From NCBI GenBank assembly GCA_004764695.1, contig SMSO01000033.1, positions 759,001 to 823,000 of the forward strand: a stretch of DNA of 64,000 nt, in the 5' to 3' direction. The position numbers were made by a program, and so were the translations under genes. Source of the DNA: Schizochytrium sp. TIO01 (Eukaryota > Sar > Bigyra > Thraustochytrida > Thraustochytriidae). This document shows, piece by piece, positions 1-64,000 of this stretch; within the stretch, counting starts at the first letter, position 1, and every line of letters begins with the position of its first letter. The notes under the pieces were generated by a model. The model did not search any database, had not been told where the DNA came from, and saw only the letters and a program-made list of their open reading frames with translations.

Positions 1-1762
1 CAAGTGTTCGAGAGGCAATGGCGTGGGCACAAAGTACAAACGGAAGACCTGAGGTGGACAGGCGAGTGAGTAGTGCGGACAGAGACTCACGGTCGAGACC
101 TTCGCGTGGTCAGCGCTCACGGGGTTGGTGGACTGTTGACGCTCTTTTTCCCTCGTCTTCAACAGATACTATAATTCCTTATATCTACCATCATACTTTG
201 GAGTAGATACCTGCTGACACAGACCTGGTACAGAAGCCGTACGCTTCAGTAGCTACAAGTTTAGACGCAACTCACAGCGGACATCGCACCTTGTCCATAG
301 ATAAAATCGCTTCACACGAGGCCTGCAGCAGCTTGGGCTTGTCTTCGTAAGCCAAGATGAACAAGTCCCTGAGCAAGATAATGAATGAACTTTTCTTTTT
401 CCTTTCTCTCTCAAAGTTTAAAAGACGAAGGATCTTACCTCCATCGATCATATATTTTTAGTATGAAAAGCAGCAGAGCAAGCACGCGAATGGACTTATG
501 GTTCGCACAGATGGTACTTAGTGAACTTGTATGAGTGTGAAAAGTATAGGTACGTGTTTGAGGCATATCTCAAATTAGCATATATATATGCAAAGTTTGG
601 GTGGATGGGGTAGATGAGATGAGTTTACCAGGGACTGATCCCACAGAATCAGGCCTACCTAGAAAGGCGTTTCACGGGGGAAGAAGAGAATTCTACGCTG
701 ACAACTCAAAAGCCGGAGGTGATAAGCTTAAATATTTTAGCTCGGGTCAACAATTAAGTTCAAACAATTGCTGTTGCACTGATGACTAGGTATATATTTA
801 GTTGGTTTGACTGCTTTCGAAAAAAATATAAGTTGATTTAGAGGAGCCAACAATTAACAATATGACTATAATCATATGTATAAAGTACCATGGCCGGAGA
901 ATGGGAGACAACACCTATGGCATTGACCAGAATCCTAATTGTAGAAGTAAAAACGTATTGCATTTGTTTATATCAAGAATTTAGAGTAAAATAAAAATCA
1001 CAAATTTCTCTAGCAGAAGTAAATGGGCGTTTACGTTAGTGTCTTCAACTTTAGGTTCTGATGTCATGCAAACGTGCCCATACATCCAACATCAATTTCT
1101 TACATACTGAGTCTTAGTTTCTTTATCAACACTGGGGGGGCTTATGTAACACTTAAGTTGAAGCACAATTGCTGCGCCTTGTTGGCCAGCTTGACTACGG
1201 AAGATTACATTTGTTCACTTGTAATGATTGCGAAAATAAGATGATTCTCACCGAAGAGGAAGCCCGCTGTACGCGGGTTTATTTACAAAAGCTATTACAA
1301 TAAATCCCAACCTCTGATCCGAACAAGTCTGACAAAAAAAAGCTGAAAAGATTGAAAATAGAATTCACGGAATGAGGGTGGAACTACTTGAATTAGATCG
1401 GAGTACCATGCCTAAATTTTTGCCAAAGGCCATGACTAGGGGGAAATTTGTTGCAGCAAGCCTGGTGCGGAAAAGACAAACAGTGCAATTTTATATAATG
1501 TAACCTCGAGCTTCGAGCTACAGCGTACTGAGTGAGCAAAGGACATTTTCAGAAACAGAACACTGAAGTACTACTCCCTGTCACAACATACCATGGCGAA
1601 ATAACGCAGTAGATTGCAGGCAAACAAAAAGAAAGGCTAGTAAGGGGCTAAATCAGCAGGTGCCCTACAACAAAACAACAGGAAGAGAAAAATAGAGAGG
1701 AAAGGGGGAAAGAAAAGGAAAATAACACAACATAACAGCACACATCGGAAAGTCCTGAGCGA
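1..1762. other. Intergenic region, no gene recognised
   Basis: AT-rich sequence with many stops in all frames. The longest open frames are about 62 codons and show no recognisable motif. The first 160 bases are somewhat richer in GC and could be the edge of a gene outside the window, but nothing supports a specific call. The stretch just before position 1763 lies downstream of the minus-strand gene and presumably holds its 3' untranslated region. Confidence 0.5.
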
Positions 1763-3202
1763 TCACATGACGATGAGGCCATCTACAAGCGTAGCTTTCA
1801 GACGCTCAACAAGGCCTGGGTCCATATCTTCAGAGAGAATAAGACGAGTCACCCGCAGCTGAGCGGCAGTCATATTCTGCATCTGTTGATCAAATGTCAT
1901 GCGCAGTTCCCACTCAAATTCCCAATGGTTTTCGGTATTGCCAAACATGTCAATAGACTGCTCACGGCGTGTGTGGCGTACTTGTGCAAAGCCCTTGGAA
2001 AGAGTAATAGCAATGCGCCAGCCGTCAGCATTGCGTACGTCCTTTGTAGGAAACTCCATGGTGAGTTTCTCTTTGATTGCTACAGTGCTCTGCAAGACTA
2101 CGTTCTGGTGGATGCATTTAAGCACCTTAGTGACCTTCGAGTCAACGCCGACTGCAACAATAATCTGCCTTACGACAAGCTGCAGATCGCTTCCTTCGAC
2201 GACACTGTCCTGGATTTCGTGTACTTCTCCCATCACGGCCAGGCGCTCGTCCTCGTCGGGCTCGAGGAATTCCAGCAGCACAGCAATTAGATCTACAATC
2301 ATACGAATGATGGCAATGTTGCTGCTGAGTTGATCTGCTTTGATGGAGCTACGACCGTCCTTTTTGCGGCGTGCAGACCATCTTGCAAGTCTGCTATTGC
2401 GCTTGTTCTCGATAGGGTTATCGTCTACACTTACTCCCTCTGTAGGCTGTGTTGTCTGGTCGGAGACCTCAGAATCATCAAGTCTATCTCCTTCGTCATC
2501 CAGGCTACCGCTGCTTGCCTCCACAGCAGGCTTCATGGCCAGATGTGTCGATTCTAGTTTGCTCGAGCCAGGGGCCATGTAAAGAATCTCATCAGTATGG
2601 TCGAGTACAACGACGCGGCGCACGAGTCGAGGCAAATCTTTGCAGACGGGAAGATCAAAAACATCCTGCTGCCACATTTGATTCATCGAGTCATAGATGA
2701 CAGCTTCAGTGTCTTCCGAAAGAACAGCGTCAAGCTTGACACGAGAGGTGGCGCGGCCAATGAAGGATGTTTTACGGCTGCGTGGCATATTCCTTGATGA
2801 AGGGAACTTGAGGCGAGTGATTTTGGTGCTTTTGAATACATTTGTTGCAGCTCCACGAGCAGCTTTTGCGCTGTGCATGACCTTACCTCGAACATTAGTA
2901 GCATGCGTTGTATCGGATGCATCGTCGCGCATAAGCTCGCTGTCATCGAGGCGGTCCTGATCCTGGTCAGGGTCTTGCACTGTTTCCGCGTCAAGCATTG
3001 GGTCATATTCGGGATTGCTTGTACGTGAAGACCCACTTTTCTTCCGCGGCATCCAAGAGGATGGTCTCGACATCTGTGAGCCCTGTACGCTCTCCTCACC
3101 TGATGTACGTCTGCTGCTCACCTCGCTGCGTTTACGTGTATCGCCATCCACTACTTCTGTAACCTTTCGCAACTCGTTTAGAAGATGTGAAAATAATGAC
3201 AT
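1763..3202 (-). CDS. Uncharacterised 479-residue protein, possible GlfB-like C-terminal domain
   Basis: I do not recognise this protein with confidence. The N-terminal ~150 residues are low-complexity, rich in Ser, Arg, Lys and acidic residues, and look disordered. A middle block around residues 150-215 is more ordered, followed by another charged linker. The last ~190 residues look folded: a hydrophobic helical part (IIRMIVDLIAVLLEFL) and then an alternating beta-like part with GWRIAITL, VRHTRREQS, EFEWELRMTF and a final amphipathic helix. The order of these blocks recalls the C-terminal domain described for Dictyostelium GlfB-type Ras-GEF proteins and similar proteins of other protists; this is from memory and weak. 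The long open frame and the ordered C-terminus support a real gene. The start is the first ATG of the frame. The neighbouring DNA gives no functional hint. Confidence 0.7.
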   Translation of the reverse strand: MSLFSHLLNELRKVTEVVDGDTRKRSEVSSRRTSGEESVQGSQMSRPSSWMPRKKSGSSRTSNPEYDPMLDAETVQDPDQDQDRLDDSELMRDDASDTTHATNVRGKVMHSAKAARGAATNVFKSTKITRLKFPSSRNMPRSRKTSFIGRATSRVKLDAVLSEDTEAVIYDSMNQMWQQDVFDLPVCKDLPRLVRRVVVLDHTDEILYMAPGSSKLESTHLAMKPAVEASSGSLDDEGDRLDDSEVSDQTTQPTEGVSVDDNPIENKRNSRLARWSARRKKDGRSSIKADQLSSNIAIIRMIVDLIAVLLEFLEPDEDERLAVMGEVHEIQDSVVEGSDLQLVVRQIIVAVGVDSKVTKVLKCIHQNVVLQSTVAIKEKLTMEFPTKDVRNADGWRIAITLSKGFAQVRHTRREQSIDMFGNTENHWEFEWELRMTFDQQMQNMTAAQLRVTRLILSEDMDPGLVERLKATLVDGLIVM

Positions 3203-6200
3203 TCTAATATGAGCGGCTGCGTACGAGATCCCGGAAAGTTTCCCACTGAATACGCAGCTAGACCAGCTCAGAGGATCTAATCAAGTTGATCTTTGGAAGC
3301 CTGCCTTTGCTCCTTGGTTTGTCCTGTTGTCCTGCGATCGTAAAGCACGGTAGTATGTTTCTGGTTTCTACCCCCGCTTATACGATGAACTCAAGCAATT
3401 AATTAATATACGAGCCAGCGAGCCGCACGGGCCAGCGCTGGACCGCGTTAAGCGCCACCCCCCACTCTTTACGCCCAAGGTGGCGTCGCGTGGTGTTGCG
3501 GTACTGCTCACGGCTTTGCCAAATGCAAGAAGACAATACCGAAAAGACCTCTCCGCAGCACGTGCACGGAGGCGATGGATGGAGGGTTGATGAATTAGCT
3601 CAATGGATCGAAGACAAGCGAGCTCGAAACGACGGAGCAAAAGTCTCCGCGATGCTCTGCGGTTCTAAGGCGGATATGACCGTCCTTTTCCTGGTGCTGC
3701 TGTTGACGGGAGAGCGTATCACGACAATCTCTGCGCTTTTGCGTGCTTGGGCTTGCTTGTTGCTGGCTCGCGCGTGTAGAAAGAAAATAAGAGAAGTCTG
3801 AATTGAACTAAGAAAGTAATACCAAATATGAGAGGAAAAAAGAGAAAAAAGAAACAATCAAAGATGTAAGTGAAAGCTCTCCTAGATGACTTCTATCCTT
3901 AACTATAGTAGTAAAGTAACTTAAAAGGAACTTGAAAGAAAAACTTTAAAATGATAGATTATCAGGTACCTCTGATGGTAGGTAAATAGATAGATAAGCT
4001 GTAGGAGAGAGAATAAATATATAATGAAACGGAGGCGGCGAAGCAGCGCTTACCTGAGTACTTGCCCTTCCTAGCCTGAAGGAAGAGGATGTGCGGCAGG
4101 CAGACATGATATCATCATGAGGTGGGCTGAAGTGCTGTCGTTTGATAGTTTAGTCTAGAGATACGGTACCGGAAGGTGGTTTTATGAAGGAGCAAACAGT
4201 CACTTGTTACATATTGATATCCCAGATAACCTTTCGAAGTAACAAATCAATAGAATATTCATTTCAATTCTTTTTCTTTTTCTCTTTTATTGTCAGTTTA
4301 GGAGGCGAGTTAATTTGACTATCCATCGTGAAGCTGAGGTGGGAGAGCAGTCAGAGACCCTTTTGGTTTCAAAGCAAAGTATAATTGTAAAACTGCTGGG
4401 GCCTCGTCGAAATGCGACAATTTTCATTTGCTTTTTGGGCATGAAGTTATTTTAAATGATCAATTACACTTGGGCTGAAAAGAGAAAACGATTTTAAAGA
4501 AACAGCATAACACTTTTTATTATTGACCCTATACTACTGCTAGCTAGCCTCTTTTATTCACGCGCTTTTACTGTAACTATGTAAGGAGAGAAAAGGAACA
4601 CTTTGAAGATTTATTCTCCTATGATAGACTACCATCGGGTACAAAGTTTATTTAACTTGCTTCAGAAGATGGTTTCCTTCGAAAGTACAAAGCTACGACT
4701 CGTGACGAATATCGCAAAAGCCTATGTGATAAGATGGTTTATGATCGGGATGACAGCGTGCGAAAAGACCATACTAGACAGCTCAAGACTCTCAACCACA
4801 CGCGGGCGGGGGTGAAGCTCCTGCTTCGTCTCCAGTCTTCAGCCCTTAATAACCTGATAAAATAGATTTACTTCTCAAATAGCATCAATCAAAACGCGCC
4901 TGCAAGTTCTATAAAAAGTCATAAAATCAACACAAATAAATCAACAGAATCAAAAGCTTGCTCACTCCTGTTCCATGAGCATCTCAGAAATGGTATTTAA
5001 ACTCCTTTTCAACCTCGTCGAAAACACTTTCTCATTGACTTTCATGAGCTCTTTTTCTAAACTCCCTCGCCCCGTGAGTGCACATGGGAGTCTGATCGCC
5101 CTCCATTTGCATTATCGTAATTTAATTGGCCAAAGGTCGTCACGTTTTGAGGATAGGCACTGAAGTATTGAACCACAAACAGTTGAATGCTCACTCTCCA
5201 ACTCAGAAAAGGTCGAGGCTTGCTCTACTGCCGTAGTTAGTTGGCAACTCAGGAAGTTGCCAACTCAGTTCGATGTCTCAAGAGCTACGTAGCAGTTCAA
5301 GCGCCCGCTCGGCAAACTGTCAAGAGGGAAAGATCCTCTTCAAGTTACATTTGGTTCCAGGTGCTCCATTGCTCTCATGATTTGCATTCACTTTCCATCT
5401 TCTAGATCCCACGCCGCCAGGAATACTGCCTCATGATGCTGCGACAGCACTCATCCAGGTCAAGGCGGGCTTTGGAACTTAGCCATCGTTAAAGGGGAGT
5501 TGAGAACCAGAGCTAACTCAGCAGATCTGTACAAACCTTGTGGAGTGTGTGCTTTTCGGGTCTTCAAGTCGCTTCATAGTTGAAATATTTCTTTGATTTT
5601 AGGTATAAATGATTATTAATATATATTTTACTTTATTACATGGTGCAATGAAGTGAACTTTTTCTTTTCTTCTCTTTTATAGTTTAGATCGAACATTTTA
5701 CATTCTCTTCCTCCACAAATGTGCTGCAAGCGTTGTTGCCGGTATTAATGATGCCCAGCTTCTTGTCGTGGTTGCTCTTTGTTTGTGTTGCCGCTGCTGC
5801 TCTTGATGGAGCTGCTGTTGAGTTTTGTCTGACGAACAAGTGCCACCATTAATTTGAGGAGCATAGATACAGTGGCTGGCGCGTCGTTAAGTGCAAAGAA
5901 CTTTGCGGCAAAGAGGGTGTCTGTTGTCTGTATCACCCAGGCTGAGGTTATAGACTTAAATAGCCTAACTAGCTAGTGTATTTGGGCTGATCTATGACAC
6001 TCGTGACCGCTGTATTGTGCCGATTGAGAACTGCAGTTATTTATTTGCTTCAAAGAAGCCCAGGTGTTGCAATTCAACTGACCAGCGAGTCCTTGCTCTT
6101 CCCCGGCTTCCTTGGCAGCTCAACAAAGCTTAGTTTTTGTTTTAAAAGGAAGGGAATGAAATATTTGCTTCTTCCAGCTACAGGCGCCTCTTCAAAAGCG

Positions 6201-8881
6201 GCCTTTTACTTTTCTGGACCCAACTAAAAGTTCGCTGATGACACTCAGTCAATGCCACAGCAGGAATTTGATGTAGGATGAAAACTCCGTAGTTAAGGAA
6301 AGGAGAGAGGTTTAGTTAGATTATCAAGCTCGTAAATCATTGCAGCCCAAATGAACTAGAAAAATCAAAGCTGAGAAATGTCTGCTTGAGTATTATTCAA
6401 TTTGATCGATCATAAGGTTTTGCCAAGTTGGAATCTTCAAACGATGAAAGTGCAGCACGTGCACTAGTGCACACGCTCACGAGAGAGCAAGGATATTCTT
6501 TATTTAAAGGATATTCTTGACATAAAGACGCGTGCGGGATAATAGAATTGGGTTAAAAGAGAGCCACGCCGTGCCACTCTCAGGCTCTTCCTATTAATCC
6601 TCTCACTCAGATTTATAAAAAACCAAGCCAAAGCGTATTAACTAGGAGGCGTTCGCGTTCCTCTTAGAGAATATCACCACTCAGGCTGGCGAACCTGCCA
6701 CCTATGAAGGCCTGGAACTAGTTTTTATTAATCACTTGTATTTACTAAATACAGGATTGAAATAGGTGGGTAGTAGGTTTTGCGTTATTTGTTAACGATT
6801 CCAGAAGGTAGTTATATAAAGGAAATAGTGCTTTGGTGAAAGTGTCACTTACCTCTTACTAAAGAATAGTAGGCGGTAGGTAGTAAGTGACCTCTCCATC
6901 ATCAATATGCTGCAAACTGCCTTCAAATAGATGTTTTAGGGAACTGAGTTCTATGTGTCATACAGCTTCAACTTTTGACATGCTCGCTTGTATATTGAAG
7001 ACCGACCTCCCGCTCGTTTTGAAATCTCCTATAATATAATCGTTTACTCCTTCGCAGATGATTGCTCGTTCGAAGATTTGTAATGTGGTTATTTGTTCGA
7101 AACCCAAATATAGCGCAATCCGGTCTGATTACCACGGTAGCACACACTAGCAATGAGTAGCAGCACCACCTTCATAATGAATTCGCATTTTAAGAAATGC
7201 AACTTACAATGGCCCACGACGTTGATCTGCTTCATTCTCTTACTATCATAATATATATACCTAAATCTTCAATGTTACTATTAAACAAGTGCCTTACGAA
7301 AGATAGGAAAGTGGGTTAGTCAAAAAAGATATTCGAGCGTTTATTGAATAATAGCTTTAAGGAATCTTTTTTATTTTTTTCACAACGCGCAAGCATCTGG
7401 GTTCATGCTGAACACGCCCCGGCAAGCCCGATGGCACGAAAGAGGGAGTTTCTTTCATTTCATGCTAGTTATGTTCTAAAACTCACATTCGAGATCTCAA
7501 CAAATCCCGCAGTAAACAACTCAACGATTATCATTTTCAGTTACGCGTTTGCTTGTATATAAATATGTTATATATGTATATAACAAATCATACCTTAATA
7601 CTAATGTATCTCGCAGGGTACTTGAAGGTTATCACAACCAAATTGTTTGGACCGGTGCGCAATCCCATTCCAGGTGTGCGCTCAAAATCAGTTGCTAAAC
7701 ATGCAATTCCTAACCAAAACCGGATCTGAAAACAAAGTATCTGCGCGATTGTACTTCATATCTTAGTTGTTGCAATTCCATTTCGATCATGAGGTTCTTT
7801 GTTAGGAGCAACTAAGATGTAGGTACTTACTATACTCGTATCAATTTATATATTAAGAGCATATATATATGATATGCGCATTTCTGTAGCTAGGTCGCAA
7901 CCTACCAGCAGACTTGCTCTGGATGCCCTGTTGCGCTTATTACTAGTACCTTCTACTCTTTGTACAGCATAAAATAGCAAAAGGTTTTCTTGCATAAACC
8001 TATCAATGTATGCTCTTTATATGAGAAGACAACACCTGTGCGCTTTTATGGCAGATCTTCGAAGGCAAATTCATCGTAATTCTTCAAGAATACCCATTGC
8101 CAGCCACCCTGAAGATAGACCACTTTCATATCCCATAGCAGCAGCTATCTACAGTATCATATCGCTCCGTACCAGTCCTGATTCATTACATCTCTGGAGG
8201 CACAACCCATTCTAAGTTCACCAGATTCCAGAGCACACATATTCAATTGCTCTGTGATGCATAGTTCCTGCTTTGACAAACAGCGGCACGGCAATGAACT
8301 TGCACCGTGTGCCATGTATCATCGTCTGCAATGTCTCTGGTGCAGCATTCATTGCTTATGGTGCCGTTGTTCTCCGTCCACGGCTCTCCTCTCTTGAAAG
8401 CAACTCCTAGGAGTTTCTAGCTAGAGAACTGTGCACGAATTGATTAGTTAAGAGTGATAACGATCGACTATTGTTTAGGAGTCCTTAAGGAGTCCTATGA
8501 TTGCTTGCAAGCGCTCTTACATATCCTACTGTGTAGCAGAGTGTATAAGACTAACTACACAACATTAGGTATGAAGAAAGAAGAAGAATACACATAGAAT
8601 GGAAGAGAAGGAAGAGGAATGAAGAGGATGAAGAGCAATCCTTCAATTCGGTGTCGCTGTCAAGCTTGCTAGCCGGCAGGACTCCGGGTTGGTGTTTGAG
8701 GCGAGCAACCTTGGGGCTTGTTCTTCACAGGTGGGTGTGACTGCGGCGGAGTTTTCTAGTTTGCAGGTGGTCTTTGTTTTCGTTTGGCACACTGTTTTCC
8801 CGTTTTCGCTCCAAGGCTCAGCGTAAAGCTAGCCAAGAATCCCGCAGACCAGAATCTGCTGCAGACCAGCACCAAGGAAAT
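3203..8881. other. Long intergenic region, no gene recognised
   Basis: About 5.7 kb without a convincing gene, mostly AT-rich. A more GC-rich island around 3400-3790 contains a 92-codon ATG-initiated frame (3523-3801) with a helical, hydrophobic C-terminal half, but no family match. AT-dinucleotide-rich patches occur near 7240-7260, 7555-7585 and 7850-7870. I found no tRNA-like fold, repeat family or splice-consistent exon chain. The last few hundred bases before 8882 presumably carry the promoter and 5' untranslated region of the E2 gene. Confidence 0.4.
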
Positions 8882-9823
8882 ATGCCTACTGATCGCACGC
8901 GCGTGAAGAAGGAGCTGCAGGAGTGCGCTAAAGATGAGGTAGGTTGCTTTGCACGGAAGAGTTTGGCGTCCCAAAATGAACAAGGCCTTGCTTGAGTTTT
9001 TCTGCATGTGAAAGATCTACTCTATGTTTTTAACACAGCTTGACGAATGCTGTGTTTCTGGAGAAATACTATGGGAAAGGAATCCAAGTGCGCCTATAGT
9101 CATATTCATGATTGTGGATTACGCATAAATACTTCGCTTTATTTGTTTTAGATAGGAAGGCTAACATTGAAATTGTGATTGGACGTGGATTTCAATAACG
9201 GGCATTTTATGAATCAAATGGGGACTTCGGCTACATTCGGCATACTCTTGACTTCTTGTTTACACATTTTGATTATAATATTGATGCTGTAGGAGCTCAC
9301 CGGTGTCTCTGTGCGCCTAGTGCAAGATGGAGATTACACGCATCTGACCGGAAAGATCAAGGGCCCCTCTGGAACTTGTTATGATGGTGGTATTTTTGCT
9401 GTGGACATTGAAATCCCCCAGTCCTATCCGTTCGAACCGCCTAAGATGCGTTTTATCACTAAAATTTGGCACCCTAACGTAAGCTCGCAGACGGGTGCCA
9501 TCTGTCTTGATATTCTTAAAGACCAATGGTCCCCAGCACTTACTATCAAGACTGCCTTAGTCTCTCTGCAGGCGCTTTTGTCTGCACCTGAGCCTACCGA
9601 TCCGCAGGACGCTCAGGTCGCGAGACAATACCTTGATGATCAAGAAACCTTTCAAAAGACCGCCCAATTCTGGACTAGTACATACGCCAAGGAGGCATCT
9701 GATGATGAAAAGGTAAATCGTATTTGCGACATGGGCTTTCCCGAGGACCAGGTCAGAGACGCGCTCCGTGCTACTGACGGAGATGAGGAAGCAGCGCTTG
9801 AGAAACTTCTTTCGGGCGCATAA
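8882..9823 (+). CDS. UBE2K: Ubiquitin-conjugating enzyme E2 with C-terminal UBA domain (UBE2K/UBC1 type)
   Basis: Class II E2 that takes ubiquitin from E1 and builds chains; UBE2K/UBC1 enzymes are known for Lys48-linked chain synthesis. The coding sequence is joined from exon 1 (8882-8938, 19 codons) and exon 2 (9293-9823), giving 195 residues against about 200 in human UBE2K. The UBC fold is clear: the YPFEPPKMRFITKIWHPN block, catalytic Cys90 in AICLDILKDQW, and the LLSAPEPTDPQD segment. Residues ~152-195 form a UBA domain with the MGF loop (ICDMGFPEDQ). Exon 1 supplies the N-terminal helix (RTRVKKELQECAKDE), which aligns with the family N-terminus. The ATG at 8882 was chosen because the frame upstream has no earlier ATG near a plausible N-terminus. 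The downstream neighbour CMC4 lies on the opposite strand. Confidence 0.95.
8939..9292 (+). other. Intron of the UBE2K-type gene
   Basis: The intron starts GTAGGT directly after the codon for Glu19 and ends TGTAG before the codon for Glu20, so it is phase 0 and 354 nt long. Without it the E2 would lack its N-terminal helix. In-frame reading across the donor soon gives residues foreign to the family (VGCFARKSL) and then a stop. This is the only intron I could identify in the window. Confidence 0.85.
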
Positions 9824-10705
9824 TTTTTTATATCTTTTTTCGTTTATAATTTCCTCTTTGATCTTCGAACATATTTGACAAGCTTTTTTACTGAAATTTT
9901 TGTCTCGTTTCAACGCTTAGTTGGGTTTTGAATATTCCCTTTTCAGGTGTAGTAATATGCGGCATTTGCAATACCAATGCGCTTATGCGTATAATCTTTG
10001 CATTTAGCTCTTTATCTGCGTATCCGACATGGCTGACGAAGATTTCAACCATAGGTATTTTGTACAAGTTGTTGGGTAGTTTCTCTTACCAAACTGTGCA
10101 CTTTGCTGCATGGGGAGACTCATAGCCTTGTAAGAACTGAAGAGGTCGAAAATGTGGTCTCTGCTAAGAGAAAAGATTGTTGAAGTTCTACACTATAATG
10201 TTATATGTGTTCCTTTTAACCGCGGTAATAATAGAATGTTCACCATCTTCTGGCGTTGATCAAACGAACGGAGCGATCATGCCAGACAACATCGTCTCAT
10301 ATTCAGAATTAAAGCGACAAGAGACTCTTTAATGCAGTAGCAGAAACAGCTCTAGGTCTAGTCTCAAGTAATAGGTTTTGTGGCAGAATAAAATTTCACG
10401 CTAGTCAAAACTATCCCATCAAGTCCAACTCAACACATTAAACCTGATCCAACTCAAACAATGATTAGTTGTCCTTGAGTCTCTCGCTTTCAGCTTTTGA
10501 GTCGCTCAATACTTCGTACTCCAGTCTAGCAAGCCCGTGTACGTCTTGAATATCGCGGAGAACCACTAGAAGCCCTACTCGGAAATTCGCTCTCTCCTGA
10601 AGTTAAACCAATTCTTCAAAACAAAACTAAATCGCAAGTTAGCCCTCAGGGTACTCGCCAGCAGAGCTGGTAGTGCGAATCTTATTGCTTCGCTATTGCG
10701 TGCTC
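9824..10705. other. Intergenic region between convergent UBE2K and CMC4
   Basis: Downstream of both flanking genes, which converge. It is AT-rich just after the E2 stop codon, with T-rich stretches fitting 3' untranslated sequence. Short frames (for example 9928-10125) show no family features. Nothing else was seen. Confidence 0.5.
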
Positions 10706-10954
10706 CTAGGCGCTCTCAGGTGGAGTAGCACCACCTGACTTTGCTTGCTTTTCTGCTGCTGCTTTTGCACGCACAGACTCGCAACAGGCCTCCCAGCGCT
10801 GCACAAAGTCCTGGCACTTGGCCTCGTTGTAGTTGTTTCGCGAGAGGCACCACTGGATGTCACAGGCTAGTTTCTGACACCTCCGCGACGTCAGGCACGG
10901 GTCCGTGGTGCCAGCTCTCTGTTTCTTGCCTGCGCCTTGATAAACAAAGGTCAT
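10706..10954 (-). CDS. CMC4: CMC4-like twin-Cx9C mitochondrial intermembrane-space protein
   Basis: Small 82-residue protein with two Cx9C motifs: C26-x9-C36 and C47-x9-C57, the second followed by an adjacent Cys58. The blocks CQKLACDIQWCL and CQDFVQRWEACC closely match the CMC4/MTCP1NB (p8) family. Such proteins form two disulfide-linked helices and are usually imported into the mitochondrial intermembrane space by the MIA40 relay. The tail after residue 60 is charged and Ala-rich. The frame is open further upstream, but the ATG at 10954 gives a family-like N-terminus. This ATG overlaps the first ATG of the divergent calpain frame, which is odd for a head-to-head pair and is treated as a separate finding. 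An extra Cys20 six residues before the first motif is also seen. Confidence 0.85.
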   Translation of the reverse strand: MTFVYQGAGKKQRAGTTDPCLTSRRCQKLACDIQWCLSRNNYNEAKCQDFVQRWEACCESVRAKAAAEKQAKSGGATPPESA

Positions 10955-13900
10955 GATGATCGTCCTCGATGATGATGACAGTAACGACGGCGTTAGCTCC
11001 TGCGAAAACGACACGCGTGAAAAGGAGCTCACTGGCCCTTCACCCTCAAACCCCCGCGAGGAGGATGCCACGGAATCGGATAGAGCAGCCGATTCTCGTC
11101 TCGCAAACGCCGTCTTTTCAGGATCTGGCGCTCGGAAGAAAAGGTCTCGGCTTCGCGCAGAAAACGCAAGGAACGAGAATGAAAATCATGATGCTGGGTG
11201 GGGAGACGATGCTACGGGCAATGTAGAAATCGTGGACCTTGAAGCAGAAGAATGTACAAAAGACTCGGAGGTTCGTGTAGTATGTAGAAAGGCCGATGTG
11301 AGTTCTGCAGAAATGAAGGAGAATATAGTGGTTGTTGTAGACTTGGAGGATGACAACGATGTGAAGGCCCCAGCGCGGAGCTCAAAATTTAGGCGCACAA
11401 AGAATAAATTCAAAACAAGGGATAAAGAAGACCTAGATGCAGCTCTTGCAAGGCAGTTGCAGAAGGAGGAGCAGGAAAGAAATCAACAAGAAATTGCACA
11501 ATTTTGTGCAATACAAGGATCTGGCGGAACCAGGGAGGTTACAAAGAAATCGAACAACGATGTTGTGCTAGTGGAAGATACAAACTATGCTGTTCAAATC
11601 CGCCTTCGACAGAAACTTGGCAGTGAACTTCTTGGTAGTCTCGGACCTTGGCAAGACTCGCCCGTTTGGGAGCGTGATAGCATCGACGGAGCACCTGGAC
11701 TTTGTCAAGTCAATGAAGATAATAGATCAGAACATCAAACAGAAACTACAACTAATCTTGATAAATTGGCATCAAACGCAAAAGACTCAGAGGCTGGCAG
11801 AGAAAATGCAGAGACTCCCATCGACCTAGCTAAAGACAACGAGGAACCAAATTTGTGGCATGATCCACTCTTTCCGCCAAATCTTAGATCTATTTGTGGC
11901 TCAACCCGTGACCCAAACCTGCCAGCCCCACAAGCACCTCATTGCGGGTGCGGAAGAGCATCCGTTCAGAAAACAGTGTGCCGTCAAACAAAAAACACAG
12001 GGCGACGATTTTGGACATGCTCTAAACGTTTATGCAAGTTTTTTCGCTGGGCGCACGAAGACGAGTGGACAATTCCTAGAGGCGCGAAAAATCATGTTTG
12101 GCGGCGTCCACCAACCTGGCCTGCTTATCCTCGCATCGTGTCTACCAAAGGTTTTCGAGCTGACGATGTGCAGCAAGGAAATCTTGGCGATTGTTGGTTT
12201 GTGTCAGCATTAAGTTGCCTAACTTTGCGTCCAGATTTGATTCAGCGTTTGTTCATTTCCACCGAGCCAAAACCACAAGGTGGACCTTACGAGATCCGCC
12301 TCTTCATTGACGGCAAGTGGCAAGTGTTTGCTATTGATGATCAATTTCCATGCCGTCCGTTACCTGAGAAGTCATCCAAAAAAGCGGTCAGCAAGCGAAA
12401 GCTAGGTACGGTGAATCCAATGTTCAACTTGTCTTTTGCCAAGCCATCAAGGAATTTATTATGGGTTCCTTTAGTAGAAAAAGCATACGCCAAAGCACAT
12501 GGTTGTTATCAAGCTATCTCTGGAGGTTGGGTAGCTGAAGCACTGTTTGACTTAACCGGTTGTCCAACAGAATCTTTTCGTATTGGCAGCATTGATGCAG
12601 ACGAACTTTTCCAGCTGATTCTCTCGTATCATAGCACTAGGTTTTTAATGGGAGCCAGCTGTGCGAACCCAGGGAAAGGATCTGGTCTTGTTGGGTGGCA
12701 TGCATATGGTATACTCGATATTCGTGTTAGCTATAATCGACCAGCCCAACAACTAAGCATAACTTCCATGCTAGACCAAAAACCAAGTAGCTCTTCATCT
12801 TCATCGTCGTTGCTGCCGTCACCGTCATCATCAGCCTCCTCTTCCGCACCCTCTGTTGTTACAGGACATAGTTCTGAAGGAAGTTCCTCCCGGAAGCCAC
12901 TTCGACTGATTCGCTTACGTAATCCATGGGGGCGTCATGAATGGAAGGGCAACTTTTCTCGCAAGTCTTCCGTTTGGACAGATGCGCTGCGCCAAGAACT
13001 TGAGCAATCGAGTGAAGAGGATGGCTCCTTTTGGATGGAGTTTCAAGAATTTCTTGCTCACTTTGTAGGAGGGAACATTGATGTATGTAAAGCACCAGCA
13101 TCTCATGAAGAATGGCACATGACGCCTCTGGAAATCGAGTTTCGCGTCGGGGAGTGGTGGGCAAGACATGTTGTGGAGGTGCATGCATCCGCAGCTGGTC
13201 CGACATGGGCATATTTGACAGTATGCCAGCCGACCAAACGAGGTAAAACGGCAGGTAATTTTGTCCAATGTGATGTAGGCGTTCTTGTTTTGCAACAACG
13301 TAGTAGCCAGGTGTCAACTCGGAGTCCTAGCGTTGTTGCACTTAGCTTGCCAGGTCAGTGCAAAGCATTCCATTTTGATATCTTCTTAGAGCCTGATACG
13401 AAGTATTGGGTGCTAATGTTTTCTCTTTCCCGTAGCCGTGAATCTAGGGATACTGCCAGTTTTCATTTACGTATGCTAAGTGCTCGCCCACTACGCTGGA
13501 GGCGCAGAGTTATGGGTGGGCCACGATTCCTTGTGCATTATCTTCATGAAGCCTTCCTTGCGCGTCTTCGCGCGCCCCTATCTCAGGCCTCAGTAGTACC
13601 ACGTCAACCAAGCTTTCGTCGAGTTAGTGTGCGAGGATTTGATCGCGTTAACAGAATTGTCCACGTTGGGGCTCTTGAGACACACGGAGGCCTACTTGTG
13701 ATTGCAGTCAACACATCGTCAACCTATTATGCTTTAATAGAAGTTTGTGTCATGGGCCTTGCTGGGGAGGAAAATAAGCAAAATACCCAATCAAATATGC
13801 ACATTGTGGCCCCTTCTTCATCGCGAATCGTTGCTGCGGTTGCGAATGCAAATTTCGATGATTACAAATGGGGTCTTAACAACGATGCAGAAACCAACGA

Positions 13901-14030
13901 CAACTCGTTAAAAACATTTTTCACGTCAGAGGCCACAGTTAACTTGCTATTGCAACCACCTTCGACGGGCGAGGTCCAAGACGACCTGGCAGCAACCTTA
14001 ACCCAGTCTCTTCCTATTAGAATGAACTGA
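10953..14030 (+). CDS. Large calpain-type cysteine protease with SIM-like motifs, UIM-like helix and GRF zinc finger
   Basis: Calpain-family cysteine protease of 1025 residues. The catalytic triad is intact: Cys414 in GNLGDCWFVSAL, His583 in GLVGWHAYGI and Asn657 in RLRNPWGRHEW. A Ser-rich insert of about 25 residues lies between His and Asn. Domain III-like beta-sandwich sequence follows from ~695 to the C-terminus; no EF-hands are seen. The N-terminal 300 residues are acidic and look disordered. They carry several hydrophobic-acidic cores resembling SUMO-interacting motifs (MIVLDDDD at 2-9, VEIVDLEAEE at 91-100, IVVVVDLEDD at 125-134, VVLVED at 204-209) and a UIM/MIU-like helix at 160-173 (DLDAALARQLQKEE). 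Residues 331-372 fit a GRF-type zinc finger (HCGCGR, RRFWTCS, CKFFRWAHEDEW). The layout recalls CAPN15/SOL, which has N-terminal zinc fingers, but GRF is a different finger type. The first ATG overlaps the CMC4 start; Met121 (11313) is an alternative start that keeps most of these motifs. Confidence 0.9.
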   Translation: MMIVLDDDDSNDGVSSCENDTREKELTGPSPSNPREEDATESDRAADSRLANAVFSGSGARKKRSRLRAENARNENENHDAGWGDDATGNVEIVDLEAEECTKDSEVRVVCRKADVSSAEMKENIVVVVDLEDDNDVKAPARSSKFRRTKNKFKTRDKEDLDAALARQLQKEEQERNQQEIAQFCAIQGSGGTREVTKKSNNDVVLVEDTNYAVQIRLRQKLGSELLGSLGPWQDSPVWERDSIDGAPGLCQVNEDNRSEHQTETTTNLDKLASNAKDSEAGRENAETPIDLAKDNEEPNLWHDPLFPPNLRSICGSTRDPNLPAPQAPHCGCGRASVQKTVCRQTKNTGRRFWTCSKRLCKFFRWAHEDEWTIPRGAKNHVWRRPPTWPAYPRIVSTKGFRADDVQQGNLGDCWFVSALSCLTLRPDLIQRLFISTEPKPQGGPYEIRLFIDGKWQVFAIDDQFPCRPLPEKSSKKAVSKRKLGTVNPMFNLSFAKPSRNLLWVPLVEKAYAKAHGCYQAISGGWVAEALFDLTGCPTESFRIGSIDADELFQLILSYHSTRFLMGASCANPGKGSGLVGWHAYGILDIRVSYNRPAQQLSITSMLDQKPSSSSSSSSLLPSPSSSASSSAPSVVTGHSSEGSSSRKPLRLIRLRNPWGRHEWKGNFSRKSSVWTDALRQELEQSSEEDGSFWMEFQEFLAHFVGGNIDVCKAPASHEEWHMTPLEIEFRVGEWWARHVVEVHASAAGPTWAYLTVCQPTKRGKTAGNFVQCDVGVLVLQQRSSQVSTRSPSVVALSLPGQCKAFHFDIFLEPDTKYWVLMFSLSRSRESRDTASFHLRMLSARPLRWRRRVMGGPRFLVHYLHEAFLARLRAPLSQASVVPRQPSFRRVSVRGFDRVNRIVHVGALETHGGLLVIAVNTSSTYYALIEVCVMGLAGEENKQNTQSNMHIVAPSSSRIVAAVANANFDDYKWGLNNDAETNDNSLKTFFTSEATVNLLLQPPSTGEVQDDLAATLTQSLPIRMN

Positions 14031-14654
14031 GTTTTTTCTATTGCTTCTTTTGCAAATAAAGGAATTTCACTTTTGCTAGGCAATAGAAAAACTGTTTTGT
14101 TCGGACTTTGAGGTTATGTACTTAATTATTGTTTGCTTTTCGTTGTGGGTTGTATTCTGTGCAATGCACGGACCCCGATACAAGAACCGGGGTGAAACCG
14201 ATTAGAATCACAAAACTAACCCTGATGTTATAAAAACATTCTCTGGTTATCATAGTTCTAACTTCTCAAAATGAAGGCAGCGTAATAAGAAGGAAATACT
14301 GAGCAAAATCAATCAATTTTACCTGATATCTTTTAATTTATAAAATTTGTATAGCACAAGGAAATGCGTGACTGAGTTCAACAGAGACGGAATTAAATTA
14401 TGATGATCCTTTTATCAACGTCCGATGCTAGTACCTATAGCTCGTTTCGACCAGAGGACAAGCTTTCAAAGACCAGAAATCAGTTTTAGCAATTCCTTTT
14501 TAGTATCAGTTCATGAGAAGTAGCCGTTCATTTGGCGCAAAAAGCAGGTTTACAGAATACAAGCTTTAGGAGAACGGGACTGGTATAATTATGCAGACTG
14601 TAGCTTGTTTTGGATACATTAAATTAAGCTCGCATATTGCTATTGCATTTCTGC
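14031..14654. other. Convergent intergenic region
   Basis: It lies between the 3' ends of the calpain gene and the minus-strand PH/ankyrin gene. The sequence is AT-rich with no meaningful open frame. It presumably holds both 3' untranslated regions. No other structure was seen. Confidence 0.5.
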
Positions 14655-16229
14655 CTAAGCTGCGAAAAGTTGTGTAGCGCTACGTCCTAGGCGGAGAAGA
14701 GCCATGCAACGTTCGACCGGTACTAACCGGTCAGCATTACCTGCACGGGCATATATTTTCTGATTTTCTAGGAGCACATCGAGGCAGGTTTGGTCAAGGA
14801 CATTGCGCAAAGGTGCTGCGCGTAAAAAGTATGACTGTGCAGACTCAAACATGGCTCGCATTACCTGCAGGTCGGCGGCTTTCGCGACATTGTGGAGTGG
14901 AGTTTCGCCCCTAGAGTCACAAACCGAAAGGGCTGCAGGTTCAAGGTTCGTGAGAAGTGTACAGAGGTGTCTAGCACGCTTCAGCGCGACTGGACTTAAA
15001 TCACTGCGTGCCAAGGCAGCAGAGACAATGTGGAGAGGTGTTTCGCCAAGTGATGTTTGTTGTAGGAGATGTGGGGTTTCGCCTAAGAAAGTGTCTAGCC
15101 TCCTTCGTGGTGTATCCATACCAATCACAATTTGCACAAGTGAAGGCGCGAGTGAGGCACAAGCCAAGTGAATGGGCATCCAAGCACTGCCCATGGCAGC
15201 ACCAAGGTCACATGAAGTCTCCACACTATCCAAGTTTGCCTCGAGAAGTCTGAGCGCTGTTTCTTGCGTCGCTTCTGAGGGTTCAGGACCGCTTTCCGAA
15301 AGAAGTACATGTATAGGCAACATTCCACGTGCATTGCGTGTTTGAGGGATTTTAGGTCCATTTTCAAGCACAAGTGCTAGAACCTCTCGTAAGGCATCAT
15401 GCATAGACGAGCCTGTAGCTGAGCTCCTCGCGTCATCATCTTCGTGAAAAGAGTTCGAGGGCGTGCTTCGATCTCCATCCGATGGATTGGGTCCGGCCGA
15501 TTCAGGAGTGTTTTCCTTCGAAAAATGTTCTTTTAATGAGTAACTCTGCTCTTCGTTATCCCCGTTTGGCTTCGCTTGGTCATCAGCTTTTACTCCCTCC
15601 GAGGAATCTGCTGCGTCGTGGGAATCTGCAATGGATCTGCTTTCAAGATTCACAGAAGCGGTGTTGTTCAATTGAGTTGTACTTGCCACTAGGCGGCATA
15701 GCTCGTGTAGAAGGTATGTTCCATTGGATGGTGATTGGCAGACCACCGCCCGCTCAGGTGACGAGAGCATTTCAAGCGAATCGAGAAGGGGTTCTGAGAC
15801 TCCATGCGTGCGGAGAGCCTCCCAGACCCTCGTGCAGGCATCAGTTTCGCGGAGGGCCTGTTTCAAGTCACGGTGCCAGGCCTTTGCTGACCTGCTAGAC
15901 TCTGTCACGAGATGGACAGGTGGTAGACCGCTCTTCATGAGTAGCTTGATCACAAAAAGGCGGTCCCCACGGGAGGTCTTCTCAGCGACGCTAACGCCGC
16001 TGCAGAGGCTAAGATCTAGGCCGCGGTCAAATTCCTGAGCTTGGTCTGCGCCAAGAGCTTCCACGATTAGCTCACGGTCCTCTGTCAGGAAGACGCGACA
16101 TTCTTTGAAGTAATCACCACCGCGACGCTCCTGCACGAAGAGAACTTCATGCCGGACCACATTCTGTGACACTGAAGGTCCCGAGGCCACCGTTGACGAT
16201 GACGATGACGCTGAAGCTAGCATCCTCAC
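14655..16229 (-). CDS. PH-like domain and ankyrin-repeat protein
   Basis: 524-residue protein. Residues ~25-130 look like a pleckstrin-homology fold: alternating beta-strand pattern (YFKECRVFLTEDRELIVEAL), then a final amphipathic helix with the typical Trp (AKAWHRDLKQAL, Trp118). A low-complexity acidic linker covers ~190-270. Residues ~300-475 hold at least four ankyrin-type repeats, recognisable from PIHVLL, PIHLACASLAPSLVQIVI, GETPLHIVSAAL and GETPLHNVAKAADL. PH domains commonly bind phosphoinositides and ankyrin repeats bind proteins, so a membrane-recruited adaptor is plausible; this is inferred from domains only. No catalytic domain is visible. The start is the first ATG of the frame. 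It converges with the calpain gene. Confidence 0.85.
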   Translation of the reverse strand: MRMLASASSSSSTVASGPSVSQNVVRHEVLFVQERRGGDYFKECRVFLTEDRELIVEALGADQAQEFDRGLDLSLCSGVSVAEKTSRGDRLFVIKLLMKSGLPPVHLVTESSRSAKAWHRDLKQALRETDACTRVWEALRTHGVSEPLLDSLEMLSSPERAVVCQSPSNGTYLLHELCRLVASTTQLNNTASVNLESRSIADSHDAADSSEGVKADDQAKPNGDNEEQSYSLKEHFSKENTPESAGPNPSDGDRSTPSNSFHEDDDARSSATGSSMHDALREVLALVLENGPKIPQTRNARGMLPIHVLLSESGPEPSEATQETALRLLEANLDSVETSCDLGAAMGSAWMPIHLACASLAPSLVQIVIGMDTPRRRLDTFLGETPHLLQQTSLGETPLHIVSAALARSDLSPVALKRARHLCTLLTNLEPAALSVCDSRGETPLHNVAKAADLQVMRAMFESAQSYFLRAAPLRNVLDQTCLDVLLENQKIYARAGNADRLVPVERCMALLRLGRSATQLFAA

Positions 16230-16567
16230 ACCGTGTAATGGATTCTGTGTACTGTACGTTTTAGCCTTCTGTCGTTGTTGCTACAGCCACTACTGCTGCC
16301 GCTGTGCCAAAGAGTGCTCCCAAAGTCCTCGCCCGGCGCCTCAGATGCTCAACTTGGATAAAATGCAATGCAAGCCCAGGCAATTCTGCCAGTCCAGCCA
16401 GTCCTAACACGATCGGGAAACGAATGTGCCACCCCGAGGGTGCCAGAGAACAGCCCGCAGGTGTTAGAGCAGGTCGCCGCCGGAGACAACGCGCTGTCCG
16501 CGGAGGCGTGCGCGCGAGGCGCTGGTCCACTTCACGGTTTGCCCGAGTTTGTCGGCCTTCGCCTAAA

Positions 16568-16630
16568 AGTTTGAATTTTGAATTGTGAATTTTGAATTTC
16601 GAATTTCAAATTTTGAATTGTGAATTTTGT
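16568..16630. repeat. TTTGAATT-like imperfect repeat
   Basis: Short units close to TTTGAATT recur in tandem with small changes, alternating with GAATTGTG and GAATTTC. It sits just downstream of a GC-rich patch and upstream of AT-rich sequence. Confidence 0.75.
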
Positions 16631-18484
16631 TAAGCAGTACTTTATTCTTTCTTTTCCAAACTGAGTTTTGCATCGAAGAATCAATCGGCCTCGAAACGTT
16701 AAATACCTCAAGTAGTTAGTAAAGGTATTCTTTTCCCTCTTCAACAAAGGGCCTTCTCTACGAGCTCCTACGCCTTCTCTACCATTAAAAAAAAAAAAAT
16801 AGAATGAATGAAAGAAAGACAGTCAGAAAGAAAAAAATCGCTCCATTACGAGCGACCTGCAAAATCGTGGGTGAGCGTGAGCGTCTGAGAACGAGGAAAA
16901 GAGGCCATAGTTGCGTAGCAGCGCAGCTGAAGAGAGTCCTTTCCTCCCCACGCAGGGCTCCGCCGCCTATCATCTCTGCGAGTATATTCCAATCGACTCC
17001 GAGGTTCAGAGTCCGAAAGAATCGTTCAAAATTCATCAGGCGCGGTTCAGAGCCCAAATTCCAAACTCGCCGCTGACCAACTCAAACAAGAAAACAACTC
17101 CCGCAGTCTTCCCCCTAACACCTTTTGCTGAAGGGGCCCTTGCACCAGTGGATGTGGCGGGGACTCATGGTCTCTGTATTACTATACGTGAGTACACGCG
17201 AAAGAGAGGCACGGGTGGTCGGAGGGTACAAGGGAGGGCTTATGGGGGTGACTGAAGAGATACGTCAGAGGGGGAGATATACAGTGGGGATAGGGGTCAG
17301 AGAGAAGGCAGACAGAGCCGGGAACGAGGAACTACGAAGGCCAAGATCGAGTGCTTCTTGGATGGGAGAGCCCGAAACGAGATCGCATTGAGGCGAGACG
17401 ACCCTCGGCCCTTACACGGTTTCGAGCTGGGTAGTATATGAAGAGCAAATTAAATACGCACCCAAGTGATATTATCGAGGGCCTTCAGCCCCGTTGCTCC
17501 AAGCCGCAGCGAGCGAGGAGCGGTAAGTAAGTGAACACATCGGTCTCTTCGTTATTTATTTGCGGCGAAGTGAGTTTCACTGAAGCGTGACACCCGAGTC
17601 TGGTATTTCGCACCACTGCATTACATTCAGTAGGAAGTTTTCGGAGAATCTAATTTCTCTAATTCTATGGAACTGAGAGAGCAATAATAACTCCAAAGAC
17701 CATAACATATAACATAACTTCGTGAGAACCGTAACATTCGAACTTGTCGCTGGATTTTCACCGCCGCCGCACACCGAGAAACCGGATAGGAAACGAAACA
17801 CCGGCGGTTATATCCTTCGAGGCAGGTATTTTGTCTCTCGATTCCAGGGATGTCCATTTCGAGGACTTCTGCTTCTTCTTCTTCTTCTTTTTCGTCTTCT
17901 TTTCTTTTCTTTTTCCCTGGAGATATAAATGTCATCATTTCAAATTAAATCTATCTTCTTCTTCCTCTTTTTCTTTAAGAAACAAAGTAAACAGAACAGA
18001 CTCTAGAGAAAGAAAAATTAAATTACAGCAACAAACTTGAATTCTACCGGTTTGAAAGAGCACAGCGAAATCAAAGACCAGATCATCGAAGAAGGCCTTG
18101 CCAAGCTGCCACGACAGCCGAAGAACCTGCCATGGACCGCTACTGACAGACGCAGATCCTCGAAAGCCTGCACCGGGTCAAGCCGCCTGTCGTTTCACCC
18201 TCTCTCTCTGGGGCGCCGCCGCCGCTCTCGCCTCGCCGTCCGCCTTGCCAGGCCCGGGCGCCCTCGCTTGGCCCGGTTTTCCCCAGCTCGAAGCAGCTCA
18301 AGACAGACGCCTCGAGGCGCGCCATGACACGCACAGGGAGGCAAGCTCGACGCAGACGTGCCGTGAGGTGAGGCGCCGACCATACCTTGGTGGTGTTGTG
18401 CATCCAGGAGAGCGCTCCGGCGGACGGAGTCAGCGGCCTCTCCCCGATGCCTTCGCGATGAACCCGGCAGGGATCAGGAACCAC

Positions 18485-18523
18485 GAATCAATTGATCAAT
18501 CGATCAATCAATCGATCAATCAA
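18485..18523. repeat. ATCA/ATCG tetranucleotide microsatellite
   Basis: Alternating ATCA and ATCG units form a short tandem array. It lies about 30 bp before a second microsatellite. Confidence 0.85.
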
Positions 18524-18555
18524 CCCCATTTCAAGCAACCTCGAAGCGCCGTGCA

Positions 18556-18632
18556 GCAACGCAAAGCAACGCAACGCAACGCAATGCAATGCAATGCAAT
18601 GCAATGCAATGCAATGCAATGTAATGCAACGC
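18556..18632. repeat. CAACG/CAATG pentanucleotide microsatellite
   Basis: Around fifteen pentanucleotide units, CAACG at both ends and CAATG in the middle. The clean switch between unit types suggests expansion of a single variant. Translations of the array are not meaningful. Confidence 0.9.
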
Positions 18633-19469
18633 ACAAACAAACCCATCAGGCAGGCCAACGCGAACCCGAGACATGACATGACGAGGGCCACGGAGAGCAG
18701 CAGCACTCCTCGAAGTCAGTCAGCCAGGACGGGCCTAGCAGAGAGCCGAGTGAACATCCTGGATACCCATCCCCCGAATCCTCCTCCTCCTCCTCCTCGT
18801 CTTCGACCACGTGGTCCTGCCCGTGGCGCAAATCCAACTGTCGGTGGAGGCCCTTCAGGGAGGGCGTGGCCATCAGCACCTTCCTTCAAGCACAGCATAG
18901 CTTCCTGCTCCCTCCAAGGCTCAGCGGCGAGCGGATGTGCTGCACTCTGATCGATCAGCCAGACCAACCACGCATTTGCACGCACTCACTGCATCCATTC
19001 GCCCATCCTCGAGCTCAAGCGAAGCCTTCTCAGCCAAAGGCCTTTTCAGCCAAAGGTCTTCTGGCTCAGAAGGCTTTGCTCATGTGCTGCTAATCCACAA
19101 GCTGCTCGTTGCGGTACTCCAATCGCCTGTGGACCCACCCACGCATATCCGCGCATCCATGCATCCATTCACTCTTCCACTCTTCATCGGTTCGCCGTGG
19201 CTCCGCAGAACCAACTCGCGTTTGCAGCACAAGTGAAGGCGAGCAATGCTCTGCGTGCTCGTAGTACCTGCCCGCTGGCAGGCGACTTCTCGACTTCGAC
19301 TTCGACTTGGAGACCTCTCTATGTTTCAGGATACGCGCTGACCACCGCGGGTTTCGTCGACTCTCGTGTAAGCTCGTCGCACTCGATCTGCTCGCCGGTT
19401 GTCTGGCGGTCAGCAAGTAGGTAGGCAGCTTCCACTCGGCGAGCAGATGGAGTAGAGGAATTCGCCGTC

Positions 19470-19505
19470 GGGATGGATGGATGGATCGAAGGATCGAAGG
19501 ATCGA
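19470..19505. repeat. GGAT / GGATCGAA short tandem repeat
   Basis: Several GGAT units are followed by two to three GGATCGAA units. Simple-sequence DNA at the edge of the GC-rich patch. Confidence 0.8.
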
Positions 19506-19886
19506 TTTATCTCTCGTCACAGCGGTGCTTGTTTGCGTCTTTGCTCTGGCGTGGAGATCTCATTCACTCCTGCGGTGTTCAAGCTCCTTCTGAATGGTTC
19601 GCTCACGAGGAGGGTTACACGTAAGCCCTGCAGACCAAGCTTTCTTTCGCTCAGCTTCTTGGAAATTCATGCTCCCAGTCTCAGACAGCAGTACTACTTC
19701 GTGCCAAACTGCTTCGGACGGGGTCGCCGCTCAGCTGACTTCAATCTGCTATCGCGATGGATCGTTTTATGCATTTGCCATTCCTGGAAAACTCGGGCTT
19801 TGCGGTTTTCTTCGCTGACCGTATGTTGCGCTTCCATCGCCAAATTGACTTTTGGGGTCCATGAAACTTTAATTTTCTCTTTTCCT

Positions 19887-19917
19887 CTTTCAATTTAATT
19901 TAATTTAATTTAATAAT
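19887..19917. repeat. TTTAA pentanucleotide repeat
   Basis: Five to six tandem TTTAA units at the transition from GC-rich to AT-rich sequence. Confidence 0.8.
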
Positions 19918-22279
19918 ATGTTAATTTTTAATTATGTAATTTAAAATAAAAAAAAAAGTGTAAACTTAACGAAGAGTAATGAAGTGTAAACTTGACGAAG
20001 AGTAATGAAAACAAAAATATAGTAAGTCGTAGGCGTATGTGTAGATTATTTGTGATGCTGATATTTCCTAGATACATTATCTTTCGGTAAGAGAGTATTT
20101 TAATTAAAATTAGACACAATTTACTTTGCTTTGCCAAGATGAAATAATAATAAAAATGAAGAGTTTTAATTGGCTGAGGAAAATGAAATCACACAAAGAA
20201 TAAGGAGTAAATGAAAACTTTGTAGGCCTACTAAGAAAATGTTTTCTATCCTTGTTTGTTGATTTGTTTTGTTAACTTACTAAGATCATGTTATATGATC
20301 GCGTAACTTTCAAAGCAACTTCAAGTTGAAATAAATGCCAAATCAAGTAAGGCTCCTTTCGGCGAGAGATAACAGATTTTCCAACCTTAGACAAGAAGAT
20401 ATGCTTTCAACATTGGCTCCCATTGCTGATAGTTCTGGAATTGAAAAACGGTGCACCTTTCGAAACTATGGCAAGTTCTCATAATGGCTACAGTATGTAG
20501 GGTAGAGCTCACAATCGTTTCGTCGTTGTGCAAGTTGAAACTGGGTTCAACATACAAACCTGATTCTAAGTTAAAATAGCAAGATAAAGCCAAAGCATCT
20601 TTTTAACCCCTGCCTTTACGTGGTTCATAAGTACTACTGCCTACCTAACTAAAACCCAAGATGTCTTTTCTTTTTCTTGAAAGATTACACCTAAGCAAAA
20701 ACGGCTAATACCTAGTTGGCAGGTAGTTGACCACGAAAAAAAAAGGGGGGGGAAAGAGAGAAGATGAAGTGGAGAGCAAAGCGACACTATAACTTTGTCA
20801 CCCTTCCCACCTCCTAACCAAGTCACGATCGCAACAAAGACGGATTATCTCACTCTCACTAGTCATAGACCTCGATCCTTTTGCTTGTTTTATAAAAAAT
20901 CAAGCAAATATGACAGGTCAGTATCCAGGCTGGTGCCTGTGCATGAAAGACGCAAGTGTCAGCTTTAAAAGAAATTGCTCTCTTGTTCCTGAATAGTAAT
21001 TAGAAATGTCAATTTGCAAGACAAATTATGCATCTCAAGCTATATATCCTGTCGATCCCTGTGAGCATTGAAGCAGTGTAGAACCTAGAACGGAAGGTTC
21101 TAAAATTAAGTGTTTCCACACGCCCATGTCAATCAGCAGGGCCTAGCAAGTAATGGCGCACGGCAATGCAATTCGGAGCGATATCGGTGCCCAGATGAAT
21201 TTGCATTCATAAGAGTCAAGTTTGGAATTAAATATATGAAAGTCATCTCCTGTCAACCATAACACTCCGCTTTTAGACCATAGACTTATAAGGTGCATCC
21301 AGCAGAAGCTCAGTGGTGTCCGTAGTTTCGAAAATTTCAGCGATTGAATGACATGATACGGAATTTTGTCCATATTTTGTATCGATTTTTCTTTTCAGGA
21401 GTCGATTGAGAAGATAAACCTCAACTGTCGCTTTCTTATATTTGAGGCCGTGGAAGTTTTTCTGTATAGTATATTAAAAAACCTTCACGCTCAAACTTTT
21501 GTTTGTTCTTTATGAAAGGAATGAATTATAGACAGTATATTTTGCTTTGACTAGGCCTCAATACCCCTCCTTCATCCAGAATTTCAGATTTGTGAGAATT
21601 TTAAATGGGTCGGTACGACACTCAATGTTTCCAATTTCACTATTAGTCAATGGCGTTCGGGTTGAGAATTCCCTTTTGCTTGAGTTTAAAGCATTTCTAG
21701 CGCATGGGTCACGCTCTTATGAGAAGTCAAAGTTGTTCGGTCCCTTTTGAACAATGAGTCGAACAACTTCGAAGGCCCCTTTTAAACAATGAATCAATTT
21801 AATGCAACAGATATCCCATTTGGTAAATACGAGCTTTTACAATCTCACAGCGGACAATCAGAAGTTATGTAACAACCAAACCTAAATAGGGAATCGCACA
21901 ATCGAAGTGCTACTTTAACACAAAGGCCATGACAAAGGTTATCAAAAAACAAGTAATAGGCAGAGTTCAATGTAACAACTGATACCCATGACCTTTTTCT
22001 AAGCGCTTTATTACTCTTTGTCGATACTGGAAATTGTAATTTATCCTTTTATCACCCCATATGTAGGTATAGCCAATATCAAAATTATACCAAACAAGCG
22101 CATTTGATGTAGTAATAGATAGGTCTAAGATCGGCTCCAGATCTGCTTAATATCAGTTGTAAAAGTGTGAATGGACTATATTAAATACAGTTAAAGAGCC
22201 GTGCAAATCAGCTTTAGAACTCAGATGACAAAATGATAACATTCCAGGAACAGGCATTCAAGTATAATTCTTAGAATAT

Positions 22280-25200
22280 ATCTACTCATTATTTAAACAA
22301 TTTGGCTTTCTATTTTTATTATTAAGATACCTTGTGATGTATAAGTTTTATCTCGACAATTCCAGGGATCAGAAGAACCCAGCAAGCTCTAACCTTAACG
22401 CTGTCCCTCACCTTAGTTTAGGATCCGTACCATTTGCATTGAAGAGTAAATTATTACTCAAACAACGCTGGTGATGTGTCTTTCAATCGCTGTTGATGAG
22501 ATACTGCCAACAAATCTGATACAGACTCACCGGTAATTGAAGTTGCAATCAGCAACGAAGAGTGCTCAACGCGAGCAATCGGATTCACGTTTTCTTTGAT
22601 AAGAGTGTCAAGAATGGTCGAATCAAAACAATGCGTGCTCGCGATCACGATATGTAACTGTGTTTGGATCAACGGAAGCTCCCCAGATCGTGAAATTGCA
22701 TCTAGAAGGTCCATGGCCATGTTCTTTTTGTTGCGCAGGTCATCGGCGGACAAGCGCACAGTACTCTTCGATCGGGTCATCCAAGGGGAGTCGTAAGACT
22801 CAAGAGTGACAGTGTCTCCTACTTTGATTTTTGTAGGACGAAGTTGAGCCTTTGTGTCGAGAGCTTCAAACTTGGCATCCATAAGCGACGGGAGTTGCGT
22901 GTAGTCAATGTTAGCTGACTCTGCATTGACCTGCTCGGAGCCTCCTGATAGATCCATAGCTCGTGATTCATTGGGTATATTGTTTGGCGGCTGTTCATGT
23001 GGCATAAACAGAGATGAAGGAGGTGGCTGAATGCGTGCACTTGACTGCTCCATTGACAACATACCCGGAGGAGCCGCCATCGCGCACGTGATTGGATGAA
23101 GCTGTCTCAGTGCCATTTCGCGGTCACCTTTCCAATCTTCGTTTGACTTCGAAAAACACATCTCAACCACCTCCTCCACCTCCTCCACCTCCTCCACATC
23201 AGACTCCAAATAAACACTCCACTCTGTGGGTCCTTGATAACTTAGAAAACGGTCCTTATAGCGATCCACCTCTTCTTCTACTTTCTTTTGCCTACTCTCA
23301 CTCATCATGTTGAGCAACGCTTCAACATGGCCTTTCACTGCTGCAATCTTATCTCCCGAACTTGCATCGGCGGCACCATCAAACGTCACCATATCACACG
23401 GAATCTGATAATCAATGAACAGCTTCATAAGGTTCTGAGTAAGCTCAATCTGCTTCGTGAGCGATCCAGGGTCAAGCTTGAGCAACAGCTCCAGCTGAGG
23501 TTTGATCTCCACAACTGCGACAGCAAAAAGAGTGCCTGCGAGCTGCATCTGCCGCATGGCTTTGGCAAACTCCTGCTGCTCGGGCGACAAACTCTCAATG
23601 GAGTCTCGGAATTTCTTCGCAGAGGGCAACGGCTCCAGAAGCAGAGGAATGATAGCGCAGTCCTTATTCTGAAGCACGATAGCATGCTTCGGAGCGAACT
23701 CATCTTTTGCAGCGATTGTGCCAATCATCACAACGAAACTACTGAATTGCCGAGTTCGAGCAATCAAATTCACCTCCGAATTTGCCGAATCACTGAAACG
23801 GTGCGTCATATACCCATGACAGAATTGTGGGCCTTGCAGCTCTACGGTGGTCGAGGTCCCCATTTTAAAGTGCATAGGAACGCTTGGGTACTCCTCATCG
23901 TTTGGCCTTCGTACTTGCACACAAGTTGCTATCTCCCCGCCGTCGACCTTATTAGGCAGTGCAATGGACAGGGAGCCTTCCGGAGCAAACCCGTGTCGCT
24001 TCACATCATAGCTAAATGGACGAAACACATTTCTCGAAAACAAACGCCTATAGTGAAATTGCATATACTCATCCATCTGATCTGGCGTGACCTCCTTGCC
24101 AATTGCATCAATCAGCTGTTTGCGAAGCAATTGCTCAACGTAGTCACAAGACCTAGAGACAGTCATGCAAATATCGTACATGTGCAGCATCAGTTTGCAA
24201 ACAGATGCTTCGAGAGTCGTGATCAAACCTGCAGACTCTCCACCATCTGGCAATGGAAGCAGACTGCGGATATTGTTGAGCCACTTGTCAATGTCAGCCT
24301 TGTGTTCATTCTGAAAAATGGTTTCTGTGTCCGAATCGAGCACATTGCCTGAAGCTCCGCCATCATTCGTTTGCAGAACAGGAAGTACGGGGACGAAAAT
24401 ATCAGAAGCATCGTTGAAGCTAGACGTATTCAGGTTATCAACGTAAGCAAACAGCTGTTCAAGATGGTGTTGTACGTCAGTGCACCAGCGCGAAACATTG
24501 ATGAGAGCATCCAATAGAACGTCAACGTTCTGATTACGACGCGGTGTGTGGCATGACGAGTTCGTCCGATCGATTGCAAAGGTGAAGTTGGTCTCCTTGT
24601 TTGCGTGTGCGAAGAGCTCAGTAATGTTGACACTAAGCTCAGGAAACAAGTGTGTTTCCGGCTCAGGAGGGAGTTTCTCTTTCCCAGTTGTAGTAACCTC
24701 ACAACTACCCGTGCGTTCTACAAGAACTACACTTGCATTCTGCTCAGGCCCGGCACCTTGAAACATGATGATGCGAAAGGAGTGCTGTAGCTTCCATTTG
24801 TGTTTGAAGACAGTCTTGGATGCTTTTGAGGTGCTATTGACCCCGAGAAAGGTAGTAGAATGCTCTAAGCCCACATCTTCTTTTGTTTCTTCAGTCTTGA
24901 TGAAGTTGCATTTGCGCGACGCTTGAAGACGGAGGCTAACGGCTTTGCCATTTGACACAAGCTCTTGAGCATTGCGAATAGAAGCGTTGTCCAGCCCAAG
25001 TGCCCGAAGAGACGTAAGCAGAGCTTGCAGACCGTTGTTAACGGCATGCTCTACTAAGAGAAACTTATCATTATAAGCATGCGAAGTTCCTGATACCGTC
25101 ACAGGTACTTTCGATTTCTCCAGTACGAGCTTGGCGCGCTCTACTCCGCGTTGCAGATTGCGCTCAAACCCCAAGGGGCTAAACGACGAATGCGCCCTGT

Positions 25201-25655
25201 ACATTATGTTATTTATGCGTTCCTATGACTTTCAGATGGGCCCTGGATTCACTGCGTCTCACTCTCTCCAGTTCTCATTCGGTATTTACAACCAGAGGGT
25301 TCTCACCCTTCCGCCAGTGCTGAGTCCAACACGTGCAGTCCACAAGTACTAAACCAGGCGTTGTTATCGCTGATACTGCTTCTTCTGTGCTGCTGCCGTA
25401 TCTTTGTCTCTCAAAAGCTCTGTTCCAGATCGATTCGGATTTGCTGCTGCTCCACAGATCCTTTCTCTTCCCTGGAGGTACCCTTTTACATATTCTGTAT
25501 GCAGTTCTACTGAGTCAGTTCTTCCACACAAGATTTTGCTTCTCTACGGTTTAGTGTTCAGCTAGTTCTTTCTGTAGAACTGTTATCCACCCAGTTCTAC
25601 TTGTTCCTATCGCAGCGAGGAACTGTGAGGGACACGGATCTGAAGCAGAACGTTC
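22280..25655. repeat. Left arm of a large inverted repeat (copy A block)
   Basis: This ~3.4-kb block contains gene copy A, its short 3' flank and ~450 bp of its 5' flank. It is repeated in inverted orientation at 27025-30375. The arms are nearly identical by eye except for the hypervariable segment inside the gene. The inner end coincides with the 10-bp palindrome AGAACGTTCT (25,647-25,656); on the right arm the matching boundary also falls at GAACGTTC. The outer end becomes gradually less similar and its exact limit is uncertain. Confidence 0.9.
22454..25204 (-). CDS. Multicopy protist-type protein of unknown function, copy A
   Basis: 916-residue protein with no transmembrane segment, signal peptide or catalytic motif that I can name. 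The blocks near residues 430-640 (for example QFSSFVVMIGTI, LSPEQQEFAKAMRQMQ, FIDYQIPCDMVTFDG) and the last ~170 residues (MDLLDAISRSGELPL, IASTHCFDSTILDTLI, NVNPIARVEHSSLL) resemble a conserved family I recall from predicted diatom, oomycete and other protist proteins, function unknown. It is almost identical to copies B and C except for residues 653-741, which are unrelated and in this copy include an EEVEEVEEV run and a Pro-rich part. The start is set at the ATG shared with the other copies. Its 3' flank lacks the convergent membrane-protein gene found beside the other copies. Confidence 0.9.
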   Translation of the reverse strand: MYRAHSSFSPLGFERNLQRGVERAKLVLEKSKVPVTVSGTSHAYNDKFLLVEHAVNNGLQALLTSLRALGLDNASIRNAQELVSNGKAVSLRLQASRKCNFIKTEETKEDVGLEHSTTFLGVNSTSKASKTVFKHKWKLQHSFRIIMFQGAGPEQNASVVLVERTGSCEVTTTGKEKLPPEPETHLFPELSVNITELFAHANKETNFTFAIDRTNSSCHTPRRNQNVDVLLDALINVSRWCTDVQHHLEQLFAYVDNLNTSSFNDASDIFVPVLPVLQTNDGGASGNVLDSDTETIFQNEHKADIDKWLNNIRSLLPLPDGGESAGLITTLEASVCKLMLHMYDICMTVSRSCDYVEQLLRKQLIDAIGKEVTPDQMDEYMQFHYRRLFSRNVFRPFSYDVKRHGFAPEGSLSIALPNKVDGGEIATCVQVRRPNDEEYPSVPMHFKMGTSTTVELQGPQFCHGYMTHRFSDSANSEVNLIARTRQFSSFVVMIGTIAAKDEFAPKHAIVLQNKDCAIIPLLLEPLPSAKKFRDSIESLSPEQQEFAKAMRQMQLAGTLFAVAVVEIKPQLELLLKLDPGSLTKQIELTQNLMKLFIDYQIPCDMVTFDGAADASSGDKIAAVKGHVEALLNMMSESRQKKVEEEVDRYKDRFLSYQGPTEWSVYLESDVEEVEEVEEVVEMCFSKSNEDWKGDREMALRQLHPITCAMAAPPGMLSMEQSSARIQPPPSSLFMPHEQPPNNIPNESRAMDLSGGSEQVNAESANIDYTQLPSLMDAKFEALDTKAQLRPTKIKVGDTVTLESYDSPWMTRSKSTVRLSADDLRNKKNMAMDLLDAISRSGELPLIQTQLHIVIASTHCFDSTILDTLIKENVNPIARVEHSSLLIATSITGESVSDLLAVSHQQRLKDTSPALFE

Positions 25656-26280
25656 TTAGATCCATTTGTGAGATTGAGTTGAGATCCTTCAAGTTGAGAG
25701 CACATGCGTTGTCTGACGTGGCTCTGAGTTACTGAGACGTACGTCGAGTAAAAACCGCGATGCCAGGCCACGTGAATGCCTCCTGCGCTGACTCCACCAA
25801 TAGGAAGGATTCACAACTCTCACGAGACTAATATCGCCTGTGTAGGACATCATCGATGTGGTATCAACATAAAAGCAAGGGATCCCAAAGCGCTCTGATT
25901 CGCTCCAAAATCTCTTAATTGAAAAGCTTTGCGAAGATTTATAGAGACGTATGTTCCTTTGTCACGATGCGAGTAGAGAAGAGCAGGAGGCGAGTGCGTG
26001 AGCTAATGTTTAAAAGCTAAGAACATACATCATCAACGTGAACATGCGTGGACTAATAGGCAGTTTGATCAATTGCAGAATCTGTGCTGTCTTTAGAGAA
26101 GTGCTGAATCCCAGTTCTATCTGTTAGGCGCTAGCAGTGCATACTCCAGGCCTATATAAATTACTAGATATAGCCTAGCACTGTCATTTAAAAAAGTTAT
26201 AATGAAATGAATTGTACCAACAATTTCGTTGCCAGCTTTGAGAGATTGGATAACATTGGATCTCGGGAGCGCTCAATTCA
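25205..26280. repeat. 5' flank of copy A, repeated beside copy C
   Basis: Direct copy of 37325-38390. Similarity is uneven: the first ~95 bp are nearly identical, 25,302-25,620 matches only loosely (roughly 80% by eye), and 25,640-26,260 is again very similar. Within it lies a decayed reading frame (around 25,690-25,830) that encodes KLRAHALSDVALSY but is stopped by TGA, where the C-side copy reads on. The start-proximal part presumably includes the promoter of copy A. Confidence 0.8.
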
Positions 26281-27024
26281 ATCAGACAGGAGTGCCAGGT
26301 TCGACCGCACGACCACGTCGCCACCGCGGTTAGGCATTCGAAAGGTTGGCTTCTTTGTGGACGATGTCTTGGCGAGTATAAAAGCGCCTGTCTCAAAGTT
26401 GACCTCACTGTAGGCAAAGCAGCGATCATCGAAAGGGAGTTCGTTCGAACTCACTCAACTTAAAGCTCTCGCAGCCTACTTCAACTCGAACCAGCGATGT
26501 GCTACCACAGTAGACCTCGCAACGCCTCTGTGCGAGGCAGCTGAGGCAGATGACGAGGAACTAGAACGTGCCTTGAAAATACCCGGAGAGCGGGGACTCG
26601 GAGATGCACGGCCCAAATGGCGCCTTCACCCCGGTCGCCGAGTCCTTGGGCAGTGACAAAGGGACTTCGATGTGTCGCACGCCGTAGGGACATCGGCGAG
26701 AATGCGCTCTGTGGTGCTCGATCCCAAGATAAGCGGCGAAGAGACGTCATGACATCCATGAGACTTGGCTTACATCATACAAAGCGTGAGCATACGCTGT
26801 TGATTCATACAATTACAAAAATCGAGAGAAAAATTAATTGACTCCTGAGTGTAAAAAAGGAAAACTGAAAGATTGAGGAGGGAAAATCGAACGCCTCGTT
26901 TTCTTAGCAAGGAGGCTCCATAAAACAGAAACAGACGGTTGATCTGATTGGATAGTTGTGCTTCAATGAGGTTCAAAGAGCAGGCCCAGATTTAAGAATG
27001 ACGAAATGTCACCAAGAGTTCTGC
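25656..27024. other. Spacer of the inverted repeat with relic coding sequence
   Basis: 1.37 kb between the arms. The left half continues the flank repeat shared with copy C. Around 26,350-26,640 a degraded frame reads GFFVDDVLASIKAPV, then after a stop ELTQLKALAAYFNSNQRCAT and ALKIPGERGLGDARPKWRLH. Similar, differently damaged sequence recurs at 38,660-38,890 and in inverted orientation at 30,980-31,180. No intact gene is present. Confidence 0.6.
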
Positions 27025-30000
27025 GAACGTTCTGCTTCTGATCCGTGTCCCTCACAGTCCCTCGCTGCGATAGGAACAAGTAGAACTGGGTGGATACCAG
27101 TTCTAGAGAAAGAACTAGCTGAACACTAAACAGTAGAGAAGCAAAATCTTGTGTGGAAGAACTGACTCAGTAGAACTGCATACAGAATATGCAAAAGGGT
27201 ACCTCCAGGGAAGAGAAAGGATCTGCGGAGCAGCAGCAAATCCGAATCGATCTGGAGCAGAGCTTTTGAGAGACAAAGATACGGCACCAGCACAGAAGAA
27301 GCAGTATCAGCGATAACAGCGCCTGGTTTAGTACTTGTGGACTGCACGTGTTAGAATCAGCACTGGCGGGAGAGTGAGGAACCTCTGGTTGCAAATACCG
27401 ACTGAGAACTGGAGAGAGTGAGACGCAGTGAATCCAGGGCCCATCTGCAAGTCATAGGAACGCATAAATAACATAATGTACAGGGCGCATCCGTCGTTTA
27501 GCCCCTTGGGGTTTGAGCGCAATCTGCAACGCGGAGTAGAGCGCGCCAAGCTCGTACTGGAGAAATCGAAAGTACCTGTGACGGTATCAGGAACTTCGCA
27601 TGCTTATAATGACAAGTTTCTCTTAGTAGAGCATGCCGTTAACAACGGTCTGCAAGCTCTGCTTACGTCTCTTCGGGCACTTGGGCTGGACAACGCTTCT
27701 ATTCGCAATGCTCAAGAGCTTGTGTCAAATGGCAAAGCCGTTAGCCTCCGTCTTCAAGCGTCGCGCAAATGCAACTTCATCAAGACTGAAGAAACAAAAG
27801 AAGATGTGGGCTTAGAGCATTCTACTACCTTTCTCGGAGTCAAGGCCATCTCAAAAGCATCCAAGACTGTCATCAAACACAAATGGAAGCTGCAGCACTC
27901 CTTTCGCATCATCATGTTTCAAGGTGCCGGGCCTGAGCAGAATGCAAGTGTAGTTCTTGTAGAACGCACGGGTAGTTGTGAGGTTACTACAACTGGGAAA
28001 GAGAAACTCCCTCCTGAGCCGGAAACACACTTGTTTCCTGAGCTTAGTGTCAACATTACTGAGCTCTTCGCACACGCAAACAAGGAGACCAACTTCACCT
28101 TTGCAATCGATCGGACGAACTCGTCATGCCACACACCGCGTCGTAATCAGAACGTTGACGTTCTATTGGATGCTCTCATCAATGTTTCGCGCTGGTGCAC
28201 TGACGTACAACACCATCTTGAACAGCTGTTTGCTTACGTTGATAACCTGAATACGTCTAGCTTCAACGATGCTTCTGATATTTTCGTCCCCGTACTTCCT
28301 GTTCTGCAAACGAATGATGGCGGAGCTTCAGGCAATGTGCTCGATTCGGACACAGAAACCATTTTTCAGAATGAACACAAGGCTGACATTGACAAGTGGC
28401 TCAACAATATCCGCAGTCTGCTTCCATTGCCAGATGGTGGAGAGTCTGCAGGTTTGATCACGACTCTCGAAGCATCTGTTTGCAAACTGATGCTGCACAT
28501 GTACGATATTTGCATGACTGTCTCTAGGTCTTGTGACTACGTTGAGCAATTGCTTCGCAAACAGCTGATTGATGCAATTGGCAAGGAGGTCACGCCAGAT
28601 CAGATGGATGAGTATATGCAATTTCACTATAGGCGTTTGTTTTCGAGAAATGTGTTTCGTCCATTTAGCTATGATGTGAAGCGACACGGGTTTGCTCCGG
28701 AAGGCTCCCTGTCCATTGCACTGCCTAATAAGGTCGACGGCGGGGAGATAGCAACTTGTGTGCAAGTACGAAGGCCAAACGATGAGGAGTACCCAAGCGT
28801 TCCTATGCACTTTAAAATGGGGACCTCGACCACCGTAGAGCTGCAAGGCCCACAATTCTGTCATGGGTATATGACGCACCGTTTCAGTGATTCGGCAAAT
28901 TCGGAGGTGAATTTGATTGCTCGAACTCGGCAATTCAGTAGTTTCGTTGTGATGATTGGCACAATCGTTGCAAAAGATGAGTTCGCTCCGAAGCATGCTA
29001 TCGTGCTTCAGAATAAGGACTGCGCTATCATTCCTCTGCTTCTGGAGCCGTTGCCCTCTGCGAAAGAATTCCGAGACTCCATTGAGAGCTTGTCGCCCGA
29101 GCAGCAAGAGTTTGCCAAAGCCATGCGGCAGATGCAGCTCGCAGGCACTCTTTTTGCTGTCGCAGTTGTGGAGATCAAACCTCAGCTGGAGCTGTTGCTC
29201 AAGCTTGACCCTGGATCGCTCACGAAGCAGATTGAGCTTACTCAGAACCTTATGAAGCTGTTCATTGATTATCAGATTCCGTGTGATATGGTGACGTTTG
29301 ATGGTGCCGCTGATGCAAGTTCGGGAGATAAGATTGCAGCAGTGAAAGGCCATGTTGAAGCGTTGCTCAATATGATGAGTGAGAGTAGGCAAAAGAAAGT
29401 AGAAGAAGAGGTGGATCGCTGTAATGATGATCTTCTTACTTTCTCACAAAGTATCATGGATGACTGTGATAAACGATCGGATTCCGGCATGGAGACTTTT
29501 GCAATGGCTTCGGGAAGGAATAACAATCGCAGATACAAGGCGAAGCGGGCTGTGACTAGGAATTTTGCTCCGGAATCCGCCCGCATGATGTCTGCTCCTG
29601 CGCCTATGCCTGTGGCAAAGGAACAAACTCTATCTCCACCTTCACGGCCTCAGCAGCAGCAGCAGAACGATATACCCAATGAACCAGGAGCTATGGATCT
29701 CTCAGGAGGCTTCGAGCAGGGTAATGTAGAGTCAACTAACATCGACTACACGCAACTCCCGTCGCTTATGGATGCCAAGTTTGAAGCTCTCGACACAAAG
29801 GCTCAACTTCGTCCTACAAAAATCAAAGTAGGAGACACTGTCACTCTTGAGTCTTACGACTCCCCTTGGATGACCCGATCAAAGAGTACTTTGCGCTTGT
29901 CCGCCGATGGCCTGCGCGACAAAAAGAACATGGCCATGGACCTTCTAGATGCAATTTCACGATCTGGGGAGCTTCCGTTGATCCAAACACAGTTACATAT

Positions 30001-30375
30001 CGTGATCGCGAGCACGCATTGTTTTGATTCGACCATTCTTGACACTCTTATCAAAGAAAACGTGAATCCGATTGCTCGCGTTGAGCACTCTTCGTTGCTG
30101 ATTGCAACTTCAATTACCGGTGAGTCTGTATCAGATTTGTTGGCAGTATCTCATCAACAGCGATTGAAAGACACATCACCAGCGTTGTTTGAGTAATAAT
30201 TTACTCTTCAATGCAAATGACACGGATCCCAAACTAAGTTGAGGGACAGCGTTAATGCTAAAGCCTGCTGGGTTCTTCTGATTCCTTCAATTGTCGAGAT
30301 AAAACTTATACATCACAAGGTAGCTTACTAATAAAAATAGAAATAAAATGAAGAATCGATTTTTCAAATAATGAG
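27025..30375. repeat. Right arm of the large inverted repeat (copy B block)
   Basis: Reverse-complement counterpart of 22280-25655, carrying gene copy B on the plus strand. Flank and coding sequence agree with the left arm at nearly every base inspected, except in the hypervariable segment (29,420-29,665). The 3' flank is closer to the flanks of copies C and D than to that of A. Confidence 0.9.
27476..30196 (+). CDS. Multicopy protist-type protein of unknown function, copy B
   Basis: 906-residue paralogue of copies A and C in the opposite orientation to both. Before residue 648 it differs from A at only a handful of positions, for example Pro6, the GVKAISKAS stretch near residue 126, and Val/Glu changes near residues 527 and 559. 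Residues 649-730 are the variable segment: here basic, with MDDCDKRSDSG, NNNRRYKAKRAVTR, then ARMMSAPAPMPVAK and a short poly-Gln. The latter part is recognisable in copy C but not in A. From NDIPNEPGAMDL onward the protein is again near-identical to the others. A damaged remnant of the M membrane-protein gene lies just downstream on the opposite strand, mirroring the M-C arrangement. Confidence 0.9.
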   Translation: MYRAHPSFSPLGFERNLQRGVERAKLVLEKSKVPVTVSGTSHAYNDKFLLVEHAVNNGLQALLTSLRALGLDNASIRNAQELVSNGKAVSLRLQASRKCNFIKTEETKEDVGLEHSTTFLGVKAISKASKTVIKHKWKLQHSFRIIMFQGAGPEQNASVVLVERTGSCEVTTTGKEKLPPEPETHLFPELSVNITELFAHANKETNFTFAIDRTNSSCHTPRRNQNVDVLLDALINVSRWCTDVQHHLEQLFAYVDNLNTSSFNDASDIFVPVLPVLQTNDGGASGNVLDSDTETIFQNEHKADIDKWLNNIRSLLPLPDGGESAGLITTLEASVCKLMLHMYDICMTVSRSCDYVEQLLRKQLIDAIGKEVTPDQMDEYMQFHYRRLFSRNVFRPFSYDVKRHGFAPEGSLSIALPNKVDGGEIATCVQVRRPNDEEYPSVPMHFKMGTSTTVELQGPQFCHGYMTHRFSDSANSEVNLIARTRQFSSFVVMIGTIVAKDEFAPKHAIVLQNKDCAIIPLLLEPLPSAKEFRDSIESLSPEQQEFAKAMRQMQLAGTLFAVAVVEIKPQLELLLKLDPGSLTKQIELTQNLMKLFIDYQIPCDMVTFDGAADASSGDKIAAVKGHVEALLNMMSESRQKKVEEEVDRCNDDLLTFSQSIMDDCDKRSDSGMETFAMASGRNNNRRYKAKRAVTRNFAPESARMMSAPAPMPVAKEQTLSPPSRPQQQQQNDIPNEPGAMDLSGGFEQGNVESTNIDYTQLPSLMDAKFEALDTKAQLRPTKIKVGDTVTLESYDSPWMTRSKSTLRLSADGLRDKKNMAMDLLDAISRSGELPLIQTQLHIVIASTHCFDSTILDTLIKENVNPIARVEHSSLLIATSITGESVSDLLAVSHQQRLKDTSPALFE

Positions 30376-31318
30376 TTGAAATATGCTATAAATTACCATG
30401 AGATAAGGAATCAGAACAGAAACTTTTGTTAGGTCTATGAAGAAACAAAGAAATGAAACTTAAGATGGCATCGAGAATAAGAATAGTGATGTTGCCTTCT
30501 TCGACCTTACTACTCGAGCACTAAGGGTACATTTGTTGAGATAGATGCAAGCAACAACACAAACTCGCGTTCGTAGCTCACCAGTAACTCACTTGGAACC
30601 CCATGAGGGCGTACAAGAGGGTCAATAGCATTCCGCATGCGTTGAACACGTGCATCTTTGTCAACATGAAGCATCTCAAAACCTTTGGTTCTCTGCCAAC
30701 AAGGTGAAAACATGCACGACCTAGCTCATTAGAACCCCCGAGTATTTCGCTGTGTTTGATACGAGCCAAGAGTCATGCATGTCATCACCTCTCTATCTAG
30801 CTCATCTTGGGATTGACCACCACAGATCTCACCATTGCTATTGTCCCTTGAGCGGGTGACACAGCGGAGTTTGCTTTCGTCACTGCGTCGGGGCTCAGCG
30901 ACTGACCGTGTGCCAGGGCGAAGACGGCACTTGGGCTGTGCACCTCCGAGTCCCTGCTCTCTAGAGTATTTTCAAGGCGCGTTAAAATTTCTCATAATCG
31001 GCATCAACTGCTTTGTACAAGCACGTTGCGATATCTACCATGGTAGCACAACGCGGTGGTGAGTTGAAGTAGGCTGTGAGAGCTTCAAGTTGAGTGAGTT
31101 CGATCGCTGATTGATTGCTGTGTCGGCCACGGTGAGGTCAACGACGTGACAGACTCCCTTGTAGTTGCCAGGTCATCGTCCACATAGCACTCAACGTTGC
31201 CAGTGCGAACATGAAATGGCCGTTGTGTTGTGCGGTTGAACCTAGCAATCCTGACTGATTTTAATAGGGCGCTCCCGAGATGTCGTAGAATCTCTCAAAG
31301 CTAGGGACGATTGTTGGT
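30197..31318. repeat. Inverted copy of 38546-39650
   Basis: Reverse complement of the region between the YVDD-like repeat and copy D. It includes the 3' flank of the gene, an M remnant and the relic ELTQLEALTAYFNS region. Agreement is very high with scattered substitutions and small indels; for example the relic frame here has an early stop where the other copy reads on. Confidence 0.8.
30510..30738 (-). pseudogene. Frameshifted 3' fragment of membrane-protein gene M
   Basis: Homologous to the last ~75 codons of M (SNELGRAC to LLLASISTNVP). A single T is missing in a T-run compared with the fragment at 39112-39341, which splits the frame: the front half reads in one frame and FEMLHVDKDARVQRMRN to the end in another. 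There is no N-terminal part, no membrane segments and no sign of a promoter. The homology starts abruptly at GGTTCTAATGAG, the same point as in the 39.1-kb fragment, so both descend from one truncated copy. It converges with copy B. Confidence 0.8.
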
Positions 31319-31378
31319 ACGAGCTATTCAATTACGATCTCTAATTTTCAATTTAATCAGGCTGTATCTATAAGTTTT

Positions 31379-31541
31379 GGTAGGTCTTGAATTCGCACTA
31401 CTATTGCCTAACAGGTAGAACTGTAACTGGATCTGGACAAGACAAGTTGAGAGCGCTTCTGTGCAGGTAGGTCTTGAATTCGCACTACTATTGCCTAACA
31501 GGTAGAACTGTAACTGGATCTGGACAAGACAAGTTGAGAGC
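31379..31541. repeat. Tandem duplication with 87-bp period
   Basis: A 76-bp sequence starting GGTAGGTCTTGAATTCGC occurs at 31379-31454 and, apparently identical, at 31466-31541, separated by GCTTCTGTGCA. The period equals 29 codons, and the minus-strand frame stays open through both copies. The identity of the copies implies a recent event. Confidence 0.9.
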
Positions 31542-31578
31542 ATTTTGTAAAGCTTCTGCAATCGAGCCGTCTGGCTAG

Positions 31579-31930
31579 TTATCCACGGATGTTCCCGTTA
31601 ATGATGGCTCTCCTAGCTTCTGACCACGAGTTCCAGACCTCCAACTCAAGCTTAGCTCTATTCGCATCATGACTTAGATACAAAGTTACCTTTAACTGCT
31701 CACGAAAATCTTCAAGGTTGGAATACATTGAAGCGAATTGTTGTGCTTGCTTTTGTATTCGGTGCTGTCCTGCGAAGGGAATGGTACTTTCCTGAGAGTT
31801 GTCAATCACCCCTTGTGATGGGTCGGTGCGGAAGTATTCACTTGGCCTAGCATTGCCGTTCTCATTCGAGATATGTTCAAACAACTGAGAGCCACATCAG
31901 CCAACGAATGCGCTCTCAACTTGAGAAGCT
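31579..31930 (-). pseudogene. Relic open frame, possibly from a mobile element
   Basis: A minus-strand frame of 101 codons (31579-31884) ends with LEDFREQLKVTLYLSH and LELEVWNSWSEARRAIING. Upstream of it, at the nucleotide level, this strand matches the KLRAHALSDVALS relic in the flanks of copies A and C at roughly 70% by eye. The helical, charged C-terminus is vaguely Gag-like, but no zinc knuckle, protease or reverse transcriptase follows, so this is a guess. It is best read as a decayed gene or element fragment. Confidence 0.35.
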
Positions 31931-32577
31931 GAAGTCGTTACAAGTTGAAGGATACTACAACTCATTAGGGCCTATAATGTCATTTCAATATCTCTTTTTT
32001 TTAAAATTAAATTAAGTAAACTTGAAGGAACTTGAAAAGAAAAGGAAAAAATATTGCAAAGCTGCTGTCACCGCAAAATTTCATATTAATGTGCCTGCTG
32101 TCCTGTCATAACGACGTGTAAAAAGCTTAGCAAGTAGTGTGCCATTCTTAAGAGTAACAGATGGTACTCCTAGGATAGTTTTGGCCTTTGCAGTAAAGGC
32201 AATGACCTATAGACAATCTGTTTCCGTATCCTTTGAACATTATTAGAATGACATTCTTTTTCGATCTATCATTTTCTTTATTTCTACTTAAATTAAAAAA
32301 AATATTAAGATAGATTAATTGAAGAACAACGCGAAGACTAAAATGACTAACTACTATCGTAGGGTACCCACATAACAACCTACTCGGATCTATTACAAAA
32401 ATGATAACCATGGAGGCCTGTGCTTAACTGAAACAACATAGTTTGGCGCTACGAGCTCGGGCCTTCAAAAGAGCTGGGCACTCCGTGAGTAGGACATGCT
32501 ACTCGAGAGTCGTTCATCTAGCGTCAAGAGTCGCGAACCAGCCGATACAGGTGAAGTAACAGACGAGGTCTTGCAAC
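31931..32577. other. Intergenic region upstream of gene M
   Basis: AT-rich, with no open frame of note. It presumably contains the promoter and 5' untranslated region of M. No homology to the flanks of the M fragments was seen, as these are all truncated at their 5' ends. Confidence 0.4.
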
Positions 32578-34125
32578 ATGACTCTCGAACTGTTTGAGAC
32601 AGCAAGGCTTCGTGTGCTGCAGCTTGGGTTGTATTCTCCCATCGTGCCCGCAGGTGCCATCCCGCCAAATAAATACCCGCCACAACTCACTTTTGCAAAG
32701 GAAATCAAGGCGATTTGCTTGCAATGTGGTGCGGTACTGCTTGGTCAGCAGCTCGGAAACGCTGCCGAAATTGTGGTTCGTAAATATACTTCTTCCTTAC
32801 CAAAACCCCAGATCTATCGCGAGCGAGAGCTTGCAGCCATGGTCGGGGACCTTCTGTCATTTATTTGTATGAGCACAGCCGTTTTTACAAGTGTAGCTGG
32901 AGTTTATTTAGAGCGACCCAATCCTTTTTTAAGCCGATATGGCTCTTCAAAGGAGTATTTGAAGTGGATCGTGCTTTTAGTATTTGTGCTTTGGCCTGCT
33001 GTTCTGCATCTTTCATTTCGTCAAGAGTATGTTTGGTCTTATTCCCCAGGACTCTTCATTGGTGGGCATTTTGTGTTCATGGATAATGTAACAATTTTCC
33101 AAACATTTGGGTCCAAGATGGTTCAAGGTCTCCCCGGGTGGCGTCTCATGAGCAAAGGGGAGCTTATGTTGGGGTGGTTTATTGTATCAAGTGTCGCTCT
33201 CGTTTTCGTTTTGCATGTGCGATATTTTATGAGAGATAGCGATGCGCTATGGTCGTGCACTCTACAATACCTAACCCTCGGGCTTGGCTTGAGCATTGCG
33301 AGATTTTTTGGAGGGTCAAAACGTTGTTTCCATGCACATCACTACTTCAACTTTGGCCTACTTCTTCCGCTAACCCGCTTCCCCTTTGTAGGCTCGCTTG
33401 TCTTTCAATCCGTTGTAATTGGTAGTATGATTGAAGGAATCTCGTGTTGGGGCATGGACCCAATTTTCCATGACCCTTTTGCCTCAGACACATGTTTTGC
33501 TACGCAGTATTGGACAACAATGCTCATTATGCTTGATGAAGACTCAGTGTCGTGGCGTTCGAGTTTAGCTATTCTTCATGCTTTATTCTCGACTGCAGGT
33601 TCGATTCCCTATGGGCGCTTCGAGCAGCTTGGTGTCGCTTACTTGCATGCTAATCTACAAACAATGGCTTCAAAACTTGACATGGATGCTCATACAATGG
33701 TCTCCGAACCCTCACAAGCTCTGAACACTGCTGAACATCACCCTAGTGAGATCAAGAATGCCAGAGAGGAAAGCAGGACTTTGAGTTTATTACAAGGCTT
33801 TATATCTGAGGAGGTTGCAAACTGGACAGCTGATATCTCCACGCGTCTTGCCTCAGATGACATACAGTTATTAGCTTTCCTTGATACGGTTGTGCGCGGG
33901 ATGCTTGCGGGTTCTAATGAGCTAGGTCGTGCATGTTTGCATATTGTTGGCAGAGAACCAAAGATTTTTGAGATGCTTCGTATTGACAAAGATGCACGTG
34001 TTCAACGCATGCGGAATGCTATTGACCCTCTTGTACGCCCTCATGGGGTTCCAAGTGAGTTGCTGCTGAGCTATGAACGCGAGTTTGTGTTGTTGCTTGC
34101 ATCTATCTCAACAAATGTACCTTAG
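32578..34125 (+). CDS. Multi-pass membrane protein of unknown function (gene M)
   Basis: 515-residue protein with about five to six hydrophobic segments between residues ~88 and ~300, for example ~88-112, WIVLLVFVLWPAVLHL at 130-145, GWFIVSSVALVFVLHV, YLTLGLGLSIARFFG and FVGSLVFQSVVIGSMIEGI. After the fourth segment comes HAHHYFNFGLLLPLTRFP (from residue 252), a His-rich motif that resembles, from memory, the C-terminal membrane region of LCCL-domain and related fungal and protist membrane proteins. The C-terminal ~120 residues are soluble and helical (EEVANWTADIS, CLHIVGREPKIFEM, DKDARVQRMRNAIDPLVRP). It is the only complete copy in the window and converges with copy C, 373 bp away. Three truncated relatives lie nearby. 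The function is not known to me. Confidence 0.85.
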   Translation: MTLELFETARLRVLQLGLYSPIVPAGAIPPNKYPPQLTFAKEIKAICLQCGAVLLGQQLGNAAEIVVRKYTSSLPKPQIYRERELAAMVGDLLSFICMSTAVFTSVAGVYLERPNPFLSRYGSSKEYLKWIVLLVFVLWPAVLHLSFRQEYVWSYSPGLFIGGHFVFMDNVTIFQTFGSKMVQGLPGWRLMSKGELMLGWFIVSSVALVFVLHVRYFMRDSDALWSCTLQYLTLGLGLSIARFFGGSKRCFHAHHYFNFGLLLPLTRFPFVGSLVFQSVVIGSMIEGISCWGMDPIFHDPFASDTCFATQYWTTMLIMLDEDSVSWRSSLAILHALFSTAGSIPYGRFEQLGVAYLHANLQTMASKLDMDAHTMVSEPSQALNTAEHHPSEIKNAREESRTLSLLQGFISEEVANWTADISTRLASDDIQLLAFLDTVVRGMLAGSNELGRACLHIVGREPKIFEMLRIDKDARVQRMRNAIDPLVRPHGVPSELLLSYEREFVLLLASISTNVP

Positions 34126-34498
34126 TGCTCGAGTAGTAAGATCGAATAGACTAAGATTGCTATTCTTATTCTCGATGAAATCTTATGTTTCATTTCTTTG
34201 TTCCTTTGGCGACCTACTACTAATAAAAGGTTTTGTTCTGACACCTCATCTCAAGGTAATTTATACATAATTTACAGCATATTTCAACTCATTATTTGAA
34301 AAATTGATTCTTCATTTTCTTATATTTTTTTTTAATTTTTTTAATTTTTTATTATTTATTTTTTAATTAAGCTACCTTGTGATGAATAAGTTTTATCTCG
34401 ACAATTCCAGGGATCAGAAGAACCCAGCAAGCTCTAACCTTAACGCTGTCCCTCAACTTAGTTTGGGATCCGTACCATTTGCATTGAAGAGTAAATTA
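34126..34498. other. Convergent intergenic region M/C with AT-rich tract
   Basis: Holds the 3' flanks of M and copy C. A T/A-only tract covers about 34,320-34,370. The 34,375-34,498 part is shared with the 3' flanks of copies A, B and D. Both 3' untranslated regions presumably lie here, possibly overlapping. Confidence 0.6.
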
Positions 34499-37324
34499 TT
34501 ACTCAAACAACGCTGGTGATGTGTCTTTCAATCGCTGTTGATGAGATACTGCCAACAAATCCGATACAGACTCACCAGTAATTGAAGTTGCAATCAGCAA
34601 CGAAGAGTGCTCAACGCGAGCAATCGGATTCACGTTTTCTTTGATAAGAGTGTCAAGAATGGTCGAATCAAAACAATGCGTGCTTGCGATCACGATATGT
34701 AACTGTGTTTGGATCAACGGAAGCTCCCCAGATCGTGAAATTGCATCTAGAAGGTCCATGGCCATGTTCTTTTTGTTGCGCAGGTCATCGGCGGACAAGC
34801 GCACAGTACTCTTCGATCGGGTCATCCAAGGGGAGTCGTAAGACTCAAGAGTGACAGTGTCTCCTACTTTGATTTTTGTAGGACGAAGTTGAGCCTTTGT
34901 GTCGAGAGCTTCAAACTTGGCATCCATAAGCGACGGGAGTTGCGTGTAGTCAATGTTAGCTGACTCTGCATTGACCTGCTCGAAGCCTCCTGTTAGATCC
35001 ATAGCCCCTGGTTCATTGGGTATATCGTTCTGCTGCTGCTGTTGTTGTTGCTGAGGCCGTGAAGGTTGAGATGGAGCTCGTTGGCGTATTCTACTGACGC
35101 TTGAACAGGACCTTGTCTTATTAGCCGTCTTAGCCACACGCATAGGAGCAGGAGAAGACATCATGCGGGCGGCTTTCCGAGGTCCTCTCATTGCCGTTTG
35201 GCAGTGCCTTTCGGAACCAAGAACCCTTTCCTTGTACTTAATTGCGGAACTATCCTCAAATTCAGAGTATCGGGTCCTTTTGATAGGTTCACAATCAAAA
35301 TCAGAACCCCCAGAGCCATCATCCCCATCTCCACAATCTAACTCTATCGCTGATTCATTAGTTAGAACACGGTCCTTATAGCGATCCACCTCTTCTTCTA
35401 CTTTCTTTTGCCTACTCTCACTCATCATGTTGAGCAACGCTTCAACATGGCCTTTCACTGCTGCAATCTTATCTCCCGAACTTGCATCGGCGGCACCATC
35501 AAACGTCACCATATCACACGGAATCTGATAATCAATGAACAGCTTCATAAGGTTCTGAGTAAGCTCAATCTGCTTCGTGAGCGATCCAGGGTCAAGCTTG
35601 AGCAACAGCTCCAGCTGAGGTTTGATCTCCACAACTGCGACAGCAAAAAGAGTGCCTGCGAGCTGCATCTGCCGCATGGCTTTGGCAAACTCTTGCTGCT
35701 CGGGCGACAAACTCTCAATGGAGTCTCGGAATTTCTTCGCAGAGGGCAACGGCTCCAGAAGCAGAGGAATGATAGCGCAGTCCTTATTCTGAAGCACGAT
35801 AGCATGCTTCGGAGCGAACTCATCTTTTGCAGCGATTGTGCCAATCATCACAACGAAACTACTGAATTGCCGAGTTCGAGCAATCAAATTCACCTCCGAA
35901 TTTGCCGAATCACTGAAACGGTGCGTCATATACCCATGACAGAATTGTGGGCCTTGCAGCTCTACGGTGGTCGAGGTCCCCATTTTAAAGTGCATAGGAA
36001 CGCTTGGGTACTCCTCATCGTTTGGCCTTCGTACTTGCACACAAGTTGCTATCTCCCCGCCGTCGACCTTGTTAGGCAGTGCAATGGACAGGGAGCCTTC
36101 CGGAGCAAACCCGTGTCGCTTCACATCATAGCTAAATGGACGAAACACATTTCTCGAAAACAAACGCCTATAGTGAAATTGCATATACTCGTCCATCTGG
36201 TCTGGCGTGACCTCCTTGCCAATTGCATCAATCAGCTGTTTGCGAAGCAATTGCTCAACGTAGTCACAAGACCTAGAGACAGTCATGCAAATATCGTACA
36301 TGTGCAGCATCAGTTTGCAAACAGATGCTTCAAGAGTCGTGATCAAACCTGCGGACTCTCCACCATCTGGCAATGGAAGCAGACTGCGGATATTGTTGAG
36401 CCACTTGTCAATGTCAGCCTTGTGTTCATTCTGAAAAATGGTTTCTGTGTCCGAATCGAGCACATTGCCTGAAGCTCCGCCATCGTTCGTTTGCAGAACA
36501 GGAAGTACGGGGACGAAAATATCAGAAGCATCGTTGAAGCTAGACGTATTCAGGTTATCAACGTAAGCAAACAGCTGTTCAAGATGGTGTTGTACGTCAG
36601 TGCACCAGCGCGAAACATTGATGAGAGCATCCAATAGAACGTCAACGTTCTGATTACGACGCGGTGTGTGGCATGACGAGTTCGTCCGATCGATTGCAAA
36701 GGTGAAGTTGGTCTCCTTGTTTGCGTGTGCGAAGAGCTCAGTAATGTTGACACTAAGCTCAGGAAACAAGTGTGTTTCCGGCTCAGGAGGGAGTTTCTCT
36801 TTCCCAGTTGTAGTAACCTCACAACTACCCGTGCGTTCTACAAGAACTACACTTGCATTCTGCTCAGGCCCGGCACCTTGAAACATGATGATGCGAAAGG
36901 AGTGCTGTAGCTTCCATTTGTGTTTGAAGACAGTCTTATATGCCTTTGAGATGGCCTGGACTCCGAGAAAGGTAGTAGAATGCTCGAAGCCTACATCTTC
37001 TTTTGTTTCTTCAGTCTTGATGAAGTTGCATTTGCGCGACGCTTGAAGACGGAGGCTAACGGCTTTGCCATTTGACACAAGCTCTTGAGCATTGCGAATA
37101 GAAGCGTTGTCCAGCCCAAGTGCCCGAAGAGACGTAAGCAGAGCTTGCAGACCGTTGTTAACGGCATGCTCTACTAAGAGAAACTTATCATTATAAGCAT
37201 GCGAAGTTCCTGATACCGTCACAGGTACTTTCGACTTCTCCAATACGAGCTTGGCGCGCTCTACTCCGCGTTGCAGATTGCGCTTAAACCCCAAGGGGCT
37301 AAACGACGAATGCGCCTTGTACAT
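34499..37324 (-). CDS. Multicopy protist-type protein of unknown function, copy C
   Basis: Third full-length paralogue, 941 residues from the ATG shared with A and B. An in-frame ATG seven codons upstream (37345) exists only in this copy, where A and B have ATA, and is probably not the start. Outside the variable segment the coding sequence differs from A by roughly 0.5% in the ~1.5 kb I compared by eye. The variable segment (residues ~649-765 by this numbering; nucleotides 35,030-35,380) is the longest of the three: acidic at first (CGDGDDGSGGSDFDCE), then basic, with two related units YKDRVLTNES and YKERVLGSER, then ARMMSSPAPMRVAK shared with B, and a poly-Gln run. The C-terminal ~170 residues match A almost exactly. 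It converges with the intact M gene. Confidence 0.9.
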   Translation of the reverse strand: MYKAHSSFSPLGFKRNLQRGVERAKLVLEKSKVPVTVSGTSHAYNDKFLLVEHAVNNGLQALLTSLRALGLDNASIRNAQELVSNGKAVSLRLQASRKCNFIKTEETKEDVGFEHSTTFLGVQAISKAYKTVFKHKWKLQHSFRIIMFQGAGPEQNASVVLVERTGSCEVTTTGKEKLPPEPETHLFPELSVNITELFAHANKETNFTFAIDRTNSSCHTPRRNQNVDVLLDALINVSRWCTDVQHHLEQLFAYVDNLNTSSFNDASDIFVPVLPVLQTNDGGASGNVLDSDTETIFQNEHKADIDKWLNNIRSLLPLPDGGESAGLITTLEASVCKLMLHMYDICMTVSRSCDYVEQLLRKQLIDAIGKEVTPDQMDEYMQFHYRRLFSRNVFRPFSYDVKRHGFAPEGSLSIALPNKVDGGEIATCVQVRRPNDEEYPSVPMHFKMGTSTTVELQGPQFCHGYMTHRFSDSANSEVNLIARTRQFSSFVVMIGTIAAKDEFAPKHAIVLQNKDCAIIPLLLEPLPSAKKFRDSIESLSPEQQEFAKAMRQMQLAGTLFAVAVVEIKPQLELLLKLDPGSLTKQIELTQNLMKLFIDYQIPCDMVTFDGAADASSGDKIAAVKGHVEALLNMMSESRQKKVEEEVDRYKDRVLTNESAIELDCGDGDDGSGGSDFDCEPIKRTRYSEFEDSSAIKYKERVLGSERHCQTAMRGPRKAARMMSSPAPMRVAKTANKTRSCSSVSRIRQRAPSQPSRPQQQQQQQQNDIPNEPGAMDLTGGFEQVNAESANIDYTQLPSLMDAKFEALDTKAQLRPTKIKVGDTVTLESYDSPWMTRSKSTVRLSADDLRNKKNMAMDLLDAISRSGELPLIQTQLHIVIASTHCFDSTILDTLIKENVNPIARVEHSSLLIATSITGESVSDLLAVSHQQRLKDTSPALFE

Positions 37325-38390
37325 TATGTTATTTATGAGTTCCAATGACTTTCAGATGGGCCCTGGATTCACTGCGTCTCACTCTCTCCAGTTCTCATTC
37401 GGTATTTGCAACCAGAGGGTTCTGTCGCTGCTGCTAGTCCCGATTCCAACACGTGCAGGTCCACGACTACCAAACCAACCACTGTTGGTTGTGTTGCTGC
37501 TGCTGCCGCTGATGTTGGTTTCTTTGAGCTGCTGCTGTAGCTTTGTCTCTTAAGATATCTGCTTTAAATCGATTCGGATTTGCTGCTGCTCCACGGAGGC
37601 TTTCTCTTCCCTGCCATACAGTTCTACTGAGTCAAGTTCTTCCACCCAAGATTTTACTTCTCAACTAGGTAATTCTCAGCTACTTCTTTCTCTACAGTTA
37701 ATACCTAGTTCTTGATGTTTCTGTCGCAGCGAGGGACTGTGAGGGACACAGGTCAGAAGCAGAACGTTCTTAGATCCATTTGTGAGATTGAGTTGAGATC
37801 CTTCAAGTTGAGAGCGCATGCGTTGTCTGACGTGGCTCTGAGTTACTTAGACGTACGTCGAGTGAAAACCGCGATGCCAGGCCACGTGAATGCCTCCTGC
37901 GCTGACTCCACCAATAGGAAGGATTCACAACTCTCACGAGACTAGTATCACCTGTGTAGGACATAATTGATGTGGTATCGACATAAAAGCAAGCGCTCCC
38001 AAATCGCTCTGATTCGCTCCAAAATCTCTTAATTGAAAAGCTTTGCGAAGATTTATAGAGACCTATGCACCTATGTCACGATGCAAGTAGAGAAGAGCAG
38101 GAGGCGAGTGCGTGAGCTAATGTTTAAAAGCTAAGAGCATACATCATCAACGTGAACATGCGTGGACTAATAGGCAGTTTGATCAATGTAGAATCTGTGC
38201 TGACTTTAGAGAAGTGCTGAATCCCAGTTCTATCTGTTAGGCGCTAGCAGTGCACACTCCAGGCCTATATAAACTACTAGATACAGCCTAGCACTGTTAT
38301 TTAAAAAAGTTATAATGAAATAAATTGTACCAACAATTTCGTTGCTAGCTTAGAGAGATTGGACAACATTTCGAGAGCGCTCAATTCGAT
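37325..38390. repeat. 5' flank of copy C, direct copy of 25205-26280
   Basis: Includes the promoter-proximal part of copy C. Between 37,423 and 37,735 it differs strongly from the A and B flanks, with extra GCT/GCC-type triplets, while sequence on both sides is well conserved. It carries a 77-codon frame (37712-37945) ending GHVNASCADSTNRKDSQLSR, which is the better preserved version of the KLRAHALSDVALSY relic. Confidence 0.8.
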
Positions 38391-38690
38391 CAGTCAGGAT
38401 TGCTAGGTTCGACCGCACCACAGAAATGTCATTTCATGCTGGCACTGGCAGCGTTGAGTTCTATGTGGACGATGACCTGGCAACTACTAGATACAGCCTA
38501 CTTAAATCAAAACAGGAAAAGAAAAGAGACCGAACAAATCCATTCCTAGCTTTGAGAGATTCTACGACATCTCGGGAGCGCCCTATTAAAATCAGTCAGG
38601 ATTGCTAGGTTCAACCGCACAACACAACGGCCATTTCATGTTCGCACTGGCAACGTTGAGTGCTATGTGGACGATGACCTGGCAACTACA
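38344..38690. repeat. Diverged tandem pair with ~201-bp period and YVDD-like coding relic
   Basis: Two related units, 38344-38490 and 38545-38690, each run from CTAGCTT(T/A)GAGAGATT to GACCTGGCAACTAC. Both encode a short block, EFYVDDDLATT or ECYVDDDLATT. A single, more diverged version (GFFVDDVLASI) is at ~26,350, and unit 2 is present inverted near 31,150-31,318. The YVDD core resembles the reverse-transcriptase active site, but the surrounding sequence shows no other RT motif. Confidence 0.6.
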
Positions 38691-39111
38691 AGGGAGTCTG
38701 TCACGTCGTTGACCTCACCGTGGCCGACACAGCAATCAATCAGCGATCGAACTCACTCAACTTGAAGCTCTCACAGCCTACTTCAACTCGCCACCGCGTT
38801 GTGCTACCATGGTAGATATCGCAACGTGTTTGTACAAGGCAGTTGATGCCGATTATGAGAAATTACAAGGTGCCTTGAAAATACTCTAGAGAGCAGGGAC
38901 TCGGAGGTGCACAGCCCAAGTGCCGTCTTCGTCCTGGCACACGGTCAGTCGCTGAGCCCCGACGCAGTGACGAAAGCAAACTCCGCTGTGTCACCCGCTC
39001 AAGGGACAATAGCAATGGTGAGATCTGTGGTGGTCAATGCCAAGATGAGCTAGATAGAGAGGTGATGACATGCGTGAGTCTTGGCTCGTATCAAACACAG
39101 CGAAATACTTG
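38691..39111. other. Relic region between repeat pair and M fragment
   Basis: Contains the decayed frame ELTQLEALTAYFNS (38749-38889) followed by degraded sequence also found at 26,640-26,770 and, inverted, at 30,740-31,110. No intact gene is present. Confidence 0.5.
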
Positions 39112-39341
39112 GGGGTTCTAATGAGCTAGGTCGTGCATGTTTGCATATTGTTGGCAGAGAACCAAAGGTTTTTGAGATGCTTCGTGTTGACAAAGATGCA
39201 CGTGTTCAACGCATGCGGAATGCTATTGACCCTCTTGTACGCCCTCATGGGGTTCCAAGTGAGTTACTGGTGAGCTACGAACGCGAGTTTGTGTTGTTGC
39301 TTGCATCTATCTCAACCAATGTACCCTTAGTGCTCGAGTAG
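39112..39341 (+). pseudogene. 3' fragment of gene M (unbroken frame)
   Basis: Encodes the last ~76 residues of M plus a short extension (PLVLE). The frame is open from an unrelated ATG at 39081, giving an 86-residue reading frame, but all membrane segments are missing. It is closest to the broken fragment at 30510-30738 (both have LLVSYERE and the same 5' breakpoint) and more distant from intact M. It converges with fragment D. It is probably non-functional, although a short peptide cannot be excluded. Confidence 0.8.
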
Positions 39342-39650
39342 TAAGGTCGAAGAAGGCAACATCACTATTCTTATTCTCGATGCCATCTTATGTTTCATTT
39401 CTTTGTTTCTTCATAGACCTAACAAAAGTTTCTGTTCTGATTTCTTATCTCATGGTAATTTATAGCATATTTCAACTCATTATTTGAAAAATCGATTCTT
39501 CATTTTATTATTGTTTTATTAAGCTACCTTGTGATGTATAAGTTTTATCTCGACAATTGAAGGAATCAGAAGAACCCAGCAAGCTCTAACCTTAACGCTG
39601 TCCCTCAACTTAGTTTGGGATCCGTACCATTTGCATTGAAGAGTAAATTA

Positions 39651-39925
39651 TTACTCAAACAACGCTGGTGATGTGTCTTTCAATCGCTGTTGATGAGATA
39701 CTGCCAACAAATCTGATACAGACTCACCGGTAATTGAAGTTGCAATCAGCAACGAAGAGTGCTCAACGCGAGCAATCGGATTCACGTTTTCTTTGATAAG
39801 AGTGTCAAGAATGGTCGAATCAAAACAATGCGTGCTCGCGATTACGATATGTAACTGTGTTTGGATCAACGGAAGCTCCCCAGATCGTGAAATTGCATCT
39901 AGAAGGTCCATGGCCATGTTCTTTT
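39651..39925 (-). pseudogene. 3' fragment of the multicopy gene (copy D)
   Basis: Encodes the last ~91 residues of the A/B/C protein (from KNMAMDLLDAIS to SPALFE), nearly identical to copy A. Homology stops abruptly inside the gene at 39,925-39,926, where the sequence jumps to the middle of gene M. The 3' flank (39,520-39,650) is conserved with the other copies. Without ~90% of the gene it is a pseudogene. Confidence 0.9.
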
Positions 39926-40694
39926 TCTTCCGCTAACCCGCTTCCCCTTTGTAGGCTCGCTTGTCTTTCAATCCGTTGTAATTGGTAGTATGATTGAAGG
40001 AATCTCGTGTTGGGGCATGGACCCAATTTTCCATGACCCTTTTGCCTCAGACACATGTTTTGCTACGCAGTATTGGACAACAATGCTCATTATGCTTGAT
40101 GAAGACTCAGTGTCGTGGCGTTCGAGTTTAGCTATTCTTCATGCTTTATTCTCGACTGCAGGTTCGATTCCCTATGGGCGCTTCGAGCAGCTTGGTGTCG
40201 CTTACTTGCATGCTAATCTACAAACAATGGCTTCAAAACTTGACATGGATGCTCATACAATGGTCTCCGAACCCTCACAAGCTCTGAACACTGCTGAACA
40301 TCACCCTAGTGAGATCAAGAATGCCAGAGAGGAAAGCAGGACTTTGAGTTTATTACAAGGCTTTATATCTGAGGAGGTTGCAAACTGGACAGCTGATATC
40401 TCCACGCGTCTTGCCTCAGATGACATACAGTTATTAGCTTTCCTTGATACGGTTGTGCGCGGGATGCTTGCGGGTTCTAATGAGCTAGGTCGTGCATGTT
40501 TGCATATTGTTGGCAGAGAACCAAAGATTTTTGAGATGCTTCGTGTTGACAAAGATGCACGTGTTCAACGCATGCGGAATGCTATTGACCCTCTTGTACG
40601 CCCTCATGGGGTTCCAAGTGAGTTGCTGCTGAGCTATGAACGCGAGTTTGTGTTGTTGCTTGCATCTATCTCAACAAATGCACCTAAGTGTTAG
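39926..40694 (+). pseudogene. 5'-truncated copy of membrane-protein gene M
   Basis: Starts at the junction with fragment D and corresponds to M from about codon 262 (LPLTRFP) to the end. It is almost identical to M by eye (for example Val for Ile in FEMLRVDKDARV). It lacks the first four membrane segments and has an altered C-terminus (APKC instead of VP). An ATG at 39990 gives a 234-codon frame. The similarity ends around 40,745, past the stop codon. It has no native promoter and is likely inactive. Confidence 0.85.
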
Positions 40695-40745
40695 AGTAGT
40701 AAGATCGAATAGACTAAGATTGCTATTCTTTTTCTCGATGCCGCT

Positions 40746-41452
40746 TTGGAATTTCATTTTTTTGGTTCTTGGTTCTTTAAAAATAATAAAAGAGCCTAGG
40801 TTTTTTCCTTTTGAGATTTTGAAACCTAGTAGAATCTTCCTTGCCACCTATTACTCACTAAGCTAAACTGATCTAAGCACTGGGTTAGGGTAGATGGCTG
40901 AGATATTATTTGAGCAAGCAATATGAATTCTATCTTAAGCCTTGGTTTGAAAGATGTTTTATTCGTTCCCTTATCGTCTTCAAAACCAAAGTTTTCTGTT
41001 CTCACTTGGGATCCTTATCCTGCAAAATAAGGACTTGAGACAACTTCACATGCAATCTCATCTGAAAAGGCAATCTCGATTTAAGATCTTGTGAGATCGC
41101 ATTGCATTAGATTTGAGTGTCTCTTCTCAGGTTATTACTATTTTTATAATTTATTTTTTTCCCTACCCGTCAAAGGGTACTACCTGATGATTATTCTATA
41201 ATACAAACATACAGAACAAGTTGCCTGGAAAACTGCTTCAATCCTACAGCAAGACCTTCGTATTCCTTCAACCCAAAGTGAAATCGTATCAGTGCCAGTG
41301 CAGTAGTTTATGGCTGCCCAGTCTAAGATGCATTTTCCATCTTGAAGGACGAATAAAGTAATCTGCAATAGAGAATGATAAAAGAACAACTCAATACATG
41401 ATCTGTTTCCTGTTTCAATCAATTCAATAACCGTCTCGTTCTCAGTGGCACA
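40746..41452. other. Intergenic region upstream of the giant coiled-coil gene
   Basis: AT-rich DNA following the end of the duplicated block. No open frame or repeat was recognised. It presumably contains the promoter of the gene that starts at 41453. Confidence 0.45.
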
Positions 41453-44400
41453 ATGCGCAGGCAGGCACAAGCGCCTCGCGCGGGTGCTGGGGCCACTGGG
41501 GGCGGCACCCAACAGCTAACGCCTGACCGCGACGCAGCTCGTCGTCCGGTCGTTGGCCCGCGGCATGGCGCAAAGCCTGGCATGGGCCGGCCTGGACTGC
41601 CAGCGCAGCCAAAACGAACCTCACGAGCGCTCTCCTGGGACAGTGAAGACAGCCATGGGGCGGGAACTGCAAAAACATTTGAAAATATTCAAGGCATGTC
41701 TCAGAGCGTGGCTCCTGGAAGAGGCCAAGATGATGCTCAACGCGGACTTCAAGGCAGGAACTTTGAATGGGGCTACAGTACCCGCAGAGATCTTGAAGAT
41801 GGGGAAGATCATTTTGAAGTACAAAATCGACATCATGTTCAGAGTAATCGACAGGACCTTCGACAAAGCCGCCCACAGGATACTTTTGAGGGGGCTACCA
41901 GAGATATTGGAACGCCAAGTTCGAGGAAGACTCCGTCAACACCAGACCCGCAAGATTTGCAGGAAGCTGCGTCTGACTTGCAGGAGGTTCTACAGCTGTA
42001 TGAGCAACTTTTGGATACAACACGGGAAAATGGCGATGCATTGGATTTGCCAAGAGATACTTTCGAGCACCTGAGACTGGACCAAGAAGCCCTGGTGGCT
42101 ATTCTCAGACAAAGAATAAGGAGGGCTCAAGCACATGCCATGGGGCAGGACCCTACAGAGGAGAAAAATTTACCTTTAAGGATTGCGGGTGAAGCACTTG
42201 TGCAAGATCTTGTTATTGATGGACTTGAGAGGTTCATGAGGGAAAGGGACATGAGAGATCCTTTGAGGAAAAGGGACATTATGCGACTTCGGTATCAGCT
42301 CTCTCAAGTTCGTAAAGACCGAGACAAAATTGTGGCGGTAATGATCAAGCGAGAGCAGGTCGATATTTCAGCCTACAGTCGTGCAAGAGCTATCATGCTT
42401 AATACTGTCCGTGAATACCTTGACCCACCCGATACACGTCCAGAAGTAGAGGAAACCTCATGGGATCGTCTCAGGCAACCCACAATGCACTACGCGACTT
42501 TAGGCAACGGGCCATCGAAGATCGGGGAACCGAGGCAAATAGCTCATGAGGAAGCGCCAAACCGCTTGCAGCAGGTACGTGAGCGACTCCGGCAGGCTCG
42601 CGAAAGAAAGTCTCAGATCTTGGAGGAAAGGCAACAGCAACAATCACTTTACCATTCACGGGTTCAAGACCCGTCACGCGAACTCGACCGCTTGCGAGAA
42701 GCAAATGCCGAGCTTGTCACACAGCTTCGTGCGGCACAAAAGCAAAACTCTGAAAAATCTTCTAGAATAGAAAAGCTTGAACGCGATCTTCAGCAGCAGT
42801 CAATTCTTCATCGACGCGTACTCAAGGATATGGAAACCATGTATGAGGCAAAGATTGAGCACGCAATTGTTGAGCATCAAGGCGCACTTGAAGATGTTCA
42901 ACGTGCGCAAAAACTTCTTCAATCTGAGCGTGAGCAGCACACGCGGTCATTGGCAGATGCTCGTTCGCATGTCTTCCAGCAGGCTCGCGCAGAAGCGCAA
43001 CAACAGTTCAAACAATGGAAAGAGGTCAGCGAGGGTGCCTGGAAGCAGCAAAATGCAATTCTAATGTCCCAAGCTGTAAGCAAAGCAAAATCTGAATTGG
43101 AATCGAAGTCCCTAGAATCTACCCAGGGAGCTAAAGAAGAACTTGCAAAGGCCACCGCCCGAAACGAAATCCTTATTTCAGAAGTTCGTGAATTGCAACA
43201 GCGTGTTGATCAAGCACAGCAGCTCACGACAACGTTAGAAACTCAAATGAATGAGCTTCGAAAAAGTCTCAAGCTGGAGCAAGAAGTTTCGGCTAAGCAA
43301 GCAATCGCTGCTGATACTGCTCGCAAAAGTCTTGCAGAGTACCAGGCCAAGTGGGAGGAAGCTCAGATTCAGCAAGAAAAACTTCAAGAAGACGCCTTTG
43401 AGTCTGCCGAAGCTCTCGCTCGTGCCCAAACAAGAGAGAGAGACCTTTCTTGGAAACTTGAGCAAGCTCAGTCCTCAAGTCAAGACCACAGCACTTCGAT
43501 TGCAGATCTTCAGCGTCGTATTGAGGCATTACAACAAGACCGTAATTCAATCCAAACTGACTTAGTTACAAGCCAACGTAGAGCCGCCTACTTAGAGGGT
43601 GTTTTAGATCAGGTCAAACAAGATGCAGCAGAAGAACTTTCAGAAAAGGATTTGTTTGTCAGCAACTTTCGTACGCAAATGGAAAGCGAGCAACATGAAA
43701 TTAGAGCCAAATTAGACATAGCACTATCGTCGCATGATCGAAAAGTGAAGCATCTTGAGCTTGAGCTTGAGAAAGCGCAGGCGGAGGTTGCCCATACTTA
43801 CGAAAGCTGGTCCACAAAGTTTGCTAATAGTGACGCTCAGGTTTCCGCTTTACGAAATGAGCTTAATCAAGTGCGCGCCCAGGTGCTGGACAAAACACAA
43901 ATAGCAGATGCTGCTGAGAGACGCGTCTCGAGTTTGGAAGCAGAACTGGCCTCTTTGCAATCCGCTCAGCAAGACGCTACATCTTCACAGCTGCAATCTG
44001 CAGCCGCAGCACACGCACAACTTATTGGAACCAATGAACGCCTGCAAAGCGAGCTTGCTGCAGCTCGCGAGGAGCTAGCGCATATGCACTCACAGATGGC
44101 CGAGGCAGAAAGCAAGTGCGCTAGAGCAGAAATGGAGCGGGCACAAGCATTGAATAAACTCGATTTAGTAAAACAGGATCTAGAAGCTGCTACATTACGG
44201 ATACAAGCTCATGAAGACACTGCTAATGAAGCTGCCAAGGTCCAGTCGGCCCTCGAAGCTATTCAGACCCAATTAGACACTGCTCTCACTCAACTTGAAA
44301 CAACAGAAGCTGCTCTTGAAGGCGAGCGCATGCACAGTGCAAGCTTAGATGCACAACTTAACGAGCAAGTTGAGGATTATGCATCTTTGTGCACAGAGCA

Positions 44401-47400
44401 TGATTCCGTAACTCAGCGTATGGAAGAACTAGTGGGCAACCATTCGAGTTTGCAGCGCGAGGTGGAGGACGTGAAGTCTCGCAACAAAGCCCTGCAGTTT
44501 GAGCTTGAGCATGCACTCGAGACCCAGGCTAGGTCTGTTGAGGCGCTGCACCAGGCTCAAGCCACGAGTATAGTAACCACAGAAGATAAAGAGCAACACC
44601 GCATTGAGCTAGCTCAACTCGAAGAAAAACACAGGACTGAGCTTGAACGTCATCGCGAAGAGCTTGACCAGCAGGCAAATATTCTTTCAGCAGTACGGGA
44701 AGAACGTCAAACATTACTTGCTCAGCTGCAGGACTCGCAACGACATCAAGTGGTTTTGCAAGAGACATGCACTGAGCTTAAAGCCACAATCCAGACTCTT
44801 GAAACTAGAATCAACGATATTTCTCAAGAGCTTGACAACCAAAGACAAGCTGAGGATCATCAAGAGGCTCAAGCACAAGCTCTCGCTTTGATGAGGGACC
44901 AGCATCAACATGAGAAAGAGGCGCTGCAAAAGAAGCTTGGCGAGCAATCGGAAACTCTTCATTTATATGACCAAGAACGGCACGAACTCGAGGAAAAGCT
45001 CAAGCGCGCCGATGATATGCGAGAAGATGCGTACAAGCAATCGGACAATCTTTTGACCACCGTCAAAGATCTGGAGACACGGATAGAGAATATGACTAAA
45101 GAGATACAAGCAAAACATGCTGAAAACTCCGCGCATATGCTTCCCTTACAAGAGGAACGTGACAAGCTATCTGATGATGTCCACAGCCTGCAAGAACAAC
45201 TTCGCGAGACACAGTCCTACTCCATGGCTATGAAAGATCAACTCACTGAATTGCGAAAGGAGCTTGAAGTAGAAAAGGCTAAGTATGCAGAAGCCCTAGA
45301 AGAAAATGAGCAAGATGCGCGATCTCTGCGCGACCAACTTGGGGATCTCTTTGCTGAACGCGATGCGATGCAAGATGAATTCTCAGCCAAGAAAGCAGAG
45401 CTACAGTCCCTTGTGCAGAGTCTGGAGAAACAGTGCGAAGCACTTGCTGATCAGAAGCCTCAGCAGATTAATTCAAATGAGAGCTCGCTGAAAGCAACGG
45501 AGCATAGAGTTGCCGAACTTGAGCGTAAAATTAAGGAGCAGGAGGAAATAGAAACCGCACTGCGCAAGCAGTTACACGAGCTACACGAGAAACATCAAGC
45601 TCTTGAAAATGACCGCGATGCGCTGTTACAGGAGCGAGATATAACTCAACGTGAATGCACGAACGTACAGGATCGTTTGCATGATCTTACAACACAACAT
45701 GAAACCCTTTGTAGTGAGCTTGAACAGGCACATGAAGCACTACAGAATGCCCAAAGCCGTTCTCTAGAGCTTGAAGCAACTTGTGCAGACTTGGAGGCCC
45801 GACTCACGGAGGAGAAGAGTGCTAATCTAGAAACGCTTCATGCCCGTGATAATCAAATCACCGAGCTAGAGACACAACATTCAACGATTCGAGACACCTT
45901 TACTGCAGAAGTAGAAAATCTGCAAACGATTGTTGGACAGCTTCGCCAGGAACGCGATAGTCTGCTCAGTAGGCTTGATGAGGATCGTACAGCTCACTCA
46001 AATCAGAATGAAGAAATTGCACATGCTCAGTCTGCCACAGCTTCAGCAGAAGCGAAAATTATTACACTGGAGGCTACTATTGCTGACCTGGAGTCCCGTC
46101 TGGCTGAACATGAGAGAGCAAGAACTATGAATACGAACGGGCTAATCAATGAGGAGACTGAATCGGTGGAATCTTTACAACGGCAGGTTGATGAGCTATT
46201 TGCGGAAAGGGACATGATGCAAGATGAATTTGCTGTTGAGATCCAAAATGTCCAATCTGAGCTTGACAAACGAACTATGGAACTAGAACGTCTTCGTGCA
46301 ACTTCTAATGAACGAGTAGACCTTGACTCAATTGAAAAGAAGCATTCTCAGCAACTTGAGCAAGCACTCGCTGAGGAACGCGAGGCTGCAAACCGTGCAG
46401 CCCAAATGACAATCGACGCCTTTCGAGAAATGGCCGAGGAATCAAAGGAGGATTTGACAGAAGCAAAAGAACAAATTAAATCTCTTAAGGTCGAAGTGAA
46501 AGAATTGAGGAACGAGCTAGAGATTGCCAAAGCTGCTTCTAGCGCTGATCCCAAACTTCTGGAAAATATGCGTCGAGCCAAGGCACAGGATGATGGTACA
46601 CCAATTCTTATGACTAAAGCAAAGACCGAAGCTCTCCACCGCCTGCTGAAGACCTTGACAGCAATGTTGCATGATGCTGGTCGTCAATCAAAGAAGCAAA
46701 GGGAAGTAATTGGTGTTGTAGAAAAGTTTCTCAAGAACCGCCCTGCAGCTTTAGTTGGTAATGGAGCAAATGGTTCGAGTGAAAGTGATTTTTCACTTGA
46801 AATGGAGTTGCAGGCACTGCGGATGGAGAAGCAAGTTCTCGTGCAAGCAATCAAACGTCTGCACGGTGAGAGCGCAAAGAGCATTACAAGCTCAAAATCT
46901 GCATCGGCAAGCGCGAAGAAGTTGTCTTCCTCAACGGCTCGTCTCTATCAGTTGCATGGTCCTGATTTCTCGCGCGGATTTGCTTTGCCTAAACTTGGTA
47001 AGCTCCCTGTAAAGCCCTCAACAGCACCCTCATCAGGTGCAATGCGACGGAGTACGCCATCGCCGAGCCCTCCCACTCCATCGATAAATTCAGCTCAAGA
47101 CTCTGAGCTGGCCCCAAGCTACCCGCTGACAAATTCTGCACCTGGAATATTTTCTGGAGCATCTCCACAAACTTTGCTCGTGAACCAATCTGGACAAGAG
47201 ATTGTAAACAGCCCATTATCAAGCGCTTTGACAGTGTCTACCGGTCATGAACTGTCCTCAGTTGAAGAAGAGGAGCAAGTGTCTTCTACGCCTCCTGCAT
47301 TGTTTTCTAGTACCGTATCGCCCATACAGAGTGGTGCGCTCCAAGATATCGATTTAAGCGAGGTTCCCTCTGTGGACCAGGTTGCAGTAGACAGCTTGAC

Positions 47401-47614
47401 CCCACCAGATATTGCTGATCACTTCCTTTATGCAGAGGATCTAAACAATAGTAGGCCAGTAACAGCTTCACACAGTATGGATACACCCGTGCACGTATCA
47501 GAGCTGGAAAGTACTCCGAATGCATCTAGCAGCAACCTCCACAAAGAGGAACCTGATCGGGGTGATCAGAAGCCTCCTACACCAACTCTCGAAGATGCAA
47601 TGGCTTGGGTTTAA
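41453..47614 (+). CDS. Giant coiled-coil protein (2053 residues)
   Basis: Single uninterrupted reading frame. The first ~165 residues are low-complexity. Residues ~175-340 look helical but not coiled-coil, with LQEVLQLYEQLLDTTREN and DIMRLRYQLSQVRKDRDKI, and may form a small globular domain. From ~385 to ~1790 the sequence is almost continuous heptad-type coiled coil rich in Glu, Gln, Leu and Ala. Two related blocks, DQLGDLFAERDAMQDEF (residue 1294) and RQVDELFAERDMMQDEF (residue 1577), lie ~283 residues apart. A conserved-looking helical part (KAKTEALHRLLKTLTAML, ~1719) precedes a Ser/Pro-rich disordered tail. There is no motor, GRIP or CAP-Gly motif. Such proteins are usually centrosomal, basal-body or Golgi scaffolds; its placement beside kinesin-9 and a CCDC57-like gene favours a cytoskeletal role, which is inference. 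The exact start is uncertain because the N-terminus is low-complexity. Confidence 0.85.
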   Translation: MRRQAQAPRAGAGATGGGTQQLTPDRDAARRPVVGPRHGAKPGMGRPGLPAQPKRTSRALSWDSEDSHGAGTAKTFENIQGMSQSVAPGRGQDDAQRGLQGRNFEWGYSTRRDLEDGEDHFEVQNRHHVQSNRQDLRQSRPQDTFEGATRDIGTPSSRKTPSTPDPQDLQEAASDLQEVLQLYEQLLDTTRENGDALDLPRDTFEHLRLDQEALVAILRQRIRRAQAHAMGQDPTEEKNLPLRIAGEALVQDLVIDGLERFMRERDMRDPLRKRDIMRLRYQLSQVRKDRDKIVAVMIKREQVDISAYSRARAIMLNTVREYLDPPDTRPEVEETSWDRLRQPTMHYATLGNGPSKIGEPRQIAHEEAPNRLQQVRERLRQARERKSQILEERQQQQSLYHSRVQDPSRELDRLREANAELVTQLRAAQKQNSEKSSRIEKLERDLQQQSILHRRVLKDMETMYEAKIEHAIVEHQGALEDVQRAQKLLQSEREQHTRSLADARSHVFQQARAEAQQQFKQWKEVSEGAWKQQNAILMSQAVSKAKSELESKSLESTQGAKEELAKATARNEILISEVRELQQRVDQAQQLTTTLETQMNELRKSLKLEQEVSAKQAIAADTARKSLAEYQAKWEEAQIQQEKLQEDAFESAEALARAQTRERDLSWKLEQAQSSSQDHSTSIADLQRRIEALQQDRNSIQTDLVTSQRRAAYLEGVLDQVKQDAAEELSEKDLFVSNFRTQMESEQHEIRAKLDIALSSHDRKVKHLELELEKAQAEVAHTYESWSTKFANSDAQVSALRNELNQVRAQVLDKTQIADAAERRVSSLEAELASLQSAQQDATSSQLQSAAAAHAQLIGTNERLQSELAAAREELAHMHSQMAEAESKCARAEMERAQALNKLDLVKQDLEAATLRIQAHEDTANEAAKVQSALEAIQTQLDTALTQLETTEAALEGERMHSASLDAQLNEQVEDYASLCTEHDSVTQRMEELVGNHSSLQREVEDVKSRNKALQFELEHALETQARSVEALHQAQATSIVTTEDKEQHRIELAQLEEKHRTELERHREELDQQANILSAVREERQTLLAQLQDSQRHQVVLQETCTELKATIQTLETRINDISQELDNQRQAEDHQEAQAQALALMRDQHQHEKEALQKKLGEQSETLHLYDQERHELEEKLKRADDMREDAYKQSDNLLTTVKDLETRIENMTKEIQAKHAENSAHMLPLQEERDKLSDDVHSLQEQLRETQSYSMAMKDQLTELRKELEVEKAKYAEALEENEQDARSLRDQLGDLFAERDAMQDEFSAKKAELQSLVQSLEKQCEALADQKPQQINSNESSLKATEHRVAELERKIKEQEEIETALRKQLHELHEKHQALENDRDALLQERDITQRECTNVQDRLHDLTTQHETLCSELEQAHEALQNAQSRSLELEATCADLEARLTEEKSANLETLHARDNQITELETQHSTIRDTFTAEVENLQTIVGQLRQERDSLLSRLDEDRTAHSNQNEEIAHAQSATASAEAKIITLEATIADLESRLAEHERARTMNTNGLINEETESVESLQRQVDELFAERDMMQDEFAVEIQNVQSELDKRTMELERLRATSNERVDLDSIEKKHSQQLEQALAEEREAANRAAQMTIDAFREMAEESKEDLTEAKEQIKSLKVEVKELRNELEIAKAASSADPKLLENMRRAKAQDDGTPILMTKAKTEALHRLLKTLTAMLHDAGRQSKKQREVIGVVEKFLKNRPAALVGNGANGSSESDFSLEMELQALRMEKQVLVQAIKRLHGESAKSITSSKSASASAKKLSSSTARLYQLHGPDFSRGFALPKLGKLPVKPSTAPSSGAMRRSTPSPSPPTPSINSAQDSELAPSYPLTNSAPGIFSGASPQTLLVNQSGQEIVNSPLSSALTVSTGHELSSVEEEEQVSSTPPALFSSTVSPIQSGALQDIDLSEVPSVDQVAVDSLTPPDIADHFLYAEDLNNSRPVTASHSMDTPVHVSELESTPNASSSNLHKEEPDRGDQKPPTPTLEDAMAWV

Positions 47615-47867
47615 ATAATGTTGATTGTGTTTAGTATTTTCTATTCAAACTAACCTTTGTGTGTCTTGACCAACATTAATATTAGTCGCAGATGTATTTC
47701 AAATTCTTGATGTTCTCCAATGACTATTAACAAATAAATCTGAGGAATAAACTGACTATTCACATGAATAATATTTCTCTAGGAAACAATCATGTATAGA
47801 AACAGAATATGAGATACTCGGAACAAGAACGAAGTCGAGATTTTTCATATTAGTAAATTATGTTTGT

Positions 47868-50222
47868 TTAAACGCGCTTTTGCGCAGCAGCGGGGCGATG
47901 CTGTCTTCGACGTTCTCGCTCACGCTGCGCCTTGGTAGCTTTAAAAAAGGCGACACTATCAGGCTCCTCTGCTTGTACGCGCTCAATTTCAAGCTTATCA
48001 AACTGCTCGCCGTCATCCAAAATATCTTCATCATCAAAAGCAAGCTTTTCCTCGCGCTGACGTTGCGCCTCAAGAAACCAGGATTGAAAACTTTTAAGAA
48101 GGTCCACCTTGATCACATCGCGGTCTTCAGCCAACCCTTCCTTTGTACGGCGCAGCTCATCATATTCATCACGCACAGCTCGGAATTGCTTCTTAAGCTC
48201 CTTTGCTTTCTTCATAAGGATGAATTCCTCTTCATCAATAATGCGCTCTTCATCTGCAGCTAGCTTACCTTCAGCCACCTTTTGCTCCTCACGAATGGTG
48301 TCGATTCTCGCTTGAGTTTGATCCTGCTCCTCTTGAAGAGAGCGCAACAATTGACGTTTTTCTTGCATCTGGGCCATGCATGCCTTTGACTCACGCTGGT
48401 TCTGTTGCAATTTTCCTTGTTTCTCTGTTGCCACGAGATTAGTATACATCTTGAACGCAGCCTCACGGTTTGCAGGTACTTGTGATGGGTCAATTTCGCG
48501 ACGAACAAGATTTTGGTGTTTTGCATCATGCGAAGGCTCCTCAGTGTCCTCCTCATTGGCTCCATTATCTTCCGTATGATGTTTAGATGCACCATCATCA
48601 GATCGTTGATTGAGGACAGCGGCTGTGTCGCCGAGTTTAGATTCTTCATCATGCCCATTTGTATGTTTTGGGCTGCTAGCCCCCCCTGGCAAATCCATAT
48701 CCTTTGGACGAGCCTCTGCAGGGGCTCTACCGAGCGAAAAACCGTGATCACCCTCTTCCTCTCCTACAAAACCATCTTGGTCCTCTCCACTACGTCCAGA
48801 TTGAGACAGGTGAGCGGCACTTGCAGCTTGCGAAAGTTGCCCTTCACGAGACTGAAACTGGAATTGTTGCCGCAGCTTTTCTTCAACCCGTGCTTCTGAG
48901 CTCTGAATTAGTAATTTGAACTGACGGAAGCACTCCTGCACGTGGCGGACACTCTGGATCTCTATTGTATTCTCTTCTTCCTGTTCAGGTGATGCATCCA
49001 CAAATCTACGAACCTGCTGAGCAATAGAACGGCACTCTTCTGGAGTATACTCTTCATAAGACACACCAGATCGCTTGGCAAGGGCGTCATGCATCATCAA
49101 CTCTTGTTTGAGCTCTCTAATCTGTCTTTCGTAGCGACGTAACAGCATCCCGTCATCACTCTGTACGTTTGCTGTAGCTTGATTCTCAACTCTCATCATT
49201 CGTTGAGCCAGTTTGAGCGTAGATGTGGACTCCTCAAGGTGCTTAGCTTCACCCCAAATGCATGCAATAAGGGAGGTATTGCAATTGCCTCCAAGAGAAT
49301 CTTTCAGTACGTTTGTAAGTTTCGTCTGGCGGTAAGGAATGTGCGAGCGGCTTCCTGAGGTAAGGGCTACTACAACTTGCTCGAGGTAGGTGAGAGACTT
49401 ATTGATGTAGCGAGATTCCTTGCGAAGCTGTTCATCCATTTTCTCTCCAATCGCCTTTTTAAGACGCTCTGAACCAGCTAAATCAACAAGGTTGAGCTTG
49501 CTCACAATAACTTCTTCAGCGCGGAGTCGGGACTTTTGTTCCACGTGCAGCGTAAATATAGAGTGAGAACGGTTAGACTGCTTATTAAGCTGATGCTCGG
49601 CAACAATTCGATTTTCCTCGCCACGGAAAAGAGCGCGCAAAGCTTCTTCTTCATTGGCTACTTCCTCAACGGTGAGTCCGCGAACTTGCATCGTGTGCGT
49701 ACGTGCATCTTCGGTTATTTGGAAATCCTTCTCCGCGGTTGCACCAGCATCATCCAGAAGGTCAAAGATTTTTTCGTTATAAATCTCCATGAACGACACC
49801 GAAACTGTAAAATCCTGCTGCGGATGGTTCTCAATCTCTGCAAAGAGGTGAGTCACAGCCCGAGGGATGATACCACGCTGGGCAAAATTTTGCGTATCAC
49901 CAGTCATTGTAAATGTTTTGCCGGCTCCGGTTTGTCCATATGCCATGACCGTACCATTGACTCCTTCGATCACACCATCAACAATATGGTCAGCAGCTTC
50001 GGCGTAAACAGATTCTTGAGCACTATTGTGGAGGACTTTGTCAAATTGGAATCTCCACGTATCACGGCGGTTGTCCATAGCAGAGCGGTCCGCATTATGA
50101 TCTATCTCGCGACGCTTGATGCAGACCGTGTTTTTATCAGCATCGACCTGAATCTGGTCTTGGGAGAAGTTTGCCGTAGGTCTTGTCCGTACGAGCACTT
50201 TGATACACTCTTTCCGAGCCAT
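47868..50222 (-). CDS. KIF9: Kinesin-9 family motor protein (KIF9/KLP1-like)
   Basis: 784 residues with an N-terminal motor domain (1-~345). Seen: P-loop GQTGAGKT at 96-103, switch I region NKQSNRSH at 213-220, switch II LVDLAGSE at 245-252, and the microtubule-binding region HIPYRQTKLTNVLKDSLGGN. The start (KVLVRTRPTANF), WRFQFDKVLHN, GIIPRAVTHLF and the post-motor helix RQIRELKQELMMHDAL match kinesin-9 rather than other kinesins. Residues 480-570 are acidic and disordered. The C-terminal part (KMYTNLVATEKQGKLQQN and following) is coiled coil, typical of KIF9 and KIF6. Kinesin-9 members act in cilia and flagella, where KLP1 sits on the central pair, implying a flagellated stage. The canonical second Ser of switch I is Asn217 here. 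It converges with the giant coiled-coil gene 253 bp away. Confidence 0.93.
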   Translation of the reverse strand: MARKECIKVLVRTRPTANFSQDQIQVDADKNTVCIKRREIDHNADRSAMDNRRDTWRFQFDKVLHNSAQESVYAEAADHIVDGVIEGVNGTVMAYGQTGAGKTFTMTGDTQNFAQRGIIPRAVTHLFAEIENHPQQDFTVSVSFMEIYNEKIFDLLDDAGATAEKDFQITEDARTHTMQVRGLTVEEVANEEEALRALFRGEENRIVAEHQLNKQSNRSHSIFTLHVEQKSRLRAEEVIVSKLNLVDLAGSERLKKAIGEKMDEQLRKESRYINKSLTYLEQVVVALTSGSRSHIPYRQTKLTNVLKDSLGGNCNTSLIACIWGEAKHLEESTSTLKLAQRMMRVENQATANVQSDDGMLLRRYERQIRELKQELMMHDALAKRSGVSYEEYTPEECRSIAQQVRRFVDASPEQEEENTIEIQSVRHVQECFRQFKLLIQSSEARVEEKLRQQFQFQSREGQLSQAASAAHLSQSGRSGEDQDGFVGEEEGDHGFSLGRAPAEARPKDMDLPGGASSPKHTNGHDEESKLGDTAAVLNQRSDDGASKHHTEDNGANEEDTEEPSHDAKHQNLVRREIDPSQVPANREAAFKMYTNLVATEKQGKLQQNQRESKACMAQMQEKRQLLRSLQEEQDQTQARIDTIREEQKVAEGKLAADEERIIDEEEFILMKKAKELKKQFRAVRDEYDELRRTKEGLAEDRDVIKVDLLKSFQSWFLEAQRQREEKLAFDDEDILDDGEQFDKLEIERVQAEEPDSVAFFKATKAQRERERRRQHRPAAAQKRV

Positions 50223-51064
50223 CTTGAAAGATTAGAACGATTATTTCGCAAGCACAGAGTCGCAGCCACCAGTGAGAGTCCTCCACGTTGGGGGGCTTTA
50301 ATTTTGCTCTCTCCCAACTCCTATCTGTTGAAGGACCCCGCTTCTACAAAGCTTTGTAGTCGCGTCTAGTTTTGTTGCTCCTCCAATACTCAGTACGGAG
50401 AATGAAGAACCTGAGTATTGTAAATGTTTCAATACTTCGCTTGTATGAGACCGTGATAACGTTCATTAAAAGTTAGTGGTGCTGATATTTGTCTATTTCT
50501 TCAATCATACCTGTATAGGTAATTAAGAGTTCCGTGCACTTGCCTATCTTAATATTAGTTCATCAAAATATAATATATGCCAATGCTCCTTATGCTTTAT
50601 TAAGATGATTACTTCAAGTAATGCCAGTTTATATTGTAAGTCCAACGGCTCAAAGTGCACACCTATGAAGTTCTATGAAACTAGGTCATGATTGACTTGA
50701 ATAATTTATTTTCTGATATCTGAAGACTGTAAGAGGGGGAACAGGCAGCTTGAAGAGAAGATATACTTTATTAGACTGTGTTAGGCTAGCAAGTGCTCCC
50801 AAAATCCAGCGAATGTATCTTTTCCAATAGCCCTACAGTTCTAAACATTTGGCTAATTGATCTATGTTTATCACCTTCTTGAAGTAATAGTATTAACCAG
50901 ACCGAAGCAAAAGTTGATACGCAAGATCTCTCTATGAGAAATCCAAGCGTGACTCAGAAGGATTAAAACGAGCCTGATACAATTACTATGACGACTAACA
51001 TACCATAGCTTTTCTGGAAATTATGATACTTGTATTATGACTTCTTCTCTGAGTCGGCATCCTC
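50223..51064. other. Intergenic region between kinesin-9 and CCDC57-like genes
   Basis: Both genes are on the minus strand, so this interval holds the kinesin-9 promoter and the 3' untranslated region of the CCDC57-like gene. It is AT-rich, with no open frame or repeat of note. Confidence 0.5.
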
Positions 51065-54000
51065 TCAACTATCTGCATCCCGGATGTTGTAGTTACGAAT
51101 TCTATGCTGCCCTATCTGAAGCTGCCCAGGTTTTGAAGTAGTTTGAGTGAAAGTTCGCGATAGGGATGACTTTGTCGCAGGCGGAGCTGCGGGAGGAGCT
51201 TGCGAAGAAGCTGCCGGGGAAGAACGTGACAACAGTGGTGGCTGGGTTCTTTCAATTGCTGAGGATGGTCGACCAGCTTGTTGTAAGCGCTGTCTAGCTT
51301 CTTCTAAGCGTTCTCTTGCAGATGGACGATATGACTCAAATGATTGGCCCATTAAGGACATAGCATCTCGCTGACGAAAAGAATCATCACGTTGATGATC
51401 GACATAAGAAGATACAGGAGGAGCGGTACCAACAATCTCAAGGGAAGTACTGTCCTCCTGAGAGATGGAAACATGCGTGTCAGATTTGTCGTTAAGATCC
51501 GTGTGAGAATTTTGGACTTCACGCAGAGACTTTTTCAAAAGACGATTCTGTTCTACTAGTTGCTCTAATGCTAGCTCGACACTGCGGATTTTGCTCTGAA
51601 ATGTCGCAGCAACCTGTTTTTCTACTTGCTCAAGTTGTTCATTTGTCACACTGTTGCCTGATGCGTGCTTGAGTTCGGCCCTCAGCTTGTTTGACAAGTC
51701 TGCAAGCCGGTCTCGTTCTTCAGTTACATGCTTCAACTCCGCCCGCAAATGGATGACCTGCTGCTTGAGACGGTCATTCTCTTTTTCAAGAACTGAGTCC
51801 CCAGAAGAGACACCGTTTGGAGTCCCGGTTTTGGTATGGCGACGCTCTGGAGACTGGGATTGACTCTTAAACGGACCACTTTGGCCACGTTGACTTCGCA
51901 AAAACTCTAGTTGCTCTGATTGCGTGCGCATGATATTGCGCAGAATTTTAATTTCCGCTGAGACTGCATCATTGCTGTCCTTCGCGGATAAGGAAGTGAA
52001 GGGGCCTGCATCAACGACAGACTGAAGGTGCTTCACATAAACCAAGAGCTCTTTACACTGTTCATGCAAAAGCTTATTCTCGGCTGTGGAATTCTCGTTA
52101 TCATTTGCATCATTTGCAGGTCGAGATATGATTGCTTTATTTTCTGCATACATAGACGGGGGCATTCGATGAGACGCAGGAGTTGAAGGTTGCAGCTGCA
52201 ACGACATATTTTCCATTTCAGAACGCATAGATCGAAGTGCCGAAGCGAGAGCATCCTTTTCCCTGCGCAACGTCATATTTGCTTCTTGAAGTCTCACAAT
52301 CTCAGAGTTTCCTGTACCGCCAAGACCTTTCGCCGAGGGGTCGGTCATGACGGATCCAAGAGGCGAGTCAATTGGGGAAGGAGGTCCGAGGTCCCCATCG
52401 AATAAAGATGTAGTAGGTGCTGGTGGGGGTGCAACCGCTCCAGATGAGACGTATTCTCTCTTAGCCCACAAAGATCGTAGCTCACTTTGAACGCCATCAA
52501 CCTTTGCGCGCAACTCTGTGACTGTAGATTCAAGTGCGGCGATTTTAGTTGCCTGCCTGTGGTTCTCCTGTAAAAGTTTGTCACGTTGATTTTGCAGAGA
52601 AGTGACAATTTCCCCTTGAGAAAACTTCGTTTGAGCATCTCTTTGATCTGATTCGTGTTTAAAGGTAACCTCGCGCTCGGCAAGAACCCGTTCGGCTTCT
52701 GCAGTCGCGTCTCGAGCCATCTCAGCCTCGCGCTGAGCAGCAACAGCACGCTCGTGATGTTTTGCCATGTCTTGCTTAGCAGCTTCGAGAAGATTTTTGA
52801 TGGACTGAACTTCGCGGTCCCGCTCTGATAGATCTGCACGAAGTTTTGACACATCAGTTTCAAGTTGCGAATCGCCGCTTTCTAGTTTGCGTTTTAAGGT
52901 ATCTAGTTCACGCTGCTTTACATTAAGTTGATCCTCGTAATCCCATTTAGCTTTAATAAAGTCAGCTCTCGACGCTTCAAGTTGGTCTTCTGCAGCGCGG
53001 AGTTTGTTTGCGAGAGCCTGCAAGCGCTCCTCGAGTCCTGTAGTTTGTGATTTGAGAGCGTCATTTCGCTTTTGGGTTTCTTGTTGCAATTGAGACTCAT
53101 AATGGTTTTTTTGTTGCACAAATGCTTGCTCTACAGAGTGCAGTGAGCTGAGCAGATCAGTCATTTTACTTTCGTGATCATCAAGAATCTGTTGCTTTAG
53201 ATCCTTGAGAGACTTGTTTTCTTCTTCTAGCTCTTCAATACGTGCGTCTTTGAGGCGCTGCAAGTCTTGCACTTCCCAAGTGAGTTGCTTGCAGCGCTTT
53301 TCGCTTGCAGCTATTTGCGTATCCAACTCCTTAGTCCGGCTCTCCGCGCCCTTCCTGGCAGATTTTTCACGCTCCAACGAAGCGATTTGGTCCTGAAGGC
53401 GGCTTTCGAGATCTTTAATAGTTTTCTCTAAGTGTTCGATACGGTGCTCATAGTCAGCATATTTCTGCCTCGACAGTTCATCGTATGTGTCTGCCATTTC
53501 ACGTCGTTGTACTTCAAGCTCGTCATCTTTATCACGTAAGCGACTTTCCAGCTGCAGCCGAGCCTCCTCAAGTGCGAGTCTTTCTTTGCGGTGTTTTGCT
53601 TCAAGAGCAGCTCGTGCGCCCTCCATATTAGCCCTTAGATCGCCAAGTTTGCGTTCGTGAATTTGATGTGTCTCTTCCGCCTTCTTTGCAGCTGTCTGCA
53701 ACTGGGCTTCCAGGTCATCAATGTGCATGCGTAAATCGCCAATCTCTGCCTCCTTATCGTGCATGATATTCTTAACCTTGGCAAATGCTGTATCGTATTT
53801 GTTGAGTTCTGCATCGCGATCAGCAATGAGCTTCAAGTTATAGTTGAAGTCTTCGCTCAGCTTTGCAAATTTACCTCGAAGGCTCTGAATTTGGTCATCT
53901 TTCGAGCGTAAAGCTTGTTCCAAACCACGCATACGGTACTCGTTCATCTCTTGGAGCTCACGCTCTTTTTCCTGGATAAGAATTTGGAGATCCCGGTTTG

Positions 54001-54382
54001 CTGTGAACTCTGTCATTCTTGTCGACCCCAAATCATTTCCGGCCTTGGTGAAATTAGGGATTGCATCTATTTCGTCTCGCATCATTGTCGTCGCAGTGTT
54101 TGTGGCAGCTTCTGTCAGCCTCGGGCCCACTCTGAAGGTCTCTTCAGGATGAGGTTGTCTTGCTGAGAACACTGAAGGTGACGAGGATAATTTGGAGCCT
54201 GTTTCGCGAGGCCCTTCAGCTCCGTGGTGAAGGTTGTTTCTGTGAATCGCCTGTTGCGGTTGGCGCGATACTTGGCAATGAAGAGGACCTGACTCAAAAG
54301 AGAGCCCGCCTAGAACAGAATCCTCTTCTCCCTCTCCTTCCCCTTCTTCTCCCCCTCCACCTCCTCTTCCTCGCTCCATCAC
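51065..54382 (-). CDS. CCDC57: CCDC57-like centriolar coiled-coil protein
   Basis: 1105 residues, mostly coiled coil from ~130 to ~650. The N-terminal coiled-coil part carries the CCDC57 pattern: LIQEKERELQEMNEYRMRGL (135-154), SEDFNYNLKLIADRDAEL and NKYDTAFAKVKN (176-206), agreeing with the animal protein in spacing and key residues (DFxYNL, ERDxELxxYDxAF). CCDC57 in animals localises to centrioles and centriolar satellites and is needed for cilium formation and microtubule organisation. A Ser/Pro-rich segment (~650-780) separates a second, shorter coiled coil, and the C-terminal ~150 residues are Ser/Pro-rich. The first ~100 residues begin with a Gly/Glu-rich run and may be shorter in reality, as Met123 would also be a suitable start. 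It is on the same strand as kinesin-9, 842 bp upstream of it. Confidence 0.75.
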   Translation of the reverse strand: MMERGRGGGGGEEGEGEGEEDSVLGGLSFESGPLHCQVSRQPQQAIHRNNLHHGAEGPRETGSKLSSSPSVFSARQPHPEETFRVGPRLTEAATNTATTMMRDEIDAIPNFTKAGNDLGSTRMTEFTANRDLQILIQEKERELQEMNEYRMRGLEQALRSKDDQIQSLRGKFAKLSEDFNYNLKLIADRDAELNKYDTAFAKVKNIMHDKEAEIGDLRMHIDDLEAQLQTAAKKAEETHQIHERKLGDLRANMEGARAALEAKHRKERLALEEARLQLESRLRDKDDELEVQRREMADTYDELSRQKYADYEHRIEHLEKTIKDLESRLQDQIASLEREKSARKGAESRTKELDTQIAASEKRCKQLTWEVQDLQRLKDARIEELEEENKSLKDLKQQILDDHESKMTDLLSSLHSVEQAFVQQKNHYESQLQQETQKRNDALKSQTTGLEERLQALANKLRAAEDQLEASRADFIKAKWDYEDQLNVKQRELDTLKRKLESGDSQLETDVSKLRADLSERDREVQSIKNLLEAAKQDMAKHHERAVAAQREAEMARDATAEAERVLAEREVTFKHESDQRDAQTKFSQGEIVTSLQNQRDKLLQENHRQATKIAALESTVTELRAKVDGVQSELRSLWAKREYVSSGAVAPPPAPTTSLFDGDLGPPSPIDSPLGSVMTDPSAKGLGGTGNSEIVRLQEANMTLRREKDALASALRSMRSEMENMSLQLQPSTPASHRMPPSMYAENKAIISRPANDANDNENSTAENKLLHEQCKELLVYVKHLQSVVDAGPFTSLSAKDSNDAVSAEIKILRNIMRTQSEQLEFLRSQRGQSGPFKSQSQSPERRHTKTGTPNGVSSGDSVLEKENDRLKQQVIHLRAELKHVTEERDRLADLSNKLRAELKHASGNSVTNEQLEQVEKQVAATFQSKIRSVELALEQLVEQNRLLKKSLREVQNSHTDLNDKSDTHVSISQEDSTSLEIVGTAPPVSSYVDHQRDDSFRQRDAMSLMGQSFESYRPSARERLEEARQRLQQAGRPSSAIERTQPPLLSRSSPAASSQAPPAAPPATKSSLSRTFTQTTSKPGQLQIGQHRIRNYNIRDADS

Positions 54383-55453
54383 GCAGTGCTAATCGTAGTT
54401 CACGATTTTGCCATCACCTTTGGAGTCGTCAATGTTCTCGCTCTCCAAAACTATTTGTTTTATTGAAGTAATAGATAGTAATCACTATGTACCTATTATG
54501 CAGGTACAGTCATCGCGAGGGATAAAGTTTTTACTTTAATTTTAATTAAAAGAAAGTTAACATTTATAAAAACAATTTGAAGTGAAAAAACACTATACAT
54601 TCAACTTACTACAAACTATAAGAAAGCTTTGGAGTTTGAAGAAGGGAGGGCCATAGGAATTACTAATGGTTTATTATGGGAGACTCACCATTTAGATAGA
54701 TAGGCGGCTTTTTCTAAAAGTTTTTTTTAATTCGTAGGAATGTCATGAAGGGAAAAATGAATGACAGTGCAGACGAACAGGAACCGAGACTGTGATGGCG
54801 AAAGAGTAAAACAGTCGCAGAGGGACCTAACGTGTAGGTGATCTCACTAGCCCAAGCCACTGTATATTTTTGAGTTTTTAAATCAGTATGAGAGAGGCAC
54901 AAGTACAGTTCATGTCGAGGAAAGATGCATTTGGGGTCCAGGTATAATGCATTTTTATTCCTAGAAAATTGAAGGAGCTTAATGCCGTTAGGGAGGAGGA
55001 ATTTACAGGCGAAAATACTTGCTGCAAGGTAAATAGAAGGTACATAAGCCTACGCGGAGTAGATAATTTGTTTACCTGCGTAGTGATAGAAAATTGACTG
55101 CCTCTGGCGAGGTAACAGATCTTTTACTAGCACTAGCAGATTAAGTTTTACTATCAATACGACTAGTGCAGGAGGTGCTGTAACCATGGTTTCGGGTGCT
55201 TGGGTCAGGGGTCAGTGAAAATTTAATTAGTTTGACGCGACTCGATGAAGATGAGCCTCGTACAACAAATATTAAGAAAACGAAGGTGTTGAAGATATAA
55301 TGTGTGACACTATTCCTTTGGAGAGAAATACAAGTTCTCGCGCCCAATGAGTATCCCTAGGGCATAAAATTAGTGCGGCCAGATATAGTAAGAAGCGCTA
55401 TTGTATCAAACCCACTTGCTTAAGACTGTAAGCATATGCGCAATAAAATTAAT
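54383..55453. other. Intergenic region, no gene recognised
   Basis: AT-rich. The left part presumably contains the promoter of the CCDC57-like gene and the right part the 3' end of the PSMG2 transcript. Short frames here show no motifs. Confidence 0.5.
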
Positions 55454-56287
55454 CTACTGAAAGAGAGAAATATCTGGAGCTCCACCATCGAGATACTGCC
55501 AGCAAGCAGGCGGGCGCCACGCCTTTGGAGGTATTTGGAAAAGATTTGTCACTGCTTGTAGCGCCCCGCCCATCATACAAGCCTCAGGTACATTGAATCC
55601 TTCTTTGCAAAAGATGATCAAACCTCTCATAGGTACTTCGGCATCCTGACAAGCCTGAAACAAGGGAGATAAAAGGCCAGCCTTGTACACGGGAAGTCTG
55701 ACCATTCCAGGCTGCATCTGGAGCTGCGGCATTCCAATCCGCTGCAAAACCTCCGTGTCCTCTTCTGCCACTGCCCCAGTGGCCACGAATCGAAACTGGT
55801 GCAACATAACCTCCTGCTCGAAGTTGGCGCTCGAGTCTGAACCTGCAAGCACCAGGAGCCCGCTGAAACCACAGTCTTTCGAAAATCGCACGATCTCGTG
55901 CGCAAAATTCAATGCAGCACCTTCAACGATCGGGGCTCTGATCTGCAAGAACGTAATCTTGGCAGATTCCAAGCGGTAAACCTCAAGATTACTGCACAGC
56001 TTTCCACTTTTTGCGTCCTTGGCTACGTCCAGAGGGTCGGTACCTGCCATGGGCAAGACATTCGCAGATCTCAAGACGCCAATTTTCTCCACCGCATCTC
56101 CTGCAGCAGTTTCGACCTTCTCCGTGGATTCCAGCTTTGCCCATGTTTCATGGTTCGCTGTGTTCATGATGAGGTCGATAGCCATCTGGCCCACGTTACC
56201 TAGTGAGACAGCTGGGAGCACCAAAAGGTCGCCCCGCACGCGGTTGCATACCTCTCCGGGAAGCTCCATTGTGAAGTCGGGTTTCAA
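55454..56287 (-). CDS. PSMG2: Proteasome assembly chaperone 2 (PAC2/PSMG2)
   Basis: 277 residues, close to the family length (~264 in human). The diagnostic N-terminal strand-turn LVLPAVSLGNVGQMAIDLIM (22-41) is clear, followed by family-typical blocks: LEVYRLESAKITFLQIRAP, CGFSGLLVLAGSDSS, and near the C-terminus FCKEGFNVPEACMM, then KAWRPPACWQYLDGGAPDISLF, which corresponds to the WxxPxSW...P.xLF end of PSMG2. With PSMG1, this protein helps assemble the alpha ring of the 20S proteasome in the cytosol or nucleus. It has one exon here. The start is supported because the conserved block begins within the first 25 residues. Confidence 0.88.
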   Translation of the reverse strand: MKPDFTMELPGEVCNRVRGDLLVLPAVSLGNVGQMAIDLIMNTANHETWAKLESTEKVETAAGDAVEKIGVLRSANVLPMAGTDPLDVAKDAKSGKLCSNLEVYRLESAKITFLQIRAPIVEGAALNFAHEIVRFSKDCGFSGLLVLAGSDSSANFEQEVMLHQFRFVATGAVAEEDTEVLQRIGMPQLQMQPGMVRLPVYKAGLLSPLFQACQDAEVPMRGLIIFCKEGFNVPEACMMGGALQAVTNLFQIPPKAWRPPACWQYLDGGAPDISLFQ

Positions 56288-58075
56288 TACCCTGTGTTGC
56301 CTCTCCTATTCTCCCAATCACCGTCTGTGACAGCGCTGATCGTGATTTGACGAAGAAAACGTTGCTCTGTCTATAAAGGCGTAAATTTTGATTTAAAAAA
56401 TATTTTTAAATAGATTTATACGCTTCTAATTTCTTCCCTTATGTTCGTTCTTCTTCTTCGTCCGTTTGGACTCTCTCTGAGTGAAGCGCAATCAACGAAT
56501 CTGAGATGATAAATGCTTGATGTTGCGTAAAGACGATCATAGTAGAGGGCGTTGTAATGTCAATAGTAAAGATTGTATTTCGGCAAGTCTTATTTCCAAG
56601 CTATCTTTATACGGTTGAAAATCTTGGTGTTGAAATTGCGTGCCTGTATATTTTTTTCAGCTAAAATGGCGAGCAAGGCAATGTGTCTAATATCTCAAGC
56701 GAAGATCTCTTGCGATTTCTTATGCTTTTCAAAGTGAAGTGAGGTATAAACACCCTTATCTTTATCTCCCTTGCTACTTGCATGTAAGTAATTCTGAAGA
56801 AGTGACCTCTTCTTGGATTGTATTGTGTTTGTACGCTTCAGGGAGCTTTAGAGCTAGTATACACACTACGAACATGACAATAAAGTAATCAATCAACCTC
56901 AATTGTTATTTGCCTGGAGATCTTGCAAGATGGTTCTTGTATACCATCGTATCACCTCATTCACTGCATTTTCTGAATTCTTGGCTAGGCTTTTTTGGTA
57001 CTCTCAACTTTCCATTCAACTTTCATATGGTTGACCACCTCGGTACCCTTCCCTATACACGAGTTCATAGCTACATTCACGATCGCACCAACCAACCAGA
57101 CCAATCCACCGTTTTACACATTAGATAAGCTCAATCGTGGCCTCATTTCCATTTCCTGAGCAAGAATTGATCTACATGAGTTATAAAGGTATCTTGAGAA
57201 GAAGCTGCAAGTTTTCGTGTCCAATCGTGTTCTTCCTACGCCTCTACCTGTATATAGCAGACTTCTACCTCCCTCGTTTCATTCATTATAGTGTTCTTTT
57301 TTTTTTCTAATAGACCTAGAGGTACCTCCAAATAATCATAGGTCTATATAATAGAAACTCTATCACTTTCCCGAAGAGCCTCGCTTAATGAAAGAAAAAG
57401 ATGACCCAACTTCAAGAATGTCAATCTTTAGCGCCACATCGCATGGCAACGATCTTGGAAAGCTCCAGTTAATCAAAGACAAGGCAGTCTCAACTTGTTT
57501 AGGGCCAAACCTAGCTCGGAAGGCACTAGGCAGGTGCAAGAATCATGAGGTGATTGTTGGAGAGGTTTTAATCAACTTTCCTCAACCGAGTGTTCCATCC
57601 TTAAAATGCCAAACTTGGCTCTCTATTATCACGTATATAATCTACATGCTATTGTAACCTTTTAGAGTCAACTTCGATGCCCAATAGAATAAGCATTATC
57701 AAAATGAAAGAAGAAGAAAACCCCATTCATCATTAAAGAGGAAGGAAGAGAGAAAAGCAGAGAAGAAGAGAGAGAGAGCAGCAGACCTCTATCGACCGCT
57801 CGCCGCGCGACCCGCTGCCGCTGACCTTGTGTGCAGCCCGTACGGCGACTCGTACCACCCTTCTTACTCTGTCTCACCTTCCTGAACCCGCCCAGCAGTT
57901 GTCCTGCTAGAAGAAGCGCTGATCGCCTGTGCCTTTGGTGCTGGTGGTGGTGGAGAACGCCGACGAGGCCGACATCAGCCACAGACATAGAGATTTTGAT
58001 TGAAGTTTCTGTGGAAACTAAAGACAGCTGATCATCGAACTTACCTGCTGTTGATTGTGGAATCTTCTTGACATC
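56288..58075. other. Divergent intergenic region PSMG2/PABPN1
   Basis: 1.8 kb between divergent genes, so it holds both promoters. It is mostly AT-rich; 57,720-58,050 is GA-rich and then GC-richer and is probably the 5' untranslated region of the RNA-binding gene. A 57-bp open frame at 57388-57657 (89 codons) has no recognisable features. Nothing else was seen. Confidence 0.5.
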
Positions 58076-58687
58076 ATGGGTGACGAAGCTGATGAAGACC
58101 GTGAAATTGCGGAGATGCAGGCCAAGCTGCTCGCCATGGAGGAAGAGGCTGCCAAACTCGTTGCATATGATGGCGAAGACGGCAATAACGGTGTAAATGA
58201 CGGTGGAGACAATGGCGATGGAGGTGAAGATGACAATGGTGGAGATAACGCCGACGGTTCTGGCCAGCATGGAGCTCACAACCGTGGAGCTGATGGCAAT
58301 GGTGAAAATGATACCACTGTGCGCGAGATCTTCGTAGGAAATCTCCATGATGATGTTACACCAGATGACCTTAATAACTTCTTTAAGGATTGTGGCACAG
58401 TAAACAGGATCACTATTCTTTGTGACAAGCACACTGGCCAATCCAAGGGATTTGCCTATATGGAGTTTGAGGAACCTGAAGCAATTGACTTAGCGTTGGA
58501 GCTTAACGAAACAGAACTAATGGGTAAAGCTATCAAGGTCTCCCGCAAGCGCCAGAATGTCCCACGCCACATGTTGAGTCGTGGCCGTGGACGCGGTCGT
58601 GGTGGCTTTCGTGGTCGGGGCCGGGGTGGCTACCGCGGTGGCTTTCAACCTCGTGGACGTGGTCGAGGACGCTACCAGCCGTACTAA
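58076..58687 (+). CDS. PABPN1: Nuclear poly(A)-binding protein, PABPN1/Pab2 type
   Basis: 203 residues with the PABPN1 layout: an acidic N-terminal helix (EMQAKLLAMEEEAAKLV, 13-29), a Gly/Asp/Asn-rich linker (32-78), one RRM (84-158) and an Arg/Gly-rich tail (169-203). The RRM has RNP2 IFVGNL and RNP1 KGFAYMEF; CGTVNRITILCDKHTG is strongly characteristic of the family. PABPN1 binds poly(A) tails in the nucleus, stimulates poly(A) polymerase and influences 3' end choice and RNA decay. The RGG tail is a usual target of arginine methylation. The ATG at 58076 is the only suitable start; the frame upstream lacks another ATG. Confidence 0.93.
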   Translation: MGDEADEDREIAEMQAKLLAMEEEAAKLVAYDGEDGNNGVNDGGDNGDGGEDDNGGDNADGSGQHGAHNRGADGNGENDTTVREIFVGNLHDDVTPDDLNNFFKDCGTVNRITILCDKHTGQSKGFAYMEFEEPEAIDLALELNETELMGKAIKVSRKRQNVPRHMLSRGRGRGRGGFRGRGRGGYRGGFQPRGRGRGRYQPY

Positions 58688-59714
58688 TTTGATGGGCTTT
58701 GTCTAGCTCTCTCGTTTGTTTACCCTTTTGCACGTCCCTCTATGCTTGCTGTACGATCCACTCGTGGCCCTTTGCGCTGATGATTATGGCAAGCATAACT
58801 AAGCTTGTACTGCTTGAATTTGTACGTGGTGCTTCAAGAATCAAATACCATTCTAGCCACTGTAGCAGCAAGAATCCACAAGACCGACAGTAAATACACC
58901 ATCACCAACCATTCTTTGAAAAGAAACCTGCAATGATATCACCGATCTTTAAAAACCTTATAACTGCGCTACAATCCCATACATAACACAATGACCTGTT
59001 TCTTGGTTCTCCTTTTCGTTTTCCTTTCTTTGTTTTAAAACAAATTCATTTGGCAGTATTTTCGCTTTTCTGCAGTGAAACTACTTTTGCCCTGCTCATG
59101 ATCATGAAAAAAAGTCTTGAGATATATTTAACAGGCATTCACTTTCAGTATGTGCCAATGGAGGGTAAGAGAGATGAGGGAGATTTAGAAGGAACTTATA
59201 TGTTCAGCAATAGAAGTACAAGTTACACTTGTGCAAAATTACAACTTAGGCCCCAAGCGAATACTTAAGATATCGAAATCATTAAGTTATATGGAGTATT
59301 GTTTTAGATTCTTATTTTTATTCTTTGTATTTTATTTTTACTGTCCATGGTGGATCTTAAATCCATTTGCATGAGTGTAATAAATTTACTTGTGACCTCC
59401 TTTATCAGTTGTTGCAGAGATGACACCACAGATGGAGCCATCCCATGTACTGGATTGCACAAAATCAAGGAAGCTAACACCAACAATAACAAGTACAGTT
59501 CGGTTGGAAAAAGCTCTTCAGGAGAAACACGCGCTTGCATATGCAAAACCTCTTCCTCTCTTCATCCATCCAAAGTACACATCACACCCTAGCACTCAGC
59601 CAGCTTACACGCATAAGATTTTGCTCAAACTCACATTGAGCATCCCTGGCAACCTCAGCCGATGTGGACAGAGTGCAGTAGGACAATGATAGTTGCTTTC
59701 TGCACTTGTCGGCT
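58688..59714. other. Convergent intergenic region
   Basis: It lies between the 3' ends of the PABPN1-type gene and the three-RRM gene. AT-rich except around 59,400-59,700. A 72-codon frame at 59050-59268 and others show no features. It presumably contains both 3' untranslated regions. Confidence 0.5.
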
Positions 59715-61991
59715 TTAAGTAAAGGTTTGAAAAGATGGAACTGTGGCACGTCGCGGGGCACGTAAACTAGCAGAGCGCTCCTTCATAGCACGATCGAGTG
59801 CAGAAGTAGGTCTATCCAAAGGAATGTGCATTTCATTATCTTCCTCATCATCAGTCGCATCCTGGTCATCAGCATCCTCGTCTTGGTCGTTTTCCTCCTC
59901 TGGTTGGGGCTGTGTATCGTGCCATTGGCGTGCAGCAGTAGAAGACTTGTCTTGTACATCGTTTTGTTTGCTGGTGGTACCAGCATCGCTCTGGGCAACT
60001 CCATTCATAGCCTGCTGATGCTGTTGGCTCATCATAGCTGCTGCTGCAAGATGCTGCGGCGAAAGCATTGCCGGAGCACCGTACATCGGATAAACAAAGG
60101 CGCCAGATGCGGCTGCAGCGGCAGCTCCCGCGTAAGGAGAGCCTGGAGCAACTACGGACCCCATAGGTGAAGAGGGCGGAGAAGAAGGCTGAAAATAGGT
60201 ACCATAGTACGCAGCGTGCAGGCTGAAATCCATGGCCCCTTGTTGGGCACCGGGTGTTGAGCCTGGGTAAAACATAGCAGGCATGTGCTGCCACGAAGGT
60301 GAAGCCTGACCTGCGTACATGATCGGTTGGGGCATGGGGAGCGCCCCGGTGTGAACGACGTTTGAGCGTGGGTTATTGGAGAACTTGCCCCAATCCAGAC
60401 GAATAGCCTGAGCTCCTAGCATCGTTCCTCGCAACGTATCGATTGCACGGCGAGCCTCTTCACGAGTGGAAAACTTCACAAATCCACAACCTTTGTTTGG
60501 AGGGATCTTAATGCTTTCAATGGTACCACAACACTCAAAATGGGATTGAATTGCTGTTGCATCTACCTTTGGGTCAAGGTTACCAATGAAAACTGTAGTA
60601 CGAGGAGGTGGCCTTCCACCATATAGAGCCGCAGCCGTAGCTTCATCAACGTCAGTTTCTTCATCCTCTTCATCGATGCGATCAGCATCCTTTGCTTCAT
60701 CAGTAGAAAGTTTCTCAGTTGTGCTATCAGTTACGATCTTATCAGTTGCAGATAAATCCGTGGCAGTGATGGCATGTGAAGACTTGCTTGCTGCAGAGGA
60801 CGAGCTAGTGACGGAGTTATGTGTAACATTTGTGACATCAACTTCGTCAGACTCGTGCGAAGCTTCCGATAGCGGAGAGCGGCGACCCTTCGCGGGCGAC
60901 GAACCTGCCATAGACATGCTACTGGAGGACGTTGAAGATGTACTTGCCATATTTCTAAGCATGTGCTGGCGGCGTGGACTATCAACACGAGATTCGTTGC
61001 CGCCGTCAGGACGTCGCGTAGCAGGTCCTACCCGGACCCGACGACCTGCAATCGATGTGTTTTGCATATTGTTAAGTGCATGTTGATAGTCGTCGTGTCT
61101 ACTGAAGCGGACAAATCCGTACCCCTTGCATGCACCAGTGTTACTGTCAAGGAGCACGTTGGCATCAACGCAGGAGTTGTACTTGCTTGCAAAGGCCTGT
61201 TTGAGAACTTCATTTGTTGTTTCGGGGCTGAGATCACCCACGTAGAGCGACAAATTGTGCCGAGAGCGGGGCTGCGACACAGGATCAGCCGTGGTGTTGA
61301 TATGGGGCATAGAGCTCGTAGACATCGAAGAGGTGGCTGAGGAAGCACTCCTAGACTCGATAGTTGGCTCTTCGGGGCCTGACTGATGCTGCTCATCTTG
61401 TTGTGGCTGGCTGTTAGCAGTGTTGCCATTACTATTGATGCTTCTACTGCTACCACTGCTCTGAATACGGCTGCGCAATCCCCAATTGAGCCTGTAGAAA
61501 ATATTCGTGCCAGGGATAGGGCTTCCGTTCAAGCTCTCAAGGACATGCTTCGCAGCTGCGTGGGTGCGAAACTCAATAAAGGCGTATCCAGAGGGAAGAC
61601 CGGAGGTGGCGTTACGCATAAGCCGCACGCGCACGACATCACCCGCACTTGCGAAGACATTGTACAGTTGCGCTTCGCTCCAAGAGGACTGAATTGAGCC
61701 CATCCAAAGCGTGCGAGCCTCATTGGAAGGCTGTTGATTGGTGTTGGTATTCTGATTTTGATGGGAACCACGATGGTGGTTGCTGGAGTTGCGTCCATTT
61801 CCATGATTGTTCTGTCTCGACCGGTTACGGTGGTGACTTGAGCCGTCACCACGGGCAGGCTGAGCTCCCTTGCGGGGCTGCGCCGCTGTCATTCCTGAAG
61901 CGGGTGGTACTGCTGTTGCTTTCTCTTGCTGTGGTTCTGTAGTTCCTACGTTTGCTGATGCTGATGTTGACAGTGATTCTTGTACGCTCAT
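59715..61991 (-). CDS. Three-RRM RNA-binding protein, RBP45/47-NAM8-TIA1 type
   Basis: 758 residues with three RRMs: RRM1 93-172 (TLWMGSIQSSWSEAQLYNVF, YAFIEF, RLNWG), RRM2 247-325 (SLYVGDLSPETTNEVLKQAF, GYGFVRF) and RRM3 464-537 (TTVFIGNLDPKVDATAIQSH, CGFVKF, IRLDWGKF). The order and the short RRM3 with KGCGFVKF followed by LDWG are typical of plant RBP45/RBP47 and yeast NAM8, related to TIA-1. Such proteins bind U-rich RNA and act in splicing or in cytoplasmic mRNA control and stress granules. The N-terminus (35-90) is rich in Asn, His and Arg, the RRM2-RRM3 linker is Ser/Thr-rich and acidic, and the C-terminal half is Pro/Ala/Gln-rich, so it is prone to phase separation. It converges with the PABPN1-type gene. 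Confidence 0.92.
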   Translation of the reverse strand: MSVQESLSTSASANVGTTEPQQEKATAVPPASGMTAAQPRKGAQPARGDGSSHHRNRSRQNNHGNGRNSSNHHRGSHQNQNTNTNQQPSNEARTLWMGSIQSSWSEAQLYNVFASAGDVVRVRLMRNATSGLPSGYAFIEFRTHAAAKHVLESLNGSPIPGTNIFYRLNWGLRSRIQSSGSSRSINSNGNTANSQPQQDEQHQSGPEEPTIESRSASSATSSMSTSSMPHINTTADPVSQPRSRHNLSLYVGDLSPETTNEVLKQAFASKYNSCVDANVLLDSNTGACKGYGFVRFSRHDDYQHALNNMQNTSIAGRRVRVGPATRRPDGGNESRVDSPRRQHMLRNMASTSSTSSSSMSMAGSSPAKGRRSPLSEASHESDEVDVTNVTHNSVTSSSSAASKSSHAITATDLSATDKIVTDSTTEKLSTDEAKDADRIDEEDEETDVDEATAAALYGGRPPPRTTVFIGNLDPKVDATAIQSHFECCGTIESIKIPPNKGCGFVKFSTREEARRAIDTLRGTMLGAQAIRLDWGKFSNNPRSNVVHTGALPMPQPIMYAGQASPSWQHMPAMFYPGSTPGAQQGAMDFSLHAAYYGTYFQPSSPPSSPMGSVVAPGSPYAGAAAAAASGAFVYPMYGAPAMLSPQHLAAAAMMSQQHQQAMNGVAQSDAGTTSKQNDVQDKSSTAARQWHDTQPQPEEENDQDEDADDQDATDDEEDNEMHIPLDRPTSALDRAMKERSASLRAPRRATVPSFQTFT

Positions 61992-64000
61992 TCCTTCAAC
62001 CCTATGAGGCCCAACACGCTCGTTGACTTTGGCGTTTAGGATTCGAGAGAGAGCTGGAAAACGTAGTTTGTGTCACAGTTTGTGCTGTTCAAGAAAGGTT
62101 GACAAGAGTCCACAAGGAGCAACCTTCGTGTGCAGGAGCCCAACTTAAGATAGCACTCTTGTTCCCAGGGTCAACGTTTTCAGATAATCTTCTCCACGCT
62201 ACGGCAAAAGGATCCGCGAGCTAATTCTCTTCACAAGAACCCGTAACCTTTTATAAACGAGAGATCTATCGTCACAATCCAAGCAGTACGAATCAAAACC
62301 AAGCTGGCGCTTCTATACTTGGCCAAGACACGTCGTTTTGCCTTTGAGCCTTCCTTGCACAGCTCACAGCTTCCGGCCGAACCACACTGCTTCACAACCG
62401 GTTGATTGTTGCAACGAGGATAACACGAGAGTCAAGAGCTTTCCAATTGATTGAGTGATCGATCGATGATCAATCTATCAATTGTCGATTGCCTCAGCAA
62501 ACGATCGAGGCAATGTCCTGACTGAGTGAATTAAAGCTATGTATGCAGTAACAAGGCAGCACAAGCACAGGTGCAGAGCTATACTCTATAGTACTAGCAG
62601 TACTGCGCGTGCACACCAAGGCAATGACGGCGGTCGCCCTCTTGAGTCCACAAGACCTTGCTCAGTTGCTCTTACGGCTGACAGGCGCTCAAAGGCTTTC
62701 ACAGCCTGATTTATTGAGCTCTATGGCCTCTGCCCGTCTCCACCAAGCTCCAGCAGGTGCTTGCGAGCGTGTACGGGGGGCGTCGAGGACGGTCGATTTG
62801 TAGTACTAGAAGTGAATGAGTGAGTGAGTGAACGAGTGAGTGAATGAGTGAATGAGTGAGTGAATGAGTGAATGAGTGAATGAGTGAATGAATGCCGCGC
62901 GTGCAGGAAAGCAAGCGCGAACTTGTGAAGAGGTCAGCAAGACCTCCGGCCTCGAGGAAAGACTTGGGGTTTGCAAGTGGGCTCAAAACCGTTTTCCTGG
63001 ACGCTCAACTTTCCTTGACTAGAGGAGGATTGCGCGATGACTGAGGTTGCGAGAGAGGCACGAGTGCAGATTGCGCGATGATGATGTGCACCACATCGAG
63101 TTAGTTAGCTATTGTTAAAGAAAAGTTTTTAGGTACTTAATCTAGAGTGCACAGTACCAATAGAAATTGATGATACACGTGTGCTCGAAACCACTGGAGA
63201 AAGTAGCAAGAATATTATGATATACCCTGTATAGATCCTGTCAAATCATTTCCTTGACTTATGGAAACGAGAGGTGGACGAATGTTGAGAGGGAGGTAAG
63301 TATGGCTTTTTTCAATTTTGTACTTTCTATTCTTTCAGAGTCCCTTTTTATTTGATTTGACTACATATTTATATATTTATTTATTTTTAAATTTCATTTT
63401 TTTTTATATAGGCCCTGCTAAATATGTAAACTTAATAATAATAATGTAATAATAAATATTTAAAACTTGACATAATTTAAAAATAGACTATCATTACACG
63501 TTCTATGTAAGAATATGGTAAGTATAGATTTAGATTAAATTATTCTTCGGTTATTTTTATCTTTTCAAATCTTTATTTTTATTTTTGTATCAATAGGTTA
63601 TTACGTAGAGATAACTTAGCCAGAAAAGAATGTACAGAGACAAAAGATGTACTTGCGATTGGGCACACAAAGAATCGACGGCAAGATAGTTATGCTATTA
63701 TGTGCCACTTGCCTTGTTGAACTCGACAGTAAGTAGCTTTACTCCTTCACTATGCCAAGCTACAATGTTTTCATAAATGGGTATGGTATTTGGGTGAGCC
63801 TTGATTGGGTCCGATTCGAGGTCAAGAAGTAGTCACCAATGTTGCAAATGTTAAATTTCAAGGCTGGGCTATAAGGGAGGACATCGACACAATGCATCCA
63901 ACAACATAATACGATGTCATTCTCCTACTACAGAGCAACGCAGTTGTCTTTGAATTGAGCTTCTTCAGCTTCTGCAGGGCGACAATTTGGTTGAAAACAC
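61992..64000. other. Intergenic region, no gene recognised
   Basis: The part next to 61,991 probably holds the promoter of the three-RRM gene. 62,440-62,500 has several ATCGAT/GATC repeats in imperfect palindromes, and a tetranucleotide array follows at 62.8 kb. From 63,300 onward the sequence is strongly AT-rich without frames. No gene was seen up to the end of the window. Confidence 0.5.
62813..62893. repeat. GAGT/GAAT tetranucleotide microsatellite
   Basis: About twenty tetranucleotide units alternate between GAGT and GAAT, with one GAAC. It lies in non-coding DNA; translations give only repetitive Ser/His/Leu/Thr-type peptides. Confidence 0.9.

Follow-up and report, generated by a model that had tools for sequence, protein, structure and literature searches.

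The VSG, VESA and pilin genes form variant multigene families that are diversified from donor repertoires, and in the honey bee, balancing selection acts on the alleles of the csd gene, which has a hypervariable region. Peaks of divergence have been described in duplicates under gene conversion: exon 5 of the human red and green opsin genes forms such a peak, as discussed in a review that cites the model of Teshima and Innan for this pattern (PMC3924837), and the GOT1p1 and GOT1p2 paralogues of the copepod Tigriopus californicus carry islands of divergence while conversion is ongoing (PMC3728101). Both papers regard divergence peaks of this kind as potential signs of selection.

Here we describe a family of four full genes, copies A to D, in a 64-Mb eukaryote assembly of 37 contigs, whose core has probably been levelled by interlocus gene conversion around an old divergent segment, giving concerted evolution with a local peak of divergence. 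As in the opsins, conversion apparently keeps neighbouring duplicates similar while a single local stretch is strongly diverged, but whereas the opsin peak consists of a few functional substitutions with a known effect on colour sensitivity, the peak in A-D takes in a whole segment together with indels. With GOT1p1 and GOT1p2 the family shares a mosaic of high and low divergence between paralogues under conversion, although the copepod case concerns a known enzyme followed in several populations, while ours concerns four copies in one genome and an apparently disordered segment. Constant parts flank variable parts here as they do in VSG, VESA and pilin genes; in contrast with their donor repertoires, only four full genes were found, and no silent donors for the segments of A, B and C. 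The likeness to csd, namely a repeat-rich hypervariable stretch between conserved parts with a paralogue adjacent, is a lead only, since csd variation is allelic and under balancing selection, whereas variation in A-D is known here from one assembly. The family clearly exemplifies an evolutionary pattern that has been described before; it does not amount to a demonstrated recognition system.

The window, by which we mean the whole stretch of 64,000 nt analysed (C32:759001-823000), holds three adjacent copies in alternating orientation, each identified as an uninterrupted open reading frame and by alignment, that encode one protein of ~910-940 aa: A at 22454-25204 on the minus strand (916 codons plus stop), B at 27476-30196 on the plus strand (906 codons plus stop), and C at 34499-37324 on the minus strand (941 codons plus stop). 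The initial annotation had suggested searching the genome for further copies and silent donor segments, and this search added a further complete copy, D, which lies on a separate contig (C7:304959-307757, 928 residues) between two neighbours named by eye, one a Myb-like gene and the other a long ORF of unrelated sequence. It also returned a truncated fifth copy at 39504-39933 on the minus strand, which comprises the C-terminal end only and has a stop within the match, but it returned no donor segments for A, B or C. Laxer genome searches using the N-terminal and C-terminal parts as queries gave no copies beyond these. The start ATG is kept in 4 of 4 full copies, and the reading frame is open in all of them; the genome has a GC content of about 45% and few introns. 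Taken with the genome size and a frame that holds two FabA-type domains, these features point to a thraustochytrid, probably close to Aurantiochytrium, although they do not prove the genus.

The encoded protein had no match in Pfam, NCBIfam or PHROGs and no solved structure in a PDB sequence search, and neither tblastn in phages nor scans of viral and prokaryote contigs revealed a relative. TRIP13_N was considered as its family and set aside, with a match (E=0.029) that is short of the cut-off and falls in a helical stretch. AlphaFold2 predictions were unusable, with pLDDT values of 30 (three near-identical rows) and 35 (C-terminal part alone), and inspection of the N-terminus by eye suggested no secretion signal. 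Literature searches found no paper on the gene family or the locus.

Between conserved N-terminal (~650 aa) and C-terminal (~165 aa) parts, each copy carries a divergent middle segment, which we delimited between EVDR and AMDL with its partly conserved right edge counted in. The segment of A (22961-23260, minus strand) has 100 codons, is acidic (net -10) and contains an in-frame (GAGGAGGTG)n tandem repeat. That of B (29420-29689, plus strand) has 90 codons, with poly-Gln at its end and homology to the C segment in its right part, while that of C (35006-35380, minus strand) has 125 codons and is homologous to the segment of D, to that of B at the right and identical to that of A over its left 12 nt. 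The segment of D has 113 codons and its own sequence. These limits agree on the left with those given in the initial annotation but differ on the right, where the partly conserved edge is included here. All four segments are open in frame 1 and have lengths that are multiples of three, whereas the other two forward frames contain 2-16 stops each within the segments; when the segments were shuffled, the frame stayed open with a probability of 0.0007-0.008 per copy. The central observation of the initial annotation, that near-identical paralogues A, B and C carry differing in-frame middle segments, is real. Disorder-typical residues make up 65-75% of the segments compared to 57% of the core, and slippage-prone, in-frame repeats are present; judged from this composition, the segment is probably disordered.

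An alignment of the C and D segments spans 97 columns, of which 34 are identical, and the right parts of the B and C segments share 22 of 31 residues; 0 of 1000 shuffles reached the score in either comparison. Similarity between the A and D segments was marginal (P=0.017, shuffles), and the A-B, A-C and B-D pairs were not above chance by the same procedure. The segments had been called largely unalignable, which goes a little too far, since B aligns with C in the right part and C aligns with D. Because C-D and B-C are homologous above shuffles, these segments are not unrelated insertions. The mosaic edges that had been noted, on the right between B and C and on the left between A and C, were both recovered. 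Counted from where the anchor GAGGTGGATCGC begins, A equals C for 24 nt and B equals both for 13 nt, and the A-C identity extends 12 nt (YKDR) into the segment before it breaks off abruptly. This common A-C edge has 0 of 6 silent differences and looks like the place where a conversion tract met heterology and stopped, while the B-C likeness in the right part is older. On the right edge, differences taper over roughly 50 nt.

Silent divergence, which the initial annotation had proposed to compare by region, was raised inside the segment. Counted at identical residues, silent differences between C and D occurred at 16 of 34 positions in the segment versus 93 of 722 outside (Fisher P=2.9e-6), and between B and C at 5 of 19 versus 22 of 774 (Fisher P=2.6e-4), with the segment alignment being uncertain in both pairs. 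Selection on the protein sequence would not by itself increase silent change in the segment; the segment is either older than the flanks on both sides or faster evolving at silent sites as well. In the alignable segment parts, dN/dS was about 0.7-0.9 (B-C 0.49/0.54, C-D 0.80/1.11), again on an uncertain alignment. The ratio does not exceed 1 and offers no positive hint of diversifying selection, so that a diversification mechanism, as in recognition or antigen-type genes, remains a suggestion. The C-D segment (dN about 0.8, silent differences at 47% of identical residues) is more diverged than the alignable C-D 5' flank (16-25%).

Across the first 648 codons, A and B differ at 16 of 1944 nt, A and C at 22 of 1944, and B and C at 26 of 1944. 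The resulting DNA identity of 98.7-99.2% makes these copies near-identical, although it falls below the ~99.5% estimated at the outset. Copy D differs from each of A, B and C at about 6% of nucleotides in the core. Silent divergence in the core is 0.018-0.040 within the A-B-C trio and rises to about 0.18 in comparisons with D (A-C 0.030 versus A-D 0.175); the corresponding values for the C-terminal part are 0.025-0.061 and 0.25-0.29. Between roughly codons 140 and 497, A and B show no differences, and from codon 498 on the site pattern changes to one in which mostly A equals C. Between A and B, 59 polymorphic sites in a row are concordant (codons 140-488; P=0.0004, permutation), whereas a conversion test restricted to silent codons was weak (A-B P=0.055, A-C P=0.026), such that the long identical A-B tract lies beyond chance and its silent-only version is borderline. 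A short second patch of amino-acid differences among A, B and C occupies codons 121-133 (N/K/Q, S/A, T/I, S/Y, F/I); here A has the S-T state, like D, and B and C both have A-I.

In the 5' flank, between -200 and -400, the copies differ by 3.0% for A-B, 19.8% for A-C, 19.2% for B-C, 22.0% for A-D and 15.7% for C-D, while between -400 and -700 the values are 7.1% for A-C and 16.5% for A-D, and B aligns with none. The 5' flank of A (25205-26310, minus strand) is a mosaic that is B-like to about -400 and C-like beyond. A is about as distant from C as from D in the 5' flank, yet A and C are six times closer than A and D in the core. The closest pair therefore changes from stretch to stretch in both the 5' flank and the core site patterns. 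The changed ranking in the 5' flank is not what one recent duplication would leave behind, but it is what patchwork exchange between old copies produces.

Genome searches with the A, B and C segments matched each only at its own place, apart from cross matches between B and C, and no silent gene copies were found in the genome besides the C-terminal fragment; for these three segments, the 64-Mb genome yielded no silent donor segments elsewhere. Retroelement-type mutagenesis (DGR) was considered separately and rejected, with many indels among the differences and no template repeat among the matches of the A, B and C segments.

Taken together, the disagreement between flank and core, the A-B tract, the silent excess, the C-D and B-C homology and the lack of donors for the A, B and C segments indicate that the segment predates the homogenisation of the gene around it. 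Of the two origins offered in the initial annotation, these observations favour flanks homogenised around old variants, with mosaic flanks and identical tracts, over a swap of the segment as a unit. The starting state would have been a small family of old duplicates, with A, B and C clustered and D on another contig. Interlocus gene conversion would repeatedly overwrite the coding core, often within the A-B-C cluster and seldom with D, and the low-complexity, probably disordered middle stretch would evolve fast by substitution, indels and repeat slippage. After the copies came to differ there, conversion tracts would halt at the edge of the heterology, and the segment would thus retain its old divergence while the flanks on both sides were levelled. 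We infer the direction and rate of conversion, as well as the disorder of the segment, its weak constraint and the heterology barrier. Levelling of the coding flanks is not by itself enough to account for how diverged the C-D segment is; conversion of the 5' flank as well, faster local mutation, or selection on the segment could make up the difference. Replacement by foreign sequence is possible for the A segment, because it has no clear homology to B or C.

Selection may instead be what keeps the segments different, with conversion homogenising the rest of the gene and each copy having a distinct binding or recognition role, for instance in self/non-self or partner specificity, an alternative that we hold to be rather unlikely. 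Segment divergence does exceed that of every aligned flank, codons 121-133 also gather amino-acid differences, 4 of 4 genes remain open, and such peaks in opsin genes have been treated as marks of selection (PMC3924837). Against this, dN/dS stays at about 0.7-0.9 where the segment is alignable and silent sites are raised as well, family, domain and structure searches gave no recognition-like match, and the N-terminus, by eye, carries no hint of secretion. More specifically, the segment could be the specificity module of a thraustochytrid recognition or partner-binding family, held under diversifying or balancing selection while conversion keeps the rest constant, which we consider improbable.

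It is still more doubtful that A, B and C arose by recent segmental duplication and that unrelated sequence then replaced the segment as a unit by cassette swap or insertion. The sharp left edges and the lack of significant similarity of the A segment to those of B or C would fit such an event, but the homology of the C-D and B-C segments, the 64-Mb assembly without a donor for A, B or C, and A-C 5' flanks almost as distant as those of A-D all speak against it. An intron that is spliced out to leave the proteins alike is extremely unlikely: although GT and AG dinucleotides lie close to the edges (by eye), no copy has an in-frame stop in the segment, the lengths are multiples of three, and stops crowd the other forward frames. 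Neighbouring near-identical inverted copies are hard to assemble, yet the flanks and the upstream mosaic are distinct for every copy, and D shows the same pattern on another contig amid unrelated genes, leaving an assembly or haplotype artefact with hardly any probability.

If conversion has levelled the core around an old segment, as we favour, the near-identity of the paralogues is no date, since A, B and C look young by their core but are old by their segment and flanks. Copies A-D also form a natural setting in which to ask whether conversion is halted by sequence heterology or by selection. Literature searches returned no report of a conversion-levelled gene with an escaping island in the thraustochytrids, the protist group to which this genome probably belongs and which includes at least one genetically manipulable species: in Aurantiochytrium limacinum, crtIBY was reported to be essential for carotenoid synthesis (PMC10016063).

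The block around C and the truncated fifth copy has been rearranged repeatedly. A 521-aa ORF without a Pfam match (32560-34125, plus strand) adjoins C, and its 3' half recurs at 39925-40740 (99% identical) beside the truncated fifth copy, where another part of it lies at 39105-39325. An isolated stretch of 5'-flank sequence from this family, detached from any gene copy, is located at 31352-31671; it is 77-85% identical to the sequence upstream of copy D and contains an 87-bp perfect tandem duplication (31379-31541). Elsewhere in the window, a long ORF on the plus strand (10944-14030) encodes a calpain-family protease domain and a GRF zinc finger, and an ORF on the minus strand (1763-3280) matches a GlfB-like C-terminal domain. 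The assembly also contains a 1647-aa frame with two FabA-type domains, a PUFA-synthase-type subunit with tandem FabA-type dehydratase.
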